This document shows, piece after piece, positions 1-64,000 of a stretch of DNA of 64,000 nt. The translations under genes and the position numbers were made by a program. This stretch comes from an uncultured Clostridia bacterium (lineage in GTDB: Bacteria; Bacillota; Clostridia; Christensenellales; Borkfalkiaceae). Positions within the stretch are counted from its first letter, which is position 1. Each line of letters starts with the position of its first letter. The notes below the pieces were generated by a model. That model was not told the DNA's origin, did no database searches, and saw only the letters and a program-made list of their open reading frames with translations. The stretch spans positions 31,143-95,142 of the forward strand of contig CALWCE010000008.1 of the NCBI GenBank assembly GCA_944376295.1, in the 5' to 3' direction.

Positions 1-1241
1 AGGGGAGCGGACGCCCCCGTGCTCCTTTTGGCGGCTTCCATGATCACATCATCGGGAAGCTCCCAGCTCTTCCAGGCGGCGATCATATCGAGCGATGCGA
101 CCGTCTTTTTGAGCACTCCGCACACCGACTGCAGCGACTGAAGGAGTTTGAGCTGTCTTTCCCGCGCCGAAAGATAGTCTTCGGCGCTGTTTTCATCTAC
201 GAGCCCTTGCTCATACATCGAGGAGACGATCCCGTCCATCCCCTGAAAATCATATCCGAGTTTGAAGCAGAATGCGGCGATCTTCACAAGGCTTTCCGCC
301 TCAAAGCCGCGCTCCAGCCATTTGTCTGCATATTCTTCGATATAGGCGCGCGGATTTTGCACTCTGACGCCCAACTTTTTGGCGACCTGAAAGACGAGAT
401 CCGCCTTCTGTGTGCGCTGTTCAAGGTATTCCTTTGCCGCAGGCTTTGTGGTGATCTCCTTCTCCAGCAATTCCGAAACGAGCGCATCCAATGTCGCCAT
501 AGAGCCTTTTTTGAGATAGGATGCGCACAGTTTCGCAACATCGCTTCCGAGACCTGCCTGCTTCCATCTGATAAGATAGGCAAGGTCGCTTTCCTGCACT
601 TTTCTGTATATGCCGAGAAGGGAGTAGATCGCCGAAAGTTCTTCCGTACCTTCGTTGTAGTCGGAAAATTCGCGCTCCACCTGTTCAAACGTATATTTGT
701 GTTCCTGGCACAATTTCTTTGCTTTGTTGAGGATGTGCTGGCTTGAGAGCTTTTCGCCGTCTTTTTTTGCACAGTATTCGGCAACGAGCAGGAACGCCTC
801 CTGTTCCATCGGATAGTTTTCGAGAAATTCCAGGATGCGCTGATGCTCGTAGGGCTTAAAGTCCTTCCCCGTCTTTTGGAGCAGTTTTAAAAGCTCCCGG
901 TTGAACCCCGAATATTTTTCCGCCCGAACCGTTTTCGGCCTTCCCGCAGAGTGGTTCACGGGAAGGAACTCCACGAACAGAGGATCTTTGGAAAGGATAT
1001 GAACAAGATCGCACTCCTCCCAATACCCGAAGATGTCCAGAAGACGGGAATACTCGATCCTGAGAAGTTTCGACATTGCCCGCGCATCGAATTCATCCTT
1101 GCAGCTGCACAGATACAGGCCGTATAGATAGGCGCGGACCGCATCTCCGTCTGCCTGCGGAAGATACTTCGTGATGAACTGATTCTCGACGGAAGTGAAC
1201 ATATTTGCGGTGAATTCCTTGGAAAAGGCGGTGAATGACAT
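1..1241 (-). CDS. DnaD-domain primosome-like protein (C-terminus off window)
   Basis: Seen: on the minus strand a frame opens at ATG 1241 behind a cggag ribosome site and stays open through base 1, giving 413 codons without a stop. The protein is rich in helices. It contains GYWEECDLVHIL near residue 82, a central stretch with EAFLLVAEYCAKK, and a C-terminal LLGIYRKVQESDLAYLIRW followed by GLGSDVAKLCASYL. Known: Firmicute DnaD/DnaB-type proteins help load the replicative helicase during initiation and restart, and have this all-helical repeat layout. Inferred: a DnaD-family protein from the overall pattern, not from a diagnostic motif. It is divergent from sbcD across a 122-bp gap. The end of the gene lies outside the window. 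Confidence 0.6.
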   Translation of the reverse strand, partial: MSFTAFSKEFTANMFTSVENQFITKYLPQADGDAVRAYLYGLYLCSCKDEFDARAMSKLLRIEYSRLLDIFGYWEECDLVHILSKDPLFVEFLPVNHSAGRPKTVRAEKYSGFNRELLKLLQKTGKDFKPYEHQRILEFLENYPMEQEAFLLVAEYCAKKDGEKLSSQHILNKAKKLCQEHKYTFEQVEREFSDYNEGTEELSAIYSLLGIYRKVQESDLAYLIRWKQAGLGSDVAKLCASYLKKGSMATLDALVSELLEKEITTKPAAKEYLEQRTQKADLVFQVAKKLGVRVQNPRAYIEEYADKWLERGFEAESLVKIAAFCFKLGYDFQGMDGIVSSMYEQGLVDENSAEDYLSARERQLKLLQSLQSVCGVLKKTVASLDMIAAWKSWELPDDVIMEAAKRSTGASAP

Positions 1242-1270
1242 ACAAAATCTCCGAACTTTCGGTTATCCGC

Positions 1271-1299
1271 TTGCTTTTTGATGCCGACGGTTGTATAAT
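1271..1299 (+). promoter_or_regulatory. SigA-type promoter of sbcDC
   Basis: TTGCTT at 1271-1276 and TATAAT at 1294-1299 are separated by 17 bp. It lies between the divergent DnaD-like and sbcD genes, about 65 bp before the sbcD start, and probably drives sbcDC and possibly the genes after it. Confidence 0.7.
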
Positions 1300-1363
1300 A
1301 GTATATCATATCTTGTCTGCAAAAGCAAGACGTTTTTGCAGGACACAAGGACGCATCCCAAGA

Positions 1364-2515
1364 GTGAATATTCTCCATACATCGGATTGGCATATCGGCA
1401 AGCGGCTCATGGACAGAGAGCGCCTGCCCGAACAGATCGAAGCGCTTCATGAGCTCACCCGCATCTGCGAAGAGAAGGACGTTTCCGTCGTTCTCGTGGC
1501 GGGGGACGTCTTCGACACCTATCTTCCTTCTGCCGAGGCCGAGGAGACCTTTTTTCATGCCGTCAAGGAACTTGCGGGAAAGACGCGCGCCGTCGTCGTC
1601 ATCCCCGGCAATCATGACGACGGCGTTCGCCTTGCCGCCGCCGCGCCCATCGCCGAAGAGCACGGCGTGTATCTGTTCGGCAGCCTCGGCGGGCATTTCT
1701 CGCTCGGCGGGGACCGTCCCGTCAAAGCCGTTGCGTCCGGCGAAAATCATCTCATCCTGGAAGATCGGAAGGGAGAAAAGCTCTATATCAACGCGCTTCC
1801 TTATCCCAACGAAGCCCGTCTCAAAGAAGAAAAGACGGAGGAGAGCTATGCGCAGAAGATCGCGCGTTGGATCTCTTGCGGGGAAGCGGCTTTCCCCGGC
1901 GGGATGCCGCATATCCTTCTTTCCCATCTCTTCGTCCTCGGCGGAAAGACGAGCGAGAGCGAACGCGATATCGATCTCGGCGGCGCACGCGCCGTATCGC
2001 TTTCTCTCTTCGAACGATTTGATTATGTCGCGCTCGGTCATCTTCATAAGCCGCAGAGGATGAAAAACATATGTTACAGCGGCTCGCTCCTTGCATATTC
2101 TTTTGATGAAGCGGGAACGCAGAAATCCGTTGCGATCCTCGAAACGCAAGGGGAGACCGTCCGTTCAAAGGAACTTGTTCCCATCCGTTCGGGCAAGCCG
2201 CTCGTGCGGCTCGAATGTACGGGCGCCGATCAGGCGGAATCGCTGCTTGCCCGCTATCCCGGGGCTTTCATCGAGCTTACCCTGCACTTGAAAACGCCGC
2301 TCACCTCGGAAGAGACGCGCAGGCTCAGGGCTGCAAACGAAGGGCTTGTTTCTCTGATCGCCAGAGTGGAAGGCTCGAAAGCCGTCGCTTTTCAGAGCCG
2401 CTCCAAACTTTCCGCCGAAGAGTTGTTTACGCAGTATTATAAGTCGATCTATGATGCAGATCCCGAAGACGAACTCAAACGCGCTTTTTTAGAGCTGTTG
2501 GAGGAGGAAGCATGA
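1364..2515 (+). CDS. sbcD: Exonuclease SbcCD, nuclease subunit SbcD (Mre11-like)
   Basis: Metallophosphoesterase subunit of the SbcCD complex, which opens hairpins and trims blocked DNA ends. Seen: all phosphoesterase motifs are in order: HTSDWHIGK at the N-terminus, GDVFD near residue 48, GNHDD near 82, a later SHLF and GHLHKP near 225. I start at GTG 1364 because the family begins a few residues before the first Asp/His motif; an upstream in-frame start at 1235 would add 43 unrelated residues and would place the promoter inside the gene. The resulting 383 residues are normal length. The stop overlaps the sbcC start by ATGA, so the two subunits are translationally coupled. Confidence 0.95.
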   Translation: MNILHTSDWHIGKRLMDRERLPEQIEALHELTRICEEKDVSVVLVAGDVFDTYLPSAEAEETFFHAVKELAGKTRAVVVIPGNHDDGVRLAAAAPIAEEHGVYLFGSLGGHFSLGGDRPVKAVASGENHLILEDRKGEKLYINALPYPNEARLKEEKTEESYAQKIARWISCGEAAFPGGMPHILLSHLFVLGGKTSESERDIDLGGARAVSLSLFERFDYVALGHLHKPQRMKNICYSGSLLAYSFDEAGTQKSVAILETQGETVRSKELVPIRSGKPLVRLECTGADQAESLLARYPGAFIELTLHLKTPLTSEETRRLRAANEGLVSLIARVEGSKAVAFQSRSKLSAEELFTQYYKSIYDADPEDELKRAFLELLEEEA

Positions 2516-5088
2516 GACCGATCGCACTTGATTTTTGCGGCATCAATTCCTTTTCCGAGCCCGCTCATATCGACTTTTCCAAACTTCTCGAATACGGGAT
2601 CTTCGGCATCTTCGGCGATACGGGATCGGGAAAGAGCACCATTTTGGACTGTATCGGCTTTGCGCTCTACGGCAGCGTCGCGCGTTCCCGCTCCGGCAGC
2701 ATCGGCGACGTGATCAATTTTGCGCTCGACAGGGCTTACGTCCATTTTGAATTCGAGATCTCGTATGAAGGCAGCCGCCGCATCTTCCGCGTCGAACGCG
2801 AACTCAGGCGCAAAAACGCGGCGCAGAGCGTCAAAGTTTACGAAAGAAAGGACAACATGCTCCTTGCCGCAGCTGACGGCGTCAGGGAAAGCAATGCGCT
2901 CCTGGAACGCATCGTCGGGCTGGAACAGCGTGATTTCGAAAAATGCATCGCGCTCCCGCAGGGAGAGTTTTCTCAGTTCGTCCGTTCGACCCGTGCGGAC
3001 CGGCTCAAACTCGTTTCCCGCCTCTTCGATCTTGAAACATACGGCGACAGGCTCGTCAAACGCGCGAATGCCCGCTATGCCGCCGCCGAAGGAGAGAGAA
3101 AGCTTTCTCTTGCGCGTCTTGAACCCTACGCCGAGATCGGCGAAGAGAGCGTTGCCGCAATAAAAGCGCGCCTCGCGCTGCTCGAGGAGCGGGAGAAGTC
3201 TTGCTCCTCCCGGTTGGAGGAGGCGCGCGAACGCGAAAAACACATCTCCTCGCTTTATGAAAAAGCCAAAGAGCTGGCTTCCGTCCGCGTCAAGGAAGAA
3301 CAGCTCCGGGCGCTTCGTCCGCAAATGACCGTTCTCGAAGAAGAGATCGGTCGCATCGAGCGGGCTTCTTCTGCCGTTTCCGCCGAGGCGGACAGAACAC
3401 GGTCTGTTCAGGACGTTTTATCGGCGGAACGAGCCCTGCATGCGGCAGAGTCACGTCTTACAGCCGCCAATGAAAGTTCGGATCGGCTCTCCCGTTGGGA
3501 TGAAAAGGCAGCCGATGAAGAGCTTGCCGTTCTGACGGAGCGCCTCGTGCTTGCAGAGCAGGAGGAGAAGCGGCAGCGCCGCCGCGCAGAGCTCGAAAAG
3601 GTCCTTGCCTCCGCCCGCGCGGAATATGCGGAAGAGATCAAACTGTTTCAAGGATTCTCTTATGAATCGGAGCGCACCGAACTTGAAAAGAGACAGAAGG
3701 CGCTCGGTACGGGAAATTACCTGTCATTCCTGGAAGAACAAGGCAAAAGAGCGCTGCTGAAACAGGAGTACTCGGCTTTTTCCGTTGAACTTCGCGGCGT
3801 ATATGAAAGACATCCCGAGACGGAAGAACTGCTCCCGCTCATCGAAAAATATACCGAACTTGCGAAGGAAGGGGAGGAGCTTTCCATGCTCCGCGAGCAA
3901 TTTGCCGCCCGCGAAAAAGAGAGGGAAGAACTTTCCGCACGCCTGATCGCGCTCGAGAAGAAGGCGGGGGCATACCGCGCTCACCTGGAACGGCTCTCTC
4001 ATCTGCAGGAGACGGGAGTCAGGGCGAAGGAAGAGCTTACTTCTCTTTCGCCCGTATCCGAAGACGGTGTTCGTGCGCAAGATCTTATGCGGATCGTTTC
4101 GGAAAAGAAGCGGAAGCGCTCGGAAATGCTCACCGAAAGGGAGAAAGCGGGCAGGGAGCTCAGCGCCTCGGAAGCTGCGCTCGGCGCGGCGCGAGATAAG
4201 CTTGCGGCAGCGAAAACTGCCCTTGCCCATGCGGAGGAGCGCCTTGAAAAACTGCTTTCCGAATCGGGCATCCCATCTGCTTCCGACGCGGAAGCGCTCA
4301 TCGTGAAATACGGCGACGGAAAAGCCGCCCGTGAAAAGCTCGAAAAGTTCAAATCGGAAGATGCTGCCGTCGGCTCCCGCATCCTCGAACTTTCGGGAGA
4401 GGATCTTTCGGAAGGCACGGAGGAGTCTCTTCGCGTTGCGCGGGAAACGTCCGCATGGTTACAGGGCGAATATACCGAGACCGCAAAAAGCGCCGCTCTT
4501 GCAAGAGACGAGCTCAAGCGCGGCGAAGACGCGCTCGTAAAAAAGCGCATGCTGGAAGAAGAAGCCAAAAAAGCAGTCAATGCCGCAGAGCTCGCGGAAC
4601 GGCTCAAAAAGCTGCTCGAAGGAAATAAATTTATGGATTTCGTGGCGGAGGAGCATCTCCAGAACGTTGCGGAAAACGCAAGCGGGCGGCTGCTTTCTCT
4701 GACGGACGGCAGATATTTCCTTCGGTATGAAGGGGGCGCAGGCGGGTTTGCCGTCGGAGATAATCTGAACGGCGGACAGACGCGCGGCGTCTATACGCTC
4801 TCGGGCGGCGAGACCTTCCTCGTCTCGCTCTCGCTCGCGCTTTCTCTCTCGCAGGAGATCTGCCTGCGGTCCCTCCGTCCCATCGAATTCTTCTTCCTCG
4901 ACGAAGGGTTCGGTACTTTGGACGAGCATCTCGTCGATACCGTGATGGACAGTCTTGAACGCCTCAAAGGCGAGCATTTCTCCATCGGTATCATCTCTCA
5001 CGTCGAGGAACTGAAACACCGCATCGAAAAAAAGCTGATCGTCAACAAGGCGACCGAGACGCATGGTTCACAGATCATAGCGGAGTGA
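2512..5088 (+). CDS. sbcC: Exonuclease SbcCD, ATPase subunit SbcC (Rad50-like)
   Basis: SMC-like ATPase partner of SbcD. Seen: Walker A GDTGSGKST at residues 35-43, a long charged coiled coil rich in E, K, R, L and A from about 200 to 700, ABC signature LSGGE near 765, and Walker B FFLDEGFGTLD near 795. At 858 residues it is shorter than the usual 1000-1100. I find no CxxC pair anywhere, so the zinc hook normally at the coiled-coil apex is absent. It follows sbcD with a 4-base overlap. Function as the SbcD partner is secure; how two coils would join without the hook is not shown by the sequence. Confidence 0.93.
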   Translation: MRPIALDFCGINSFSEPAHIDFSKLLEYGIFGIFGDTGSGKSTILDCIGFALYGSVARSRSGSIGDVINFALDRAYVHFEFEISYEGSRRIFRVERELRRKNAAQSVKVYERKDNMLLAAADGVRESNALLERIVGLEQRDFEKCIALPQGEFSQFVRSTRADRLKLVSRLFDLETYGDRLVKRANARYAAAEGERKLSLARLEPYAEIGEESVAAIKARLALLEEREKSCSSRLEEAREREKHISSLYEKAKELASVRVKEEQLRALRPQMTVLEEEIGRIERASSAVSAEADRTRSVQDVLSAERALHAAESRLTAANESSDRLSRWDEKAADEELAVLTERLVLAEQEEKRQRRRAELEKVLASARAEYAEEIKLFQGFSYESERTELEKRQKALGTGNYLSFLEEQGKRALLKQEYSAFSVELRGVYERHPETEELLPLIEKYTELAKEGEELSMLREQFAAREKEREELSARLIALEKKAGAYRAHLERLSHLQETGVRAKEELTSLSPVSEDGVRAQDLMRIVSEKKRKRSEMLTEREKAGRELSASEAALGAARDKLAAAKTALAHAEERLEKLLSESGIPSASDAEALIVKYGDGKAAREKLEKFKSEDAAVGSRILELSGEDLSEGTEESLRVARETSAWLQGEYTETAKSAALARDELKRGEDALVKKRMLEEEAKKAVNAAELAERLKKLLEGNKFMDFVAEEHLQNVAENASGRLLSLTDGRYFLRYEGGAGGFAVGDNLNGGQTRGVYTLSGGETFLVSLSLALSLSQEICLRSLRPIEFFFLDEGFGTLDEHLVDTVMDSLERLKGEHFSIGIISHVEELKHRIEKKLIVNKATETHGSQIIAE

Positions 5089-5098
5089 GGTATTTGAA

Positions 5099-6778
5099 TT
5101 GGCAAATACGATCTTAACACCCATCACACTTTGGAAGGACTTTGACGACGGGCTTCCCTTCAATGAAGAATTTCTCTCCGAGAAAGGACGCGAGGGAGCC
5201 GTCATGCGCGATGTCTATTTCCTCGGACGGCAGACCGAGTACGGCAGAGTCAAGATCTACGGGAAATATTATACCCCGAACGGTCTTGAGACCTTCCCCG
5301 CCGTCCTTATCCTGTTCGAGGCGGGACTGCCCTGCGACGAGAAACTCGTCATGCATTTCCTCAAAAAGGGATACGGTGTGCTCGGCATCGATTACAGCGG
5401 CGAGCTCGGAGAGGGCCGTCATACGATCTATCCGCGCGATATCGACTATGCGAATCTCGCACGCGTCGGCAGACGCATGGAATTTGTCGACGACACCGCG
5501 CGCGAGACGAGCTGGTATGAGTGGGCGGCGGTCGCCCGATATGCCGCCCGCTGGCTGAAAGAGCGCCCCGAAGTCACGGCGGTCGGCGCCGTTGGCTTAA
5601 GGACGGGAGGCGAGATCTTATGGAAGACGGTGCCTTACGCGCCCGTCGACTGCTTTATCTCCATCGGGGCGGCGGGATGGCTCGCCTACCGGGACATCGA
5701 GAAATTCTCGAACGGCGGGAACGGCATCTTTTCGGAAGAGCGCCATCGTTTTATCGCCGGGATCGATTCCCAGAGCTATGCGCCTTATGCCAAATGTCCC
5801 GTGATGATGCTTTGTGCCATCAACGACAAGAAGTGCAACTACGACCGCGTCTACGATACCTTCCAGCAGATCAATCCCGAAGTGGAAAAAGCCATCCTCT
5901 ATTCTGCGCACGGGAACGGGCTGATCGGCAGGCGCTCTTTCGTCAACATTGACTTGTTCCTCGATAAATTTCTTAAAAAGCACTCCGTCTTTTTGAGCCG
6001 GCCCGTGAGCTTTTCCGTTCAGAACGACGGGGGCGAATTCAAAGTGCGCGCCTCGTACGATCCCATGGGCGAAGTTGCGGAATGCGGTATCTTCTTTACG
6101 GAAAACACCGCTACCTTCAAAGCGAGAGATTGGACAAGACGTCTCGGCGATGCAAAGAACCTCGGAAAGGACAATACCTATGTGTTCCCGCTCGATGTCT
6201 ATGAGCGAAGCGAACGTGCGCTCGTCTACACGTTTGTCCGTTATTCCAACGGCTTTTCCGTCACCTCCAAGATCCAGGAGATCGACCTCGGCGAGCACCA
6301 CAAGGGCTGCATGAGGAGCCGCATCTTCTATACGAGCGATAAAGGCACCATCGGCTTTGCGGCTTTCCGCAGGCGCGCAGGCAGCATCGCAGACTGTTTT
6401 TCGGATGCGGAGTATATCGATCTCGAAACGCTTCCCGGCTTTGGCGGGATCAAGGGCGTGACGACGCGCACCGGGATCATCACCTACCGCGTGAGCGAAC
6501 CGCGCTTCGAACCGTCGGAAGGGGCTTCGTTCCGCTTTGACGCATGGTCGGAAAAAGACGCACATTTAAAAGTCACGTTTTATTCCGACGTCGAAGAGGA
6601 AACGGGATATTCCGAGACCTTCTTTATCGAGGGCGGCGGGAAATGGAAGAGCTTCCTCTCCGATGCCGTCGACTTCAAATCAGAAAAAGGAGCGCCGCTT
6701 TCCTCCTTCCTCGGAACGGTCTCCGTTGTATTCCAGGGGGAAGGCGACGTTCTGATCAATAATTTGTTATGGCTCTGA
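5099..6778 (+). CDS. Alpha/beta-hydrolase-like protein with C-terminal accessory domain
   Basis: Seen: start TTG 5099 lies 8 bases after a GGAGTGAGG ribosome site. Residues about 40-310 have an alpha/beta-hydrolase layout: PAVLILFEAGLP, GYGVLGIDYSGE, the elbow-like VGLRTGGEILW, CPVMMLCAINDKK and a late SAHGNG that could supply the His. Residues 310-559 look like a beta-rich domain. The expected G-x-S-x-G nucleophile is replaced by GLRTGG, so a Ser hydrolase mechanism is not supported; Thr could act, or the enzyme may be inactive. No signal peptide, so probably cytoplasmic. It follows sbcC by 10 bases and overlaps the next start. Substrate unknown. Confidence 0.55.
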   Translation: MANTILTPITLWKDFDDGLPFNEEFLSEKGREGAVMRDVYFLGRQTEYGRVKIYGKYYTPNGLETFPAVLILFEAGLPCDEKLVMHFLKKGYGVLGIDYSGELGEGRHTIYPRDIDYANLARVGRRMEFVDDTARETSWYEWAAVARYAARWLKERPEVTAVGAVGLRTGGEILWKTVPYAPVDCFISIGAAGWLAYRDIEKFSNGGNGIFSEERHRFIAGIDSQSYAPYAKCPVMMLCAINDKKCNYDRVYDTFQQINPEVEKAILYSAHGNGLIGRRSFVNIDLFLDKFLKKHSVFLSRPVSFSVQNDGGEFKVRASYDPMGEVAECGIFFTENTATFKARDWTRRLGDAKNLGKDNTYVFPLDVYERSERALVYTFVRYSNGFSVTSKIQEIDLGEHHKGCMRSRIFYTSDKGTIGFAAFRRRAGSIADCFSDAEYIDLETLPGFGGIKGVTTRTGIITYRVSEPRFEPSEGASFRFDAWSEKDAHLKVTFYSDVEEETGYSETFFIEGGGKWKSFLSDAVDFKSEKGAPLSSFLGTVSVVFQGEGDVLINNLLWL

Positions 6779-6960
6779 TGTTTTCTCTGGGCGATATCGT
6801 GGAGACGCGTAAGCCTCATCCCTGCGGGGGAAGGAAATGGGAGATCGTCCGTACGGGCGCCGACTACAAGATCCGCTGCCTCACCTGCGGGAGGCTCGTC
6901 ATGCTCACGCCGGACGATCTGAAAAAACGGGTGAAGCGCGTGCTCCCGAAGGAGGAATGA
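6778..6960 (+). CDS. DUF951 family protein
   Basis: A 60-residue protein of the DUF951 family, which is widespread in Firmicutes and has no established biochemical role. Seen: FSLGDIVETRKPHPCGG at the N-terminus, then WEIVRTGADYKIRC and CLTCGR, giving one single Cys plus a CxxC that could bind zinc. The start chosen is the ATG overlapping the previous TGA (TGATG), because family members begin just before the LGDIVE motif; ATG 6769 in the same frame would add three residues. It ends one base before lepB. Confidence 0.85.
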   Translation: MFSLGDIVETRKPHPCGGRKWEIVRTGADYKIRCLTCGRLVMLTPDDLKKRVKRVLPKEE

Positions 6961-7572
6961 ATGGCAAAACGTCCGGAATTTTTGGGCGAGCGGGAACGCC
7001 GTGAAAACCGCGTTTTTTCTATCATCCTTGCGGTGGGTGCCCTGCTGCTCGTTCTCGTTTTTGCAGCCGATCTTTATATCACAAACAACTTTCTGCTCGT
7101 CATCGTGGACGGCGGATCGATGAAAAATACGCTCGATGAAGGCGACGCGCTCTATATCGACGTTCACGATATGCCCGAACGCGGCGACATCGTCGTTTTG
7201 GACGTGACGGACTATCCCGAATACCCTCACGACGGGGACGGAGTTCACTATATCATCAAACGCGTCATCGCCCTCGGAGGGGACGAAGTGTATGCGGAGG
7301 ACGGCATCGTCTATTTGAAAAAGGCGGGCGAAAAAGAATTTTCCGCTCTCGAAGAGCCGTATGCACGGGGCGAGACGGAGAACTTTTTGCTCGTCAGGGT
7401 GCAAGAGGGGGAAGTCTTCTTTCTTGGAGACAACCGCACGGTGAGCCTGGATTCGCACACGAACGGCTGCCTTTTCCTTTCCGACGTCGTGGGCGTCGTC
7501 ACAAGCTTTTCGCTTGCACATAAAGACTTTATTGCGGGCTGGGTGCACTTCTGGCACCCCGGGCTCGCCTGA
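6961..7572 (+). CDS. lepB: Signal peptidase I
   Basis: Membrane-bound S26 Ser/Lys protease that removes signal peptides from exported proteins. Seen: N-terminal membrane segment at about residues 18-38, catalytic Ser in DGGSMKNTL (S53), catalytic Lys in YIIKRVIALGG (K100), and the conserved FLGDNR box near 155. Length of 203 residues is typical for Gram-positive type I peptidases. A GGAGG ribosome site overlaps the end of the DUF951 gene. The catalytic Ser, Lys and GDN boxes are all intact. Confidence 0.95.
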   Translation: MAKRPEFLGERERRENRVFSIILAVGALLLVLVFAADLYITNNFLLVIVDGGSMKNTLDEGDALYIDVHDMPERGDIVVLDVTDYPEYPHDGDGVHYIIKRVIALGGDEVYAEDGIVYLKKAGEKEFSALEEPYARGETENFLLVRVQEGEVFFLGDNRTVSLDSHTNGCLFLSDVVGVVTSFSLAHKDFIAGWVHFWHPGLA

Positions 7573-7603
7573 ATGCGATACGAAGAATACGGAGGGAAAT
7601 ACT

Positions 7604-8446
7604 ATGAACATTCAGATCACGGCAGACAGCACCTGCGATCTCGGCGAAAGCGTTTTGAAACGCAATATCGGCATCGCGCCGCTGTGCGTCATTTTGGGGG
7701 ATACGACCTATCACGACGGCGTCGATATCACCCCGCAGGATATTTTCGCTTACGTCGAAAAGACGGGGGAACTTCCCAAGACCTCGACGCCCAGCATCGC
7801 GGACTATGAAGATTTCTTCAGAAGCTACGTCGATGAGGGGAAGACGGTCATCCACTATAATATCTCCGTCAAAGCGTCGTCCGCGCACCGCTATGCCGTC
7901 GAAGCCGCCAAAGCTTTCCCGGGGAAAGTTTCCGTCGTCGACTCGATGGGGCTATCGACGGGTCAGGGGCTCGTCGTCATGAAGGCGTGCGATCTGCGCG
8001 ACGAAGGCAGAAGCGCCGAAGAGATCGTCGAAGAAACAAAGCGCATCGCGCCCCAAGTCAACACGTCCTTCGTGCCCGACAGGCTCGACTACCTCTATAA
8101 GGGTGGCCGCTGCTCGCGCATGACGATGTACGGCGCCAACCTTCTCAAGATCCATCCCATGATCGAGATGAAGGAAGGACAGCTCGTCGCCGACAAAAAG
8201 CTTCGGGGCAGCATGGAAAAGTGCATCGCAAGCTATATCGACGATCTTGCCAAAATGTATCCTAACTACGATAAAACGCGCTGCTTCATCACGCACAGCT
8301 ATGCCGATGAGAGCGTCATCGAAGTTGCCCGCAAAAAGGTGAAGGAACTCTTTACTTTCGACGAAGTGTTGGAGACGGTCGCAGGTTCCGTCATCACGGG
8401 TCACTGCGGCAGAAACACTCTGGGCGTACTGTTTATCACGGAGTAA
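7604..8446 (+). CDS. DegV family fatty-acid-binding protein
   Basis: DegV proteins bind a fatty acid; in several Firmicutes the relatives (FakB) present it to a kinase for phospholipid synthesis. Seen: N-terminal ADSTCDLGE, the TSTPSIADY loop near residue 62, and DRLDYLYKGGRCSR near 160, all typical of the family; length 280 residues. I start at ATG 7604 behind GGAGGG. A longer in-frame start at 7514 would run back into lepB and add 30 atypical residues. No fatty-acid kinase gene is nearby, so the partner must be elsewhere. Confidence 0.88.
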   Translation: MNIQITADSTCDLGESVLKRNIGIAPLCVILGDTTYHDGVDITPQDIFAYVEKTGELPKTSTPSIADYEDFFRSYVDEGKTVIHYNISVKASSAHRYAVEAAKAFPGKVSVVDSMGLSTGQGLVVMKACDLRDEGRSAEEIVEETKRIAPQVNTSFVPDRLDYLYKGGRCSRMTMYGANLLKIHPMIEMKEGQLVADKKLRGSMEKCIASYIDDLAKMYPNYDKTRCFITHSYADESVIEVARKKVKELFTFDEVLETVAGSVITGHCGRNTLGVLFITE

Positions 8447-8456
8447 ACCAAACGAC

Positions 8457-9038
8457 ATGATCAAATTATACAACGACGCCGACTATCTTGCGGCGGCAAA
8501 GCAAAAGAGAAAGCTTTTCCTCATCTTTTGGATCGTAACGGCATTTGTCGCAGCCGGGTTCATTGCCTGCGTCATCTGCTATCTTCGGCTGCCTTATCAC
8601 GACGAGCGCGGCAATCTCATCGTTGCTATCACAAGCGTGCTCATGGCGCTCTATCTCATCTTCTGTTTTCCGTACTGCGATATTTGCCTCAAGCGTGTGA
8701 GACGATACTGTAAAATGCTCGCCTTTATCTCGGACGGACTCAAAGAAAGCGCCGTACTTCCCTTCGAGGATATCGAGAACTGGACGACGCGCGACGGCGT
8801 AGACGTCAACGTCGCCGTGTTCGGCGTCAGGAATATCAAACGCGACGAAGTGATGCACCGTCATATCTATATCGACGGCGAAAAGGAATTCCCGCCCTTT
8901 CAGGCAGGGGATATGGTGCGGCTCGTTACGCAGGGGAATTTACTCATCGAGTATGAGATCCTGCCTCGTCCCGAACGGACGCAGGCGCAGCCGCCCGAGG
9001 AACGGGCTTTCACCGATACACAAGAAACCATTCAATAA
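8457..9038 (+). CDS. Small membrane protein of unknown function
   Basis: Not recognised. Seen: 193 residues with two hydrophobic segments, about residues 21-43 (FLIFWIVTAFVAAGF) and 53-75 (LIVAITSVLMALYLIFC), then a soluble C-terminal domain of about 115 residues with mixed beta character and a proline- and glutamine-rich tail. The weak ggag ribosome site is 12 bases from the ATG. It sits between degV and the ACT gene with short gaps, so it is probably co-transcribed. No catalytic motif is visible. Confidence 0.75.
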   Translation: MIKLYNDADYLAAAKQKRKLFLIFWIVTAFVAAGFIACVICYLRLPYHDERGNLIVAITSVLMALYLIFCFPYCDICLKRVRRYCKMLAFISDGLKESAVLPFEDIENWTTRDGVDVNVAVFGVRNIKRDEVMHRHIYIDGEKEFPPFQAGDMVRLVTQGNLLIEYEILPRPERTQAQPPEERAFTDTQETIQ

Positions 9039-9051
9039 GGAGTAACGATAT

Positions 9052-9321
9052 ATGCGTGCAGTTGTCACGGTCACGGGAACGGATCGCCGCGGCATCATCG
9101 CCAAGGTGAGCGGCTTTCTCTATGAGCACAACATCAACATCGAAGACATCTCTCAGACCATTTTGGGCGAACAGTTCGCCATGATCATGATGGTCGACAC
9201 CTCGGAGTCGAAGGAAAACTTTGTTTCGCTCGCCTCTCAGCTCGAAGCGCTGGGCAAAGAGATCGGCATGAGCGTCCGCATCCAGCATGAGGATATCTTC
9301 AACGCCATGCACAACATCTGA
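9052..9321 (+). CDS. ACT domain protein (UPF0237)
   Basis: An 89-residue stand-alone ACT domain of the UPF0237 family. Seen: VTVTGTDRRGIIAKVSGFL, the usual ligand-binding loop of ACT domains, then NINIEDISQTIL. The gene has an AAGGAG ribosome site and ends 9 bases before the UPF0210 gene. These two families are found as neighbours in many bacteria, which suggests they form one functional unit, perhaps a ligand sensor with its enzyme. The ligand cannot be read from sequence. Confidence 0.9.
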   Translation: MRAVVTVTGTDRRGIIAKVSGFLYEHNINIEDISQTILGEQFAMIMMVDTSESKENFVSLASQLEALGKEIGMSVRIQHEDIFNAMHNI

Positions 9322-9330
9322 GGAGAGACC

Positions 9331-10686
9331 ATGTTCAGCAAATTCGACGTCATTGAAACCATCGACATGGTCGAAAAGGAGCACCTCGATATCCGCACGG
9401 TAACGATGGGCATTTCTCTTCTTTCCTGCATCCGCGGGAGCGCCGAAGAGACGGCTCAGGCCGTTTACGACCGCGTCATGAAGAAGGCGGAACACCTCGT
9501 TCCGACCGCCGAAGAGCTCTCCCTCGAATACGGCATCCCCATCGTCAACAAGCGCGTCTCGGTGACGCCCGTCTCGCTCATCACGGCGGCGTTCCCCGAA
9601 CAAAGCGCGCTTGTGGGAAAGGCACTCGACAAAGCCGCCAAAGAGCTCGGCATCGACTTTTTGGGCGGATATTCCGCGCTCGTGCAGAAGGGCACGGCGG
9701 ACTATGAAGAAGTCTTCTTGAAGAGCATCCCCGAAGTGCTTGCGACGACGGAACGGCTCTGCTCATCCGTCAACGTCGGCTCGTCGCGCTCGGGCATCAA
9801 CATGGACGCCGTCCGCACGATGGGGCAGATCTTCCTCGATACCGCTTTTCTCACCAAGGACAACGATTCGTTGGGCTGTGCAAAGCTCGTCGTCTTCTGC
9901 AACGCAGTGGAGGACAACCCCTTCATGGCGGGCGCCTTTCACGGCACGGGAGAGGCGGATACCGTCATCAACGTGGGCATTTCCGGTCCCGGCGTCGTCC
10001 AGCACGCGTTGAAGTTCGTGCCCGATGCCGACCTCACGGATGCAGCGGAGACCATCAAACGCACCGCATTCAAGATCACGCGCGCAGGCCAGCTCATCGC
10101 AAGGGAGGCTTCTAAACGCCTCGGAGCGCGGTTCGGCATCGTCGATCTCTCGCTTGCGCCCACCCCTGCAAGGGGAGATTCCGTCGCGCATATCCTCGAA
10201 GAGATCGGGCTGGAAGTCGTCGGCGGGCACGGCACGACGGCGGCGCTCGCCATGCTCAACGATGCCGTCAAGAAGGGCGGCGTCATGGCGTCCTCGCGCG
10301 TGGGCGGGCTCTCGGGCGCGTTCATCCCCGTCTCCGAAGACATCGGCATGATCGAATCGGCACAGGCGGGCAAAATTTCGCTCGACAAGCTGGAAGCAAT
10401 GACCTGCGTCTGCTCGGTCGGGCTCGATATGATCGCCATCCCCGGCGATACGCCCGCTTCGACCATCTCGGCGATCATTGCGGACGAAGCCGCGATCGGT
10501 ATGATCAACAACAAGACGACGGCGGTGCGCGTTATCCCCGCCTACGGCAAGAAGGTAGGGGATGAAGTGAGCTTCGGCGGGCTTTTGGGGCGCGCTCCCG
10601 TCATGCCCGTGCATACGGGTTCGGCGGAAAAGTTCATCTCGCGCGGCGGGCTCATTCCCGCGCCCATCCACAGTTTCAAGAACTAA
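9331..10686 (+). CDS. UPF0210/DUF711 family protein
   Basis: A 451-residue member of UPF0210 (DUF711), distantly related to glycyl-radical enzymes in fold but of unproven function. Seen: N-terminal [14 protein letters not shown], then [40 protein letters not shown]-like glycine-rich turns and [21 protein letters not shown]. Length is normal for the family. It directly follows the ACT gene, its usual partner. Nothing suggests a broken gene. The proteins are soluble with no signal peptide. Confidence 0.88.
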
Positions 10687-10728
10687 ATAACAAAGCATTG
10701 ATTTTGAGATCGTCTTCGGAGGAATTTT

Positions 10729-12498
10729 ATGAAAAGAACGGAAGTAGAACAAAAATACAAGTGGGCGGTGGAAGACGTCTTCCCGTCCGATGAGGCATGG
10801 GAGGTCGCCTTCGACGCGCTTGCTCCCAAGATCGGCTTTGCAAAATACCGCGGCACCCTCAACACCGCAGAAAACCTCGTTTCTTATTTCAAAGAGGAAG
10901 AAGCGCTCGCGATCGAAGTGATGCGCGTCTATCTCTACGCCTTTCTGAAGCACGACGAGGACGTCGGCAACACCAAATATATGGGTTATATGGGCAAGAT
11001 GATGGGGCTCATGACCAAGTATTCGATGGAAACTTCCTTCGTGACGCCCGAACTCACCGCGCTCCCCGAAGAGACGCTCAAAGCCTTCGCCGCAGACGAA
11101 CGCCTCCAAGACTACGACTATATGCTCACTCGCATCCTTGCCGAGAAGAAGTATATCCTCTCCGAAGCGGAAGAGCGCATCCTCGCGCAGACGGCGGAGC
11201 CCATGTCCGTTGCCAACGACGTGTTCGGCATGCTCGACAACGCCGAGCTCAACGCGCCCGAGATCGAATACGATGGCAAAATGCAGACGATCACGAACGG
11301 GCTGTATTCCATGATCATGAGCGGGAAGGACCGTGCAAAGCGCGAAGAAGCGTTCAGGCTCTTCTATTCCGCTTACGGAAAAATTTTGGGAACGCTCGCT
11401 ACGACCTATTACGGCAGCATCAAGAAGGACATCTTCTATAAAAACGTCCGCGGGTACGATAGCTGCCTTCAGAAGTCGCTCATGGGCGAGGACGTCGACG
11501 AGAGCGTCTACCGCAACCTCATCAAGGCGGTCAACGACGCAACGCCGCTCATGCACCGCTACATGCATGTCCGTAAACGCGTTTTAGGCTACGACGAGAT
11601 GCACATGTACGACATCTATCCTTCCCTCGTCGAAGACGCCGAACTGCGCCTTTCCTATGAGGAGGCGTTCGAGCTCGTCTTGAAGGGGCTTGCTCCTCTC
11701 GGCGAGGAGTATATCTCCCTCCTCAAAAAGGGCCGCGACGAGCATTGGATCGACGTCTGCGAGACGGAAGGCAAGCGCAGCGGCGCCTATTCCATCGGCG
11801 TCTACGGCTGCCATCCCTATGTTCTCTTGAATTATCAGCCCACGACGCACAACGTCTTCACGATCGCGCACGAGATGGGCCACGCGCTCCACAGCTATTT
11901 CTCCAACAGCCGCCAGCCCTATGCAAAATCGGACTACACGCTCTTCGTCGCCGAAGTTGCAAGCACCGTCAACGAAGTGCTGCTTTTGAAATACCTTCTC
12001 AAGACGACGGAAGACAAGGCATTAAAGAAATATCTTCTCAATTACTTCATGGATATGATCCGCACGACGCTCTTCCGTCAGACGCAGTTCGCGGAGTTCG
12101 AAGAGAAGGCGCACGAGATGGCGGAAGCGGGCGAACCGCTCAATAAAGACAATCTCTCCGCGCTCTACGACGGGCTCAACAAGAAGTACTACGGCGACGC
12201 CGTCACATACGACAAGGAGATCGCCACCGAATGGGCACGCATCCCGCACTTCTATCGTGCGTTCTACGTCTACAAGTACGCGACGGGCATCACGGCGGCG
12301 ATCTGCATCGCCAACAAGATCTTGTCGGAGGGCGCTCCCGCCATCGAGAAGTACTTCAGCTTCCTTTCGGGCGGCGGCAGCACCGATCCCGTCTCCCTTC
12401 TGAAGGGCGCGGGCGCAGACCTTACCAAGGAAGAGACCTTCCTTGCCGCCATGAAGGAGTTCGAGGATACCCTCAACGCCTTCGAGGCGATGATCTGA
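10729..12498 (+). CDS. pepF: Oligoendopeptidase F (M3 family)
   Basis: Cytoplasmic zinc metallopeptidase that degrades short peptides. Seen: the M3 zinc signature HEMGHALHSYFSN at about residues 381-393, followed by EVASTVNEVLL, which carries the third zinc ligand; the N-terminal helical region and the C-terminal IAAAICIAN-like substrate region (GITAAICIANKIL) are both present. Length 589 matches PepF. The ribosome site CGGAGG is 7 bases from the ATG. It ends 13 bases before dnaB and probably shares its transcript. Confidence 0.95.
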   Translation: MKRTEVEQKYKWAVEDVFPSDEAWEVAFDALAPKIGFAKYRGTLNTAENLVSYFKEEEALAIEVMRVYLYAFLKHDEDVGNTKYMGYMGKMMGLMTKYSMETSFVTPELTALPEETLKAFAADERLQDYDYMLTRILAEKKYILSEAEERILAQTAEPMSVANDVFGMLDNAELNAPEIEYDGKMQTITNGLYSMIMSGKDRAKREEAFRLFYSAYGKILGTLATTYYGSIKKDIFYKNVRGYDSCLQKSLMGEDVDESVYRNLIKAVNDATPLMHRYMHVRKRVLGYDEMHMYDIYPSLVEDAELRLSYEEAFELVLKGLAPLGEEYISLLKKGRDEHWIDVCETEGKRSGAYSIGVYGCHPYVLLNYQPTTHNVFTIAHEMGHALHSYFSNSRQPYAKSDYTLFVAEVASTVNEVLLLKYLLKTTEDKALKKYLLNYFMDMIRTTLFRQTQFAEFEEKAHEMAEAGEPLNKDNLSALYDGLNKKYYGDAVTYDKEIATEWARIPHFYRAFYVYKYATGITAAICIANKILSEGAPAIEKYFSFLSGGGSTDPVSLLKGAGADLTKEETFLAAMKEFEDTLNAFEAMI

Positions 12499-12511
12499 CG
12501 GCGGGCACATT

Positions 12512-13963
12512 ATGGCGATCAATCAGATGCCGCACAATCTCGACGCGGAAGCCGCGCTCCTCGGCTGCATCCTCATCGACGAGGAGATCCAGTCAGAGCT
12601 TTTGGAGCAGCTCCGCGAAGAGGATTTCTATCAGGAGTCGCACCGCGAAATTTTGAACGCGATGCGCGCCGTCTATGGCGGCCGCGTGCCCGTCGACGTC
12701 GTCACGCTGACCGACAGGCTGGACCGCGACGGCAAACTCGAACGTGCGGGCGGGCTCCAATACATCACAGAGCTTGCCCAGATCACTCCCTCCGCCGCAA
12801 ACTATAAGCAATACCTCACCATCGTGCGCCGCGATGCCGTCAACCGCGCGCTCATCCGCGCCGCGAAGCACATCATCGAGAACAGCATGAAGGGGGAGGA
12901 GGAGCGCGACGCCATTTCTTTTGCAGAAAAGGCGGTCTACGATATCTCCAAACGGGAAGACAACAACGCCCTCATGGGCATGGAAGACGGCGAGACCATC
13001 CAGGAAGTCTTGGGCAAGTTCGAAAACATCCAGTCCGACCCCAACGCCTTCCGCGGCGTCGAGACGGGCTTTAAGCACTTCGACCGCATCACGAACGGCC
13101 TGCAAAAGTCCGACCTCATCGTGCTCGCCGCCCGTCCCGGCATGGGCAAGACGTCGCTTTCCATGAATATCGTCGAAAACGCCTGCCTGCACAAGAACGG
13201 CGTCGCGGCGGTCTTTTCGCTCGAAATGCCGCGCGTCCAGATCGTGCAGCGTCTCATGTGCGCCTACGCGAACGTGAGCATGGAGAAGGCGCTCTCGGGC
13301 AAATTGCAGCAGTCCGATTGGAAGAAGCTCATGCTCGCCTCCGATAAGATGCAGAAGAGCAAGATCTTCATCGACGACTCTTCCCGCGTCACGCCGGCGG
13401 AGATCCTCTCCAAATGCCGCCGCCTGAAGAGCAGCGAAGGCAGGCTCGATCTCATCATGATCGACTATATCCAGCTCATGGGCGGTGAGGCAAAGAACAA
13501 CGAAAACCGTCAGCTGGAGGTCGCATCTATCACGCGCGAACTCAAGATCATGGCAAAGGAGCTCGACGTCCCCGTCATCGCGCTCTCGCAGCTGAAGCGT
13601 ATCCAGACCAAGGAACCGCAGCTTTCCGACCTGCGTGACTCGGGCGCCATCGAGCAGGATGCCGATATCGTCCTCTTCATCAGCCGCCCCGACGTCACGG
13701 CGACCGCCGAAGAACTTGCAAAGAACGAGGTCGTCAAGGGGGCGGCGGAACTCATCATCGCCAAGCACAGAAACGGCTCGACGGGCAGGGTGCAGCTCCG
13801 CTTCATCGGTGAATGCACCAAGTTCGTCGACGTGGACGCACAGGGCGCGCCCGACGAAGAGCCGCAGTACTCACGTCCCGCGCCGCAGGACTTCCCCGAC
13901 GAAGAACCGCCCTCAGGCCCCGACGGCGCGCCGCCCGAGGAAGGGGAGCTTCCCTTCGATTAA
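12512..13963 (+). CDS. dnaB: Replicative DNA helicase DnaB
   Basis: Hexameric replicative helicase (DnaC in B. subtilis naming). Seen: N-terminal DnaB domain from MPHNLDAEAALLGCILID, a linker, then the RecA-like domain with Walker A ARPGMGKTS near residue 208, FSLEMPRVQIVQRLM, LIMIDYIQLMGG (Walker B) and SQLKR. The tail after the core is acidic and proline-rich (about 40 residues), common in this gene. Length 483. Its place directly before a sua5-type gene, with a 3-base gap, suggests one transcript. Confidence 0.97.
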   Translation: MAINQMPHNLDAEAALLGCILIDEEIQSELLEQLREEDFYQESHREILNAMRAVYGGRVPVDVVTLTDRLDRDGKLERAGGLQYITELAQITPSAANYKQYLTIVRRDAVNRALIRAAKHIIENSMKGEEERDAISFAEKAVYDISKREDNNALMGMEDGETIQEVLGKFENIQSDPNAFRGVETGFKHFDRITNGLQKSDLIVLAARPGMGKTSLSMNIVENACLHKNGVAAVFSLEMPRVQIVQRLMCAYANVSMEKALSGKLQQSDWKKLMLASDKMQKSKIFIDDSSRVTPAEILSKCRRLKSSEGRLDLIMIDYIQLMGGEAKNNENRQLEVASITRELKIMAKELDVPVIALSQLKRIQTKEPQLSDLRDSGAIEQDADIVLFISRPDVTATAEELAKNEVVKGAAELIIAKHRNGSTGRVQLRFIGECTKFVDVDAQGAPDEEPQYSRPAPQDFPDEEPPSGPDGAPPEEGELPFD

Positions 13964-13966
13964 ACC

Positions 13967-14959
13967 ATGACCACCCAAATTTTAGGTGTGAGCGAAGCGT
14001 CGCTCCGCCTTGCAAAACAACTGATCTCGGAAGGGGAAGTCGTCGCCTTTCATACGGAAACGGTGTACGGGCTCGGCGCAGACGCAAGGAGCGATCAAGC
14101 CGTCCGCCATATCTTCGAACTCAAAGGCAGGCCGCAGAACAACCCGCTCATCGCGCACGTTCATAAGGACTTTGATATTTCTTCGCTTGTCGACGATATC
14201 CCCGCGTATGCGAAAAAGCTCGCCAAAGCCTTTCTCCCCGGCCCGCTCACGATGGTCTATCCTTCGACGGACAAGGTGAGCCCGCTCGTCTCGTGCGGCC
14301 TTCAGACGCTCGCCGTCCGCGTGCCCTCATCGCCCACGGCGCAGGCGTTCCTTCGCGCCGTCGATGTTCCCATCGCCGCGCCCAGCGCCAATGTCTCCAA
14401 GCACATCTCGCCCGTCACCGCGCAGCACGTCTTTGAAGACTTCGAAGGGCGCATCCCGCTCATCCTGGACGGGGGCAGATGCGAAGGCGGCATCGAAAGC
14501 ACCGTCCTCGACTGCACGGGCGAAATGCCACAGATCTTGCGTGCAGGGCTCGTGACGCAGGAGATGATCGCCTCCGTTGCGGGCAGCTGCGGCGTGTATG
14601 TGCCCAAAAAAGGCGAACAGCCCAAGAGCCCCGGCATGGCGTATAAGCACTATGCTCCCAAGTGCCGCACGGCGTTCTTTGCTCCCGAAGAGCTTGAAAA
14701 AGCCAAGGCGCTCTATTTGGAAGAAGAGCAAGAGGGCGGCATTCCCTGTTTCTTCTGCGAGGATGCGCTTGCACGCCTCCTTCCCGGCTGCCGCATGCTG
14801 AACTTGGGGAGCTCGGGCGAAGAAATGGCAAACCGCCTTTACGAACTTCTCCACCGCGGGGAGGAGGAGGCGACGCTCCTCATCGGCATCTGCCCCAAAG
14901 AGAGGGGCGGCGTCTTCGAAGGGGTGCTCAACCGCCTCACGCGCGCCTTCGGCGGATAA
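13967..14959 (+). CDS. sua5: L-threonylcarbamoyladenylate synthase (Sua5/YwlC type)
   Basis: First enzyme of the tRNA t6A37 modification: makes threonylcarbamoyl-AMP from Thr, bicarbonate and ATP. Seen: YrdC domain with VVAFHTETVYGLGADA and the basic FELKGRPQNNPLIAHV, then AAPSANVSKHISPV, and a C-terminal Sua5 domain after the linker SPGMAYKHYAPK near residue 223. The 330-residue length fits the two-domain Sua5 form, not the short TsaC form. The next two genes are the phosphatase and rpiB, the same order as ywlC-ywlE-ywlF in B. subtilis. Confidence 0.93.
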   Translation: MTTQILGVSEASLRLAKQLISEGEVVAFHTETVYGLGADARSDQAVRHIFELKGRPQNNPLIAHVHKDFDISSLVDDIPAYAKKLAKAFLPGPLTMVYPSTDKVSPLVSCGLQTLAVRVPSSPTAQAFLRAVDVPIAAPSANVSKHISPVTAQHVFEDFEGRIPLILDGGRCEGGIESTVLDCTGEMPQILRAGLVTQEMIASVAGSCGVYVPKKGEQPKSPGMAYKHYAPKCRTAFFAPEELEKAKALYLEEEQEGGIPCFFCEDALARLLPGCRMLNLGSSGEEMANRLYELLHRGEEEATLLIGICPKERGGVFEGVLNRLTRAFGG

Positions 14960-15001
14960 CGACCGCGTTTTTCGACAAAAGCAACACCAAGGAGGGGACG
15001 T

Positions 15002-15520
15002 ATGCCCACGCAAAAGGTACTCTTTGTCTGTACGGGCAACACCTGCCGCTCGCCCATGGCGGAGGCGGCGCTTCGGCGTGAACTCAAGCGCAGGAAACTT
15101 TCGGGCATTTCCGTGCGCTCGGCGGGCCTGCATGCCGAAGAGGGGAGCGTCTTAAGCCCCAACAGCGCACAGGCGCTGAAAGAGGCGAAGATCTCCGTCT
15201 TGAAGTCCTTCCGTCCCAAACAGCTCACCGAAAAGATGGTGAAAGAGTCTCTTCTTGTCGTCTGCATGACGGAACGCCACCGCGAAACACTTTCCCGTTA
15301 TCCCAACGTGACGAGCTTTTTTGAACTCTGCGGCAGAGAGATCCCCGATCCGTACGGGCTCGATATCGACGCTTACCGCGTCACGCTCAGGCGCATCCGC
15401 GAGTGCATCCCGCGCGTCATCGAAGTCATCGAACAGCTTTCGCCCCCCGCAGCGAATGCCGCGGCGGCAAAAACAAATAACAACGTTCCCGCAAAGGGAA
15501 CGCAAGGAGGAATATTATGA
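15002..15520 (+). CDS. ywlE: Low-molecular-weight phosphatase, YwlE-like (likely protein-arginine phosphatase)
   Basis: Seen: P-loop VCTGNTCRSPMAEAAL with nucleophile C10, R16 and the late general acid in EIPDPYGLD. T14 in the loop matches the Thr that selects phosphoarginine in YwlE, where tyrosine phosphatases have Ile or Leu. Known: YwlE reverses McsB protein-arginine phosphorylation. Inferred: arginine specificity, from that Thr and from the sua5-rpiB neighbourhood. The C-terminal 25 residues after EVIEQLSPP are low-complexity and longer than usual. The stop overlaps the rpiB ATG. No mcsB is in the window. Confidence 0.87.
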   Translation: MPTQKVLFVCTGNTCRSPMAEAALRRELKRRKLSGISVRSAGLHAEEGSVLSPNSAQALKEAKISVLKSFRPKQLTEKMVKESLLVVCMTERHRETLSRYPNVTSFFELCGREIPDPYGLDIDAYRVTLRRIRECIPRVIEVIEQLSPPAANAAAAKTNNNVPAKGTQGGIL

Positions 15521-15969
15521 AGATCGCAGTTTGCTGTGACCACGGCGGCCTTGCCCTCAAACAGGCGGTGGTCAAATACCTCAACGAAAAGGGGTACGAA
15601 GTCGTCAATTTCGGAACGGATACCTTCGATTCGTGCGACTATCCCGACTTTGCCTTGAAGGCGGCGGAAGCCGTCGCTTCGGGCGAATGCGAAAAGGGCG
15701 TCTTTGTCTGCACGACGGGCATCGGCATCTCCATCGCCGCCAACAAAGTGCCCGGCATCCGCTGCGCGCTCTGCTCGGAACCGCTCTCCGCAAAGATGAC
15801 CCGCCTTCACAACGACGCCAACATCCTGGCGCTCGGCGGCGGCATGGTGGGCGTCAATTTAGGGCTCGACATCGTGGAGACCTTTCTTACAACACCCTTC
15901 TCGGGGGAGGCAAAACATCAGCGCCGCATCGATAAGATCACGGCGATCGAACAAAAGTACTGCAAGTAA
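15517..15969 (+). CDS. rpiB: Ribose-5-phosphate isomerase B
   Basis: Interconverts ribose-5-phosphate and ribulose-5-phosphate in the pentose phosphate pathway. Seen: N-terminal CCDHGGLALK, active-site loop VCTTGIGISIAANK and RLHNDANILALGGG. The loop reads CTTGIG where most relatives have CGTGIG, a mild variation that keeps the Cys. Length of 150 is normal. ATG 15517 overlaps the preceding TGA and has a strong AAGGAGG site. Confidence 0.93.
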   Translation: MKIAVCCDHGGLALKQAVVKYLNEKGYEVVNFGTDTFDSCDYPDFALKAAEAVASGECEKGVFVCTTGIGISIAANKVPGIRCALCSEPLSAKMTRLHNDANILALGGGMVGVNLGLDIVETFLTTPFSGEAKHQRRIDKITAIEQKYCK

Positions 15970-15999
15970 CACCCATTCCAAAAAAAAGGAGGGCCGCAC

Positions 16000-17535
16000 A
16001 TGACGCAGGCGCTCAAAGATAAGATCATCGAATCGCTCACTTCCATCCTGCCCATCGCACTCATTATCATCGTGCTTTCCATGACGTTCACGCCCCTGAA
16101 CTCGGGGACGTTCGTCCTCTTCATGGTGGGAGTGGTGCTTCTCATCCTGGGACTTGGCTGCTTTACGCTGGGGGCGGATATGTCCATGCTCGTCATCGGC
16201 GAAAAGATCGGTTCCGCCATGACGCATTCGCGCAAGATCTGGCTCATCGCGCTTCTCTCGTTCGTCATCGGTATCATCGTGACGATCGCAGAGCCCGATC
16301 TGCAGATCCTTGCAGAGCAAGTCCCCGCTGTTGCAGAGAAAGTACCGCAGCTCGGCAACTATCTTCTCATCGGCACGGTCGCGGTGGGGGTGGGCATCTT
16401 CCTCACGATCGCGATGCTCCGTATCGTGCTCAGGATCAGGCTCTCCGTGCTCCTCATCATCTTTTATGTCGCGGCGTTCATCCTGAGCATCTTCGTTGCG
16501 GAAGATTTCTGGGCGGTCTCCTTCGACTCGGGCGGCGTGACGACGGGGCCGATGACCGTGCCCTTCATCATGTCGCTGGGCGTCGGCGTTGCCTCGATCC
16601 GAAGCGACAAGAGCGGGCAGGACGACTCCTTCGGTCTCGTTGCGCTCTCAAGCGTCGGGCCCATCGTTGCAGTCCTCGTGCTCGGCGTCGTCTTCGATAT
16701 CTCGGGCGTCGAATACGAAGTTACATCGCCCGCCGTTGCCGATAGCACGCGCGACGTCCTTTTCCTGTATCTCCACGGGTTTGCAGACTACGCGCTCGAA
16801 GTCGCGATCGCGCTTTCGCCCATCCTCGCCTTCTTCCTTCTCTTTCAGCTTGTCTCGCGCTCTTTCCACAAAAAGCAGATCATCCGTATCTTCATGGGTT
16901 TTCTCTATACCTTTGTGGGGCTCGTGCTCTTTCTGACGGGCGCGAACGTCGGCTTCATGCCCGTCGGCAGCGAGATCGGGCGGACGCTCGCCTCCCTTTG
17001 GGGGGGCTGGCTGCTCATCCCCGTCGGCATGATCATCGGTTACTTCGTCGTCGCGGCAGAGCCCGCTGTGCACGTCCTCAACAAGCAGGTGGAACGTGTT
17101 TCTGCGGGCGCCATCAGTTCGTCTGCAATGAAGAAGGGGCTGTGCATCGGCGTGTGCTGCGCCATCGGGCTCGCCATGCTGCGCATCCTGCTCGACGTGA
17201 ACATCATGTACTTCCTCATCCCGGGATATGTCATCGCATTGGGGCTCACCTTCTTCACGCCTCCCATGTTCACGGGTATCGCTTTCGACTCGGGCGGCGT
17301 CGCAAGCGGCGCGATGGTCTCCTCCTTCGTGCTGCCGATGGCGATCGGCGCGTGCAGTACCATTTGGGGATCGGGTTCTATTATGAAGCTCGCCTTCGGG
17401 TGCGTCTCCTTCGTGGCGCTCGCACCGCTCATTTCCATCCAGATCCTCGGCATCGTCTATAAGAGCAAGACGCACAAGATCAAGCGCAACTTCCTCTCCG
17501 TGGAAGATAAGATCGTCGAATACGAGGTGTTCTGA
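16000..17535 (+). CDS. DUF1538 family membrane transporter
   Basis: An integral membrane protein with about twelve hydrophobic segments. Seen: two homologous halves, each with a signature loop: FDSGGVTTGPMTVPFI near residue 174 and FDSGGVASGAMVSSFVLP near 430; the first half also has TIAEPDLQILAEQVP and the second VAAEPAVHVLNKQVE. This inverted or tandem duplicate layout is typical of DUF1538, a family proposed to be transporters without a proven substrate. The gene abuts a PII-like gene, the usual neighbour, pointing to nitrogen- or nucleotide-linked control. Ribosome site AAAGGAGG. Confidence 0.88.
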   Translation: MTQALKDKIIESLTSILPIALIIIVLSMTFTPLNSGTFVLFMVGVVLLILGLGCFTLGADMSMLVIGEKIGSAMTHSRKIWLIALLSFVIGIIVTIAEPDLQILAEQVPAVAEKVPQLGNYLLIGTVAVGVGIFLTIAMLRIVLRIRLSVLLIIFYVAAFILSIFVAEDFWAVSFDSGGVTTGPMTVPFIMSLGVGVASIRSDKSGQDDSFGLVALSSVGPIVAVLVLGVVFDISGVEYEVTSPAVADSTRDVLFLYLHGFADYALEVAIALSPILAFFLLFQLVSRSFHKKQIIRIFMGFLYTFVGLVLFLTGANVGFMPVGSEIGRTLASLWGGWLLIPVGMIIGYFVVAAEPAVHVLNKQVERVSAGAISSSAMKKGLCIGVCCAIGLAMLRILLDVNIMYFLIPGYVIALGLTFFTPPMFTGIAFDSGGVASGAMVSSFVLPMAIGACSTIWGSGSIMKLAFGCVSFVALAPLISIQILGIVYKSKTHKIKRNFLSVEDKIVEYEVF

Positions 17536-18371
17536 TGGCTGAAAAACGTAACGAACGCAAAAATCCCGCAGTGGCTGCGGCGGGCGCCGTCGAAAAGCTC
17601 GTCAAAGGCGTCGGTAGCGTCATCGGCGTCACCCCCAAGACGGCGGAAAAGCAAAAACTACCTAACCGCACCAAGGTGCTCGTGAGCATCGTCAATCACG
17701 ACGACGAAAAGCGCCTCAAAGAAATTTTGGACGAAACCTCCGTCGCCCTCAGCTTCATGTTCGCAGGCACGGGCACGGCGCGTTCCGCCGTCCTCGACTA
17801 TCTCGGTATCGGCGGCACGGAGAAGTCGGTCATCCTCTCCCTCATCCCCGAAAGCGATGAGGAGAACATCATGCGGGAGCTGAGAGCACGCATGTCGCTC
17901 TATCTCGTGGGGCGGGGCATCTCATTCACCATTCCCTTAAGCGCCGTTTCGCAGATCGTCTCGAACGGGCTCGAAAGCGCGGCAGCGGAAAAGACTATCG
18001 ACGGGAGCAAGATCATGAAGGACGAACAACGGCAATACGACCTTATCATCGCGGCTGTCGCCGCAAACTATGTCGACGACGCCATGGAAGCGGCGCGCTC
18101 TGCGGGGGCGGCGGGCGGCACCATCGTGCGCGGGCGCTCGGCAAACAACGAGAAAGCCGAACAGTTCATCGGCATTTCCCTCATGCACGAGCAGGAACTG
18201 CTCTTCATCCTTTCAACGCGCGAAAGAAAACTCGCCATCATGCAGGCGCTTTCCGAAAAAGTCGGCTTAAAGTCGGAGGCGGGCGGCGTCATCTTCTCCG
18301 TTCCCGTCGATAGGACGGCGGGCATCGCGGTCGCCGCCGAAGCGCAGGAAGCCAAAGAGGGGCAGGCATGA
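17535..18371 (+). CDS. PII-like nitrogen regulatory protein (two PII domains)
   Basis: Seen: 278 residues with a basic N-terminal tail, a first PII-like domain (about 45-140) containing LVSIVNHDDEKRLKEILDE and LGIGGTEKSVIL, and a second (about 165-265) containing LIIAAVAANYVDDAMEAARS and GAAGGTIVRGRS. The T-loop region is short, so classical uridylylation is not evident. The start overlaps the DUF1538 stop by one base (TGATGG). Inferred: it senses a small molecule and gates the DUF1538 transporter, as PII proteins gate AmtB. Confidence 0.85.
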   Translation: MAEKRNERKNPAVAAAGAVEKLVKGVGSVIGVTPKTAEKQKLPNRTKVLVSIVNHDDEKRLKEILDETSVALSFMFAGTGTARSAVLDYLGIGGTEKSVILSLIPESDEENIMRELRARMSLYLVGRGISFTIPLSAVSQIVSNGLESAAAEKTIDGSKIMKDEQRQYDLIIAAVAANYVDDAMEAARSAGAAGGTIVRGRSANNEKAEQFIGISLMHEQELLFILSTRERKLAIMQALSEKVGLKSEAGGVIFSVPVDRTAGIAVAAEAQEAKEGQA

Positions 18372-19048
18372 GCCGTCTCATCCTGATCGGCGGCGGGGAA
18401 CTCAAAGAGCGGCAGACGCTTCCGATCGATCAGTATATCGCCTCCGAGGCCAAGAAGATCGCAGGCGAGCGGCGCGCCGTGGGGCTCTTTCTTCCGACCG
18501 CCTCTCATGACTGCATGCCCTATTACAATACCTTCCACAAGGTCTATACGGGGCTGTTCGATATCAAGACGGACGTCGTCCTGACGGTGAACCGCGAAGT
18601 CGACCTCGAAAAGATGAAGGGAAAGTTCGAAAAGGCGGATTTTCTCTACATCGGCGGGGGCGATACCGTCTACATGCTCAAGCAGTGTAAAGAGAGCGGA
18701 CTTCTGCCGCTCATCCAAAAGGCATTCGAAGAGGGGAAGCTCATCGCAGGGCTTTCGGCGGGTGCCATCTGCTGGTTCGAAGAGATGTATTCCGATTCCG
18801 TCGTCGAAGGGGAGTATCACATTTTCCCGGGACTTGGCTGGATAAACGGCAAAATTTCTCCGCATTACGACGAAAGAACGCTTGACTTTGACGATATCGT
18901 GCTGTATAATAGGTGGTGCGCTTGGGGGTTGGAGAACAACGCCGCCCTCGAGATGCACAACGGGGAACCCGTGAAAAGTATATCCGCGGGCGGAAAGATC
19001 TTTCGTTTGGATGCTTCCTCGGGCGAACTCAAAAAGACAGTCTTCTGA
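18368..19048 (+). CDS. Peptidase E-like protein (S51 family)
   Basis: Seen: 226 residues with DFLYIGGGDTVYMLK near 91-105 and the nucleophile elbow GLSAGAICWF with S130; the end has NAALEMHNGEPVKSI, typical of the family C-terminus. Known: S51 peptidases cleave N-terminal Asp dipeptides (PepE) or act on cyanophycin breakdown products. ATG 18368 overlaps the PII-like stop (ATGA), so it is the third gene of a DUF1538-PII-S51 operon. The specific substrate is not clear. The stop lies 12 bases before the tRNA gene. Confidence 0.85.
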   Translation: MSRLILIGGGELKERQTLPIDQYIASEAKKIAGERRAVGLFLPTASHDCMPYYNTFHKVYTGLFDIKTDVVLTVNREVDLEKMKGKFEKADFLYIGGGDTVYMLKQCKESGLLPLIQKAFEEGKLIAGLSAGAICWFEEMYSDSVVEGEYHIFPGLGWINGKISPHYDERTLDFDDIVLYNRWCAWGLENNAALEMHNGEPVKSISAGGKIFRLDASSGELKKTVF

Positions 19049-19060
19049 CTGTCCTCATAT

Positions 19061-19143
19061 GCGGACGTGGCGAAATTGGCAGACGCGCAGGTTTCAGGTT
19101 CCTGTGGGAGACCATGGGGGTTCAAGTCCCTTCGTCCGCACCA
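19061..19143 (+). tRNA. tRNA-Leu(CAG), ICE insertion target
   Basis: An 83-base gene with encoded CCA. The acceptor stem GCGGACG pairs with CGTCCGC; the D arm contains GCGAAATTGGCAGACGC; the anticodon loop TTCAGGT reads CAG; a long variable arm follows, as expected for Leu; the T arm is GGGGGTTCAAGTCCCTT-type with a canonical TTCAAGT loop. The closing pair of the anticodon stem (T31-T39) is mismatched. The last 23 bases are also the left attachment core, so insertion leaves the tRNA intact. Confidence 0.95.
19121..19143 (+). repeat. attL core (23-bp direct repeat)
   Basis: The 3' end of the tRNA-Leu gene from TTCAAGTCCC to CCA is identical to 62451-62473; the flanking bases differ on both sides. 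Strand exchange by the integrase is expected inside this segment. Confidence 0.93.
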
Positions 19144-19144
19144 A

Positions 19145-19191
19145 AAATGGGCTATAATTGGGCTTAAACGCTTAATTTTAGCCCATTTTTT
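19145..19191 (+). terminator. ICE-borne terminator after tRNA-Leu
   Basis: AAATGGGCTA at 19145-19154 pairs perfectly with TAGCCCATTT at 19179-19188 and ends in a T run. It lies just inside the ICE and now serves as the terminator of the host tRNA; read on the other strand the A-rich start gives only a weak signal. Confidence 0.7.
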
Positions 19192-19230
19192 GCGTTTCAC
19201 GGCACGTTTCACAGGGACAAAAAGGGAACT

Positions 19231-19252
19231 TTGGGGGCAAAATTGGGGGCAA
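19231..19252 (+). repeat. Possible integrase arm-type repeats, left end
   Basis: TTGGGGGCAA occurs twice, at 19231-19240 and 19243-19252, 12 bp apart, between attL and the integrase gene. The right end has TGGGGGCATA and TAGGGGGCAA at 62351-62370. Shared GGGGGCA pairs at both ends suggest arm-type binding sites, an inference. Confidence 0.5.
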
Positions 19253-19282
19253 TTTTACCTTGTCTCTGCGTAAAAATATAAG

Positions 19283-20461
19283 TTATTGGTCCAACGGAAG
19301 GGCATATTTGATTTTGTTCGCCTCTTGGATCAGGTAAGCATCAGATAGATCCGTGTAAGCATCGGCCAGCACGCCCGATGAATGACCGACCATTTCATCC
19401 CTCGCTGCATCAGAAACACCGCATTCTCGGCACCTCGTATAAAAGGTCGTCCGTAAATCATACAAGGTATGAGTAGGCATGAGCCTACGAAGGTGCTTAT
19501 ACAACGTCTCCATGTGGCACCAATGGAATTCTTTCATATCGCCGATATACGGAGCAAGCATAGGATTGATCGGAATGCGCTTATACTCTTCACGACCGTT
19601 CTTTCTCTTTGAGTTTTTCGCAATGAGCATATTTCCCTCACGTCGAAGTGTTGCGTATTCGTTTGGTCTCAACCCGGTATATAACGCTATGAGCAACAAA
19701 ATTCGATAGGGCGTCGAAGAAGAAATCAGCTTCACTTCCTCAATCTTGGTAAGCGCTTTTCCGTGCTCGTGTTTGTGCTTTTGATGAAAAACAACAGCTA
19801 ACGGGTTCTTCGTTATTAAGCCGTGCGCTATGGCTCCCTTAAAAGTGTAATTCATGAGCGAAAACACTTCATCTGCCGTCTTTCCTAATCCTCGTGAACG
19901 CAGATCGTCAATCATCGACTGACAGTCAGAAGGTGTGATCGCCTTCAAAGCCATTCCTCCAATGACAGGGAAGATATGATTGCGGCATCGGCTCATATCG
20001 TGATAATAGGTAAGCTCGGTAACCTTTCTCTTGCGAAAAGTCTCGAAATAATATAAGCAAAACTCTTTATAAGTGGTAGGGATTTTAGTCTGCTTAACTC
20101 CATCTCCGGACTCGATACGCCTTAGCGCTGCTATGAAGCGTTCTTTCGCGCGTTCGATCGTTGTTCCGCTGGCAGAGATGTTTAATCCATTCGCACGATA
20201 GCGCAACTCAAAATTGACTGAGCCGCCGCGCTTACGCTTGCGACAATGGACGGGTAGTCCATCAACGCGAAATAGTTTTCTGAATCTTTGTGGCATTTTT
20301 GAAATCTCCTTACTGGTAAATCCCAAAAACACTTCCTGTTTCGCTTCAGTTCCGCTCACTTTTTGATCAAGTGAGAGCGTGCTCTCCAACCCCGATGTAT
20401 GGCCTTCATCGGGCGTCTGAGACGCGGCAACTTGTTTCCATAGTTCTTCTTGTGAGATCAT
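19283..20461 (-). CDS. int: ICE tyrosine integrase
   Basis: Site-specific recombinase for insertion and excision at tRNA-Leu. Seen: N-terminal arm-binding and SAM-like core-binding regions to about residue 235, then the catalytic domain with R265 (YTGLRPNEY), R337 (LYDLRTTF), H360 (MVGHSS) and nucleophile Y369 (DAYTDL). The box-II His two before L-R is a Tyr (Y334), a variation on the usual HxxR. Length 392 is typical for ICE integrases. The gene ends 139 bp from attL. Its start overlaps the stop of a 58-residue upstream gene (ATGA), and its ribosome site AAAGGAG follows a perfect 6-bp hairpin, CCTCTG/CAGAGG. Confidence 0.93.
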   Translation of the reverse strand: MISQEELWKQVAASQTPDEGHTSGLESTLSLDQKVSGTEAKQEVFLGFTSKEISKMPQRFRKLFRVDGLPVHCRKRKRGGSVNFELRYRANGLNISASGTTIERAKERFIAALRRIESGDGVKQTKIPTTYKEFCLYYFETFRKRKVTELTYYHDMSRCRNHIFPVIGGMALKAITPSDCQSMIDDLRSRGLGKTADEVFSLMNYTFKGAIAHGLITKNPLAVVFHQKHKHEHGKALTKIEEVKLISSSTPYRILLLIALYTGLRPNEYATLRREGNMLIAKNSKRKNGREEYKRIPINPMLAPYIGDMKEFHWCHMETLYKHLRRLMPTHTLYDLRTTFYTRCRECGVSDAARDEMVGHSSGVLADAYTDLSDAYLIQEANKIKYALPLDQ

Positions 20462-20634
20462 CTCCTTTGCCTCTGAACCCTCAGAGGCGCTTTTTTTTGC
20501 CCAAAATCAGGACGAAGTACGGAAAAAGATGCTTTCCACCGTTCTGTCGCGACGCCGATCTTGGTGTATTCCGCGAAGATCCTCTGTATGAGTTCCTCGA
20601 GGAAGGCTTGATATTTTTCTTCTGTGTACCGCAT
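20458..20634 (-). CDS. Small helical protein coupled to integrase (candidate directionality factor)
   Basis: Seen: a 58-residue frame from ATG 20634 behind an excellent GGAGGTGG ribosome site; it reads MRYTEEKYQAFLEELIQRIF and later IGVATERWKASFSVL, then a basic tail. The stop overlaps the integrase ATG by ATGA. Position and coupling are those of excisionases or other recombination directionality factors, but no recognised DNA-binding motif is visible, so the role is inferred from place only. Two longer frames in this stretch lack ribosome sites and look non-coding. Confidence 0.7.
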   Translation of the reverse strand: MRYTEEKYQAFLEELIQRIFAEYTKIGVATERWKASFSVLRPDFGQKKAPLRVQRQRR

Positions 20635-20700
20635 GATGGTCCACCTCCATAAAAGATTGTATGAAGATGATACGACACCACAAGAAGAATTTCAATACCT

Positions 20701-20758
20701 AAGCGCGTTTTGCGGCGTCCGCGGCGCTTTTTACCATACCAAGGATGAGATCCTGCGA
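20701..20758 (-). pseudogene. Remnant of an XRE repressor C-terminus
   Basis: This 58-bp stretch matches 21603-21660 at 54 of 58 bases. Read on the minus strand it encodes SQDLILGMVKSAADAAKRA and a TAG stop, the same peptide as the end of the XRE gene at 21601-21945; the differences are silent. No start or HTH region precedes it. It is therefore the end of a lost sister repressor gene, now separated from the intact one by the HigBA-type cassette. Confidence 0.8.
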
Positions 20759-20830
20759 TGTTGCGGTTAATCGAGGAAGCTGATTTTTCTCAATAGCTAT
20801 TTTCGTTGGAAAATTTTATGGCATTTTTAC

Positions 20831-20859
20831 TTGACATTATGGGATATATCACATATAAT
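20831..20859 (+). promoter_or_regulatory. Consensus promoter of the HigBA-type operon
   Basis: TTGACA at 20831-20836 and TATAAT at 20854-20859 with a 17-bp spacer, about 40 bp before the toxin ATG. The spacer and -10 are AT-rich with the near-palindromic TGGGATATATCACA, a possible antitoxin site. Confidence 0.85.
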
Positions 20860-20896
20860 ATAAATGAAGATAAGATAACGGCTGAGGAATAGACGT

Positions 20897-21247
20897 ATGC
20901 AATTTATGGTTGCTTTTTATGAGAAGTCAGATGGAACAAAGCCCGCTGCGGAGTTTCTGCAGAGTTTAGATAACAAAATGAGAGCAAAGATGTTACGAAC
21001 GATTGGGCTGCTTCAAGAGTTTGGGGGTGATTTAAGAGAGCCATTTTCAAAGCCACTTGGAGACGGTATTTTTGAATTAAGAGCACAAGTGGGTAATAAT
21101 ATATCAAGGGTATTATATTTTTTCATCGTTGGGAAACGGATAATTCTGACTAACGGATTTATAAAAAAGACGCAGAAAACTCCGGAAAGAGAAATAGCCT
21201 TAGCTAAGAAATATCGTAATGACTATCTAAATGATAAGGAGGTGTGA
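20897..21247 (+). CDS. higB: RelE/HigB-type toxin (phage Gp49-like)
   Basis: Seen: 116 residues with VAFYEKSDGTKPAAEFLQSL, GLLQEFGGDLREPFSKPLGDGIFELRA-type spacing (key residues F, P, L, G, I, E, L, R) and VLYFFIVGKRIILTNGFIKK, the pattern of the Gp49-like toxin family that cleaves ribosome-bound mRNA. It is followed by an XRE antitoxin, giving the toxin-first order of HigBA. The gene is preceded by its own consensus promoter and followed by its own terminator, so the module is self-contained. Activity is inferred from family membership. Confidence 0.88.
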   Translation: MQFMVAFYEKSDGTKPAAEFLQSLDNKMRAKMLRTIGLLQEFGGDLREPFSKPLGDGIFELRAQVGNNISRVLYFFIVGKRIILTNGFIKKTQKTPEREIALAKKYRNDYLNDKEV

Positions 21248-21248
21248 T

Positions 21249-21539
21249 ATGGATAAATTTGATAAGCTGGTTAAATTTGATGACTTTATGAAGGAACAAC
21301 TCAAGGATCCTGGGTTCAAGGAGGAATACGACGCTCTTGAGCCTGAGTTTGCTGTCATGCAAGCTATTTTGCGAGCACGGGTGCAAGCCGGATTGACACA
21401 AAAGCAATTAGCTGACATGACTGGGATTTCTCAAGCTGATATTAGTAGATTAGAACGTGGAACGGCAAATCCATCGATTAAAACGCTTCAAAGAGTGGCT
21501 ACTGCTCTTGGGAGAAAGGTACAGATCGAATTTGTGTAA
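21249..21539 (+). CDS. higA: HigA-type XRE antitoxin
   Basis: A 96-residue protein with a C-terminal HTH: AGLTQKQLADMTGISQADIS followed by RLERGTANPSIKTLQ. The start chosen is ATG 21249, directly after AAGGAGGTGTGAT; an in-frame ATG at 21231 would place the ribosome site inside the gene. N-terminal residues 1-35 are the part expected to bind the toxin. The gene starts two bases after the toxin stop. Such antitoxins also repress their own promoter. Confidence 0.9.
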   Translation: MDKFDKLVKFDDFMKEQLKDPGFKEEYDALEPEFAVMQAILRARVQAGLTQKQLADMTGISQADISRLERGTANPSIKTLQRVATALGRKVQIEFV

Positions 21540-21559
21540 AAAACAATGTGAATAAACGG

Positions 21560-21592
21560 CCTCGTTATGAACGATCATAGCGGGGTCTTTTT
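21560..21592 (+). terminator. Terminator of the HigBA-type operon
   Basis: CCTCGTTATGA (21560-21570) pairs with TCATAGCGGGG (21575-21585), 11 bp including G-T pairs, 4-base loop, followed by TCTTTTTTT. It separates this operon from the converging repressor gene. Confidence 0.88.
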
Positions 21593-21600
21593 TTATGCCG

Positions 21601-21945
21601 TCAAGCGCGTTTTGCGGCGTCCGCGGCACTTTTGACCATGCCAAGAATGAGATCCTGCGACGACTCTGGCAGCTCTCGGAAGCAGCGGATGAGCTGCTGT
21701 TCTTTGGACGAACTCTCTAACTCTTTTGATGTAGAAAAGTTAAACTCGGTTTTGCGACCAAGAAGATAATCCGTAGAGACATGGAAATAATCGGCAATCT
21801 GAATTAGTTTTTTCGCAGGGGGAATACGATCCGTGCTTTCCCACATCCCAATACTTCCCGTGCTTACATTAAGCTCTTTTGCTAAGGCGGCTTGTGATAA
21901 ACCCATTCTTTCGCGCTGTTCTTTTAATCTCAAAGAAAAACTCAT
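21601..21945 (-). CDS. XRE/CI-like repressor 1
   Basis: Seen: 114 residues, N-terminal HTH (LKEQRERMGLSQAALAKEL, NVSTGSIGMWES), the linker IPPAKKLIQIADYFHVSTDYLLGR typical of phage/ICE repressors, and a C-terminal helical part ending QDLILGMVKSAADAAKRA. It has a GAGGTG ribosome site. Upstream, three TCAC-N5-GTGA sites sit on a divergent consensus promoter, so it probably represses that promoter and itself. No peptidase motif is present, so release from repression would not be by LexA-like self-cleavage. A remnant of a sister gene lies at 20701-20758. Confidence 0.88.
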   Translation of the reverse strand: MSFSLRLKEQRERMGLSQAALAKELNVSTGSIGMWESTDRIPPAKKLIQIADYFHVSTDYLLGRKTEFNFSTSKELESSSKEQQLIRCFRELPESSQDLILGMVKSAADAAKRA

Positions 21946-22006
21946 ATTTCACCTCGAATAGATTTTATCACAATCAATGAGCTAAAAATTTTTTTGCGAG
22001 AAACCC

Positions 22007-22072
22007 TCACTTTTTGTGATATAGCTATTGACAAATACTCACTCTCTGTGATATAATGCTCACGAAGAGTGA
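22007..22072 (+). promoter_or_regulatory. Divergent promoter with three TCAC-N5-GTGA operators
   Basis: Operators TCACTTTTTGTGA (22007-22019), TCACTCTCTGTGA (22039-22051) and TCACGAAGAGTGA (22060-22072). TTGACA at 22028-22033 and TATAAT at 22052-22057 (18 bp) are flanked and overlapped by them. Sited between repressor 1 and repressor 2; the rightward transcript meets no clear gene before the converging repressor 2. Confidence 0.82.
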
Positions 22073-22134
22073 TGATTACCTTGTAATCATCGTTCCAACA
22101 AGGCATGAAAAAAGCTCTCCCGGAAGGGGAGAGC
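22071..22134 (+). ncRNA. Short structured transcript downstream of operator set 1 (candidate)
   Basis: GATGATTAC and GTAATCATC (22071-22091) form a perfect 9-bp hairpin; GCTCTCC (22114-22120) and GGAGAGC (22128-22134) form a second. Between them are GTTCCAACAAG and GGCATGA. The region after repressor 2's divergent promoter (22614-22676) has the same order: hairpin, GTTCCAACAAG, AGGCAT, then GCCCTCC and GGGAGAGC. A tiny frame from ATG 22105 exists but lacks support in the second copy. Confidence 0.45.
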
Positions 22135-22175
22135 GTAGGGGAGAGGCCACAAAAAGAAGAGCAGCCGATATGCGA

Positions 22176-22529
22176 TCAGTTTTTTTGTTCGCCTTTTAAG
22201 ACGGAATCGATCAATCTGCGGATCGTTATCTGAGAAACGGGCGAGAGCTGCCTGAACTTCAAGACAAGTTCCTCTTCGTCGTGTGTAGTATGAAACCGAG
22301 GCTTCTGTTCCACAACGTTTCCAAACTCATTTGTACGGCCAAGAAGATAGTCTGACGATACCTCAAAATAATCAGCAAGACGGCGGATCGTACTTGCAGT
22401 TGCCTCATTACGACCGAGCTCGATTTTAGCAATCGTTGACTGACTGACGCCGGTACGATCGGCAAGCTGCATTTGACTGATTTGATGTTCACAACGTAAC
22501 TCATATAAAATTCTACTCATTCTGTCCAT
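22176..22529 (-). CDS. XRE/CI-like repressor 2
   Basis: Seen: 117 residues with the HTH EHQISQMQLADRTGVSQSTI and IAKIELGRNEATASTIRRL, then ADYFEVSSDYLLGRTNEFGN, the same layout as repressor 1 but clearly diverged. The start ATG 22529 has no good ribosome site; a perfect 10-bp inverted repeat (AATAATTTTA with TAAAATTATT, 22532-22554) lies immediately before it, so initiation may be nearly leaderless or structure-controlled. ATG 22520 in frame is an alternative. It has its own divergent promoter. Confidence 0.85.
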   Translation of the reverse strand: MDRMSRILYELRCEHQISQMQLADRTGVSQSTIAKIELGRNEATASTIRRLADYFEVSSDYLLGRTNEFGNVVEQKPRFHTTHDEEELVLKFRQLSPVSQITIRRLIDSVLKGEQKN

Positions 22530-22564
22530 GCAATAATTTTACCATAAAATTATTCGCAGGGTAC

Positions 22565-22640
22565 TTGACAAGTGCAAGAAGAATCGCTATACTAATCTCG
22601 AATATTATATATGTACTTGTTCCGTATGTTCCAACAAGTA
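22565..22640 (+). promoter_or_regulatory. Divergent promoter and inverted repeats of repressor 2
   Basis: TTGACA (22565-22570) and TATACT (22588-22593), 17-bp spacer. ACTTGACAAGT overlaps the -35; TACTTGTT (22614-22621) and AACAAGTA (22633-22640) form a second, wider inverted repeat of the same ACTTGT core. These are the probable operators. The rightward transcript reaches only the converging repressor 3. Confidence 0.75.
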
Positions 22641-22691
22641 TAAAAGGCATAGAGAAAGCCCTCCGTGTGGGAGAGCAAGGAAAAAGAGGGG

Positions 22692-22964
22692 TTATTTAGA
22701 TTGGTTTTCTTTTATGACGTACTGTCCCGATTGATAGATTTTGGCTCCCGTTTCATCCTCAAGCCCGAGAAGGTAATCGGCAGAGACCCCGAAACGATTA
22801 CAGACATAAAATAGTTGCTCATAATTAAGCTGATACTTACCACGTTCAAAACGATTGTAAGCGGGCTGAATTATTCCAAGTTCAGAAGCTATCTCTTTTT
22901 GGGTCATACCGCTTGCTATACGAGCTTCTTTCAGACGAGATGAAAATTGCGTAATCGAGAACAT
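22692..22964 (-). CDS. XRE/CI-like repressor 3
   Basis: Seen: 90 residues; HTH ASGMTQKEIASELGIIQPAY then NRFERGKYQLNYEQLFYVC and NRFGVSADYLLGL. It is divergent from a fourth XRE gene across a shared promoter region with two TATAAC-N7-GTTATA sites, the classic arrangement of a lysogeny-type switch. The C-terminus is a short, hydrophilic tail with no recognised domain. It and its neighbour are the best candidates for the element's master switch because here the divergent promoter drives a real gene. Confidence 0.85.
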   Translation of the reverse strand: MFSITQFSSRLKEARIASGMTQKEIASELGIIQPAYNRFERGKYQLNYEQLFYVCNRFGVSADYLLGLEDETGAKIYQSGQYVIKENQSK

Positions 22965-22997
22965 AGATAAATTATAGCAGAAAATGTTATTTTTCTC

Positions 22998-23052
22998 TTG
23001 ACATATAACTCTTTATGTTATATAATCGAGGCGTATAACAGATAGTGTTATA
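22998..23052 (+). promoter_or_regulatory. Switch promoter with two TATAAC-N7-GTTATA operators
   Basis: TTGACA (22998-23003) and TATAAT (23021-23026), 17 bp apart. One operator, TATAAC/GTTATA at 23004-23022, fills the spacer; the second at 23034-23052 covers the start region. Drives the XRE gene at 23123 and probably the following small genes. Confidence 0.85.
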
Positions 23053-23122
23053 TACTGACTTGGATATTTTTTTACCCGTCAAATATTACATTGTAATTTT
23101 TGATAAAAAGGAGGCTCTGAAG

Positions 23123-23356
23123 TTGTTTTGTGATCGTTTGAAAACAGCTCGGATCAATGCCAAAATGTCGCAGCGAGAAGTTGCGAAAAAAATCGGCATC
23201 TCGCAGACGTCGTACTCGTTTCTCGAAAGCGGCTTGAGAGAACCGTCAATGCTGTATCTTCGGCGCATCGCAGCGCTGCTCAACGTCTCGATCGATTGGC
23301 TCTGTGACAATCACCCGGACGAGGAAGAGTTTGTGCTCACTGGCAATAAAAAGTAA
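23123..23356 (+). CDS. XRE regulator 4 (divergent partner of repressor 3)
   Basis: Seen: 77 residues, mostly HTH: RLKTARINAKMSQREVAKKI, GISQTSYSFLESGLREPSML, then RRIAALLNVSIDWLCDNH. I start at TTG 23123, 8 bases after AGGAGG; an upstream in-frame start at 23045 would overlap the operator and add 26 atypical residues. It is the first gene rightward of the switch promoter, so it may act as the Cro-like or activator side of the switch. It is followed by a palindromic TGTACGGACA-type hairpin. Confidence 0.83.
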   Translation: MFCDRLKTARINAKMSQREVAKKIGISQTSYSFLESGLREPSMLYLRRIAALLNVSIDWLCDNHPDEEEFVLTGNKK

Positions 23357-23358
23357 TC

Positions 23359-23380
23359 GTACGGACAGAGTTGTCCGTAC
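23359..23380. repeat. GTACGGACA inverted pair 1
   Basis: GTACGGACA (23359-23367), 4-base spacer, TGTCCGTAC (23372-23380); the flanking bases C and G extend the stem. It follows regulator 4 and could act as a protein site or RNA hairpin. Confidence 0.8.
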
Positions 23381-23395
23381 GGAAGGAGGGAAACC

Positions 23396-23542
23396 ATGAA
23401 GAAGATAACGGTAAAGAGTGTGTTTGTAACGACAGGGCGTGTGCTTTGGTGGATCCTCGTTCACGCATTCTGCGGAGGGCTTTGGCTCATCGGTGCGATC
23501 TTAACGCTCATCGGCACTATTTTGGTCCCGTGGGTTTGGTGA
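23396..23542 (+). CDS. Small single-span membrane protein
   Basis: Seen: ATG 23396 behind a strong GGAAGGAGGG ribosome site; 48 residues, MKKITVKSVFVTTGRVLWW then one long hydrophobic segment with GGLWLIGAILTLIGTILV, ending PWVW. The stop overlaps the next start (TGATG). Function unknown; it lies in the early operon after the switch, where many ICEs carry small accessory or exclusion proteins. Length is below usual gene-calling limits but start signals are clear. Confidence 0.75.
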   Translation: MKKITVKSVFVTTGRVLWWILVHAFCGGLWLIGAILTLIGTILVPWVW

Positions 23543-23742
23543 TGTGCGGACAGTGTACGGACAGCCAAGAGATGAAAGTCAAAGATTGCAGAATGTGTCC
23601 TTATCATGAGCGGCGCGTATGGCATACCTATTATCGCCCGAGAAACTATCATGCGATCGGAATGACGCACGCATACGCTTATTGTACGCTTCATCAGAAA
23701 CGCATCTTGAAGGTGCGAAATTGTAACGAAAACAGGGAGTGA
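23542..23742 (+). CDS. Small Cys/His-rich protein, probably zinc-binding
   Basis: A 66-residue protein starting at the ATG that overlaps the previous stop. Seen: MCGQCTDS, CRMCPYH and AYCTLHQKR give two CxxC pairs and several His, so a zinc ribbon is likely. The first codons contain a direct pair of the element-wide motif (TGTGCGGACA at 23543-23552, TGTACGGACA at 23554-23563, 11 bp apart), so the motif is embedded in coding sequence here. A longer frame starting at 23371 is not supported because it would run across the previous gene. Confidence 0.7.
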   Translation: MCGQCTDSQEMKVKDCRMCPYHERRVWHTYYRPRNYHAIGMTHAYAYCTLHQKRILKVRNCNENRE

Positions 23743-23747
23743 TATTT

Positions 23748-24173
23748 ATGGAAAAGACCACAAGAACGACAAGAGCGGAAAAGAAGGAACAAGCCCTCGC
23801 GTGCCTGAAAGGGCTGCAAGTGGCAAAGCCTTACATCGAGGACTTCGAGCAAAACGACAAAGTGTATGTGTTTGAAAACCTCTACGGCTATCCCGCGCCC
23901 GGGAACGAGGATGTATTTATCAAGCTGAAGGAGATCGAAAAGAAGTATAAATGCCTCGTCTATGCCGTCATCCATAGCGAGATGTACTTCGGCGACTGCT
24001 ATAATTTCCTGCTTGTGCCGGACGATCCCGAAGATTGGGAATGGCTGCTTCGGTCGAGCGGAGCGCTGCATAGCATTCTTGCATACGTTTGGAACCGCAG
24101 TTATGAGGCAAACAGCGAGATGGGAACGATCTCCTGTCTCTCGATGGCGGGCGGGCTCACAAGGGCTGCATGA
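23748..24173 (+). CDS. Hypothetical ICE protein
   Basis: Not recognised to a named domain. Seen: 141 residues; ATG 23748 is preceded by GGGAGTGAT. Basic N-terminus (RTTRAEKKEQAL), then DFEQNDKVYVFENLYGYP, KKYKCLVYAVIHSEMYFGDC and a Trp-rich VPDDPEDWEWLLR. Mixed alpha/beta, soluble, no signal peptide. It ends 11 bases before the hairpin array, so transcription of the small early operon may run into that array. Confidence 0.7.
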   Translation: MEKTTRTTRAEKKEQALACLKGLQVAKPYIEDFEQNDKVYVFENLYGYPAPGNEDVFIKLKEIEKKYKCLVYAVIHSEMYFGDCYNFLLVPDDPEDWEWLLRSSGALHSILAYVWNRSYEANSEMGTISCLSMAGGLTRAA

Positions 24174-24183
24174 TCCGCCCCCC

Positions 24184-24254
24184 GTACGGACATTGTCCGT
24201 ACAATACGCCGAAACCTCCGATGGGGTGCTGCCTGTTCAAGTCGGGCTTTCGGT
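24184..24254 (+). ncRNA. Hairpin-pair unit A
   Basis: Palindrome GTACGGACA-T-TGTCCGTAC (24184-24202), then outer stem GCCGAAA/TTTCGGT (24208-24214, 24248-24254) and inner arm GCCTG-TTCAAGT-CGGGC (24231-24247). The loop fits the tRNA T-loop consensus TTCRANY. Confidence 0.6.
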
Positions 24255-24323
24255 TCACTCCCTATCTTGCGGTAGGCTTTGCTTGCCGCAAGTGCGGATC
24301 ATTTTCTCATCTTCCTCATATCT

Positions 24324-24400
24324 GCGCGGGGATCCCCCGAATCTCCGCGCATCCTGCCGAAGCCATCATGGATGCGATCTGTTCAAGTCAGATCTTCGGC
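24324..24400 (+). ncRNA. Hairpin-pair unit B
   Basis: First hairpin GCGCGGGGAT/ATCTCCGCGC (24324-24333, 24341-24350), unrelated in sequence to the GTACGGACA palindromes. Outer stem GCCGAA/TTCGGC (24356-24361, 24395-24400); inner arm GATCTG-TTCAAGT-CAGATC (24376-24394) keeps the T-loop but has a different stem. Confidence 0.6.
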
Positions 24401-24426
24401 CATTCATATTCTCTCACCCAAAGTCC

Positions 24427-24498
24427 TGTGCGGATATTATCCGCACACCACGCCGAAACCACCGATGGGGTGCTGCCTGTTCAGGTCAGGCTTTCGAC
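24427..24498 (+). ncRNA. Hairpin-pair unit C
   Basis: Palindrome TGTGCGGAT-ATT-ATCCGCACA (24427-24447) differs from units A and D by paired changes. Outer stem GCCGAAA/TTTCGAC (24452-24458, 24492-24498, one mismatch); inner arm GCCTG-TTCAGGT-CAGGC (24475-24491). Confidence 0.6.
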
Positions 24499-24654
24499 AT
24501 CTCCTTACTTACCCTTTTGTGGCCGAACCCCGCAAAGGGCTCGACGATCTGAAGTATGGCCATGAGAATGTCAGACCGTCGATGAAAGTATCTCCTGTGC
24601 TCTGCGGCAGGGTCACCTTCTGCAGAGTAAGCCTATCCTTCCCCCTAATTATAT

Positions 24655-24722
24655 GTACGGACACTGTCCGTACAACATGCCGGAACCAACGGAATGCAGC
24701 CCGGTCGGGTCGGGCTTTCGGC
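24655..24722 (+). ncRNA. Hairpin-pair unit D
   Basis: Palindrome GTACGGACA-C-TGTCCGTAC (24655-24673); outer stem GCCGGAA/TTTCGGC (24679-24685, 24716-24722, with one G-T pair); inner arm GCCCG-GTCGGGT-CGGGC (24699-24715). The loop has drifted from the T-loop consensus. Confidence 0.55.
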
Positions 24723-24759
24723 ACAACTCATCAGCCTGATGAGACATAGGGAGTGTGTT

Positions 24760-25776
24760 ATGAAGGCGATTTGGAAAAGTTTTTTGGCGTGCGTAATGGG
24801 TATCGTAGTCGCATCGGGTTGCGCGGCAACAGTCAGAGCATCGATCACCGCGAATGCTGCAGAACAAGATGATACCGTAGCTTCGGTCATAGGGACATAT
24901 TGGGAGATTCCTGATTTCTGCCCGGAATGCGGGGTAGAGAACAGTCAATCAAATTTGACTTGGACGTATTTTGAGGACAAAGATGGCTGCACTTATACTT
25001 ACCGCCATGCGGTCCGCAGCGGGAACTATTGTACCGGTAAAGTGACGATCCATAACGGGAAAGAGTTTTACGTTGAAGCAACGTGTACCGAAAACGGAGC
25101 GCAGGGAGTATATTGTGCTGACTGCGGAGCCGTTGGCGAAGTGACAGAAATTCCTGCGATCGGACACAACTGGAGTGATTTGATCGACACGCGGTCGAGT
25201 TGCGCTGAAGCCGGACAGAGATCTCGCATTTGCCTGACGTGCGGAGCTGCAGAAATCGAGAATGTGAAGGCAGGGACGCATACATTCGGAGAGACGGTCA
25301 CTATAACAGCGGCAACGTGTACGGAAGATGGTGAAGGAGAAACATTTTGCATCTACTGCGGTCAAAAAGAAACTTTTACGATCGAAGCGGTAGGGCATCA
25401 TGAAATCTCAATTCCCGGAGTGGAACCGACTTGTACTGAGACCGGTTTGACAGAAGGCGTTCGTTGCGCAATTTGTGGTATCGATCTCGTTGAGCAAGAA
25501 ATAGTGCCAGCACTTGGGCATGACTATAACATGGCTTTCCACGTCTATCCTGACGAAACGATGCCCGGTGAAGAGATCTATCAATGCGCGCATTGCGGAG
25601 ACGTATATGGAAGGGCGATCGCCCCCGAAGTGCAGGAAGAAAACAATGAACTTTGGATCCCGATCGTCATGATCGCTGAAGGCGCCGTTATCTTATTTGG
25701 TGTTGTAACGGGCATTGTGCTTGTGTGTGTCAAAAAGAGGGGGGCAAACAAATGCAATGGTGGGGAATCATCCTGA
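24760..25776 (+). CDS. Cys-rich repeat surface protein 1
   Basis: Seen: ATG 24760 behind GGGAG; 338 residues with a signal peptide (about 1-30), then repeats of about 45 residues pairing a CxxCG knuckle with IPAIGH- or ALGH-type turns and ATCTE-type starts (for example TCTENGAQGVYCADCGA), a C-terminal membrane segment (IVMIAEGAVILFGVVTG) and a short basic tail. The architecture matches three other proteins in this ICE (48919, 59644, 61514), so it is likely displayed outside the cell during mating. Binding partner unknown. A Cys at about residue 21 lies in a poor lipobox. Confidence 0.8.
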   Translation: MKAIWKSFLACVMGIVVASGCAATVRASITANAAEQDDTVASVIGTYWEIPDFCPECGVENSQSNLTWTYFEDKDGCTYTYRHAVRSGNYCTGKVTIHNGKEFYVEATCTENGAQGVYCADCGAVGEVTEIPAIGHNWSDLIDTRSSCAEAGQRSRICLTCGAAEIENVKAGTHTFGETVTITAATCTEDGEGETFCIYCGQKETFTIEAVGHHEISIPGVEPTCTETGLTEGVRCAICGIDLVEQEIVPALGHDYNMAFHVYPDETMPGEEIYQCAHCGDVYGRAIAPEVQEENNELWIPIVMIAEGAVILFGVVTGIVLVCVKKRGANKCNGGESS

Positions 25777-25937
25777 TCGTCTTTGGGGTGTTGATGTTTA
25801 TTACAATAGCCTTATGCGTCTATTGCGCGCTCGTCCTCGCCTCGCGCGAGGATGAGCAAATGGAAAAGTACTATCGCCATATTTCGGATGCCGGAAAAGC
25901 GAAAGAGGACGACGGTAATAACGGATCGGGCGCATAA
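25752..25937 (+). CDS. Small single-span membrane protein
   Basis: A 61-residue protein whose ATG at 25752 lies within the end of the preceding gene, with a GAGGGGGG ribosome site. Seen: MQWWGIILIVFGVLMFIT and a following hydrophobic stretch to about residue 29, then a hydrophilic tail rich in D, E and K. Overlap suggests coupled translation with surface protein 1. Function unknown. Confidence 0.7.
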   Translation: MQWWGIILIVFGVLMFITIALCVYCALVLASREDEQMEKYYRHISDAGKAKEDDGNNGSGA

Positions 25938-26008
25938 CGAATTACAGCAGTATCTTATACTCAAAAGTGATTACGTTGTAATTTGAACAGTTCAGAAGGA
26001 AAGAGACA

Positions 26009-26398
26009 ATGAGAGATATTATATTTCGAGGAAAACGGATAGACAACGGCGAGTGGATCGAAGGAAGCCTTGTTGTAGCTGCTGATCGTTATTATATCTA
26101 CGTGTTGATTGGAAACGAACTCGCTGAGTTTGAAGTTGACCCGAAAACTGTTGGGGAATACACCGGATTAAAAGACAAAAACGGTATAAAAATTTTCGAG
26201 GGCGACGTTGTCAGATCTATTCGATGTGCCGTTGTAAAATGGCATTGGGTCCTCGGCGGTTTTGTTCTTTATCGTCCCCCCGAAAACTTGTTCAGCAGCA
26301 ATCTTCATTGGATGTTGTTTGATGTGGGACTTGCGCCTTACGAAGTCGTAGGAAACGAGTTCGACAGCCCTGAACTACTCGATAAAATCACGAAATAA
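26009..26398 (+). CDS. YopX family protein
   Basis: A 129-residue YopX-type protein, a family common in phages and ICEs of Firmicutes. Seen: MRDIIFRGKRIDNGEWIEGS at the start, TVGEYTGLKDKNGIKIFEGD in the middle and YEVVGNEFDSPELL at the end, all standard for the family. The biochemical role is not established. The gene stands between the early operon and the partition genes, with a 70-bp gap on either side. Confidence 0.88.
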   Translation: MRDIIFRGKRIDNGEWIEGSLVVAADRYYIYVLIGNELAEFEVDPKTVGEYTGLKDKNGIKIFEGDVVRSIRCAVVKWHWVLGGFVLYRPPENLFSSNLHWMLFDVGLAPYEVVGNEFDSPELLDKITK

Positions 26399-26432
26399 TC
26401 AAGGGTATAGCAAAAGGGCCATAGAATCAAAA

Positions 26433-26454
26433 CGTCCGTACAAATGTACGGACA
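26433..26454. repeat. GTACGGACA inverted pair before parA
   Basis: CGTCCGTAC (26433-26441) and GTACGGACA (26446-26454) form an inverted pair 22 bp before the parA start. This is where a partition complex would bind to autoregulate, and also where a leader hairpin could form. Confidence 0.78.
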
Positions 26455-26475
26455 AAAGAAAAAGGGAGTGACAAA

Positions 26476-27252
26476 ATGAAAATCATATCGTTGGTAAATC
26501 AGAAGGGCGGCGTAGCCAAGACGACGACCGCAATGGCATTGGCAGACGGGTTCGCCCGCCGCGGGAAGAAAGTACTGCTCGTTGACTTTGACCCTCAGGG
26601 GCATCTTACGACGTCGTACGGGCTTGAAGATGAAAATCCCGACTACCCCGAAGCGCTGCGGCTGCTCGGCCTCGATAAGGGCATCGAAGTGAAAGAAACC
26701 GTGCTTTCGCACAATCTCTCCATCATCACATCTGACATCGGCCTCGAAGAGGCGAATACGCGCCTTGCGCCGAAGTATGGAAGAGAACGCTTTCTCGACC
26801 GGGCGCTCAGGAAGTACCGTGACCTTTATGATTACATCATCATAGACAGCAACCCGTCGCTGTCCATCACGACGATCAACGTCATCGTGGCAAGCGACTA
26901 CATCCTGATCCCGTTCAAGCCGGAGTTCAACTCGTTCAAGGGCATTGACCTGCTGCTCGACAGCGTGACAGAGATCCAACGGGACAAGCCGGAGATCGGC
27001 GTGCTCGGTTATGTGGTGACGATGGCGGATCCTCGTCGCAGGAGCACGCGAGAGGCCGTTGAATACGTCCGCAGCATCGCCGAAGAGCGCGGCGGAAGAG
27101 TGTTCCACTCGGAGATCCGCGTCGGCGTTGCGGCAGCCGATGCGCCCTCTTACGGCAAGAGCATTTTGGAATACGCACCCAACTCGGGCGTCGCAGCAGA
27201 CTATGAACATCTCTGCGATGAGATCTTAAAGACTTTGGAAATGGAGGCATAA
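26476..27252 (+). CDS. parA: ParA-type partition ATPase
   Basis: Deviant Walker A ATPase that positions plasmids and excised ICEs. Seen: QKGGVAKTTTAMAL (K10, K15), VDFDPQGHL, IIIDSNPSLS and a conserved end. There is no N-terminal HTH, so it is the small ParA type (258 residues), which usually relies on a separate DNA-binding partner for autoregulation. That partner is the ribbon-helix-helix gene one base downstream. The chromosome-like gene could also serve exclusion of other copies, but partition is the simplest reading. Confidence 0.92.
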   Translation: MKIISLVNQKGGVAKTTTAMALADGFARRGKKVLLVDFDPQGHLTTSYGLEDENPDYPEALRLLGLDKGIEVKETVLSHNLSIITSDIGLEEANTRLAPKYGRERFLDRALRKYRDLYDYIIIDSNPSLSITTINVIVASDYILIPFKPEFNSFKGIDLLLDSVTEIQRDKPEIGVLGYVVTMADPRRRSTREAVEYVRSIAEERGGRVFHSEIRVGVAAADAPSYGKSILEYAPNSGVAADYEHLCDEILKTLEMEA

Positions 27253-27253
27253 G

Positions 27254-27490
27254 ATGGCACTCGGAAATTTCAGAGCGAGAGCAAACAGCACGCAGAGAAC
27301 GACGCGGGCATTGATCACGTCGAGCGTCATCCCTGTGGAGTCCACAAAAAAGACTATGAAAGTAGACCTCCGTGTCAATGAGGATCTGTGGCGGACATTC
27401 GTTGAAGATTGTCAACGAAAAGGCGTCTCGGCGTCATCCGAGCTGCGCCGCTTTATGGAAGAGCAAGTCCGCGAAACTGAAGAACCTTGA
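27254..27490 (+). CDS. Ribbon-helix-helix partner of ParA (ParB-analogue candidate)
   Basis: A 78-residue protein. The N-terminal 35 residues are basic and flexible (RARANSTQRTTRALI); residues 37-75 read KKTMKVDLRVNEDLWRTFVE and GVSASSELRRFMEEQV, the strand-helix-helix pattern of Arc/CopG/ParG proteins. Small ParAs pair with such proteins, which bind short repeats as centromere and operator. Inferred: it recognises the dispersed TGTACGGACA motif, because a motif palindrome flanks parA on the left and a 30-bp one follows this gene on the right. Confidence 0.75.
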   Translation: MALGNFRARANSTQRTTRALITSSVIPVESTKKTMKVDLRVNEDLWRTFVEDCQRKGVSASSELRRFMEEQVRETEEP

Positions 27491-27498
27491 TACACACG

Positions 27499-27534
27499 TT
27501 CGTGTCCGTACAATTGTACGGACACGAATTTTAA
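27499..27534 (+). terminator. 30-bp perfect palindrome/terminator after parA operon
   Basis: TTCGTGTCCGTACAA (27499-27513) is followed directly by its exact complement TTGTACGGACACGAA (27514-27528) and then TTTTAAT. It carries two motif copies in inverted orientation and probably ends the parA transcript. Confidence 0.82.
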
Positions 27535-27558
27535 TATACGGCAAAAAAGGGGGCGAGG

Positions 27559-27822
27559 ATGGACTACTTACAGCTTGATTTGTTCGGGGGTGAGGTCCCC
27601 GTGGAAGAGATGGTGCAGCACGGAAAGAAATATCAGACGATGCAGGACGTCAATGGCACGCTTGAGGGGAAGAGCTGCTTTCATTGCGCGCATTGTGTCG
27701 AATATCCGTCCAAGTCTGGAAAACGAATCAGACACAAGTGCGATATTTGGACGTGTTCGCCGGATGCGACGGTGCGTAAGAAAACACCGGCTTGCGGGAA
27801 ATACGCCGCACGCTTTGACTAA
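27559..27822 (+). CDS. Small Cys-rich protein, probably zinc-binding
   Basis: An 87-residue protein from ATG 27559 behind GGGGGCGAGG. Seen: YLQLDLFGGEVPVEEM at the N-terminus, then CFHCAHC, CDIWTCSP and ACGKY, giving at least six Cys in a compact arrangement. Such proteins are frequent in Clostridial conjugative elements between partition and replication genes. No enzymatic motif is visible. It ends just before the iteron region. Confidence 0.72.
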   Translation: MDYLQLDLFGGEVPVEEMVQHGKKYQTMQDVNGTLEGKSCFHCAHCVEYPSKSGKRIRHKCDIWTCSPDATVRKKTPACGKYAARFD

Positions 27823-27856
27823 CTTCATACGATACCCCGCTCTTTAAGAGAACCAG

Positions 27857-28218
27857 GGGGTGGTCAAAATGACCATCCCCCCCCCTGGAGGGGGCGGACA
27901 AAATGACCGCCCCATATATTGAAATTTATACGATAAAGACGAGGCTGTACGGACATTTGTACGGACATTAAGGAGAAAAGATGAACAGAAACGATAATTA
28001 TCATACAGGTTTTGGATAAATATTTAACAATATTAAGCACAATATCACCGATCCTATCGCAGATGCGTCTCTCACCCATCTTTTGAGAGCCCGTCAAGGC
28101 AGCAGGAGGGGTGGACAAAATGACCACCCCCCCTTCTGGAGGGGACGGACAAAATGACCGCCCCATATATTGAAAAATATGCGATAGATGCCAAGATGTA
28201 CGGACACTTGTACGGACA
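27857..28218. other. Probable replication origin: iterons plus motif pairs, duplicated
   Basis: Gene-free stretch before rep. It holds two similar blocks. Each has two 13-bp iterons of form GGNCAAAATGACC inside G/C-rich inverted arms (27862-27874 and 27896-27908; 28113-28125 and 28147-28159), then the shared CCCCATATATTGAAA, then two direct GTACGGACA copies 12 bp apart (27947, 27959; 28198, 28210). The first block is followed by a truncated rep start, the second by the full gene. Three more exact-type iterons lie inside rep. Confidence 0.75.
27981..28019 (+). pseudogene. Truncated duplicate of the rep start
   Basis: ATG 27981 behind AAGGAG opens a 12-codon frame, MNRNDNYHTGFG, ending in TAA. 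The real Rep begins MIKNENYYTIFG. Both follow the same iteron and motif block, so this is the left-over start of a duplicated rep gene, or a leader peptide derived from it. Confidence 0.72.
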
Positions 28219-28256
28219 GCTTGTAGTAATTTGAACAAACAAAGGGGACATGGAAA

Positions 28257-29159
28257 ATGATAAAGAACGAGAACTATTATACTATCTTCGGCTGGATGCT
28301 GAAGGAACTTAATCTAAACGGCATCGATCTTGTCGTTTACGCGATCATCTATTCCTTTTCGCAAGACGGGGAAAGCGAATTTAAGGGCAGTCTTGCTTAC
28401 ATAGCAGAATTCACGGGGGCATCTGAGAGGACAATACGTCGAAGCCTTCGTCATCTTGAGGATATGGGCTATATCGAGATGAGTGAGCGCAATCAGAGCG
28501 CGGGGATCGCAAATAGTTATCGTTCCATCGTTGACCTTAACCGCCTATCGGAGATCGGCAAACAAAATGACCGTCCTCTCCCCGAGGAACAAAGGGGGGC
28601 GGACAAAATGACCGCCCCGGGCGGACAAAATGTCCGGGGGGACGGACAAAATGACCGCCCTATTATAAATATAAATAGAAATACAAGTTATAGAGAAAGA
28701 AAGAAAGAAAGTATAAAAAAAGAAGCATCATCCAAGTTCGAGAAAATGAGCGATGAGGAGCTTTTAGATTGGGGGCAGAATCCAATCGATCTTTTCGATC
28801 CTCAGCAAGAAGCTGAGTTTTATGCTTGGAACGATGAGTGCCAAAGGCGGAAAGCTGACGCAAAGCAATGGGACGGGAAGATCATCAAAACGCAGACAAA
28901 TTTTGAACGGCTTGAAAGCCACGAAGAAGTTATGGAACGTATGGGCGTTGACCCGCTGCTCAAAGATGCGTTTCGAGAGCTGCTGCGAAACAGCTATGCA
29001 AACGGACATTTGGTCGTAAACGCACAGCTTGAGGATATGATCATCCGCTTGGATGAGCGGTTTGATAGAGACGAAGAAAGCAAGATCAAAACGGTAAAAA
29101 AGGCAGCGGCCGGCGGTTGGTACGATATCAACGAATGGTTGACGCCGTTGAAGGTATAA
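28257..29159 (+). CDS. Winged-helix replication initiator-like protein
   Basis: Seen: 300 residues. N-terminal winged helix: DLVVYAIIYSFSQDG, then SLAYIAEFTGASERTIRRSL and HLEDMGYIEM. A linker at about residues 98-145 is rich in GQND, DKMT and GQNV because it is encoded by the iteron-like repeats at 28560-28656. The C-terminal part (about 150-300) is helical and charged. Known: many phage and plasmid initiators carry their own binding sites inside the gene in such a linker. Inferred: it initiates replication of the excised circle at these iterons. ATG 28257 has a distant AAAGGGG site. Confidence 0.75.
   Translation: MIKNENYYTIFGWMLKELNLNGIDLVVYAIIYSFSQDGESEFKGSLAYIAEFTGASERTIRRSLRHLEDMGYIEMSERNQSAGIANSYRSIVDLNRLSEIGKQNDRPLPEEQRGADKMTAPGGQNVRGDGQNDRPIININRNTSYRERKKESIKKEASSKFEKMSDEELLDWGQNPIDLFDPQQEAEFYAWNDECQRRKADAKQWDGKIIKTQTNFERLESHEEVMERMGVDPLLKDAFRELLRNSYANGHLVVNAQLEDMIIRLDERFDRDEESKIKTVKKAAAGGWYDINEWLTPLKV
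28560..28656 (+). repeat. Iterons inside the rep gene
   Basis: GGACAAAATGACC at 28601-28613, GGACAAAATGTCC at 28623-28635, GGACAAAATGACC at 28644-28656, and a degenerate AAACAAAATGACC at 28560-28572. They match the upstream iterons and run in the same orientation. Confidence 0.82.
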
Positions 29160-29170
29160 CGAGGAACATT

Positions 29171-32100
29171 ATGGATTGGAAGAACTTTGAAGTTAAATTC
29201 CCCGAAGCACCCGACGTGGGAGAAACAGTACGCTACCGCCGCTATCAGGCGATCGCAAAAGAGTACCCGAACGCATTTATCATCGACCGAATGGGCGATT
29301 TTTACGAGATTCTCGGCGATTGCGCCGTGGAGGCTGCGAATGCGATCGGTCTCACACTTACCTCTCGCAGCATGGGGACGGAAGGGCGCGTGCCTATGGT
29401 AGGCTTCCCTTATCACGTCGCGCCGCAGTACATAGACAAGCTCGTGCAGTTTCGCGCCGTCGTGCTCGCTCCGGACGGAGAAGAAAAACAGTTCTTCCCT
29501 GCCGCAAATAGAGCGGCGCAGGAACGCTCGGCGGACGTTATATCCATTTCCGATGCGGCTTCAGAACCTAATCCGTTTGACGATCCCGTCTCGTTTTCGC
29601 CCGAAGAGACCGAAAATCAAGGGCAATCCACAGAAAAGCATGAGCCCGGCATTCAGGAGAGACGTCGTAGAAAAAAGCCGCAGCTCTCCCTGTTTGACCT
29701 TGCCGAAGCCGAAGAGAAGTCGGAGAAAGAGCAACTCATCGAGCGCGTTCTGCAAAGAGGAACGGCATTTGAGGATGGGAAGTTCCGCATTTACGACGAG
29801 TACCGTAAAAACCCTACGTCAAAAGCCTTCGCAGACTATTTGAAAAGCGAATATGGCTCGGGCGGTCAGAGCATTGACGATACGTTTTTCATTACCGAAT
29901 CGCGCGGCATTAAGATCTTAGTCCCCGGCGTATTTGGGAGAGACGATAAGATCTTCCTTTCGTGGAAAGAAGTTGCAAATCGGATCGGAGATCTCATCGA
30001 TGAGGAGAAGTATCTCGGCGAAGAAGAGATAAAGGAGTACCGCGAGAAGCAAGAGGCGAAACGGAAAGCAGAGGAAGAAAAGTCGAAGCGGCTTTCGTCT
30101 CTTATCGGGCGCGTCATCAACGGCGCGATCGAGGTTAGAAAGCAGCGTATCATGGCGGCATATTCCGGTGACAAAAATTCGGCCGACTTTGCGGCAGTCG
30201 TCTGCGATGAGTACGGTTACAGCATCGAGACCGGAGACGGCTATTTCGCGCAGTATATCACCTCGCAAGGGGTACGTCTGCACGAGCTTGATGAGAACGG
30301 CAGGATCGTGTTTGAGGCAAATCTGACTTGGAATGCCTTTGCAAGCCTGATCGGAGATATGATCGACCGCGGTGCGTATGAGCTGCAAAGCCACGAAACA
30401 AAAGAGCAGCAGAACGTGAACGACCATGCTGAGATCATTGACAGAATGGTGCAGCTCGGCACGCGAAACACGGAAAGCGGAAAGTACGCATACTACTACG
30501 GTACATTTGGGAAGGACGAGGAGTATGTCCGCGCACATTGCAATGAGATCAAAGAGGCCATGCTTGCGCGGGGGGAAATCAAAGCGGTCGAAAGCGACGA
30601 ATGGTATATCCATGCAGAGTTTTACGAGGAATTCTGCGAAAAGCTGAACGGCGTGGAACAGCAAGTAAAACGCATCGTTGAGAGCATCGTCTCCGAGGGA
30701 ACTCAGGCAACGTTGGATACCGTTTGGCTCGTGGAATATGCCGATCTCGGCGAGGATGAGGCGTTTGTTCGGGAACACATAGACCTTGTGCGGGAAGAGC
30801 TCCTAAGCCGCGAAGAAGTCGCGGACGTAGAGATCGACGAGCGCGGGATCGATACGACGTTTTTCTATGCTTTTTGCCCGAACTATGAGCTTCAGGAGGG
30901 CGATGAGGGGTACGAGGAGCAAGTAGAACAGCAGGACGGGGAAAACCTTTCGACCACTGCGACTGAGGAAGAGGCGAGCGGGAACGGACCAAAGGCAAGG
31001 TACCGCAATAACATCGCCGCCATCCGGCTCGTGAACTTCTTGGACTCTCACAATATGACGGCGACCGAGGAACAAAGGGCAACGCTCTCCCGTTATGTCG
31101 GATGGGGCGGGCTGCCTCAGGCGTTTGATGCGCACAACGCCGCATGGGCAAAGGAGTACGAAGAACTCAAGGGACTTTTGTCTGCCGAGGACTACGAACA
31201 GGCAAAGGCGAGCACGCTTTCCGCCTTCTATACGCCGCAGGAAGTCATTGCGGGAATGTATGACATTTTGCAGCGTTTCGGCGTGCATGGCGGGAACCGT
31301 ATTTTGGAACCCGCAATGGGAACGGGGAATTTCTTTGCCTATATGCCCGCCTCGATCGCAGAAGGCGCACAGCGGTATGGCGTAGAGCTTGACCGCGTGA
31401 CGGGCAGGATCGCCGCGAAGTTATATCCCAATATCAATGTGCAGATCAAGGGCTTCGAGGATACGTCTTTCCCCGACGGGATGTTTGACGTCGTGGTGGG
31501 CAACGTGCCGTTCGGCGGCTTTGGCGTATTTGACAGCGCCTATAACCGCTATAACTTCCGCATCCACGATTATTTCCTCGCCAAATCCATTGATAAGGTG
31601 CGGGCGGGCGGGATCGTCGCCGTCATCACCTCGAAGGGCACGATGGACAAGCAGAACGAAAGCGCCCGGCGATACGTCGCGGAGCGGGCGGAACTTCTCG
31701 GCGCAATCAGGCTGCCCAACAACGCCTTCAAGTCAACAGCCGGAACGGAAGCCGTTGCAGATATTCTCTTCTTCCGCAAGCGGGAAGAAAAGTTGCAAGA
31801 TCTTTCGGGCGAACGCTGGATCGGCCTTGCCGAAAATGCAGACGGGATGCGGCTCAACGCCTACTTTGTGGAGCATCCCGAGATGGTCCTCGGAACGCTC
31901 GCATTTGAGACCGGCCTCTACGGCGGGATGGACATCACCGTCAAGCCCGACGGGCGGGAGCTCGGCGCTGCGATCGCAGAGGCGGCGCAGAATTTGCCGC
32001 GAGAGATCTTCACGGCTCGCGAACGGACGGAAGAGCCGTCTGAAGCAGAAAACATCGAAACAGATTACAACATCAAGGAAGGGTGCTTTACCGTCATCCG

Positions 32101-35100
32101 CGGCAAGGTCTATCAGCGCATCGGCGACGCGATGGAAGAAAGAACGCCCTCGAAGCCGAAAGACGCGGTCGAACGAATTACCGCCATGATCGCCTTGAAG
32201 GATGAACTCCATCATATCCTCGATCTGCAAGCGCAAGGCTGTTCTGACGAGGTGCTTGCCGCCATGCAGGTAAGCCTGAATGCCCGCTATGACGCCTTTG
32301 TCAAAGCATACGGTGCGCTCAACACGCAGACCAACGTGCGGCTGTTCCGCGACGATGCCGAGAGCGCCTTCCTTTTCGCTTCGGAAAACGTGGAAGGGGA
32401 GAGCTATACGAAGGCCGATATTTTCTCGAAGCGCACGGTGCGTCCGTACATTGTCCCGACAGAGACCAAAGACTGCTACGAGGCAATGCAGATCTCGAAG
32501 AACGAGCGCGGCAGAGTGGACATTGCTTACATCGAAGAGCTTACAGGCAAGGACTATGATACCGTTCTATCCGAGCTGGAAAGCGCCGTTTTCCGCGATC
32601 CCGCAAAAATAGCGGAAGGGGACAAATACTCCGGATTCGTGACCGCGAGCGAATATCTTGCAGGCGACGTCGTCACGAAACTTGCAGCAGCAAGCGAAAA
32701 AGCCTTAGAAGACCCGAGTTTCAAGCGTAATGTTGAAGCGTTGCAAGCGGTGCAGCCCGAGCGCATCAGCGCAAGCGACATTGCAGTGCGGCTCGGCGCG
32801 CCGTGGATCGATAAAAAGTATTACGAACAATTCTTCTGCGAGCTCGTCGAAGTCCCGTTCTATCTCCGCGACGGGGTGGAGATCTTCTACAACGCATTTG
32901 ACAGCTCATGGCGTTTGGATCAGTGGGGGAGCGTAAAGGGCAAAACGAACTATCGGCAGAAGAATGTATATGGAACGGAACGCGCACCCGCTGCCCGCCT
33001 GTTTGAGGATGCTCTCAATCTGCGGGCAACAACGATCTACGATACCATCAAAGAGGACGGACATGAGAGGCGTGTCCTCAATCAGGCAGAGACGCTTGCC
33101 GCCCGTGATAAGCAGAATCAGATCAAAGAAGCGTTTGCAGATTGGATCTTCGCGGATCCCGAACGCCGCGAGGACTTGGAGACAACGTACAATCTCCGTT
33201 TCAACCGGCTGCGCTTACCGAGCTACGACGGAAGCTATTTGCGTTTTCCCGGGAAAAACCCCGAGATCGAACTTCGGCCGCATCAAAGAAGCGCTGTGGA
33301 ACGCATTGTGTCAAGCGACGGCAGCGTGCTGCTTCATCACGTCGTCGGCAGCGGCAAAACCTTTACGGCCATCTCCGCCATCATGAAAATGCGGCAGCTC
33401 GGTATCTGTCAGAAAGCAATGGTCGCGGTGCCGAATCATCTCGTCGAGCAATGGGCGGGGGATTGGCGCAGACTGTATCCTGCTGCGAAGATCCTTGTTG
33501 CCACAAAAGAAGATTTAGCGAAAGACAACCGCAAGCGGTTTGTCTCGAAGGTCGCGCTCGGCGATTGGGACGGCATCCTGATCGCGCAGTCGTCCTTTGC
33601 TAAGATCCCCATATCCCCCGAACGGCAGATCCGCAAGATGCGGGAAGAGATAGGGAACATCGAAGCCTGTATCGAGCAGACATGGGAAGAGAAAGGGCAG
33701 CCCGACGGAGCCGTCAAAAACCTCCAACGCATCAAGAAGAACAAGGAAAAGCAGCTCAAAGAGCTGATGAGCGCGGAGAAGAAAGACAACGTGCTTCTCT
33801 TCGAAGAGCTCGGCATTGACTATCTTTTAGTGGACGAGGCGCACTATTACAAAAATCTCTTTTTGTTCACAAAAATGAACAACGTCTCGGGAATTTCCTC
33901 GGCTGCAAGCCAGCGGGCAACGGACCTGAAGCTAAAGTGCGAATATCTGCAAGAGCTTCATGGCAGCGATCGCGGCGTTGTGTTCCTGACCGGTACGCCT
34001 GTATCCAACAGCATGACCGAAATGTACACGATGCAGACGTACTTGCAGCCGACCACTCTCAAAGAGCTCGGGATGCCGTTCTTTGACAACTGGGCGGCAA
34101 ACTTCGGCGAAACGGTCACGTCAATGGAACTTGCACCGAGCGGGCAGGGGTACCGCGCAAAGACGCGCTTTGCAAAGTTTACGAACCTGCCTGAGCTCAT
34201 GACGCTTTACCGCTCCTTTGCCGACGTTCAGACCGCCGACATGGTCAAATTGGACGTTCCCACCGCCGAGCATATCGTCGTTAATCTTACTCCGTCCGAA
34301 ACGGTCATCGCCTTTGCCGAGGAGATCGCAGCTCGTGCCGAGCGCATCAATAGCGGCGGCGTCGATCCGCACATCGATAATATGCTGCGCATTACCTCGG
34401 ACGGCAAAAAGCTCGCTCTCGATCCCCGCCTCTATGCGGAAAACGGGCAGGACGAAGCGGGGAACAAGCTCAATGAATGCGCAAAGCGTGTCTTTGAGAT
34501 ATGGGCGGATACCACCGACATTCAAGGCACGCAGATCATCTTCTGCGACCTCTCGACGCCCAAAAAGAAGTACGAGGACTATGCGCCGGGAACGGATTTT
34601 GATGTCTACAACGAGCTGAAATACAAACTTGTGCAGCGCGGGATCCCGAAAGATGAGATCGCTTACATCCACGATCCGAAGAATGAAAAAGAAAAGCAAG
34701 CCCTCTTTGACGAGCTGAACGAGGGGACGGTTCGCGTCATCATCGGCAGCACGGAAAAATGCGGCGCAGGAGCAAACCTGCAAAAGAAGCTCGTGGCGCT
34801 TCATCACCTTGACACGCCGTACCGCCCCGCAGACATGGAACAGCGGGAGGGCCGCATCGTCCGTCAGGGCAACGAGAATGAGGACGTGAAGATCTTCACC
34901 TATGTGACGCAGCGCACGTTTGATAGCTATTCTTATCAGATCCTCGAAAATAAGCAGCGCTTTATATCTCAGATCACGCGCGGCGATCTGTATGTTCGGG
35001 AGGCGGAAGACATCGATGAGACGACGCTCTCCTACGCCGAGATCAAGGCAATTACCGCCGCTAATCCCAAGATCAAACGCAAGATGGAAGTGGATGCGGA

Positions 35101-38100
35101 AGTCTCCCGACTGCGGCTGCTCGAAGGGCGTTACAAGAAACGTCTCTTTGAGTTGCAGGATGAGATCAGAAAAGGCTATCCCGAACGCATCCAACGGCAA
35201 GAGCTGTTGGTGGAACGCGCGCAAAAAGACCTCGAAACGCTGAAAGCGCATCCCCGTGAGGATGATAAGTTTGAGATCACCGTAAAAGGCAAGAGATACA
35301 CGGCGCGCAAAGAGGGCGGGCAGGCTCTCACGGAAGCGATCTTTACCCCGATCCCCGACGTCTCCATCGCTGCTTATCGTGGCTTCCAAATTGCCGCCAA
35401 ACCTCTCAACGTCTTAAAGCTGGAGCGAGAGTGCGTGATCAAAGGCGCGGGCGAATACATAACAGATCTTGCCGACAGTCCGTCAGGCAACCTCATGAGG
35501 CTCGATAATTTCTTCGCCGACTTCCCGGACCGCGTTCGGCGTCTCGAAATGCGGCTTGAACAGATGCAAAACGACTTTGAGATCGCCAAAGAAGAGGTAA
35601 AAAAGCCGTTTGAGCATACGGAGCGGCTAAAAGAGCTGCTCTCCGAACAGGCGCAGCTCAACGCGGAACTCGATCTCAACCATCATGAGGAAGTCATTGT
35701 AGACGACGAAACAGGCGAGGCTGTAGAAGCCGTAGAAGAAGATAAATCCGTAGAGACCACAAAAGAAGAAAATGATACCCTCGATGAACCCGTTGGGACA
35801 GAGCGCAGCACTGGAACGACGATCCCGCAGGAAATCGAGGATGCCATTGAAAACGAGGTGCAAGAGGAAATGCCCGTAACCAAAGAAAGAGATATTTTGC
35901 TGCCCGACAGAGTACAGCTCGAAGATTTCGCCGATACGGAAGTGCATATAACAAAAGATGCGTTGCCGATCAGGAACGAGATCGCACGGTTGCTCATTCG
36001 CTTAGGGCTGAGTGTTTATATCCCTCAACCAAGCGGCGAAATGGCAAGAGCGCTTGGTATGAGCGAATTTGACGATCCCAAAGTAATGTTTGCCGTGATG
36101 AAAGACGAATGGGAAGCGTTCGTTACTTCAAAGAAAGGGAAAAATTACATGGACGCCCGTCTCTACGTTCTTTTTAGCGGTGTTTCCGAATTTCTTTACG
36201 ACACAAGCAGAGCAAACGACAATGACGACTTTGAAGAATCTGTTTTAGAAGAGTTAAAGGAAGAAAATCAGAGAAGTGTGCGAGAACTCTTTGGTCATGG
36301 AGCGGAAAAGCCAAACGGGAACGAAGCAGGGTTATATCCTTATGCGGTCAGGATCCTTGACGAGCAAACGAATTATCTCATTTCCAAACTACCCGAAGGA
36401 CAGAGGGTTTGGAAAAAAGATGCTTTACGACAAAAAATCGTCAGCGAACTTCCTGATATCCCTTTGACCGAAATGCTCAAGCGATATGCCGAGCATCAAG
36501 ATGTTACGGAGTACCTTGAGCTGGGGTTGAGCGAGCTTCGTTGGCTCAACGGCCGAAAAGACGATTTTTCGTGGGATGACATGACAGATCTTTACGGAGA
36601 CCTGAAATTCCATTTTGAACGTAGCGCATTCGACGAAAGCAAGGGTGGGGCGGACTATGACTATTGGTACGATACTTACTTTTACGACGACGTCCTATAT
36701 CCTGTTTTGCGAGAACGCATAAGCGAAGAGGCAGAGCGAGAAGAGCAAGAAAGCGATATGGATTTCTTAGGGATACCATCGTTGGACGTTGCCCTTAAAG
36801 TCCTTGCAGTGCAAGAAGATACGCCATTCGGAGACGGGCGAACATCGAGGACGGGAGTGTTGTTTCTCGAGAACACAGAGTATGATGGCGATTTTGATGG
36901 CGAATGGTACGTTGTTACGACGTCGCCAAAAATTAGCGAAAATATCGTGCTCCATGTGGGCGATCAGATCGATCTTGAATCGTTGTTTCCCGAAAGTTTA
37001 ATACATCCGAAAATTGCATTGATTAGTGCCGCAGATTTTCAAGCCTTCCACGACCGCAAAGAAGCCAAAGAATACTTTGAAAGCCGTGCAAAAGCGCAGA
37101 GGGGAGAGAGTACGGAACAAAGTAACGACGCGGTAGAGGCTGAATCCGCTTCGGCACAGACAACGGTAAACAGACCACATGACCCGTTCACACAACTGAC
37201 GGAAGAGGAGACCTCTGCCTTTGAGGCATATAAGGGCCGAGATTGGGAGTACGAGCCTGAGATGTCACTTTGGGGCGAGGTACAGCATTGCTATACGATC
37301 GCGCCCGGCATCTACGACGTCAGCACCGCAGGGCATGGCGGCGTGATGATTGATTGGCAGCTTGCAGCCTATATCCTGTCTCCTGCAGCGCGGAAGGAAG
37401 CAGAGAGTTTCGGGCAATATCTTTGTTTTGAAGAGGACGTCGCCGCGTGCATTGCCTTCCGCGAGATGATCGATAAAGGCATTCTTACAAAAGAAAACCC
37501 GTTCTTCGATGCCTATTCTGCCGACGCTGACGCTATCCCTGAGCTTGAGGGAACGACCCGTTACAGGGATCTTACCGAGGAACAAAAAGAGCGGTTTTTT
37601 GAGAAGTGGAGAGCGCTGCTTAATGCGCCCATAGAGGAATACTGCAAGGAATATCAAGCCGCATACCTCAAAGCGCAAGAGGGCCGCGTACAACCAAAAA
37701 CAGAACCGGTAACCACAGAAAAAGAGGAGGAAACCATGCCGAAAACCAATGAACAGGCCGTGAGTTATCGTGACGTCCCGATCTATCTGCAGACGGGAGA
37801 CTATGCGCGGGAACACAATGAGCGTGAGATGCTGCGCGCCTCTCGCCAAGCCGATGAGGCTTGTAGAGACGCGATCGATAACGCGATCCGAGAACACTAT
37901 GACGGATCGCATCTTGACAGCAGCTTTCTGCCGCAGATCATCGAAGATTTCGGCGTAGAGCGCGTGAAATATATCCTCGCGACAACGCTGCGTGAGCACA
38001 CATACGATCAAAGATACAGCCGCGTAAATCAGGAGTGGGCCGCAGGGATCGAGATCTCTGAAAGCGAACAGACAAGGTTAAATTGCTTACTCACGTCGCA

Positions 38101-41100
38101 TCCCGTTGTGATCAACGGCGTTGTGAACAACGTAAGGCAGAACGCAAAGGATGCCGAGGAAGAGGCGGAGCAGATGACAGCAGAGGAAGCGCCCGCAGCT
38201 CAGGTTGACTTTGAAGCAGAGGTCAGCCGAAGCGTGCAACAAGAGTTTGCAGAGTTTAAGGCAGACCTTCTTACCCGCTCACCCGAGGCGATCTTTACAG
38301 AAAGCTTCCATATCACAGCTATGGGCGAACTGGAATCGACGATCGTAGAAAGCTACTTAGAGCCGCAGCATTACAGGGCCCTGTACGAGGAACGAGGGCA
38401 TATCCTCAGTAGCCTTTACGATGACTTCATCAAACATGATTGGGCGAGCGTCAACAGCTATGCCGAAACGGCAGAGTTTATCGATGACTACTGTAAGCGC
38501 CATCATGAATCCATCATGGAAGCAGCAGAAGAACAAGAACGGCAGGAACAAGACCGGCAGCCTCTGCCCGCAGACCCCATTGACCTTATCGTTGTGGACA
38601 CCGAAACGACGGGCCTTTATGCGTCCGCAGACGAGCTTTTGCAGGTCTCCATCATCGACGGTGACGGCAACACACTTTATAACGGCTATTTCAAGCCCGA
38701 GCATACGGAGAGTTGGCCGAAAGCGGAAGAAGTCAACCATATTTCCCCTGAAATGGTCGCCAACGCGCCGAGCATTCAATCGGAAATAGCGGCGATCGGG
38801 AACATCCTGAGCCGCGCTAAGACGATCGTCGGTTACAACACCGGATACGATCTCCGCTTCTTACGAGCGGCAGGATGGAAGCGACCCGAAGGGCAGAAGA
38901 TCGTTGACGTCATGCAAGACTTTGCCCCCATCTATGGCGTATGGAGCGAGGAGATAGGGGACTACAGATGGCAGAAGCTTTCGACGTGTGCGGCATGGTA
39001 CGGCTATGAATGGACCGAGCGCGGCGCGCACAACAGCCTCGAGGACTGCCTTGCAACGCTGCATTGCTACAAGGAAATGGAGAAAGAAAAAGCCGAGCCG
39101 CCGGCATATTTGAATGGGTATCATGAATCGATCTATGGCCTTATCTACAATTGGAAGGGGCTGAAAGAGGAGAACTATGTTTATACCCGTTCGCAGCTCA
39201 ACAAATTTGACGAAAACTTCGACGCGAAGGCAGATCGCTACGACGGCGCGATCGCTGCCAACAAGACCTATATGGTCATCCGTTTGGAGGGCGCGACAGA
39301 AGAGGAGACAGAGCAGATCGTCCGAGACTTTTTGACCGGAAAGTACAACGAGGAGGATCTCGGCAGCGAGGCGGAACCTGTAGAGGGATGGTATTGGGAG
39401 ACGGTCACGGAGGACTTCTTCACTGGCGAAAAGAATCAGACCGCTGAGGCACTTATCAATTATTTTGGCCTTCGGGAAGAGCAGCTCCGAATGCAGGAGC
39501 CTGCCCGGAAACAGGAACAAGTGAAATATGAAACACGGACAGCCCGCGGCTATCCCGTTCTTAAGATCGAAAAAGACGGTAACGACCGGAATATTGCGAT
39601 CGTACATCGTCAGACTGACACGCTCAACGATTACATCGTTGCGATCGGTTACGACGTTGAGGACGGCAGATGGGCGCAAGGGCGCTACGATTTCCCGTCC
39701 GCCGAGGCGGCGCAGGAGTACATCGATGAAACGTATGGGAAAAAGCAACTTGCCGCCCAAGAAGATAAGCCTGAGACGGTAAAGCAGGAAGCCATTGCCG
39801 CAGACACGGCTCAAACGGAAAAGGCAGAAGAAACCACAAAAGAAAAAAAGAAGATCATCATTGAACTTGTCGGCGTTCACAAGCTCGGTGAATACCCGAA
39901 GAGCATTTTGTTCAGAATGCCCGATGACTCGGAGTTTGCAGGGTATTCGTTCTATCTTCCCAAAGGCGCGGTCAAAGAAGAGGACGGAAAGATCTATGCA
40001 ACGTTGTGGCCCGAATTTACTGCGAAATTGCAAAATAGAGAGAAACAGACGAAAGATCTCCCTGTAACCGATTTCGCCGCCGTATTCGCCCCCAAGACAG
40101 CAGCGGAAGATACGCCCAAAACTTCTGCGTATGAATACATCATGCTGCCGAGAGAGGCGCTCATGAAGCAATACGACACGGTCACGATGATCAAAATGCC
40201 GATCACGGGAGAATATGCAAACAGCATCTTCTATTTCCCCAACAAGCTCATAAAGCCCGGAAAGGACGACCGGACCGTGCGCCTCTCCGTGCCGCAGGAT
40301 TTTGTCGTCAAGCTGCAAAAACGGGAAGAGAAGAGCACTCTGACGCGCGAACAGTTTGTCGCCGCCATGCAGGACGTCACCGCCGATGACTTCCACAAAC
40401 GCTATGAGCGGCCGAGCGAAGCGGCGTGGAAAGCTCTGAAACAGAACCTTATCGACAATGTGCCGGAAGAGATGAAGCAGCAGCCGAAGTGGGTAGCCGT
40501 CGTCACCGTAGTAGAGGACGGGAAAGAACATCTCGGGAAAAGGCTCATCGATTGCCATAACGGCTCGTGGGCAGTGAGCTCGGATCCCAATACTTGGACA
40601 GACTTTGAGACCGCGCTTGCTTATGCCGAAACGCACGGCGCAGACACGATCGCATTCGCCCTGACGGGAGAAGATAATATCGCGTGCATCGACGTTGATA
40701 GCTGCGTTGGCGAGGACGGGAAATATTCCGCCAAAGCCATTGAGACGTACTGCAAAGCAGATAACACCTACTGCGAGCGGTCTATCAGCGGCAAGGGGCT
40801 GCATTTCTTCGGCAAGACGACGATGCAGGACGATCTCAAATCCTTCTCGACGGACGGCAAGTTGGAGTTCTATCGTAACGGGCATTTTATCTCGATGACG
40901 GGCGACATTGAAACAGGCTGCAAGGAGATCAAGAGCTTCGACACGCCTGAAATGACGGCGTATATCCGTGAGAACTTTGAACGACGCATCGAATGGAAAG
41001 GGACTTGTCAACGGCAAGCGGGGCTTTCTTACAGCTCTGACCGCGAAGTGCTCGAAAAGGCGTTTGCGTCCAAGAACGGAGACACGATCAAGCGGCTCTA

Positions 41101-41356
41101 TAACGGCGAAGATCTCTATCATGACCACAGCCGCAGCGACATGGCGCTCATGAGCCACCTCGCTTACTGGACCAACGGAGATATCGATCAGATGCTTCAG
41201 ATCTTCGCGACATCAGGGCTTTATCGACCCAACAAAGCGCCCGCATACTTCGAGACGACCGCCATGAAATGCCTGCAAAACCGAATGGGAGCACAAAGCG
41301 CGCCGGCTTCCATTCAAGGGAAGATACCACAAAAAGGAAATTACAGCGAAAAGTAA
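29171..41356 (+). CDS. Giant fusion: MutS-I-like, adenine methylase, SNF2 helicase, DnaQ exonuclease, primase-polymerase
   Basis: A 4061-residue protein from ATG 29171 (GAGGAA site). Domains in order: a MutS domain-I-like module (about 20-100; IIDRMGDFYEI); N6-adenine methylase (SAM motif LEPAMGTGNF near 711, NVPFGGF near 778 in place of NPPF/Y); SNF2-type helicase (VVGSGKTFT near 1395, VDEAHYYKN near 1554, REGRIVRQGNE near 1893); acidic linkers; a DUF3849-like part near 2865-2980; DnaQ-type DEDD exonuclease (VDTETTG near 3140, HNSLED near 3295); and a primase-polymerase-like C-terminus (DNIACIDVD near 3840, SISGKGLHFFG near 3875) with a helical end. Known: helicase-methylase giants occur in ICEs and protect or process incoming DNA. 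Inferred: replication and anti-restriction in one chain. Confidence 0.85.
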   Translation: MDWKNFEVKFPEAPDVGETVRYRRYQAIAKEYPNAFIIDRMGDFYEILGDCAVEAANAIGLTLTSRSMGTEGRVPMVGFPYHVAPQYIDKLVQFRAVVLAPDGEEKQFFPAANRAAQERSADVISISDAASEPNPFDDPVSFSPEETENQGQSTEKHEPGIQERRRRKKPQLSLFDLAEAEEKSEKEQLIERVLQRGTAFEDGKFRIYDEYRKNPTSKAFADYLKSEYGSGGQSIDDTFFITESRGIKILVPGVFGRDDKIFLSWKEVANRIGDLIDEEKYLGEEEIKEYREKQEAKRKAEEEKSKRLSSLIGRVINGAIEVRKQRIMAAYSGDKNSADFAAVVCDEYGYSIETGDGYFAQYITSQGVRLHELDENGRIVFEANLTWNAFASLIGDMIDRGAYELQSHETKEQQNVNDHAEIIDRMVQLGTRNTESGKYAYYYGTFGKDEEYVRAHCNEIKEAMLARGEIKAVESDEWYIHAEFYEEFCEKLNGVEQQVKRIVESIVSEGTQATLDTVWLVEYADLGEDEAFVREHIDLVREELLSREEVADVEIDERGIDTTFFYAFCPNYELQEGDEGYEEQVEQQDGENLSTTATEEEASGNGPKARYRNNIAAIRLVNFLDSHNMTATEEQRATLSRYVGWGGLPQAFDAHNAAWAKEYEELKGLLSAEDYEQAKASTLSAFYTPQEVIAGMYDILQRFGVHGGNRILEPAMGTGNFFAYMPASIAEGAQRYGVELDRVTGRIAAKLYPNINVQIKGFEDTSFPDGMFDVVVGNVPFGGFGVFDSAYNRYNFRIHDYFLAKSIDKVRAGGIVAVITSKGTMDKQNESARRYVAERAELLGAIRLPNNAFKSTAGTEAVADILFFRKREEKLQDLSGERWIGLAENADGMRLNAYFVEHPEMVLGTLAFETGLYGGMDITVKPDGRELGAAIAEAAQNLPREIFTARERTEEPSEAENIETDYNIKEGCFTVIRGKVYQRIGDAMEERTPSKPKDAVERITAMIALKDELHHILDLQAQGCSDEVLAAMQVSLNARYDAFVKAYGALNTQTNVRLFRDDAESAFLFASENVEGESYTKADIFSKRTVRPYIVPTETKDCYEAMQISKNERGRVDIAYIEELTGKDYDTVLSELESAVFRDPAKIAEGDKYSGFVTASEYLAGDVVTKLAAASEKALEDPSFKRNVEALQAVQPERISASDIAVRLGAPWIDKKYYEQFFCELVEVPFYLRDGVEIFYNAFDSSWRLDQWGSVKGKTNYRQKNVYGTERAPAARLFEDALNLRATTIYDTIKEDGHERRVLNQAETLAARDKQNQIKEAFADWIFADPERREDLETTYNLRFNRLRLPSYDGSYLRFPGKNPEIELRPHQRSAVERIVSSDGSVLLHHVVGSGKTFTAISAIMKMRQLGICQKAMVAVPNHLVEQWAGDWRRLYPAAKILVATKEDLAKDNRKRFVSKVALGDWDGILIAQSSFAKIPISPERQIRKMREEIGNIEACIEQTWEEKGQPDGAVKNLQRIKKNKEKQLKELMSAEKKDNVLLFEELGIDYLLVDEAHYYKNLFLFTKMNNVSGISSAASQRATDLKLKCEYLQELHGSDRGVVFLTGTPVSNSMTEMYTMQTYLQPTTLKELGMPFFDNWAANFGETVTSMELAPSGQGYRAKTRFAKFTNLPELMTLYRSFADVQTADMVKLDVPTAEHIVVNLTPSETVIAFAEEIAARAERINSGGVDPHIDNMLRITSDGKKLALDPRLYAENGQDEAGNKLNECAKRVFEIWADTTDIQGTQIIFCDLSTPKKKYEDYAPGTDFDVYNELKYKLVQRGIPKDEIAYIHDPKNEKEKQALFDELNEGTVRVIIGSTEKCGAGANLQKKLVALHHLDTPYRPADMEQREGRIVRQGNENEDVKIFTYVTQRTFDSYSYQILENKQRFISQITRGDLYVREAEDIDETTLSYAEIKAITAANPKIKRKMEVDAEVSRLRLLEGRYKKRLFELQDEIRKGYPERIQRQELLVERAQKDLETLKAHPREDDKFEITVKGKRYTARKEGGQALTEAIFTPIPDVSIAAYRGFQIAAKPLNVLKLERECVIKGAGEYITDLADSPSGNLMRLDNFFADFPDRVRRLEMRLEQMQNDFEIAKEEVKKPFEHTERLKELLSEQAQLNAELDLNHHEEVIVDDETGEAVEAVEEDKSVETTKEENDTLDEPVGTERSTGTTIPQEIEDAIENEVQEEMPVTKERDILLPDRVQLEDFADTEVHITKDALPIRNEIARLLIRLGLSVYIPQPSGEMARALGMSEFDDPKVMFAVMKDEWEAFVTSKKGKNYMDARLYVLFSGVSEFLYDTSRANDNDDFEESVLEELKEENQRSVRELFGHGAEKPNGNEAGLYPYAVRILDEQTNYLISKLPEGQRVWKKDALRQKIVSELPDIPLTEMLKRYAEHQDVTEYLELGLSELRWLNGRKDDFSWDDMTDLYGDLKFHFERSAFDESKGGADYDYWYDTYFYDDVLYPVLRERISEEAEREEQESDMDFLGIPSLDVALKVLAVQEDTPFGDGRTSRTGVLFLENTEYDGDFDGEWYVVTTSPKISENIVLHVGDQIDLESLFPESLIHPKIALISAADFQAFHDRKEAKEYFESRAKAQRGESTEQSNDAVEAESASAQTTVNRPHDPFTQLTEEETSAFEAYKGRDWEYEPEMSLWGEVQHCYTIAPGIYDVSTAGHGGVMIDWQLAAYILSPAARKEAESFGQYLCFEEDVAACIAFREMIDKGILTKENPFFDAYSADADAIPELEGTTRYRDLTEEQKERFFEKWRALLNAPIEEYCKEYQAAYLKAQEGRVQPKTEPVTTEKEEETMPKTNEQAVSYRDVPIYLQTGDYAREHNEREMLRASRQADEACRDAIDNAIREHYDGSHLDSSFLPQIIEDFGVERVKYILATTLREHTYDQRYSRVNQEWAAGIEISESEQTRLNCLLTSHPVVINGVVNNVRQNAKDAEEEAEQMTAEEAPAAQVDFEAEVSRSVQQEFAEFKADLLTRSPEAIFTESFHITAMGELESTIVESYLEPQHYRALYEERGHILSSLYDDFIKHDWASVNSYAETAEFIDDYCKRHHESIMEAAEEQERQEQDRQPLPADPIDLIVVDTETTGLYASADELLQVSIIDGDGNTLYNGYFKPEHTESWPKAEEVNHISPEMVANAPSIQSEIAAIGNILSRAKTIVGYNTGYDLRFLRAAGWKRPEGQKIVDVMQDFAPIYGVWSEEIGDYRWQKLSTCAAWYGYEWTERGAHNSLEDCLATLHCYKEMEKEKAEPPAYLNGYHESIYGLIYNWKGLKEENYVYTRSQLNKFDENFDAKADRYDGAIAANKTYMVIRLEGATEEETEQIVRDFLTGKYNEEDLGSEAEPVEGWYWETVTEDFFTGEKNQTAEALINYFGLREEQLRMQEPARKQEQVKYETRTARGYPVLKIEKDGNDRNIAIVHRQTDTLNDYIVAIGYDVEDGRWAQGRYDFPSAEAAQEYIDETYGKKQLAAQEDKPETVKQEAIAADTAQTEKAEETTKEKKKIIIELVGVHKLGEYPKSILFRMPDDSEFAGYSFYLPKGAVKEEDGKIYATLWPEFTAKLQNREKQTKDLPVTDFAAVFAPKTAAEDTPKTSAYEYIMLPREALMKQYDTVTMIKMPITGEYANSIFYFPNKLIKPGKDDRTVRLSVPQDFVVKLQKREEKSTLTREQFVAAMQDVTADDFHKRYERPSEAAWKALKQNLIDNVPEEMKQQPKWVAVVTVVEDGKEHLGKRLIDCHNGSWAVSSDPNTWTDFETALAYAETHGADTIAFALTGEDNIACIDVDSCVGEDGKYSAKAIETYCKADNTYCERSISGKGLHFFGKTTMQDDLKSFSTDGKLEFYRNGHFISMTGDIETGCKEIKSFDTPEMTAYIRENFERRIEWKGTCQRQAGLSYSSDREVLEKAFASKNGDTIKRLYNGEDLYHDHSRSDMALMSHLAYWTNGDIDQMLQIFATSGLYRPNKAPAYFETTAMKCLQNRMGAQSAPASIQGKIPQKGNYSEK

Positions 41357-41357
41357 T

Positions 41358-41410
41358 GTACGGACATGGCTGTACGGACGAACATTGTACGGACAAACGA
41401 TGCACGGACA
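41358..41410 (+). repeat. Four phased copies of the GTACGGACA motif
   Basis: GTACGGACA at 41358 and 41387, with variants GTACGGACG at 41372 and GCACGGACA at 41402, all in one orientation and spaced 14, 15 and 15 bp. They begin two bases after the giant gene's stop codon. Confidence 0.82.
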
Positions 41411-41423
41411 AAACCCTCATCAC

Positions 41424-41456
41424 AAAAAAAGAGAGACGCGGCTTTTGCCGCGTCTC
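41424..41456 (-). terminator. Terminator of the brnTA operon
   Basis: GAGACGCGGC (41433-41442) and GCCGCGTCTC (41447-41456), perfect 10-bp stem with a 4-base loop; on the minus strand it runs into TCTTTTTTTG. It ends the leftward BrnTA transcript. Confidence 0.88.
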
Positions 41457-41467
41457 GGGAGGGGAGT

Positions 41468-41683
41468 TCATTTCCAAGAAATCTCCGGGTGACGATCGTT
41501 TAATACGCAATCGCGGAGATAAAGGTTGATCAGAGTTTGATACGGAATCCCAATACTTTCCGATTGCTTTTTGAAGAACTCAACTACAGAGTCGTCCAAA
41601 TTGATAGTCACCTGCTTCTTGAGTGCTTTTGCATAAGGATTTTTCCTCGGATTCAGGGCCTTAATATCGTATTCTTCTCGCAT
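41468..41683 (-). CDS. brnA: BrnA-type antitoxin
   Basis: A 71-residue protein started at ATG 41683, which is 6 bases after GGAGG; an in-frame ATG at 41722 would overlap the toxin gene. Seen: basic N-terminus, then KKQVTINLDDSVVEFFKKQS and IGIPYQTLINLYLRDCV, the ribbon-helix-helix of BrnA, which neutralises BrnT and represses the operon. It follows the toxin gene, the normal BrnTA order. The operon runs against the surrounding transfer genes and has its own terminator. Confidence 0.88.
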   Translation of the reverse strand: MREEYDIKALNPRKNPYAKALKKQVTINLDDSVVEFFKKQSESIGIPYQTLINLYLRDCVLNDRHPEISWK

Positions 41684-41699
41684 GATATTACCTCCATTC

Positions 41700-41981
41700 T
41701 TAAAATTGTTCATCGTAAACACTTCGCTCTAACTTGGTCGCTTTTCTTGCAGAAATGATCCTGATTGTTTCGTCAGTACCACGATAACAATGACTTACGA
41801 TGCATACTCGTGTTTTACGATCCAAGCCGATGAGCAAAAACCGTTCTTCACTTTCTGAGTGATCCGGGTCATCAAACAAGATCGCATGCTCATCTTCAAA
41901 TACAGCTTGCGCTTCTTCAAAAGAGATGCCGTGCTTTCTTTGATTGATTTGGTTTTTGTTCTCATCCCACTCAAAGTTCAT
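41700..41981 (-). CDS. brnT: BrnT-type ribonuclease toxin
   Basis: A 93-residue BrnT toxin with RelE-like fold. Seen: MNFEWDENKNQINQRKHGIS at the start, FEEAQAVFEDEHAILFDDP, then the active-site part RTRVCIVSHCYRGT-type strand and IRIISARKATKLERSVYDE. All family landmarks (W, K, H, F and the RxxSAR box) are present. Known: BrnT cleaves RNA and is induced by stress. Here it most likely stabilises the element. Confidence 0.9.
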   Translation of the reverse strand: MNFEWDENKNQINQRKHGISFEEAQAVFEDEHAILFDDPDHSESEERFLLIGLDRKTRVCIVSHCYRGTDETIRIISARKATKLERSVYDEQF

Positions 41982-42082
41982 CTACAACCCCTCCTTGTGC
42001 TTATATTATAATTACTAAATAATTATTTGTCAAGCAAAAACGAAAAAAAGTATAAAAAATATTGTCGAAAGGAGAACCCAAT

Positions 42083-42232
42083 ATGAAACAAGAAGAAAAA
42101 GATGAAACGACCCGAGAAGAAGTCGTGATCCCTGCGGGCTATACGCCTGAAGAGTATCTCGATGTGGGACAGGAATGCCCCGACGAAGAACCCGAAAAAG
42201 TAGTGGAGGTAACACTGAAATATGGCGAATGA
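42083..42232 (+). CDS. Small acidic protein
   Basis: A 49-residue protein from ATG 42083 behind AAAGGAG. Seen: MKQEEKDETTREEVV, then PAGYTPEEYLDVGQ and CPDEEPEKVVEV; more than a third of the residues are Asp or Glu. It ends 11 bases inside the next gene in another frame, so the two are translated together. Its strong charge would fit a DNA-mimic role next to an antirestriction gene, but that is only a suggestion. Confidence 0.7.
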   Translation: MKQEEKDETTREEVVIPAGYTPEEYLDVGQECPDEEPEKVVEVTLKYGE

Positions 42233-44120
42233 GGCCACAAAAGAAAAAACATACGAAAAGCTCTCCAAGTCCGAGCAGATGGTCATAGACATTGTGCTCG
42301 GAAACCTCGAAAAAGGCTCAGGCATCTGGAGCCCGGGGTGGGTATCGACGGGTCTGCCGAGAAACGCCATCACAGGAAAAGGATACCGCGGGTCCAACAA
42401 CATCCGGCTCTTTATGATCGGCATGGAGCGCGGCTATAAGGACAATCGGTGGCTCACTTTCCGGCAGATGACGGAAAAGGGATGGTCGTTCAAACAGGAC
42501 GAAGAAGGCAATTCGCTCGCCAAAAACAAAGGCGTCGGGATCGACTACTATGAGCTTCGCGACCGCGAAACCAGGCGTCCGTTTGACCGAAGCGTACTCG
42601 ACGGCATGGCGGAGGACGAGAAACGAGAGTACATGGACGAGAACGTCTATGCCCTGAAGCGGAGCTATACGGTGTTCAATGCGGACCTTGTAGAGGGGAT
42701 CCCTGCCAACGAAGAAACCCTTCCCGGAGTCACGGAGAACATCGAAAGGGTAGACAATTTTCTCGACGCATGGAGTGAAAAAGAGGCCCAAATCGTCTAT
42801 GGCGGAGATGAGGCATACTATTCCCCCAAGTTGGATGAGATCCATCTCCCCGAGCAGAAAGCCTTCCGCTCGACGGCAGAATTTTACTCTACAGCGCTGC
42901 ATGAACTCAGCCATTCTACGGGTCACGAGAAGCGTCTGAACCGTCAGATCACGAACTCGTTCGCATCCGATGAGTACGCAAAAGAGGAACTCAGAGCGGA
43001 GATCGGCTCGTTGTTCTTGGAGCAGGAGTTCGGTGTTCCGACCGATCCCGAGCACCTCAGAAACAGCAGCGCCTATGTAGAAAATTGGTATGGTGCGATC
43101 AAGAACGACCCTTCGATTTTCTTCTCGGCTGTCACGGATGCCTCTAAAATTTCCGCCTATGTGATGGGCAAAGAAAAAGAATTTTCCCTCGAAAAAGAAG
43201 CCACAAAAGAAAAAAATGAAGCAGTATCAGGCCCCCTTTCTTTTGTGGATTCCGCTTCAAGTTCGTCCGCCGACGAGGCTCAAAAAGAGGGCGAAACAGA
43301 GGCGACGAGAGGGGGGATGCAAGGGGGAGCGCACCCCCTTGCAAGTGTCCCTTCAAATAGCGTTCGGGAGAACGCGCAGGGGGTTCAAGGGGGAGGATTC
43401 CCCCTTGCGCAGGACGAGAAAATTGAGCCGTATGCAATCGTCAAAGATGAGGACGACGCGGGCGAAACCGTCTACAGGCTGAAGATGATCGCGCCCTACG
43501 GACAAACGAGATCGCAATTCGGCGACTATGGATTTCGCAGTCCCGAGGCCCTGATGAAAGAGTTTTCGATCATGCAACTGAAGCCTTTTTGGCGAGGGAC
43601 GAAATTTAAGGAAGTATCAATTTCCGAGCTCGCCGAGATGAGCCGCGAGCGTGCAGATCAGTACTACGCGAAACAGGAACGCAGGAACGAAGATCGGAAG
43701 ATCGGCTATATGCTGCCTTCCCAATATGCGGCGAAAGTCGAAAACGAATGGCGGCCGGATATGAAGGGAAGAGGCATTGAGAGCCTTGTCCCGTCAGACA
43801 GAGAACTTGTCTCGAAGGCCGAAACGGGAACAGAGGGCAGCGTCTTTCAGGCGCTCTTCCGGGGCGACAGAGTGACGGGAGAATGGGCTGCCGACGTCAA
43901 TTCCATCATGCGACGTCTTGCCCTTTATACTGATGACGCGGAGCAGATCGGCAGAGTGTTCCGGGCGAGCGGTCAGTTCCGCGAGGGGATGCTCGAAACG
44001 GAGATCAAACAGCTCGCCACCTCTGCGATTGATACCGTCAAGAAGATCCTCCCGAAGGTCATACAGACGGGAGATGAAATCAAACATCATGGAAGTCGTC
44101 AAAATTCGGCTACAAAGTAA
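42222..44120 (+). CDS. ArdC-type antirestriction protein with zincin domain
   Basis: Seen: 632 residues. The N-terminal ArdC/DUF1738 part (about 1-190) includes GSGIWSPGWVSTGLPRNAIT and GYRGSNNIRLFMI; a zincin domain follows with HELSHSTGHEKRL near 227 and a later Glu-rich helix for the third ligand. After a glycine- and alanine-rich linker (about 355-395), a C-terminal domain has FGDYGFRSPEALMKEF. Known: ArdC proteins bind single-stranded DNA and protect transferred DNA from restriction in the recipient. The gene lies directly before oriT and relaxase, so early entry is expected. ATG 42222 has GGAGG. Confidence 0.85.
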   Translation: MANEATKEKTYEKLSKSEQMVIDIVLGNLEKGSGIWSPGWVSTGLPRNAITGKGYRGSNNIRLFMIGMERGYKDNRWLTFRQMTEKGWSFKQDEEGNSLAKNKGVGIDYYELRDRETRRPFDRSVLDGMAEDEKREYMDENVYALKRSYTVFNADLVEGIPANEETLPGVTENIERVDNFLDAWSEKEAQIVYGGDEAYYSPKLDEIHLPEQKAFRSTAEFYSTALHELSHSTGHEKRLNRQITNSFASDEYAKEELRAEIGSLFLEQEFGVPTDPEHLRNSSAYVENWYGAIKNDPSIFFSAVTDASKISAYVMGKEKEFSLEKEATKEKNEAVSGPLSFVDSASSSSADEAQKEGETEATRGGMQGGAHPLASVPSNSVRENAQGVQGGGFPLAQDEKIEPYAIVKDEDDAGETVYRLKMIAPYGQTRSQFGDYGFRSPEALMKEFSIMQLKPFWRGTKFKEVSISELAEMSRERADQYYAKQERRNEDRKIGYMLPSQYAAKVENEWRPDMKGRGIESLVPSDRELVSKAETGTEGSVFQALFRGDRVTGEWAADVNSIMRRLALYTDDAEQIGRVFRASGQFREGMLETEIKQLATSAIDTVKKILPKVIQTGDEIKHHGSRQNSATK

Positions 44121-44304
44121 TGAATTTTGCTTTGAAAAGAACGATTTCCGAAATGGTCCCAAAAATGCGGCACTTTGCCGATTTTTGGGGGCAGGATAAG
44201 GCAGTGGGACCAAACCCACCGCGAGGCCTCGTGACAAGCGCTCGGCAGGACAAGCGGGAAACCCGCTTTCCTTAGGAGAAACCACAAAAACGAATTGAAA
44301 CATA
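44121..44304 (+). other. oriT: Probable origin of transfer (oriT)
   Basis: A 184-bp gene-free gap directly before the mobilisation genes. It holds inverted repeats at 44161-44186 (AAAAAT, CGGCA / TGCCG, ATTTTT with a one-base bulge), GTGGG/CCCAC at 44204-44219, palindrome GAGGCCTC at 44223-44230, and AAGCGGG/CCCGCTT at 44252-44268. Layout and place fit an oriT; the nick site is not identified. Confidence 0.62.
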
Positions 44305-44793
44305 ATGAGTAGTGACATTCAAAAAAAGGTGAGGATATGGGATGCGGACGCGGCAGAAAAGCTCGATCGTATCCAAGCGCTGCCTCAATACAAGAGCTTT
44401 AACAAGGTGATCAATGACGTCGTAGACCGTGGTCTCCCGATCCTTTACAAGGAACTTTTCGGCGGGGAAGAGGAGTCCGAAGAAGAGTGGGAACCGCCCG
44501 CCTTTCCCGAGGAACCGACACAGCAGCCGCCGATGTGTCCCGACAGGGAGTTTTGTTGGACGGCCACGTTGCTTCTTAAAGAGATCAACCTGAACGAGCT
44601 TCTGAACAAACAAATGCTCTCGGGGATCTTCCGCTTCCTCGCCCTGATCGCCGAAGGAACGACGGGAGAGGAGTTTGCTAAATTGCTTACGGCGGGCAAG
44701 CTCGGGCTCACGCCTGATTGCCTCTCCAAGCAAGAGGCTGAAGGACTGAAAGCGATCTCCAAGTTGGGAGAGAAGAGTAAGAATGATCAGTAA
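44305..44793 (+). CDS. Relaxase accessory protein (MobC-like candidate)
   Basis: A 162-residue protein between oriT and relaxase. Seen: an N-terminal part compatible with ribbon-helix-helix DNA binding (KKVRIWDADAAEKLDRIQ, then FNKVINDVVDRGLPIL), an acidic proline-rich linker and a helical C-terminus. The nearest AGGAG is about 27 bases from ATG 44305, and an in-frame TGA sits 9 bases before it, so the start is fixed but weakly signalled. Inferred: helps the relaxase recognise oriT. Confidence 0.68.
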   Translation: MSSDIQKKVRIWDADAAEKLDRIQALPQYKSFNKVINDVVDRGLPILYKELFGGEEESEEEWEPPAFPEEPTQQPPMCPDREFCWTATLLLKEINLNELLNKQMLSGIFRFLALIAEGTTGEEFAKLLTAGKLGLTPDCLSKQEAEGLKAISKLGEKSKNDQ

Positions 44794-46180
44794 TCAGCCC
44801 ATCGTATTTAATCTGCAATACACGCCATACCGGCCGCCGAGGAATGCAACGAAAGAGCAACGCGCGCGTCATGCGCACGACCGTGCATTCTATGATATGA
44901 CGGCCGAAGGGCAGACGATCCTCGACTACATGACGAGAGAGGACAAGGCAGCGGATGCAGAGGACGCAGATGAAAAGGTCCCTCGTGCGCCACCTGAAAA
45001 CAGCGCGCCTGTTCCGTCCGAAAAGCGGTACCCGACCATCCTCGAATACCTGCAAAAATCGACGCGGGTCTTTAACGGGAAGGGCATGATCTCGCAGGAA
45101 GAGCTTGCATATATGAAGCAGCGGGCCGCGCAAAACAAAGGAAATATTTGGCACGGCTACATATCCTTCAACAAGCAAGAATCGCACAAGATCGACACGC
45201 CCGAGAAGTGCATCGCTTTTATCAAAAACACGTTCGGCACGTTCTTCAAAGCGGCGCACCTCAATGAGGACAATATTGACCTCATGTGCTCGCTCCATAT
45301 CGATCGACCGCATCACCTTCATATCCACTATTCCTTTTGGGAGAAGGCACCGAAGTACCGATCCCGAGACGGAAAGGGCTTTGAGTACCGACGGCGCGGA
45401 GAACTTGATAAAGCAGCCATCGACAATATGTTTGTAAAAGCCGGTATATGGGTGAGCGAGCAAAAAGAAGATCTCTATCTCACCCGCAACGATGCGATCA
45501 AGGAACTCAAGCGCACACTTTCCTATGCCAGGCTGCGACGGGAACGCAAGGACATCTGCGAAGATCTTCTCGGTCTTGCCCGCGACCTCCCGCCGACAGG
45601 TCGGCTCGCGTACGGCAGCAAAGATATGGAACCTTTCCGCGAGCGGATCGACGCGATCACGGAGAAACTGTTCGGGAGCGATCCTAAGGCGCGTGGGGCA
45701 GACCTTGACTTCCAAACAGAGCTTGCTCGCAGGAGAGCTGTCATCAAGAACATCTGTAATCAGCCCTATCTCTTCTCCAACCGCAACAACGAGCCCGAAA
45801 CGGTAGAGCGTCTTGCACAAAGATACCACTACACCATCGACGACAAAAACATTCATATCGTCGAGGACATCGAAGCGGACTATAAGCGACGGTTGGGGAA
45901 CGCCGTACTGCGAGCAGCGATAGGCATCAAGCCCGAACTCTTGGAACGGAACATCGGCCATGAGCGGGCAAGCGACAGCGGCTTGAAAAAGCTCATCCAT
46001 ACCTCGGAGAAACGTACAGGGAAAATCGCTAAGCAGTTTTTGCGCGATTTTAAGTCAATGGTAAGTACCAATGCAGAGCGAGCGCGCAACCGCTTACGGG
46101 AGATCGAAGAAGAACTCAGACGGCAGCGCGGAGAAGAAACGTCGGGCGAAAGCGCCCGGGAGGAGGCATACCGAATTTGA
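44783..46180 (+). CDS. MobP/MobL-type relaxase
   Basis: A 465-residue DNA-nicking enzyme that starts transfer at oriT. Seen: N-terminal Tyr residues near YMTREDKA, then the metal-binding His cluster HIDRPHHLHIHYSFWEK at about residues 172-186, the HxxxxHxHIH pattern of MobP-type relaxases, followed by a helical C-terminus ending in a coiled, Arg/Glu-rich tail. Start overlaps the accessory gene by 11 bases; the stop overlaps the VirD4 start. No helicase domain is attached, as usual for this class; unwinding would fall to other proteins. Confidence 0.85.
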   Translation: MISNQPIVFNLQYTPYRPPRNATKEQRARHAHDRAFYDMTAEGQTILDYMTREDKAADAEDADEKVPRAPPENSAPVPSEKRYPTILEYLQKSTRVFNGKGMISQEELAYMKQRAAQNKGNIWHGYISFNKQESHKIDTPEKCIAFIKNTFGTFFKAAHLNEDNIDLMCSLHIDRPHHLHIHYSFWEKAPKYRSRDGKGFEYRRRGELDKAAIDNMFVKAGIWVSEQKEDLYLTRNDAIKELKRTLSYARLRRERKDICEDLLGLARDLPPTGRLAYGSKDMEPFRERIDAITEKLFGSDPKARGADLDFQTELARRRAVIKNICNQPYLFSNRNNEPETVERLAQRYHYTIDDKNIHIVEDIEADYKRRLGNAVLRAAIGIKPELLERNIGHERASDSGLKKLIHTSEKRTGKIAKQFLRDFKSMVSTNAERARNRLREIEEELRRQRGEETSGESAREEAYRI

Positions 46181-48459
46181 AAAAACAGAAACAGGAAATT
46201 TACCACGAGAAGAAAAAGCGGTCATGGAAAAAGACAGTCGTCTTTTGGATCGCAGCATTCTTCGTCATCGACGTCATCGTCTGCGTGCTTTTCTCCGTTG
46301 TCGGGAAAGCATCGCTCGGCGCGGTGCTGCACAACAAGAACTTTTGGCTTGCCATCTTTGCGGTGGACTGTCTCGTCCTTGCGGGATACCTCATGCTCTA
46401 CAAGATCGACGCGCAAAACGTCGCGCTGAAGGGGAACGACCTCGAGGACAGCTCATGGATGACGCAGAAGGAAATGAAAAAGCTCAGAGAGTTTTCCGTT
46501 TCCCTTCTCCCTGAGCTGAAGGACAAAGAGGACGCTCTTGTGATCGGCGCGGTGACGCGGGATGACGGAAAGCTCGAGGTCACGACGACAGAGCAAATGC
46601 ACGCCCTTATCGTTGGTACGACGGGTACCGGTAAGACGACGGGCTGCGTGGATCAGAACATCGAGCTCCTCTCCATGACCAAGACCAAGCCGAGCATGAT
46701 CATCACCGACCCGAAGGGCGAGCTCACGGAAAACCACATGAAGCAGCTCGTCGAGCGCGGATACAAAGTCTCCGTGCTCAACTTCCGGCGACCGTATTCA
46801 TCACAGCGATGGAACCCCATGCAGGTGCTCACGCGCCGCATCCATCTCATCAAGGAGATCAACCACAACCTCGAGAATAAAGGCGACGGCAAGTACCGCA
46901 GCGAAGGGGTGGAGTACAACACCATCAAAGAAGCGCGGATCGTGCGCGTGCAAGAGCTATGGGATGAGATCTACGACAACGCAAAGGACCTTGTTTATAC
47001 GCTCTGCCCCGTGCAGAATGCGCAGCAGCCGAACTGGGAACAGGGCGCGCGCAATCTCATCTTTGCGCTCGTGCTTGCAATGTGCGAGGACTGCGCCGCC
47101 GGGAAGATCGATGAAAAGCAGATGCAGCTTTTTAACGTCTATCACAACGTCACGAAGTACTGTTCCGAGGACACGACCGTGCTCAAGAATTACCTTCTCA
47201 ACGGCAGGAGCGAATTTTCTAAGGTCCGCGGCCTCGCGAATACGGTGCTCATCACTTCCGACCGCACGCTCACGTCATACCTATCCGAGGTCAACAGCTA
47301 TATGCAGCAGCTCTCGGACGACGGCGTCATGAGTATGCTTTCGGACAATGAGTTGGACGTCGGCCAGATGGACGAAGAACCGAATGCCGTATTTGTCATC
47401 TTTTCAGACGAGCGCGTTACCCGACACCGCTTCACGACGCTGTTTATCACGCAAGCGTATAAGGAGCTCGTAGACAAAGCCGATATGAACGCAAGGAAGA
47501 AGGAAGCGGAGAAGATGATCTTAAAGCGCCGCTGTCACTTCATCCTCGATGAGTTTGGGAACCTGCCGAAGTTCGAGGGCATGACGAACATGGTCACCGT
47601 CGCCCGCTCGCGCGGCATCCGCTTTCTCTTCATCCTGCAATCGTTCACGCAGCTCAACGCCGTTTACGGGAACGAGGTGGCAGGGATCATCCGCGACAAC
47701 TGCAACGTCAAAATGTTCATCGGCACCGACGATCCCGAAACACGCAAGGCGTTCTCTGAACTTTGCGGTCAACGAAAGACGAAACAGTTTTCCGTGAATA
47801 CGAACGTTGAGACGCCGGCGTCATCTTCCACGGGTGCGACGCTGCAGCCCCTCATTTCGGTGGGGGAACTCGAGCTCCTGAACGGCGAGGAGAAGGGGAA
47901 CGCGATCGTCTCCGTAAGAGGGTATCGTCCGATATGGTCTCACTTTACACCGTCGTACAAGCTCAAAGACGTGTACTTCCCGTTGGGGCGCAGCGACAGC
48001 GACAACCGTCCGCCGCGGCGTTATCAGAAGGAAGCGATCGTCTTTGATATTGGAGTAAAAGCAAAAGAGGAGGTGGAAAAGAAGTTAGGGGAGGAACTGA
48101 ACGAACATGATCGTGCGGATGCTCGCCGCGCTGCAGAACAGCGCAAACGCCGTACCGACCCATACGACAAGAAATGGGAAAGCCTGAACGGTGAAGCGAT
48201 GCGTCGGATCAAAAATGTTTGCGAAATGCTTTCGGAAGAAGATGCCGCAGACATACTGAATGCAGAGTTTGACAACAAGGCAATGCTGCTTTATGCGCTG
48301 ACGGAACATTATTCCGACAGCGTCGCAGCCAACATCCGGCTTACCGCCGAGTATCTCGAAAACGAGGCGATGCCGCAGATGAAAGAGTTGGAGCGTCAGG
48401 CCGCAAGATGGCCGAGAGCATCCATGACCTTAGCACAACAAGCCGCACCGGCAATCTAA
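46177..48459 (+). CDS. virD4: VirD4/TraG-type coupling protein
   Basis: A 760-residue ATPase that brings the relaxase-DNA complex to the secretion channel. Seen: two N-terminal membrane segments (about 20-42 and 52-75), Walker A GTTGTGKTTG near 148, TDPKGELTE after it, and Walker B FILDEFGNLPKFEG near 455, then FLFILQSFTQLNAVYG. Start TTG 46177 overlaps the relaxase TGA and follows GGAGGAGG. The C-terminal 130 residues are charged and helical, perhaps for substrate recognition. Confidence 0.95.
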   Translation: MKKQKQEIYHEKKKRSWKKTVVFWIAAFFVIDVIVCVLFSVVGKASLGAVLHNKNFWLAIFAVDCLVLAGYLMLYKIDAQNVALKGNDLEDSSWMTQKEMKKLREFSVSLLPELKDKEDALVIGAVTRDDGKLEVTTTEQMHALIVGTTGTGKTTGCVDQNIELLSMTKTKPSMIITDPKGELTENHMKQLVERGYKVSVLNFRRPYSSQRWNPMQVLTRRIHLIKEINHNLENKGDGKYRSEGVEYNTIKEARIVRVQELWDEIYDNAKDLVYTLCPVQNAQQPNWEQGARNLIFALVLAMCEDCAAGKIDEKQMQLFNVYHNVTKYCSEDTTVLKNYLLNGRSEFSKVRGLANTVLITSDRTLTSYLSEVNSYMQQLSDDGVMSMLSDNELDVGQMDEEPNAVFVIFSDERVTRHRFTTLFITQAYKELVDKADMNARKKEAEKMILKRRCHFILDEFGNLPKFEGMTNMVTVARSRGIRFLFILQSFTQLNAVYGNEVAGIIRDNCNVKMFIGTDDPETRKAFSELCGQRKTKQFSVNTNVETPASSSTGATLQPLISVGELELLNGEEKGNAIVSVRGYRPIWSHFTPSYKLKDVYFPLGRSDSDNRPPRRYQKEAIVFDIGVKAKEEVEKKLGEELNEHDRADARRAAEQRKRRTDPYDKKWESLNGEAMRRIKNVCEMLSEEDAADILNAEFDNKAMLLYALTEHYSDSVAANIRLTAEYLENEAMPQMKELERQAARWPRASMTLAQQAAPAI

Positions 48460-48478
48460 ATTTATGGAGGATAAAGAA

Positions 48479-48904
48479 ATGTTTCAATTTGCACTTTTGG
48501 CCGATTCCGACCTCAACCAGCCCTTGGGCGAGTTCGCGGACAAGATGAGCGAGCTCATCGACAGCTTTTGGTGGCTGTTCCTGACGCTCGCCGCCGTGCT
48601 CATCGTCGCATGGGGCGCGTATGTCGGGATCAAGTACGTCATTGCGCAGCGCAATGAACAGAAGGTGGAGGCAAGAGATCTCATCAAGCAACTGCTCATC
48701 GGCATTCTTATCATCGTGGCGATCACCGTCGGCGGACCGCTTATCGTCAAGGGGCTTTCCGCTTGGATGGGGACGCCTATCGAGGACGAGGACGGCGCAA
48801 AGGCTCAGGTGGAATACCGAGTACAGCAGCTCGCGCTTGATGAAATGGTACAGATCGCGGGGGAGGACGGCACCGTCTTTACCGTGATCGAACCTGATTT
48901 CTGA
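48479..48904 (+). CDS. VirB2/TrbC-like pilin candidate
   Basis: A 141-residue protein started at ATG 48479, just behind GGAGG; an ATG at 48464 would include that site. Seen: no classical cleaved signal, two hydrophobic segments (WWLFLTLAAVLIVAWGAY and LLIGILIIVAITVGGPLIV) flanking a short basic loop (RNEQKVEARDLIK), the hairpin of VirB2/TrbC-type subunits, then an acidic tail. Its position between VirD4 and the VirB6-like gene fits. A second protein, at 59644, carries the same hairpin at its C-terminus. Confidence 0.7.
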   Translation: MFQFALLADSDLNQPLGEFADKMSELIDSFWWLFLTLAAVLIVAWGAYVGIKYVIAQRNEQKVEARDLIKQLLIGILIIVAITVGGPLIVKGLSAWMGTPIEDEDGAKAQVEYRVQQLALDEMVQIAGEDGTVFTVIEPDF

Positions 48905-48918
48905 ATTTGGAGGCAACT

Positions 48919-51900
48919 ATGAAAACAAGATCAAAGTACATACTGCTCCTCTTTGTGAGCATCATCGTCCTGCTTCTCGGCGGCATTTTCCTTGCAGCTC
49001 AGCAAGAGAAGGAAGGCCCGATCACCGCAGAGGCGGCAAGCGTATATTGGAGCACACCAACTGCTTGTCCAGGTTGTGGAACTATACCAGATAACACGGC
49101 TTCGGCATTAAGAATAGAACACGTTTCCGGATGTACATACTCATATAGACATATGGGTCATTCGTCCACGCCTTTTTGTCAAGGCACGATAACGATACAC
49201 AATTCCGAAACAGGCAGTCAAGCCCCAACTTGTATTAACGGAGGATGGGAATACTTCCAACGATGTAGAGATTGCGGGGAGTATGCAACGAGACAAGGCT
49301 ATATAAATCCTTTGGGACATGACTATGCAGTCTGGGTTACAACAATTCCCGCGACATGCACCACAGACGGAAAAGAAGAAGCGAAATGCAGCCGCGGTTG
49401 TGCATCCACTATGACAAGAAAAATCGCTGCGACCGGCCATACTTGGGATAACGGGACAGTAACCCTAAGCGCTACTTGTCAACGTACAGGTACGCGCAAA
49501 TATGAGTGTACTGCTTGCGGCGAAACCAAAACGGAAACGATCGCAAAGCGGAACCATAATTATAATATTTACTTATCGCGCGTGGAACCGACGTGTACCG
49601 CTTCGGGAAGGACGGCCGGATATGAATGTCAATGGTGTTATGCAAATACCTGTTCAACAATTCCTGCACTCGGCCATGATCTCGAATACCATGACGGTCA
49701 GCCCGCAACGTGTACCGAGATCGGATGGAACGACTATGAAACGTGTTCCCGCTGCGACTACACGACGTATCGAGAGATTGCCGCTACGGGCCATACGCCG
49801 GGCGCAGCCGCAACGTGTACGACACCACAGACGTGTACTGAATGCGGCGCGATACTGGTAGAGGCTCTCGGCCACAAAACGGTATCGCACCTCGGCCAAG
49901 ATCCTACTTGTACGGCGGAAGGCTGGAAGCCATACGAAACGTGCGAAAACTGCGATTATACGACGTATGAAATCATTCCGGCGCTCGGTCATAGCTTTAC
50001 GAGCTACGTCTCAAACAACGACGCAACGTGTACCGATGACGGAACGGAGACTGCGAAGTGCGACCGTTGCGAAGTCACCGACACGAGGACGGATGAAGGC
50101 TCTGCGCTCGGCCATGACTGGGCCGAAGAGTGGACGACGGACGGTACCGCGCATTGGCACGAATGCAGCCGCTGCGACGAGATCAACGACAAGGCAAACC
50201 ATAGCGGCGGCACCGCGACGTGCATTGCTCTTGCAAAGTGCGAGATCTGCGGCGCTAAGTATGGCGACCTTGCAGAGCACGTCTATGTGGAGAATGCAGA
50301 GGAACAGTATCTCGTCTCTGCGGCAACGTGTACCGCAAAGGCAACCTACTATAAGAGCTGCTCTGTCTGCGGCGAAGCCGGAAAAGAGATCTTTGAGTAT
50401 GGTGAGCCTCTTGGCCATGAGTATGGTGAGCCCGAATGGACGTGGGAAGGTTATACGTCTGCAACGGCAACATTTACTTGTACCCGCGGCTGCGGTGACA
50501 AGCAAACTATAACAGCATCCGGCAGCTCGATCACGAACGTCGTAACGACGCCTGCGGAATGCGAAACGGAAGGGCTGAGGACCTACACCGCTAAGGTCAT
50601 GTTTGGCGGCGAGGAATACGTCACGACTACGACGGAAACGATCGAAGCGCTCGGCCATGACTGGGCCGAAGAGTGGACAACGGACGGCACCGCGCATTGG
50701 CATGAATGCAGCCGCTGCGACGCGATCAACGACAAGGCAAACCACAGCGGCGGCACCGCGACGTGCACAAACCCCGCTGAATGCGAAGTTTGCGGCGCTG
50801 CATACGGTGACGCGCTTGGCCATACCGAAAGTGAGGCTGTCCGCGAGAACGAAGTGCCTGCAAGCTGTACCGCGGCCGGCTCGTATGATGAGGTCATTTA
50901 CTGCTCCGTTTGTGGCGAGGAATTGAGCCGCGAGGAGAAAGTCATTGACGCGCTCGGCCATGATCTTGAGCATCACGAAGCAAAACCTGCGACGTGTACC
51001 GAGATCGGTTGGGATGCCTACGATACCTGTAGCCGCTGTGACTACACGACGTATATAGAAATTGAAGCGCTTGGCCATACCGAAGGTGAAGCCGTTCGCG
51101 AGAACGAAGTACCTGCAAGCTGCACCGCGGCCGGTTCGTATGATGAGGTCGTTTACTGCTCCGTCTGCGGCGAAGAATTGAGCCGCGAGGAAAAGGTCAT
51201 TGACGCGCTCGGTCATAGCTTCACGAGCTATATTTCGGACAACAATGCAACGTGTACCGAGGATGGAACGGAGACTGCGAAGTGTGATCGCTGCGAAGTC
51301 ACCGATACGAGAACGGACGAGGGCTCTGCGCTCGGTCACGACTGGGCCGAAGAGTGGACGACGGACGGTACCGCGCATTGGCACGAATGCGGCCGCTGCG
51401 ATGAGATCAACGACAAAGCCAACCACAGCGGCGGCGAGGCAACTTGTACTAACCCCGCAGAATGCGAAGTTTGCGGCGTTGAGTACGGTTCTGCGCTTGG
51501 CCATACCGAAAGTGAGGCTGTCCGCGAAAACGAAGTACCTGCAAGCTGCACCGCGGCCGGTTCGTATGATGAGGTCGTTTACTGCTCCGTCTGCGGCGAA
51601 GAATTGAGCCGCGAGGAAAAGGTCATTGACGCGCTCGGTCATAGCTTCACGAGCTATATTTCGGACAACAATGCAACGTGTACCGAGGATGGAACGGAGA
51701 CTGCGAAGTGTGATCGCTGCGAAGTCACCGATACGAGAACGGACGAGGGCTCTGCGCTCGGTCACGACTGGGCCGAAGAGTGGACGACGGACGGTACCGC
51801 GCATTGGCACGAATGCGGCCGCTGCGACGAGATCAACGATAAGGCCAGCCATAGCGGCGGCACCGCGACGTGCACCAACCCCGCAGAATGCGAAGTTTGC

Positions 51901-54900
51901 GGTGCTGAGTACGGCGAAGCCCTCGGTCATGACCTCGAGCATCACGAAGCAAAACCTGCAACGTGTACCGAGATCGGCTGGGAAGCGTATGACACCTGCA
52001 CTCGCTGCGATTACACAACTTATGTAGAGATCCCCGCAAAGGGTCATACCTTTGGGCCGGACGCTACCTGCACAGAGGATCAAGTTTGTTTGGAATGCGG
52101 CGAAGTGATCTCCGCGGCTACGGGACATATCCCCGGACCTGATGCTACTTGTACGGAAAATCAGACCTGTTCCGTTTGCGGTGAAATCTTAACTCCGGCC
52201 CTCGGTCATAGCTTCACGAGCTATATCTCGGACAACAATGCAACGTGTACCGAGGATGGAACGGAGACCGCGAAGTGCGACCGCTGCGAAGTCACCGATA
52301 CGAGAACGGATGAAGGTTCTGCACTCGGCCATGATCTTGAACATCACGAAGCCAAACCTGCGACGTGTACCGAGATCGGTTGGAATGCCTACGACACCTG
52401 CACCCGCTGTGACTACACAACGTATGTGGAGATCGAAGCGCTCGGCCATAACTGGGCCGAAGAGTGGACGACGGACGGCACCGCGCATTGGCACGAATGC
52501 AGCCGCTGCGATGAGATCAACGACAAAGCCAACCACAGCGGCGGCGAGGCAACTTGTACTAACCCCGCAGAATGCGAAGTTTGCGGCGTTGAGTACGGTT
52601 CTGCGCTTGGCCATACCGAAAGTGAGGCTGTCCGCGAAAACGAAGTACCTGCAAGCTGCACCGCGGCCGGTTCGTATGATGAGGTCGTTTACTGCTCCGT
52701 CTGCGGCGAAGAATTGAGCCGCGAGGAAAAGGTCATTGACGCGCTCGGTCATAGCTTCACGAGCTATATTTCGGACAACAATGCAACGTGTACCGAGGAT
52801 GGAACGGAGACTGCGAAGTGTGATCGCTGCGAAGTCACCGATACGAGAACGGACGAGGGCTCTGCGCTCGGCCATAACTGGGCCGAAGAGTGGACGACGG
52901 ACGGCACCGCGCATTGGCACAAGTGCTCGCGCTGCGACGAGATCAACGACAAGGCAAACCATAGCGGCGGCACCGCGACGTGCATTGCTCTTGCAAAGTG
53001 TGAGATCTGCGGTGTTGAGTACGGCGATTTTGCGGAGCACGTCTATGTGGAGAATGCGGAGGAACAGTATCTCGTTTCTGCGGCAACGTGTACCGCAAAG
53101 GCAACCTACTATAAGAGCTGCTCTGTCTGCGGCGAAGCCGGAGAAGAGATCTTTGAGTATGGCGAGCCTCTTGGCCATGAGTATGGTGAGCCCGAATGGA
53201 CGTGGGAAGGTTATACGTCTGCAACGGCAACATTTACTTGTACCCGCGGCTGCGGTGACAAGCAAACTATAACAGCATCCGGCAGCTCGATCACGAACGT
53301 CGTAACGACGCCTGCGGAATGCGAAACGGAAGGGCTGAGGACCTACACCGCTAAGGTCATGTTTGGCGGCGAGGAATACGTCACGACTACGACGGAAACG
53401 ATCGAAGCGCTCGGCCATGATCTTGAGCATCACGAAGCACAACCTGCAACGTGTATCGAGATCGGTTGGAATGCCTACGACACCTGCACCCGTTGCGACT
53501 ACACGACGTATGTAGAAATTGAAGCGCTCGGCCATACCGAGGGCGAGGCTGTTCGCGAGAACGAAGTACCTGCAAGCTGCACCGCGGCCGGCTCGTATGA
53601 TGAGGTCGTTTACTGCTCCGTTTGTGGCGAGGAATTGAGCCGCGAGGAGAAAGTCATTGACGCGCTCGGCCATGATCTTGAGCATCACGAAGCAAAACCT
53701 GCGACGTGTACCGAGATCGGTTGGGATGCCTACGATACCTGTAGCCGCTGTGACTACACGACGTATATAGAAATTGAAGCGCTTGGCCATACCGAAGGTG
53801 AAGCCGTTCGCGAGAACGAAGTACCTGCAAGCTGCACCGCGGCCGGTTCGTATGATGAGGTCGTTTACTGCTCCGTCTGCGGCGAAGAATTGAGCCGCGA
53901 GGAGAAGGTCGTTGAGGCCCTCGGCCACGACCTCGTAAAACATGAAGGACAAGCGGCGACCTGTACGCAGAACGGCTGGAACGATTATGAGACCTGCACT
54001 CGTTGCGACTACACGACGTATCGCGAAATCGCTGCAACTGGCCATACGCCGGGCGCAGCCGCAACCTGTACCTCTGCTCAGAGATGTACAGTTTGCGGTA
54101 CGACATTAGTTCCTGCGCGCGGTCACCATTTTGTGGATGGGTATTGTTCGGTTTGCGGCGCGATCGACGGTACCGCCCTTGATAACGACAAGGACGATGC
54201 AAAGACCGATCTTGACGACATTGCTCAGGATGCAAAGGACGAGATCGACGGCTCCGATCTCCCTGACGACGTCAAAGAAGATCTCAAAGACAAGGTCGAT
54301 GAGATCATCAACGGGGCGAAGGACGAGGTCGAAGGTTCTACTGACTTTGACGACATTGATCAGGCGGTTGAAAACACGAAGGATGAGATCGAAGATGCTA
54401 TCCTTGACGCGGAAAAGGACGATGCAAAGTCTGATCTCGACGAGATCGCGCAAGGCGCAAAGGACGAGGTCGATGGCTCTGATCTCCCTGACGATGTGAA
54501 GGATGACCTCAAAGACAAGATCGATGAGATCGTCAATGACGCAAAGACCGAGATCGACGGAGAGACCTCGAAGGAAGAAGTCGATCAGACGGTCGAGGAT
54601 GCGCAACAGGAGATTGAGGATGCGATCCTCAACGCGGAAAAGGACGATGCAAAGTCTGACCTCGACAAGATCGCTCAAAGCGCGAAGGACGAGATCGACG
54701 CTTCCGATCTTCCCGACGATGTCAAGGACGAGCTGAAGGACAAAGTCGATGCTGCCATCGAGGATGCTAAGGAGGCGATCGACAACGCCACAAGCAAAGA
54801 AGAGATAGAGAACATTGTCAACGATACCCGGGAGGATATTGATGATCTTCTGAAGGGCAGCTTGGACAATGAGCTCGCCGAAAAGAAAGATGCGGCAATC

Positions 54901-55329
54901 TCTGATCTTACTGAGATTGCTCAGGACGCAAAGGACGGGATCGACGGCTCCGACATCTCGGACGAGGAGAAGGATGAGTTGAAGGGCAAAGTCGATGAGA
55001 TCGTCAATGACGCAAAGGACGAGATCGAAGGCGCTGTGACGCCTGAAGAGATCGATGAGATCTTGGCCGAAGCTGAGAACGAAATCGCTGCGGTAACAGA
55101 AGATCTCAAGGCCGGACAGCTCAACACAAGCACGCTTTGGCCGTGGATCATCGTTGCGATTGTAATTTCTGCGGCACTTTCGACACTCTTCGCTTGGAGA
55201 CACGTCAAAAAGGTACAGGGAAAAGGTGAGGCGGTAGGCGCTAAGTCTGTCGTGACGATCGCAGTTGCCACCATCCTTATTTTTGTTGTGGTCATCGGGA
55301 TCACACTTCTGATCTTTGCGATGGTCTAA
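48919..55329 (+). CDS. Giant Cys-rich repeat surface protein 2
   Basis: A 2136-residue exported protein; ATG 48919 follows TTGGAGG. Seen: signal peptide (about 1-41), then about 1700 residues with roughly forty CxxC knuckles in repeats of the ALGHDLEHHEAKPATCTEIG / CSRCDYTTY type, with stretches of near-identical DNA; next an acidic helical stalk of four units of about 75 residues (DDAKSDLDEIAQ, SDLPDDVK), 225 bp apart for the first three; and two C-terminal membrane segments. Known: such CTEAG-GH repeats are common in gut Firmicute surface proteins, function unproven. Inferred: an adhesin or mating-contact protein, being inside the transfer operon. Confidence 0.82.
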   Translation: MKTRSKYILLLFVSIIVLLLGGIFLAAQQEKEGPITAEAASVYWSTPTACPGCGTIPDNTASALRIEHVSGCTYSYRHMGHSSTPFCQGTITIHNSETGSQAPTCINGGWEYFQRCRDCGEYATRQGYINPLGHDYAVWVTTIPATCTTDGKEEAKCSRGCASTMTRKIAATGHTWDNGTVTLSATCQRTGTRKYECTACGETKTETIAKRNHNYNIYLSRVEPTCTASGRTAGYECQWCYANTCSTIPALGHDLEYHDGQPATCTEIGWNDYETCSRCDYTTYREIAATGHTPGAAATCTTPQTCTECGAILVEALGHKTVSHLGQDPTCTAEGWKPYETCENCDYTTYEIIPALGHSFTSYVSNNDATCTDDGTETAKCDRCEVTDTRTDEGSALGHDWAEEWTTDGTAHWHECSRCDEINDKANHSGGTATCIALAKCEICGAKYGDLAEHVYVENAEEQYLVSAATCTAKATYYKSCSVCGEAGKEIFEYGEPLGHEYGEPEWTWEGYTSATATFTCTRGCGDKQTITASGSSITNVVTTPAECETEGLRTYTAKVMFGGEEYVTTTTETIEALGHDWAEEWTTDGTAHWHECSRCDAINDKANHSGGTATCTNPAECEVCGAAYGDALGHTESEAVRENEVPASCTAAGSYDEVIYCSVCGEELSREEKVIDALGHDLEHHEAKPATCTEIGWDAYDTCSRCDYTTYIEIEALGHTEGEAVRENEVPASCTAAGSYDEVVYCSVCGEELSREEKVIDALGHSFTSYISDNNATCTEDGTETAKCDRCEVTDTRTDEGSALGHDWAEEWTTDGTAHWHECGRCDEINDKANHSGGEATCTNPAECEVCGVEYGSALGHTESEAVRENEVPASCTAAGSYDEVVYCSVCGEELSREEKVIDALGHSFTSYISDNNATCTEDGTETAKCDRCEVTDTRTDEGSALGHDWAEEWTTDGTAHWHECGRCDEINDKASHSGGTATCTNPAECEVCGAEYGEALGHDLEHHEAKPATCTEIGWEAYDTCTRCDYTTYVEIPAKGHTFGPDATCTEDQVCLECGEVISAATGHIPGPDATCTENQTCSVCGEILTPALGHSFTSYISDNNATCTEDGTETAKCDRCEVTDTRTDEGSALGHDLEHHEAKPATCTEIGWNAYDTCTRCDYTTYVEIEALGHNWAEEWTTDGTAHWHECSRCDEINDKANHSGGEATCTNPAECEVCGVEYGSALGHTESEAVRENEVPASCTAAGSYDEVVYCSVCGEELSREEKVIDALGHSFTSYISDNNATCTEDGTETAKCDRCEVTDTRTDEGSALGHNWAEEWTTDGTAHWHKCSRCDEINDKANHSGGTATCIALAKCEICGVEYGDFAEHVYVENAEEQYLVSAATCTAKATYYKSCSVCGEAGEEIFEYGEPLGHEYGEPEWTWEGYTSATATFTCTRGCGDKQTITASGSSITNVVTTPAECETEGLRTYTAKVMFGGEEYVTTTTETIEALGHDLEHHEAQPATCIEIGWNAYDTCTRCDYTTYVEIEALGHTEGEAVRENEVPASCTAAGSYDEVVYCSVCGEELSREEKVIDALGHDLEHHEAKPATCTEIGWDAYDTCSRCDYTTYIEIEALGHTEGEAVRENEVPASCTAAGSYDEVVYCSVCGEELSREEKVVEALGHDLVKHEGQAATCTQNGWNDYETCTRCDYTTYREIAATGHTPGAAATCTSAQRCTVCGTTLVPARGHHFVDGYCSVCGAIDGTALDNDKDDAKTDLDDIAQDAKDEIDGSDLPDDVKEDLKDKVDEIINGAKDEVEGSTDFDDIDQAVENTKDEIEDAILDAEKDDAKSDLDEIAQGAKDEVDGSDLPDDVKDDLKDKIDEIVNDAKTEIDGETSKEEVDQTVEDAQQEIEDAILNAEKDDAKSDLDKIAQSAKDEIDASDLPDDVKDELKDKVDAAIEDAKEAIDNATSKEEIENIVNDTREDIDDLLKGSLDNELAEKKDAAISDLTEIAQDAKDGIDGSDISDEEKDELKGKVDEIVNDAKDEIEGAVTPEEIDEILAEAENEIAAVTEDLKAGQLNTSTLWPWIIVAIVISAALSTLFAWRHVKKVQGKGEAVGAKSVVTIAVATILIFVVVIGITLLIFAMV

Positions 55330-55382
55330 GATGCAACGGAAGGGGGGACGGGCTTCCGTCCCCCTGAATTTTTGGAGGGTAT

Positions 55383-56816
55383 ATGGTACTCATCGAACAA
55401 CTTTGCATGCAGCTATTTTTGTGGCTGCTGGCGCTCATTGACGGCTTAATGAATATCTTTGCCGCCATCTCAGGCGTGGATGACGTGATATTCAACGGCT
55501 CGAACGTCAACATCTTAGAGACGTTTTTGATGGGCAATTCTACCGTTGCGACCGTGTTTTGGTGTATCTTCTTGCTTGCTATCGGACTTGGCGTGATCTT
55601 CGCCATTATTGCCATCATCAAAAACATGATCGCAAACAACAAAAATATCACATCCATCCTCGGTAAATTTGCGCTGTTCCTTGTGGGGACACTTGCGCTG
55701 TTTGCCATTATCTATGTCGGTATTTTGATCGCAAACGCCGTCTTAAAGCTTCTTGCGGAGATCTTCGAGTATGATCAGGGCGGAGGTCTCGCCAACGCTC
55801 TGTTCGACGCATGTGTCGGAAACAACTATGCCAATCAAAAGAAAAGTGACATAAAGTGGACGCTTGAAACTTTGCTTGCCAACGAAGGGAAGACGTCTAT
55901 TACGCAAGTAAGCGTCGATGCGATCCTCGGTGGTCACCGCGACTGGGCGATCTTCGCGAGCAACGACAGTTGGAAAAATAACGGGTATATCAGACCCGCT
56001 GATTTTCAGTACCTTCTTGCTCTGATCGGCGCGGGGATCGTATTGTTTGAGCTGCTTATCGTCTCGGCCCATCTCGCGAAACGTCTATTTGAGCTTGTAT
56101 TTCTCTATGTCACTATGCCGGCGTCTGTATCCACGCTGCCGATGGACGACGGGGCGCGCTTCAAAAATTGGCGCGAGAGTTTCGTCACGAAAGTGATTAT
56201 CGTTTATGGCGCGGTGATCGGTGTAAATATCTTTGTAATCTGCATCGGCTCGTTCTCGCGCATGAGCTTGCAAAATGTAGGGTGGTTCGAGAACGCGATC
56301 TTTTACATTGTCATGATCATCGGCGGTGCAATGATGCTCTCGAGCTCCGTCGAGCTCTTTGGGAAGGTATTTGGTAACGGAGAGGACGTCAGTCAATCCC
56401 GTCGCCTCTTTGGCGGGCTCGGGCATTTAGCGGGCCATGCGGCGATCGCAATGGGTGGTGGCGTCATGAAAGCCCTCGGCGGTGGTGCGAAATGGGGCGC
56501 AAATAAGGCATACGGCAGTTATCACAATACGCACGGAGGCGCGAAGGCAAGCGCTAAGCATGATATTGCAACGGCACGGTACAAGGAGCAATTACAGGCT
56601 AAAGCCGCCGCGAAATCAGGTAACAGCGGCAACACCGACGCCGGTTCCGCTGTGACCCCGGTGGCTGCGGGCGGCGCGGCCGGACGAGACGGACGTGACG
56701 GGAAAGACGGGGCGCGCGGAGAACGCGGTGAAAGAGGATTTGCAGGGAAAGACGGATCTGCTGCGTCGCAGCCGACGCAGACGTCGTCAACTAACAAAGG
56801 AGGCAAGCAATCATGA
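55383..56816 (+). CDS. VirB6/TrbL-like channel protein with collagen-like tail
   Basis: A 477-residue polytopic membrane protein. Seen: about seven membrane segments, among them VFWCIFLLAIGLGVIFAII, FLVGTLALFAIIYVGILIA, LLALIGAGIVLFELLIV and IFYIVMIIGGAMMLSSS, with a large loop around 130-200. The C-terminal 100 residues are soluble, Gly/Ala-rich, and contain a collagen-type triplet run (GRDGRDGKDGARGERG and on, residues about 434-459). It lies directly before virB4 and overlaps it by 4 bases, the usual order in Gram-positive type IV systems. Confidence 0.82.
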   Translation: MVLIEQLCMQLFLWLLALIDGLMNIFAAISGVDDVIFNGSNVNILETFLMGNSTVATVFWCIFLLAIGLGVIFAIIAIIKNMIANNKNITSILGKFALFLVGTLALFAIIYVGILIANAVLKLLAEIFEYDQGGGLANALFDACVGNNYANQKKSDIKWTLETLLANEGKTSITQVSVDAILGGHRDWAIFASNDSWKNNGYIRPADFQYLLALIGAGIVLFELLIVSAHLAKRLFELVFLYVTMPASVSTLPMDDGARFKNWRESFVTKVIIVYGAVIGVNIFVICIGSFSRMSLQNVGWFENAIFYIVMIIGGAMMLSSSVELFGKVFGNGEDVSQSRRLFGGLGHLAGHAAIAMGGGVMKALGGGAKWGANKAYGSYHNTHGGAKASAKHDIATARYKEQLQAKAAAKSGNSGNTDAGSAVTPVAAGGAAGRDGRDGKDGARGERGERGFAGKDGSAASQPTQTSSTNKGGKQS

Positions 56817-59647
56817 GAATGATACCGAAAAAAGTCAATATCAAAAACACGGTTTGGAAGTGCTATTCTTTCCCCGACATTTTAGTCGCGCTCGGGATCC
56901 TGCTTATCATCTTTTTTGCGATCTCGGCTGAGAATTGGGCTTTTGCCATCATCATGCTCATCGTGGCAGTCGTACTCTTCATGCCGACACAAGACGGGAT
57001 CTTCTATACATATCTCTTTTCACTGATAAAATTTGCGACGGGCCGAAAAAAGTTTGTACGGACAGGTGTACGGACAACAGCAATAGCTCAAAAAACTGTT
57101 GCAAGATTGGAAGCCGAAAAGCAACCAAAGGATGGCTCGGGAAATGTAAAGATCAAATTTCAGCAGGTACTTTTCAAGTCAAAACCACAAGAAAAAACTG
57201 TACGGACAGAACGTATGGACAACTCGTACGGACGGAATGTACGGACAAATGATGTACGGACATTGCCGGCAGCCCCCGCAAAGGGAACGATCGAGAACCT
57301 GCTCGGGATCCGTGATTTGCGCCCGAACGGCACGCTTGTCTATCAGGGCGGCTATTTCGGGAAGGTCTTGAAGCTCGGACAAAAAAACTACTATATCGAG
57401 GATGAAGACTCACAGAATGCGGACGTTGAGTGTTTTGCGAACGCGCTAAAAATGCTTGAGGGCGCCCAATGCGCGGATCTCGTCAAGCTCGATCGGCCGC
57501 TCAATTTCGACGGCTTCTCAAAGGCATATTTTGACCGTTTATCCGCACTTGAGCACGGCGATCACTCGCCCGCCGACGAAGTGCGCATCAAGATCATGAC
57601 GGAGCGCGTAGAAACGATTGACAGCCTGAACAATGTCGAAAAAGAGTATGCCTCACAGTTTTATCTCGTTGTCTACGATCGCAACGAAGCGGACCTCGAA
57701 CGACTGACGCTCAACGTACACATGGAGATCGCTCGCAGCGGTATCAGCGTGCGGGAGCTCAACGCAAGAGAAGCAGCGGTATTTTACAAGTACAGTTTCT
57801 CGCGCAACTTCGATGAGCGCGACGTGCAGAACGCGAAGGACTCGGAGCTGCTTTCGTGGGCGATACCCAAAGAGGTCACCTTCTCGGGCAATCACTACAT
57901 GGTAGATGGGGTAGAGGCTTCTGTCTTTGCGATCGCAGACTATCCCTTATATGTCACCAACGCATGGGGAGCACGTCTGTTTAATATCCCGAATACAAAA
58001 ATCGTCATGCACATCGCCGCGGAGGAAAAGAACCGCGCGATCCGCCGCATCGACCATGTGATCGGAGAAATGCAGACCAAACGTCTGACTTCCGATCGGG
58101 CCAGCGAGGCAAACTCCGCGGACTCCCACCAAGAGACGATGGAAGTGCTGCTCACCGCCTTGCAGCAGGGCAATGAGAACCTCTTGAATGTCACTCTGAC
58201 CGTGACCGCCTACAAGTATCTCGACGACGCAAATTACAGGCGCAGCGTGCGTCGTGACGTCTTGGTAAACAACTTCAAGCTTTCAACGCTCTACGGCTTA
58301 CAGCAAGACGGTTTTGTCGCGGCGGGGCTTACGCCCGTATGTACGCTAAAGAGCTATACGACGGGCATCAACAGTACGTCGCTCGCGGCGGTGTTCCCCT
58401 TTGTCCGTACAGTTTGTATGGACGACGGCGGGATCCTGCTCGGCACGAGCTATGACAGCGGCTATCCGTTCATCTTAAACATTTGGAAACGCGATGCGCT
58501 GCATCAAAACAGCAACGGCATGGTCATAGGTCTTCCGGGCAGCGGGAAGAGCTATTTCTTAAAGACGCTGCTTCTTAATGAGTGGTCCAATGGCACTAAG
58601 GTCATCGTTTTGGATCCCGAGGCCGAATATCTCGGGATCACGCGCAATGCTTGCGGAAACGTCATCGACGTCGGGAGCGCGCAAGAGGGGAGGATCAACC
58701 CGTTCCATGTCTATCAGATCTTGTCTGAGGACGGGTCGCCCGCCGCAACCAACGTGACGTTCTCTACACACCTGAAAACGCTCGAATCGTTCTTTCGCAT
58801 CGTGCTCGGAGATGTCAGCTCGGACGTCCTCGAACTCGTCAATAATCTCGCCCTCGAAGCCTATGCACGGCGCGGGATCAATGAGACGACCGACTGCACG
58901 CAGCTTCCGCCCGAGGCGTTCCCCGTCTTTGCCGATCTCTTGGAGATTCTCAAGGGACGGGACGTCACCGCGATGGACGAATATACGAGACGAGAAAAGC
59001 ATATTGCTGAACTCTATCTCGAAAAGTTTGTCACGGGCCGCTATTCCGATCTGTGGAACGCGCCCTCAACGCTGCGCGCAGACGCCGATATGATCGATTT
59101 CAACTTTCAATCGCTCTTTGCAAACAAAAACAACGTCGTCGCGAATGCGCAGATGCTGCTCGTATTCCGTTGGATCGAACAAGCCGTCATCAATGCACGG
59201 GAGCGCAACCGCAGCGGCGATGCGATCCATACGCTCATCGTCTGCGACGAGGCCCATCTCTTCATCGATTCTAAATTCCCGATCGCGCTCGACTTCTTCT
59301 ACTCGATGAATAAACGTATCCGAAAATACGGCGGCTGCTTTATCCCAGCCACGCAAAATATTGCCGACTGGAACGCCAACGAAGAGCTGCGCAGCAAGTC
59401 GTCGGCCATCATCAAGAACAGTCAATATACGTTTATCTTCAAGCTCTCGTCCCCCGACATGGCCGACGTCCTCGACCTCTATCGGGCGGGAGAGAGCTTC
59501 AATGACGACGAGCGCGCCATGATCATGCGCGCAGAAACGGGACAGGCGTTCTTTGTTGGTTCGACCGAGTTCCGTGCGGGTGTGGAGATCATTGCGTCTC
59601 CGGACGTTGAAGGCCTTTTTGACGAGGAAGGGGGGATCGTCGCATGA
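56813..59647 (+). CDS. virB4: VirB4-type ATPase with VirB3/PrgI-like N-terminus
   Basis: The transfer-channel motor, 944 residues. Seen: N-terminal pair of membrane segments (LVALGILLIIFFAIS, FAIIMLIVAVVLFMP), as in VirB3/PrgI-VirB4 fusions; a linker of about residues 80-150 encoded by repeated GTACGGACA motifs (peptides VRTGVRT, NVRTNDVRT); a helical middle domain; Walker A GLPGSGKSYF near 573; and Walker B VCDEAHLFID near 810, followed by RIRKYGGCFIPATQN. ATG overlaps the VirB6-like stop. The following gene starts 4 bases inside its end. Confidence 0.95.
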   Translation: MRMIPKKVNIKNTVWKCYSFPDILVALGILLIIFFAISAENWAFAIIMLIVAVVLFMPTQDGIFYTYLFSLIKFATGRKKFVRTGVRTTAIAQKTVARLEAEKQPKDGSGNVKIKFQQVLFKSKPQEKTVRTERMDNSYGRNVRTNDVRTLPAAPAKGTIENLLGIRDLRPNGTLVYQGGYFGKVLKLGQKNYYIEDEDSQNADVECFANALKMLEGAQCADLVKLDRPLNFDGFSKAYFDRLSALEHGDHSPADEVRIKIMTERVETIDSLNNVEKEYASQFYLVVYDRNEADLERLTLNVHMEIARSGISVRELNAREAAVFYKYSFSRNFDERDVQNAKDSELLSWAIPKEVTFSGNHYMVDGVEASVFAIADYPLYVTNAWGARLFNIPNTKIVMHIAAEEKNRAIRRIDHVIGEMQTKRLTSDRASEANSADSHQETMEVLLTALQQGNENLLNVTLTVTAYKYLDDANYRRSVRRDVLVNNFKLSTLYGLQQDGFVAAGLTPVCTLKSYTTGINSTSLAAVFPFVRTVCMDDGGILLGTSYDSGYPFILNIWKRDALHQNSNGMVIGLPGSGKSYFLKTLLLNEWSNGTKVIVLDPEAEYLGITRNACGNVIDVGSAQEGRINPFHVYQILSEDGSPAATNVTFSTHLKTLESFFRIVLGDVSSDVLELVNNLALEAYARRGINETTDCTQLPPEAFPVFADLLEILKGRDVTAMDEYTRREKHIAELYLEKFVTGRYSDLWNAPSTLRADADMIDFNFQSLFANKNNVVANAQMLLVFRWIEQAVINARERNRSGDAIHTLIVCDEAHLFIDSKFPIALDFFYSMNKRIRKYGGCFIPATQNIADWNANEELRSKSSAIIKNSQYTFIFKLSSPDMADVLDLYRAGESFNDDERAMIMRAETGQAFFVGSTEFRAGVEIIASPDVEGLFDEEGGIVA
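57056..57262 (+). repeat. GTACGGACA arrays inside virB4
   Basis: Direct copies at 57056 and 57068 (12 bp apart), then 57200, 57213 (GTATGGACA), 57226 (GTACGGACG), 57239 and 57254, spaced 13, 13, 13 and 15 bp. All read in the direction of the gene. A further inverted pair, TGTCCGTAC and GTATGGACG, is at 58402-58424. Confidence 0.85.
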
Positions 59648-60657
59648 AAGTCCGAGTTTGGCTTATGATCGCGCTTTTATCGCTTGTGTGCGCGTTTTGC
59701 GGTACTTTGATGGCTTCTGATCCGATCTTCGCCGATGCTGCCGAGGAGGGAACACCATGCTCCCATGCCTGGGACAGCGGCAGCACAGAGAAAGCCCCCG
59801 ATTGCACGCATTCCGGCAGCAAAGTCCTCACTTGCATCCTTTGCGGCGAGAAAATAACCGAGCCTATTCAACCGCTTGGGCACAATTACGAAACAGCCGT
59901 CATCAAGGAAGCGACTTGCACGGAGACGGGAAAAATAAATTACTACTGTTTGCGTTGTGAAGCAACGTATGAGGAAGTTATTCCGGCAACGGAACATAAC
60001 TACTTCAAGATCGAGATCGATGGCGATGCAGAGTATTGTCATGACTGGAAATATGAATGTCAGGACTGCGGTGCCATTTACTATGAGTCCACAGAAACAG
60101 AAGAAAGAACAACGCATGACCTCTCAAACGCAACGTCAACGATCAGCCAGGCTCCCACCTGCACGGCATCGGGGATCAGGACGGGGACGTGCGCCTTGTG
60201 CGGTGAAGAGGGGAGCATGGAGATTCCCGCCCTCGACCACGATTGGGTCGTGGTCGATCAAAACTTCGATGAAGCAAGCAATACGACGACGGTTCGATAT
60301 GAGTGCTCCCGCTGCACTTCTACTAAGTCGGAACAGGTCAAAGCAGAAACAGATGGGGGAGGGATCGGCGTGTCCGTCGATCTGAGCGAGATCCTCAACC
60401 GCGTGGCGGAATATTATCAGGAATCGATATACGGTCCGTATCAAAGTCTGCTGCTCATGCTGTTTGGGATCTTCGCTGCAATTTGGGGCATCCCCGTAGG
60501 GGTCTCCTATATCATAGCCCGAAAGCAAGACGATAAGGAGAAGGCGAAGAAAATGCTCGTAAACTTCGTGGTCGGAATTGTTGTGAGTTTTTGCCTTCTT
60601 GTGGCGGCACCGTTCCTCGTGAATGTGTTCATGCAGGTCATTTTAAGTTTGACGTAA
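59644..60657 (+). CDS. Cys-rich repeat protein fused to VirB2-like hairpin
   Basis: A 337-residue protein overlapping virB4 by 4 bases. Seen: signal peptide (about 1-31); three Cys repeats of the surface family (LTCILCGEKITE, YYCLRCEATYEE, GTCALCGEEGSM); then residues 263-337 with two hydrophobic segments (LLLMLFGIFAAIWGIPVGVSY and NFVVGIVVSFCLLVAAPFL) around the basic loop RKQDDKEKAKK. That last part has the spacing, loop charge and PFLV/GPLIV end of the pilin-like protein at 48479. Inferred: a displayed tip or pilus-associated component. Confidence 0.75.
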   Translation: MKVRVWLMIALLSLVCAFCGTLMASDPIFADAAEEGTPCSHAWDSGSTEKAPDCTHSGSKVLTCILCGEKITEPIQPLGHNYETAVIKEATCTETGKINYYCLRCEATYEEVIPATEHNYFKIEIDGDAEYCHDWKYECQDCGAIYYESTETEERTTHDLSNATSTISQAPTCTASGIRTGTCALCGEEGSMEIPALDHDWVVVDQNFDEASNTTTVRYECSRCTSTKSEQVKAETDGGGIGVSVDLSEILNRVAEYYQESIYGPYQSLLLMLFGIFAAIWGIPVGVSYIIARKQDDKEKAKKMLVNFVVGIVVSFCLLVAAPFLVNVFMQVILSLT

Positions 60658-60677
60658 GAAGGTTTTGCAACGCAATA

Positions 60678-60710
60678 GGCCTGTTCGGGCAAACCGGACA
60701 GGCCTTCAAT
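60678..60710 (+). terminator. Probable terminator of the transfer operon
   Basis: GGCCTGT (60678-60684) pairs with ACAGGCC (60698-60704), with inner CGG/CCG; followed by TTCAATTT, a weak T tract. Lies 20 bases after the last transfer gene. Confidence 0.65.
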
Positions 60711-60766
60711 TTAAAAGAAAAGATAGAACGATTGCAATAAAGCGGGAATAAATTTTACAAGTTGTG

Positions 60767-60795
60767 TTGACAATCGTCTACGAATAGTGTATAAT
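60767..60795 (+). promoter_or_regulatory. Consensus promoter of the Phd/PIN pair
   Basis: TTGACA (60767-60772) and TATAAT (60790-60795) with a 17-bp spacer, 19 bp before the antitoxin ATG and its GGAGG site. Confidence 0.85.
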
Positions 60796-60814
60796 ATAGG
60801 CAGGAGGTAAAACG

Positions 60815-61090
60815 ATGAACTTTTATACTGTCAGAGACTTGAGAACAACGCCTAAAAGTATATGGGATAATCTTTCCGCAGATGGTGAAGTCGTCATCAC
60901 AAACAACGGAAAACCTACTGCAATTATGATCGATATTTCAGACGGTAGCTTTGAGGAAACTTTAAGGGCTGTACGACAAGCGAAAGCGACGATCGCATTT
61001 AACTCGATGAGAACAAAGGCCGCATCGAAAGGCTTTATGAGTGAGAACGATATAGAAGCCGAAATTGAAGCCGCTCGTCAGGGAGAGTAA
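60815..61090 (+). CDS. Phd/YefM-type antitoxin
   Basis: A 91-residue antitoxin. Seen: FYTVRDLRTTPKSIWDNLSA, EVVITNNGKPTAIMIDI, the Phd/YefM fold that binds the operon promoter, and a C-terminal acidic helix (SENDIEAEIEAAR) for toxin binding. It has its own consensus promoter and AGGAGG site. The partner is the PIN gene starting two bases after its stop. Confidence 0.9.
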   Translation: MNFYTVRDLRTTPKSIWDNLSADGEVVITNNGKPTAIMIDISDGSFEETLRAVRQAKATIAFNSMRTKAASKGFMSENDIEAEIEAARQGE

Positions 61091-61091
61091 A

Positions 61092-61487
61092 ATGCTTGTT
61101 GTGATCGATACAAATGTTTTGGTATCCGCACTTTGGTCGAAAAACGGCGCGCCTGCAAAGATAATCAGCTTGGTCTTACAAGGCAAACTGATCCCGTGTT
61201 ATGATTATCGCATTTTATCTGAATATAGAACTGTCCTCGCTCGTCCTAAATTCGGTTTTACAGATGGCGAGATCAACGCCTTGCTTGACTGGATCGAGAT
61301 ATATGGAAGATCGATTCTCGCAGAACCACTTGAAGATATTTTCATCGATGAGTCAGATAAAAAGTTCTTCGAAGTAGCAAAATACAGCAACGCCATATTG
61401 GTCACAGGAAATCTGAAACACTTTCCGAACGATGCCCAAGTCATGTCGGTATCCGACTTTCTTGTGAAATATCATGGCATTGTGTAG
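61092..61487 (+). CDS. PIN-domain ribonuclease toxin
   Basis: A 131-residue toxin. ATG 61092 chosen because the PIN fold starts there (MLVVIDTNVLVSALW with the first Asp); an in-frame start at 61065 would overlap the antitoxin. Seen: acidic residues in IDTNV, YRTVLARPKF, DESDKKFFEVA and the final VTGNLKHF, the pattern of the PIN_3 group. Known: PIN toxins are Mg-dependent RNases, several of which cut tRNA. Role here: maintenance of the element. Confidence 0.9.
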   Translation: MLVVIDTNVLVSALWSKNGAPAKIISLVLQGKLIPCYDYRILSEYRTVLARPKFGFTDGEINALLDWIEIYGRSILAEPLEDIFIDESDKKFFEVAKYSNAILVTGNLKHFPNDAQVMSVSDFLVKYHGIV

Positions 61488-61513
61488 CAGATTAAAAAAA
61501 GAGGAATATCACA

Positions 61514-61999
61514 ATGGAAAGAATCATGAAGAAAATCGCCGCCGTTTTTGCCCTTGTGTTGCTAATTGTCTCGCTCTGCTTTGTTCCGCTCGGAGCAATA
61601 TGCGCAAACGCAGAGGAGGAATGTCCGCACAAAAGAAAGGAAAAGGTTGATTGGGTACTCCCGACCTGCACAGAAGGGGGCTATGACGAGTTTTTTTGCC
61701 TCGACTGCGGAGAGACTTTTCGAGTAACATACCCAGCAAAAGAGCATAAATATTATGAGTATTCATATATGTACACAAAAGATGGAGAGCTTCTCCTTAC
61801 AAGATGGGCCTGTGCTTATTGCGGACAAATGTACACAGAATATGTGGATAATTATCAAGAACTTATTCAAGCCGATCAAAAAAGTGAGACTCTTCCCGGT
61901 TGGGCGATCGCTCTGATCGTTATCGCAGCCATCCTTGCCGTCGGCGGCGTCGCGACCGGGATCGCGCTCTACTGGAAGGAAATCAAGCAAAACGACTAA
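61514..61999 (+). CDS. Small Cys-rich surface protein 3
   Basis: A 161-residue protein with a signal peptide (about 1-32), a single repeat of the surface family (LPTCTEGGYDEFFCLDCGE, then YPAKEHKYYEYS and CAYCGQMYTE), and a C-terminal membrane segment (WAIALIVIAAILAVGGVAT) with a short basic tail. AGAGGA lies 9 bases before ATG 61514. It is the minimal form of the family seen at 24760, 48919 and 59644 and the last gene of the ICE. Confidence 0.8.
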   Translation: MERIMKKIAAVFALVLLIVSLCFVPLGAICANAEEECPHKRKEKVDWVLPTCTEGGYDEFFCLDCGETFRVTYPAKEHKYYEYSYMYTKDGELLLTRWACAYCGQMYTEYVDNYQELIQADQKSETLPGWAIALIVIAAILAVGGVATGIALYWKEIKQND

Positions 62000-62017
62000 G
62001 CATCGCAGCCGTCCCAT

Positions 62018-62038
62018 GTACGGCCATCTGTACGGACA
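62018..62038 (+). repeat. GTACGGACA direct pair near right end
   Basis: GTACGGCCA (62018-62026, one change) and GTACGGACA (62030-62038), 12 bp apart, same orientation. Last copies before attR. Confidence 0.78.
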
Positions 62039-62041
62039 CTT

Positions 62042-62079
62042 AAAGCCATCGCCTTCAAGCGGTGGCTTTCTATTTTTTT
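62042..62079 (+). terminator. Strong terminator closing the ICE
   Basis: AAAGCCATCGC (62042-62052) pairs with GCGGTGGCTTT (62059-62069), 11 bp, loop of 6, followed by CTATTTTTTTA. Ends transcription before the right attachment region. Confidence 0.9.
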
Positions 62080-62080
62080 A

Positions 62081-62450
62081 GGTCTCACCTAACTAATTTT
62101 GGGGTCAAAAGATAGAAAAAATATTTCGAGACAAAGCAGAGAGTACGATCCATGTAGAAATATATATAAATATGGTAGATTGAGCGTCTATTGTGATATT
62201 TAGCTTGCCGAATATTTATAATTAGCTATATAGGACTACAATAGACTATCGTTTTGAATTATAAGTAAACGAAAATGCACGATTTCGAGGGACTATTATA
62301 GAAATAGGTTTATTTAGCGGTCGAATTTTGAGCGATACAGGAAATATTTATGGGGGCATATAGGGGGCAAAAATTGAAAAATGGGCGTGAAACACTGTTT
62401 TTAGGCCAAATTCTGACCTTCAAGCGGCATTTTATTACCCTCTCTTTGGC
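62081..62450. promoter_or_regulatory. Right-end attachment region (no gene)
   Basis: AT-rich, no credible gene. GTCTATTGT (62186-62194) and its complement ACAATAGAC (62238-62246) form an inverted pair; GGACTACAATAGA at about 62233 resembles GGACTATTATAGA at about 62290; GGGGGCA occurs twice at 62352-62358 and 62363-62369, like the left end. These are candidate integrase and excisionase sites. Confidence 0.5.
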
Positions 62451-62473
62451 TTCAAGTCCCTTCGTCCGCACCA
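62451..62473 (+). repeat. attR core (23-bp direct repeat)
   Basis: Identical to the tRNA-Leu 3' end at 19121-19143. It marks the right boundary of the ICE. The sequence after it is chromosomal and includes the tRNA's displaced terminator. Confidence 0.92.
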
Positions 62474-62884
62474 CACAAACAGAGAGCCGACGTTATGTCG
62501 GCTCTTTGTTTGCGTTATCCCGTCTTACGAAGGGACTTGAGGGTGGAGGCGTTTGCGCGAGCAAACGGTTTGCGCGCGATAACCTTAACGAACAACAACG
62601 CATGGCGCAAACTGAACAGCCCGGTGGGCTGTTCACCAGGGCGCGCCGCTAAAGGCGCAAGTCCCTTCGTCCGCACCACACAAACAGAGAGCCGACGTTA
62701 TGTCGGCTCTTTGTTTGCGTTATCCCGTCTTACGAAGGGACTTGAGGGTGGAGGCGTTTGCGCGAGCAAACGGTTTGCGCGCGATAACCTTAACGAACAA
62801 CAACGCATGGCGCAAACTGAACAGCCCGGTGGGCTGTTCACCAGGGCGCGCCGCTAAAGGCGCAAGTCCCTTCGTCCGCACCAC
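62453..62884 (+). repeat. Perfect 205-bp tandem duplication with tRNA-end copies
   Basis: Bases 62453-62657 and 62658-62862 appear identical, and a third copy of the first 22 bases follows at 62863-62884. Each unit begins with CAAGTCCCTTCGTCCGCACC of the tRNA end, then a terminator hairpin, then the exact inverse ACGAAGGGACTT (62527, 62732), then GAACAGCCC/GGGCTGTTC. A third ACGAAGGGACTT at 63018 closes the partial copy. The open frames across it are not credible genes. Confidence 0.85.
62476..62512 (+). terminator. Displaced native tRNA-Leu terminator (copy 1)
   Basis: AGAGCCGAC (62483-62491) pairs with GTCGGCTCT (62497-62505), flanked by CAAACA and TTGTTTG that extend the stem. It lies 10 bases after attR, where the tRNA end would be before insertion. 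An identical copy is at 62681-62717. Confidence 0.8.
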
Positions 62885-62904
62885 GTCGCCGCAAGGCGCG
62901 TTTC

Positions 62905-62940
62905 GAAACAGCTTGAGAAATCTCAAGCTGTTTCCTTTTT
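62905..62940 (+). terminator. Strong terminator after the third tRNA-end copy
   Basis: GAAACAGCTTGAG (62905-62917) and CTCAAGCTGTTTC (62922-62934) form a perfect 13-bp stem with a 4-base loop, then CTTTTT. Confidence 0.88.
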
Positions 62941-63070
62941 CGCCTGCGTCTCCTTTTCCCACAAAACTCGCTGCGCGACTTTTGCGGGAGCCCTGTTTGT
63001 TTGCGTTATCCCGCTTTACGAAGGGACTTCAACCCTGCGATTTTTTTGCTTGAAAACCGATAAAATATCG

Positions 63071-63108
63071 TTGACAGAACAGAATAACAGTGTTATAGTA
63101 ACACTGTT
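63071..63108 (+). promoter_or_regulatory. tetR-family promoter with overlapping palindromic operator
   Basis: TTGACA (63071-63076) and TATAGT (63094-63099), 17-bp spacer. The perfect palindrome AACAGTGTTA-TAG-TAACACTGTT (63086-63108) covers the -10, the place for autorepression. Confidence 0.85.
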
Positions 63109-63130
63109 ATCAAACAATACGGGACGCAGC

Positions 63131-63751
63131 ATGAAAGTAAAGGACGAAAGCATCAACGTAAAACTTTTGGAATGCGCCAAAGCGGAGTTCATGGAAAAGG
63201 GCTTTGCGGACGCTTCCATGCGCACGATTGCGGAGCGCGCGGGCGTTACGACGGGGATGCTTTACAGCCGCTTTGCGGACAAGGACGAAATGTTTCGCTC
63301 CATTGTGGGCGAGGGGGCTGAAAAACTGTACGCCTATTTTTCGGAGGTGCAGGAAAATTTTGCCGCCTTACCCGCGGTGCAGCAGAAAGGGGAGATGCAC
63401 TCTTACACGTCGGGCAAGATGTGCGTGATGATGGACATCATATACGACTACTTTGACAGTTTCAAACTCATTGTTCTCAAAAGTGCGGGTTCAAGTTACG
63501 AACACTACATCGACCGCATGATCGATTATGAAACGGAGAGCACCGAACGCTTCATGCGCGTGCTGCGCGAAAGCGGCGCGCCCGTCAGGACGGTCCGCCG
63601 GGACATCAATCATATGCTTGCGAGCGCGCTGTTTAACGGCGTGTTCGAGGTGGTCGCGCACGGCTTTCCAAAAGAGGACGCAATGGAATATGTGGACGCC
63701 GTCTGCGAGTTCTTTTATGCAGGCTGGGATAAGCTGATGGGGCTGTCATAA
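63131..63751 (+). CDS. TetR family transcriptional regulator
   Basis: A 206-residue TetR-type repressor. ATG 63131 chosen because it lies just after the promoter-operator; an in-frame ATG at 63050 would put the promoter inside the gene. Seen: N-terminal HTH (AKAEFMEKGFADASMRTIA, ERAGVTTGMLYSRFADKDEM) and an all-helical ligand domain with IDRMIDYETESTERFMRVL. The gene precedes an ABC transporter gene, a common target of TetR regulators. The transporter promoter has a different palindrome, so direct control is not certain. Confidence 0.9.
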   Translation: MKVKDESINVKLLECAKAEFMEKGFADASMRTIAERAGVTTGMLYSRFADKDEMFRSIVGEGAEKLYAYFSEVQENFAALPAVQQKGEMHSYTSGKMCVMMDIIYDYFDSFKLIVLKSAGSSYEHYIDRMIDYETESTERFMRVLRESGAPVRTVRRDINHMLASALFNGVFEVVAHGFPKEDAMEYVDAVCEFFYAGWDKLMGLS

Positions 63752-63770
63752 TATTAGGTAAAAAGAAACA

Positions 63771-63792
63771 GGGGCTTTAAGCCCCGTTCTTT
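63771..63792 (+). terminator. Weak terminator after tetR-family gene
   Basis: GGGGCTT and AAGCCCC (63771-63785) form a short stem followed by GTTCTTT. Confidence 0.6.
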
Positions 63793-63801
63793 CGGACATA
63801 A

Positions 63802-63877
63802 AGTTCGCATATACGAACTAAAATGGAAGTGCGAATAAAAGCCATATTTTTTGATATAGAGTTCGCTATAACGAACT
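63802..63877 (+). promoter_or_regulatory. Twin operators before the ABC transporter gene
   Basis: AGTTCG-CATATA-CGAACT (63802-63819) and AGTTCG-CTATAA-CGAACT (63860-63877): two 18-bp palindromes with the same arms, centres 58 bp apart. They differ from the tetR promoter palindrome. Confidence 0.8.
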
Positions 63878-63896
63878 TAATATACAGGAGGTATTT

Positions 63897-64000
63897 ATGC
63901 AAAGTAAGGCAAAAGGGAAGGGGAACCTTTCCGTTTTGATGGACTATGCCGGGCGGCGAAGGGTGCTCACCTATCTTTCGTGGGTGCTTTCCGCCGTCAG
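63897..64000 (+). CDS. ABC transporter, N-terminus (partial)
   Basis: ATG 63897 behind CAGGAGG opens a frame to the window end (34 codons): MQSKAKGKGNLSVLMDYAG followed by RRRVLTYLSWVLSAV. This is the typical start of the membrane domain of an exporter-type ABC half-transporter (basic head, then first helix). The ATPase part is outside the window. It probably forms an operon controlled through the two upstream palindromes. Confidence 0.65.
   Translation, partial: MQSKAKGKGNLSVLMDYAGRRRVLTYLSWVLSAV

Follow-up and report, generated by a model that had tools for sequence, protein, structure and literature searches.

The window, by which we mean the whole 64,000-nucleotide stretch of DNA that was analysed, contains an ICE of about 43 kb, bounded at 19120 and 62450 by copies of a tRNA-Leu 3' end. 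The preliminary description had suggested that TTCAAGTC begins the att core, and we found it doing so at both positions. The ICE encodes an integrase (19283-20461, minus strand), a MobL relaxase, a T4SS coupling protein, ArdC, a TraG-like ATPase and several helix-turn-helix proteins, one of them (23045-23356) assigned by a family match and the others by eye. A single open frame of 4079 codons at 29117-41356 has, by eye, the look of a multidomain helicase/methylase. At the right end of the ICE (62450-62883) the tRNA-Leu 3' end is present in triplicate at a spacing of 205 bp, with two near-identical repeats between the copies, which are possibly stacked attachment sites.

Re-reading the window sequence, we located all four units of the previously described array within 24184-24722, between two genes of the ICE. 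The features of this region are as follows.

23748-24173, plus strand: upstream gene, 141 aa; a family search gave nothing above cut-off
24184-24202, no strand: leading palindrome of unit A, GTACGGAC-att-GTCCGTAC, an ICE-wide operator-like site
24208-24254, plus strand: mini-tRNA fold of unit A, with P1 of 7 bp, P2, P3 of 5 bp and loop TTCAAGT
24256-24265, plus strand: CACTCCCTAT, 10 nt complementary to the sequence that precedes the start codon at 24760; identical in G056
24266-24292, plus strand: extra hairpin between units A and B, almost unchanged in G056
24323-24351, plus strand: leading hairpin of unit B, TGCGCGGGGAT...ATCTCCGCGCA, unlike the GTACGGAC sites
24356-24400, plus strand: mini-tRNA fold of unit B, loop TTCAAGT
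24427-24447, no strand: leading palindrome of unit C, TGTGCGGATA-t-TATCCGCACA, a half-site variant
24452-24498, plus strand: mini-tRNA fold of unit C, loop TTCAGGT
24541-24582, plus strand: first hairpin between units C and D, its surroundings not conserved in G056
24600-24627, plus strand: second hairpin between units C and D, its sequence partly kept in G056
24654-24674, no strand: leading palindrome of unit D, TGTACGGACA-c-TGTCCGTACA
24679-24722, plus strand: mini-tRNA fold of unit D, loop GTCGGGT
24727-24743, plus strand: hairpin CTCATCAG-c-CTGATGAG, preceding the likely ribosome-binding site
24746-24755, plus strand: ATAGGGAGTG, which contains the likely Shine-Dalgarno sequence GGGAG and is complementary to 24256-24265
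24760-25776, plus strand: downstream gene, 338 aa; zinc-ribbon match below cut-off

Each unit consists of a palindrome followed by a fold of 44-47 nt made up of P1, P2 and P3. This core fold is a three-way junction in which P1 (7 bp) is followed by one C, by P2, by a C and one free base, and by P3. P2 is a stem of 2-4 bp, commonly C-A.../...T-G, with a short, mostly GG-containing D-like loop, and P3 has 5 bp and a 7-nt T-like loop closed by a G-C pair. Since the 3' strand of P3 adjoins the 3' strand of P1, the two helices can stack to 12 bp, as they do in the acceptor/T-arm half of tRNA. The inner stems are exactly those first quoted, and the loop TTCAAGT reported for units A and B fits the T-loop consensus TTCRANY; the consensus is broken in the loops of units C and D. 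It had also been stated that the D and anticodon arms are missing; the anticodon arm is indeed absent, but a D side remains in the form of P2, where 97.2% of cells are paired.

The closest relative of the array is in G056, a genome of the same genus, which has four units in the same place in a region that is 77% identical. Covariance-model searches of related genomes, the check proposed at the outset, turned up further homologues with compensatory changes. Units were detected in 4 of 103 genomes of the genus and 5 of 398 genomes of the family, and there are 12 ICE units altogether: four each in the window and G056, two in G019, and one each in G159 and G587. Judged by eye from their neighbouring genes, the elements of the last three genomes are ICE-like. 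The genes downstream of the units are the gene at 24760 in the window and its counterpart in G056, a 298-aa gene and parA in G019, parA in G159, and a short ORF before parA in G587. In an order-level sample of 396 genomes, only G126, G143, G097 and G527 matched at E <= 0.01 beyond the unit carriers. ARAGORN identifies the G126 and G143 matches as tRNA-Leu, the G097 match has a score equal to that of G126, and the G527 match was discarded as false, having a 10-nt insertion in place of P3. Model searches of more than 40 genomes use stricter filters, from which weak units could escape. Alignment of ParA found 160 loci in genome and virus contigs, and model R2 detected no unit in the 45 of these to which it was applied. 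A pattern had no matches in 291 genomes of the class, a weak result as the pattern also misses the four units of the window's own genome. When 23739-24900 was compared by blastn with phage and plasmid sequences, nothing matched.

Measured against dinucleotide shuffles, a 591-nt region covering the array is 6.7 sd more stable when folded as the plus strand and 3.7 sd more stable as the minus strand, with none of 100 shuffles as good in either case. Such stable folding, together with the presence of four units and extra hairpins within 540 nt, would suit a non-coding RNA that acts in trans, mimicking tRNA so as to titrate a tRNA-binding enzyme or a host defence factor. We consider this unlikely, since G159 and G587 have single units and most of the phage elements described below lie directly before a gene. 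Lone core folds are unexceptional (z of -0.2 to -1.5), and hence the case for structure rests on comparison between units.

Among the eight units of the window and G056, 98.9% of cells are paired and double changes occur in 9 of 23 pairs; with 11 units the figures are 99.1% and 13 of 22 pairs. For the core alone, we aligned 15 units, comprising the 12 ICE units and three phage units and drawn from five genomes and three virus contigs. Of 216 cells, 99.1% are paired, and there are double changes in 10 of 15 pairs (38 such cells). Because this alignment was fitted to the covariance model, with units that the model itself had selected, these figures favour the structure. None of 500 shuffles reached the observed paired share, number of double-change pairs or number of double-change cells, while 10 of 500 reached the count of further pair types. 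When the partner strand was slid along the alignment, pairing fell to 25-49%. RNAalifold recovered P1 and P3 from the same alignment, and did not recover P2. In all 15 units P1 has 7 bp, P3 has 5 bp and the loop has 7 nt, with no indels and with two isolated mispairs in the core cells. One G of the P2 loop and one C of the T-loop are invariant, and we take these, by analogy, to be the equivalents of G19 and C56 of tRNA. GG occupies identical P2-loop columns in 13 of 15 units, and lies one base later in unit B.

The core cells of the 15 units include 10 G-U wobbles and only one A-C, and this excess indicates that the likely RNA is the plus strand, which is also the strand of the genes. We conclude from these comparisons that the core fold is very probably an RNA structure on the plus strand, and the original proposal of an RNA structure under selection, similar to the acceptor/T-arm of tRNA, is thus borne out by the pairing, the double changes and the G-U excess. 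It is very unlikely that the whole unit is instead a DNA-level site (an operator, oriT, att or partition site) that looks like RNA only because it is symmetric. Such a site is very probably what the leading palindrome represents, but the core has nested pairs, stem lengths free of indels and invariant loop bases, and its wobbles are of the kind expected of RNA. In addition, the elements of G019 and G159 adjoin tRNA-Trp and tRNA-Pro, respectively, which from their adjacency we take to be the integration sites, and both carry the same kind of unit. We therefore reject the suggestion of an att-like or integrase-related role, on the grounds of these different tRNA neighbours and the G-U excess. 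Functionless relics of tRNA genes, left by integration or recombination, are the least probable source of the units; tRNA-Leu genes of other families do score 28-31 bits with our models, but relics would have lost their pairing, which here has been kept through 38 double-change cells.

A chance origin of the fold is ruled out by the covariation and the shuffles, and also by searches with structural descriptors. We ran a strict descriptor (7 bp, a linker of 8-20 nt, 5 bp and TTCRANY) on 295 sequences totalling 2.87 Mb. It gave 37 matches, many at overlapping loci and representing, by our count, 10 distinct elements, as compared with none in reversed and none in Markov controls. A loose descriptor gave 63 matches, as compared with 2 in reversed and 1.5 in Markov controls. 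The loci were fetched partly for their resemblance to the units, so the rate is not unbiased; the strict matches in L238 at 5094 and L198 at 4429 were themselves selected by none of the patterns.

The leading palindrome appears to belong to a different system. The window has 28 copies of GTACGGAC or its complement, 27 of them inside the ICE (between 23359 and 62030); base count predicts about 2-3. The copies form ten clusters, five inverted and five direct. Direct repeats of the half-site cannot form the leading hairpin, and for this reason, and because the half-site recurs across the ICE without the fold, we rejected an RNA-only hairpin. By eye, several clusters separate a gene's end from the ribosome-binding site of the gene that follows. 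Those at 57056 and 57200 are inside a mechanically called ORF, and the cluster at 41358 has no gene close after it. In the 14 kb of G019 that were read, all eight matching half-sites are GTACGTAC, and G587 has GTACACAC/GTGTACAC-like copies at two clusters. Thus, the half-site changes as a set between elements, as would be expected of a DNA-binding protein and its operators. The palindrome is, on this evidence, most likely a DNA operator of a separate ICE-wide system, which would explain the paired changes of the leading hairpin without RNA. Among virus contigs the operator pattern matched two, and R2 detected no unit in either. When scored as a hairpin it has 100% of cells paired, double changes in 4 of 7 pairs, 3 G-U and no A-C cells, and a spacer of variable length. 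Such pairing suits an RNA hairpin, and the palindrome may have an added role in RNA. The initial view of each unit as two RNA hairpins is therefore doubtful for the first of them, even though its pairing would be compatible with RNA.

Operator repeats of the delta/omega type are served by ParA and a ribbon-helix-helix protein. The sites described here are similar in that short direct and inverted half-sites lie near many genes of the element and a small protein is encoded beside ParA; the likeness covers the leading palindrome alone, and protein binding here is putative. Our candidate binder is the 78-aa protein beside ParA (27254-27490), which by eye resembles a ribbon-helix-helix protein. 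A family search with it gave nothing above cut-off, and by eye there is no obvious correspondence between its strand residues and the half-site. The leading hairpin of unit B (24323-24351) is outside the half-site pattern; its sequence differs from those of the other three and its loop is longer. G056 retains this hairpin, altered on one side and with a loop that is longer again.

We compared the units with known RNA families. The description of the units as not being tRNAs is correct: in the window, ARAGORN and Rfam call only the tRNA-Leu at 19061, and 23900-24900 has no tRNA match up to E = 5. True tRNA genes can be dismissed, as the units fall below the gathering score of RF00005 and receive no ARAGORN call. 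The units share with tRNA a 7-bp acceptor-like stem adjoining a 5-bp T-arm-like stem, a 7-nt loop closed by G-C, TTCRANY in units A and B, and a G in the D-like loop; they differ from it in having no anticodon arm and a D-like stem of only 2-4 bp. None of the 12 ICE units has a 3' NCCA, whereas two of the three homologous phage units have ACCA. No family of Rfam 15 covers the units of the window, and the first phage homologues match no Rfam family at gathering scores; for L227, a search of 2950-3250 up to E = 10 gave a single far-below-threshold match, on the other strand. The small tRNA-like mascRNA/menRNA, human nuclear RNAs freed from a longer transcript by RNase P (PMC11693755), is similar in kind. 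Its model (RF01684) does not match the ICE units, and one phage minihelix scores 21.3 of 42.5 bits with E = 1.1, which is chance level; we did not count this match, and it slightly lowered our odds for recognition by RNase P.

A DNA pattern derived from P2 and P3 matched 18 virus contigs. Two of these, L227 and L238, score 43.4 and 42.0 bits with the model. Their P1 is wholly different from that of the ICE units (UCCCAAG/CUUGGGA) yet pairs at 7 of 7 positions, and P1 was absent from the search pattern. Of 18 contigs matched in two later pattern scans, L227 and L238 again pair (P1 7/7, P3 5/5), and the other 16, several of them near-identical, do not (P1 0-5/7, P3 2-4/5). With a looser pattern that matched 33 contigs, ARAGORN and the pairing test revealed no further fully paired unit with a short linker, and R2 gave, on 25 new contigs, only a match with E = 0.11 inside a tRNA-Asn. 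Relatives of the gene following the L227 element were found in seven contigs. L288 (equal to L227), L289 (equal to L238) and L292 have the element just before the gene, another acceptor/T-arm minihelix takes its place in L290 (7 acceptor pairs) and L294 (6 acceptor pairs), and L291 and L293 have neither element nor minihelix there. Hence, at this one phage gene, the geometry appears to outlive the sequence.

We examined the position of 12 phage elements relative to genes; these were found partly by patterns and partly by eye, and several are close relatives and so not independent. In nine of the 12, an ATG that opens an ORF of at least 60 codons follows the element after 5-21 nt; as background, 17% of 6000 positions drawn at random from three loci have such an ATG within 40 nt. 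Eight begin within -10 to +1 of the stop of the upstream frame. The set includes L302 and L309b, which have longer linkers, and L238b, L290 and L198, which have no close start; L309b lies in a match that reaches the Rfam tRNA score (33.1 bits).

We propose that the core fold acts in cis as a tRNA mimic in miniature. Presumably transcribed as part of mobile-element messages, it would copy the acceptor/T-arm half of tRNA, with stackable helices of 7 and 5 bp and a T-like loop, and the G of its tiny D-like loop could touch the T-loop C in an elbow contact. Shape-based recognition, the intercistronic position and the T-like loop all point to tRNA-handling machinery. Of the host factors that recognise tRNA by shape, RNase P would be the most likely to read the fold, and its cut would fall immediately 5' of P1, separating the cistrons of the message and perhaps altering their expression. 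This processing signal is our preferred reading, although our confidence in it is somewhat below even. According to one review, RNase P apparently does not need the D-loop and does need the T-loop (PMC4919913), and another describes RNase P processing of mRNAs, operon messages and phage RNAs (PMC11143913). Arguing against RNase P, the ICE units have no CCA, and the T-loops of units C and D are imperfect.

A close rival, which we regard as a serious but lesser possibility, is a translational leader resembling the yjdF riboswitch, in which the mini-tRNA, through contact with a ligand, a protein or the ribosome, sets access to the ribosome-binding site. Perfect complements of 8-10 nt link the 25 nt that follow the first or only unit with the 25 nt preceding the start codon in the window and G056, in G587 and in G159, that is, in four of the five ICE elements, two of which have identical sequence. 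Complements as long arose in 2000 mononucleotide shuffles 0 times for the identical sequence of the window and G056, once for G587 and 41 times for G159. Neither G019 leader has such a complement (412 and 1432 of 2000 shuffles do as well), nor does the sequence after unit D alone (1491 of 2000). In folding of the leaders, positions -16 to -3 are unpaired with a mean probability of 0.25-0.54, and enforcing the core changes little in most of them; these figures have no control. In phages, the gap between element and ATG can be as short as 5 nt, with no room for a separate platform. The tRNA-like 5' leader of yjdF activates translation in its folded form, as do tRNAs grafted upstream of a Shine-Dalgarno sequence (PMC9142559). 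The ICE leaders resemble it in their tRNA-like fold, their D/T-loop-like pair and, in most of them, a ribosome-binding site that a complement might cover, this complement being clear in the window, G056 and G587, weaker in G159 and absent from G019; however, the Rfam covariance model for yjdF does not match the units, and yjdF is described as having an anticodon-like arm and a purine-rich J1/2 (PMC9142559).

Processing by RNase P and control of translation are mutually compatible. That a single leader has four units, and that sequences complementary to the ribosome-binding region are present, suggests translational control as much as processing, and the helix that could cover the ribosome-binding site after the first ICE unit in most cases would probably add such control to cleavage. 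If translation is the target, the units would be a second tRNA-like switch beside yjdF. More broadly, and with more caution than for the RNase P signal itself, we suggest that ICE and phage mimics between cistrons, conserved in shape and free in sequence, may hand messages to host tRNA processing. Mitochondrial transcripts are punctuated by tRNA genes, and the mimics would be the counterpart of this in bacterial mobile elements. To our knowledge, the intercistronic RNase P sites of bacterial operons are separate cases that do not form a shared covarying family. The resemblance to them lies in the action of RNase P between cistrons (PMC11143913). If processing occurs, mobile elements punctuate operons by means of a near-universal host RNA enzyme, which would constitute an extra layer of phage and ICE gene control. 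Searches of openly licensed PMC full texts (CC0, CC BY, CC BY-SA) revealed no account of such control, or of such elements in ICEs or phages. Leaders and processing signals that resemble tRNA are both established; what is new, within the scope of that literature and Rfam 15, is a strongly covarying family of mini-tRNA structures in mobile elements, whose acceptor/T-arm dimensions give a physical clue to function.

Other tRNA-like structures were seen in the phage sequences. Look-alikes with a longer P2 in L226, L234, L237 and L240 score 20.7-34.2 bits and were excluded from all counts. Short blastn searches against phages and plasmids gave five records for one phage unit, three of them under annotated tRNAs, and three records for one ICE unit, all with E of at least 1. 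One of these records led to the crAss-like phage cr4_1 (L313, NC_055893.1), where an unannotated tRNA-like structure at 843-924, longer than the units and with a 7-bp acceptor and a T-arm, lies 19 nt before the DNA polymerase gene. The minus strand of L237, which also has one of the look-alikes, carries two Rfam type II hammerhead ribozymes (3401-3463 and 3793-3854), and the virus contig L258 has its own tmRNA gene among 11 tRNA genes (2543-2928).
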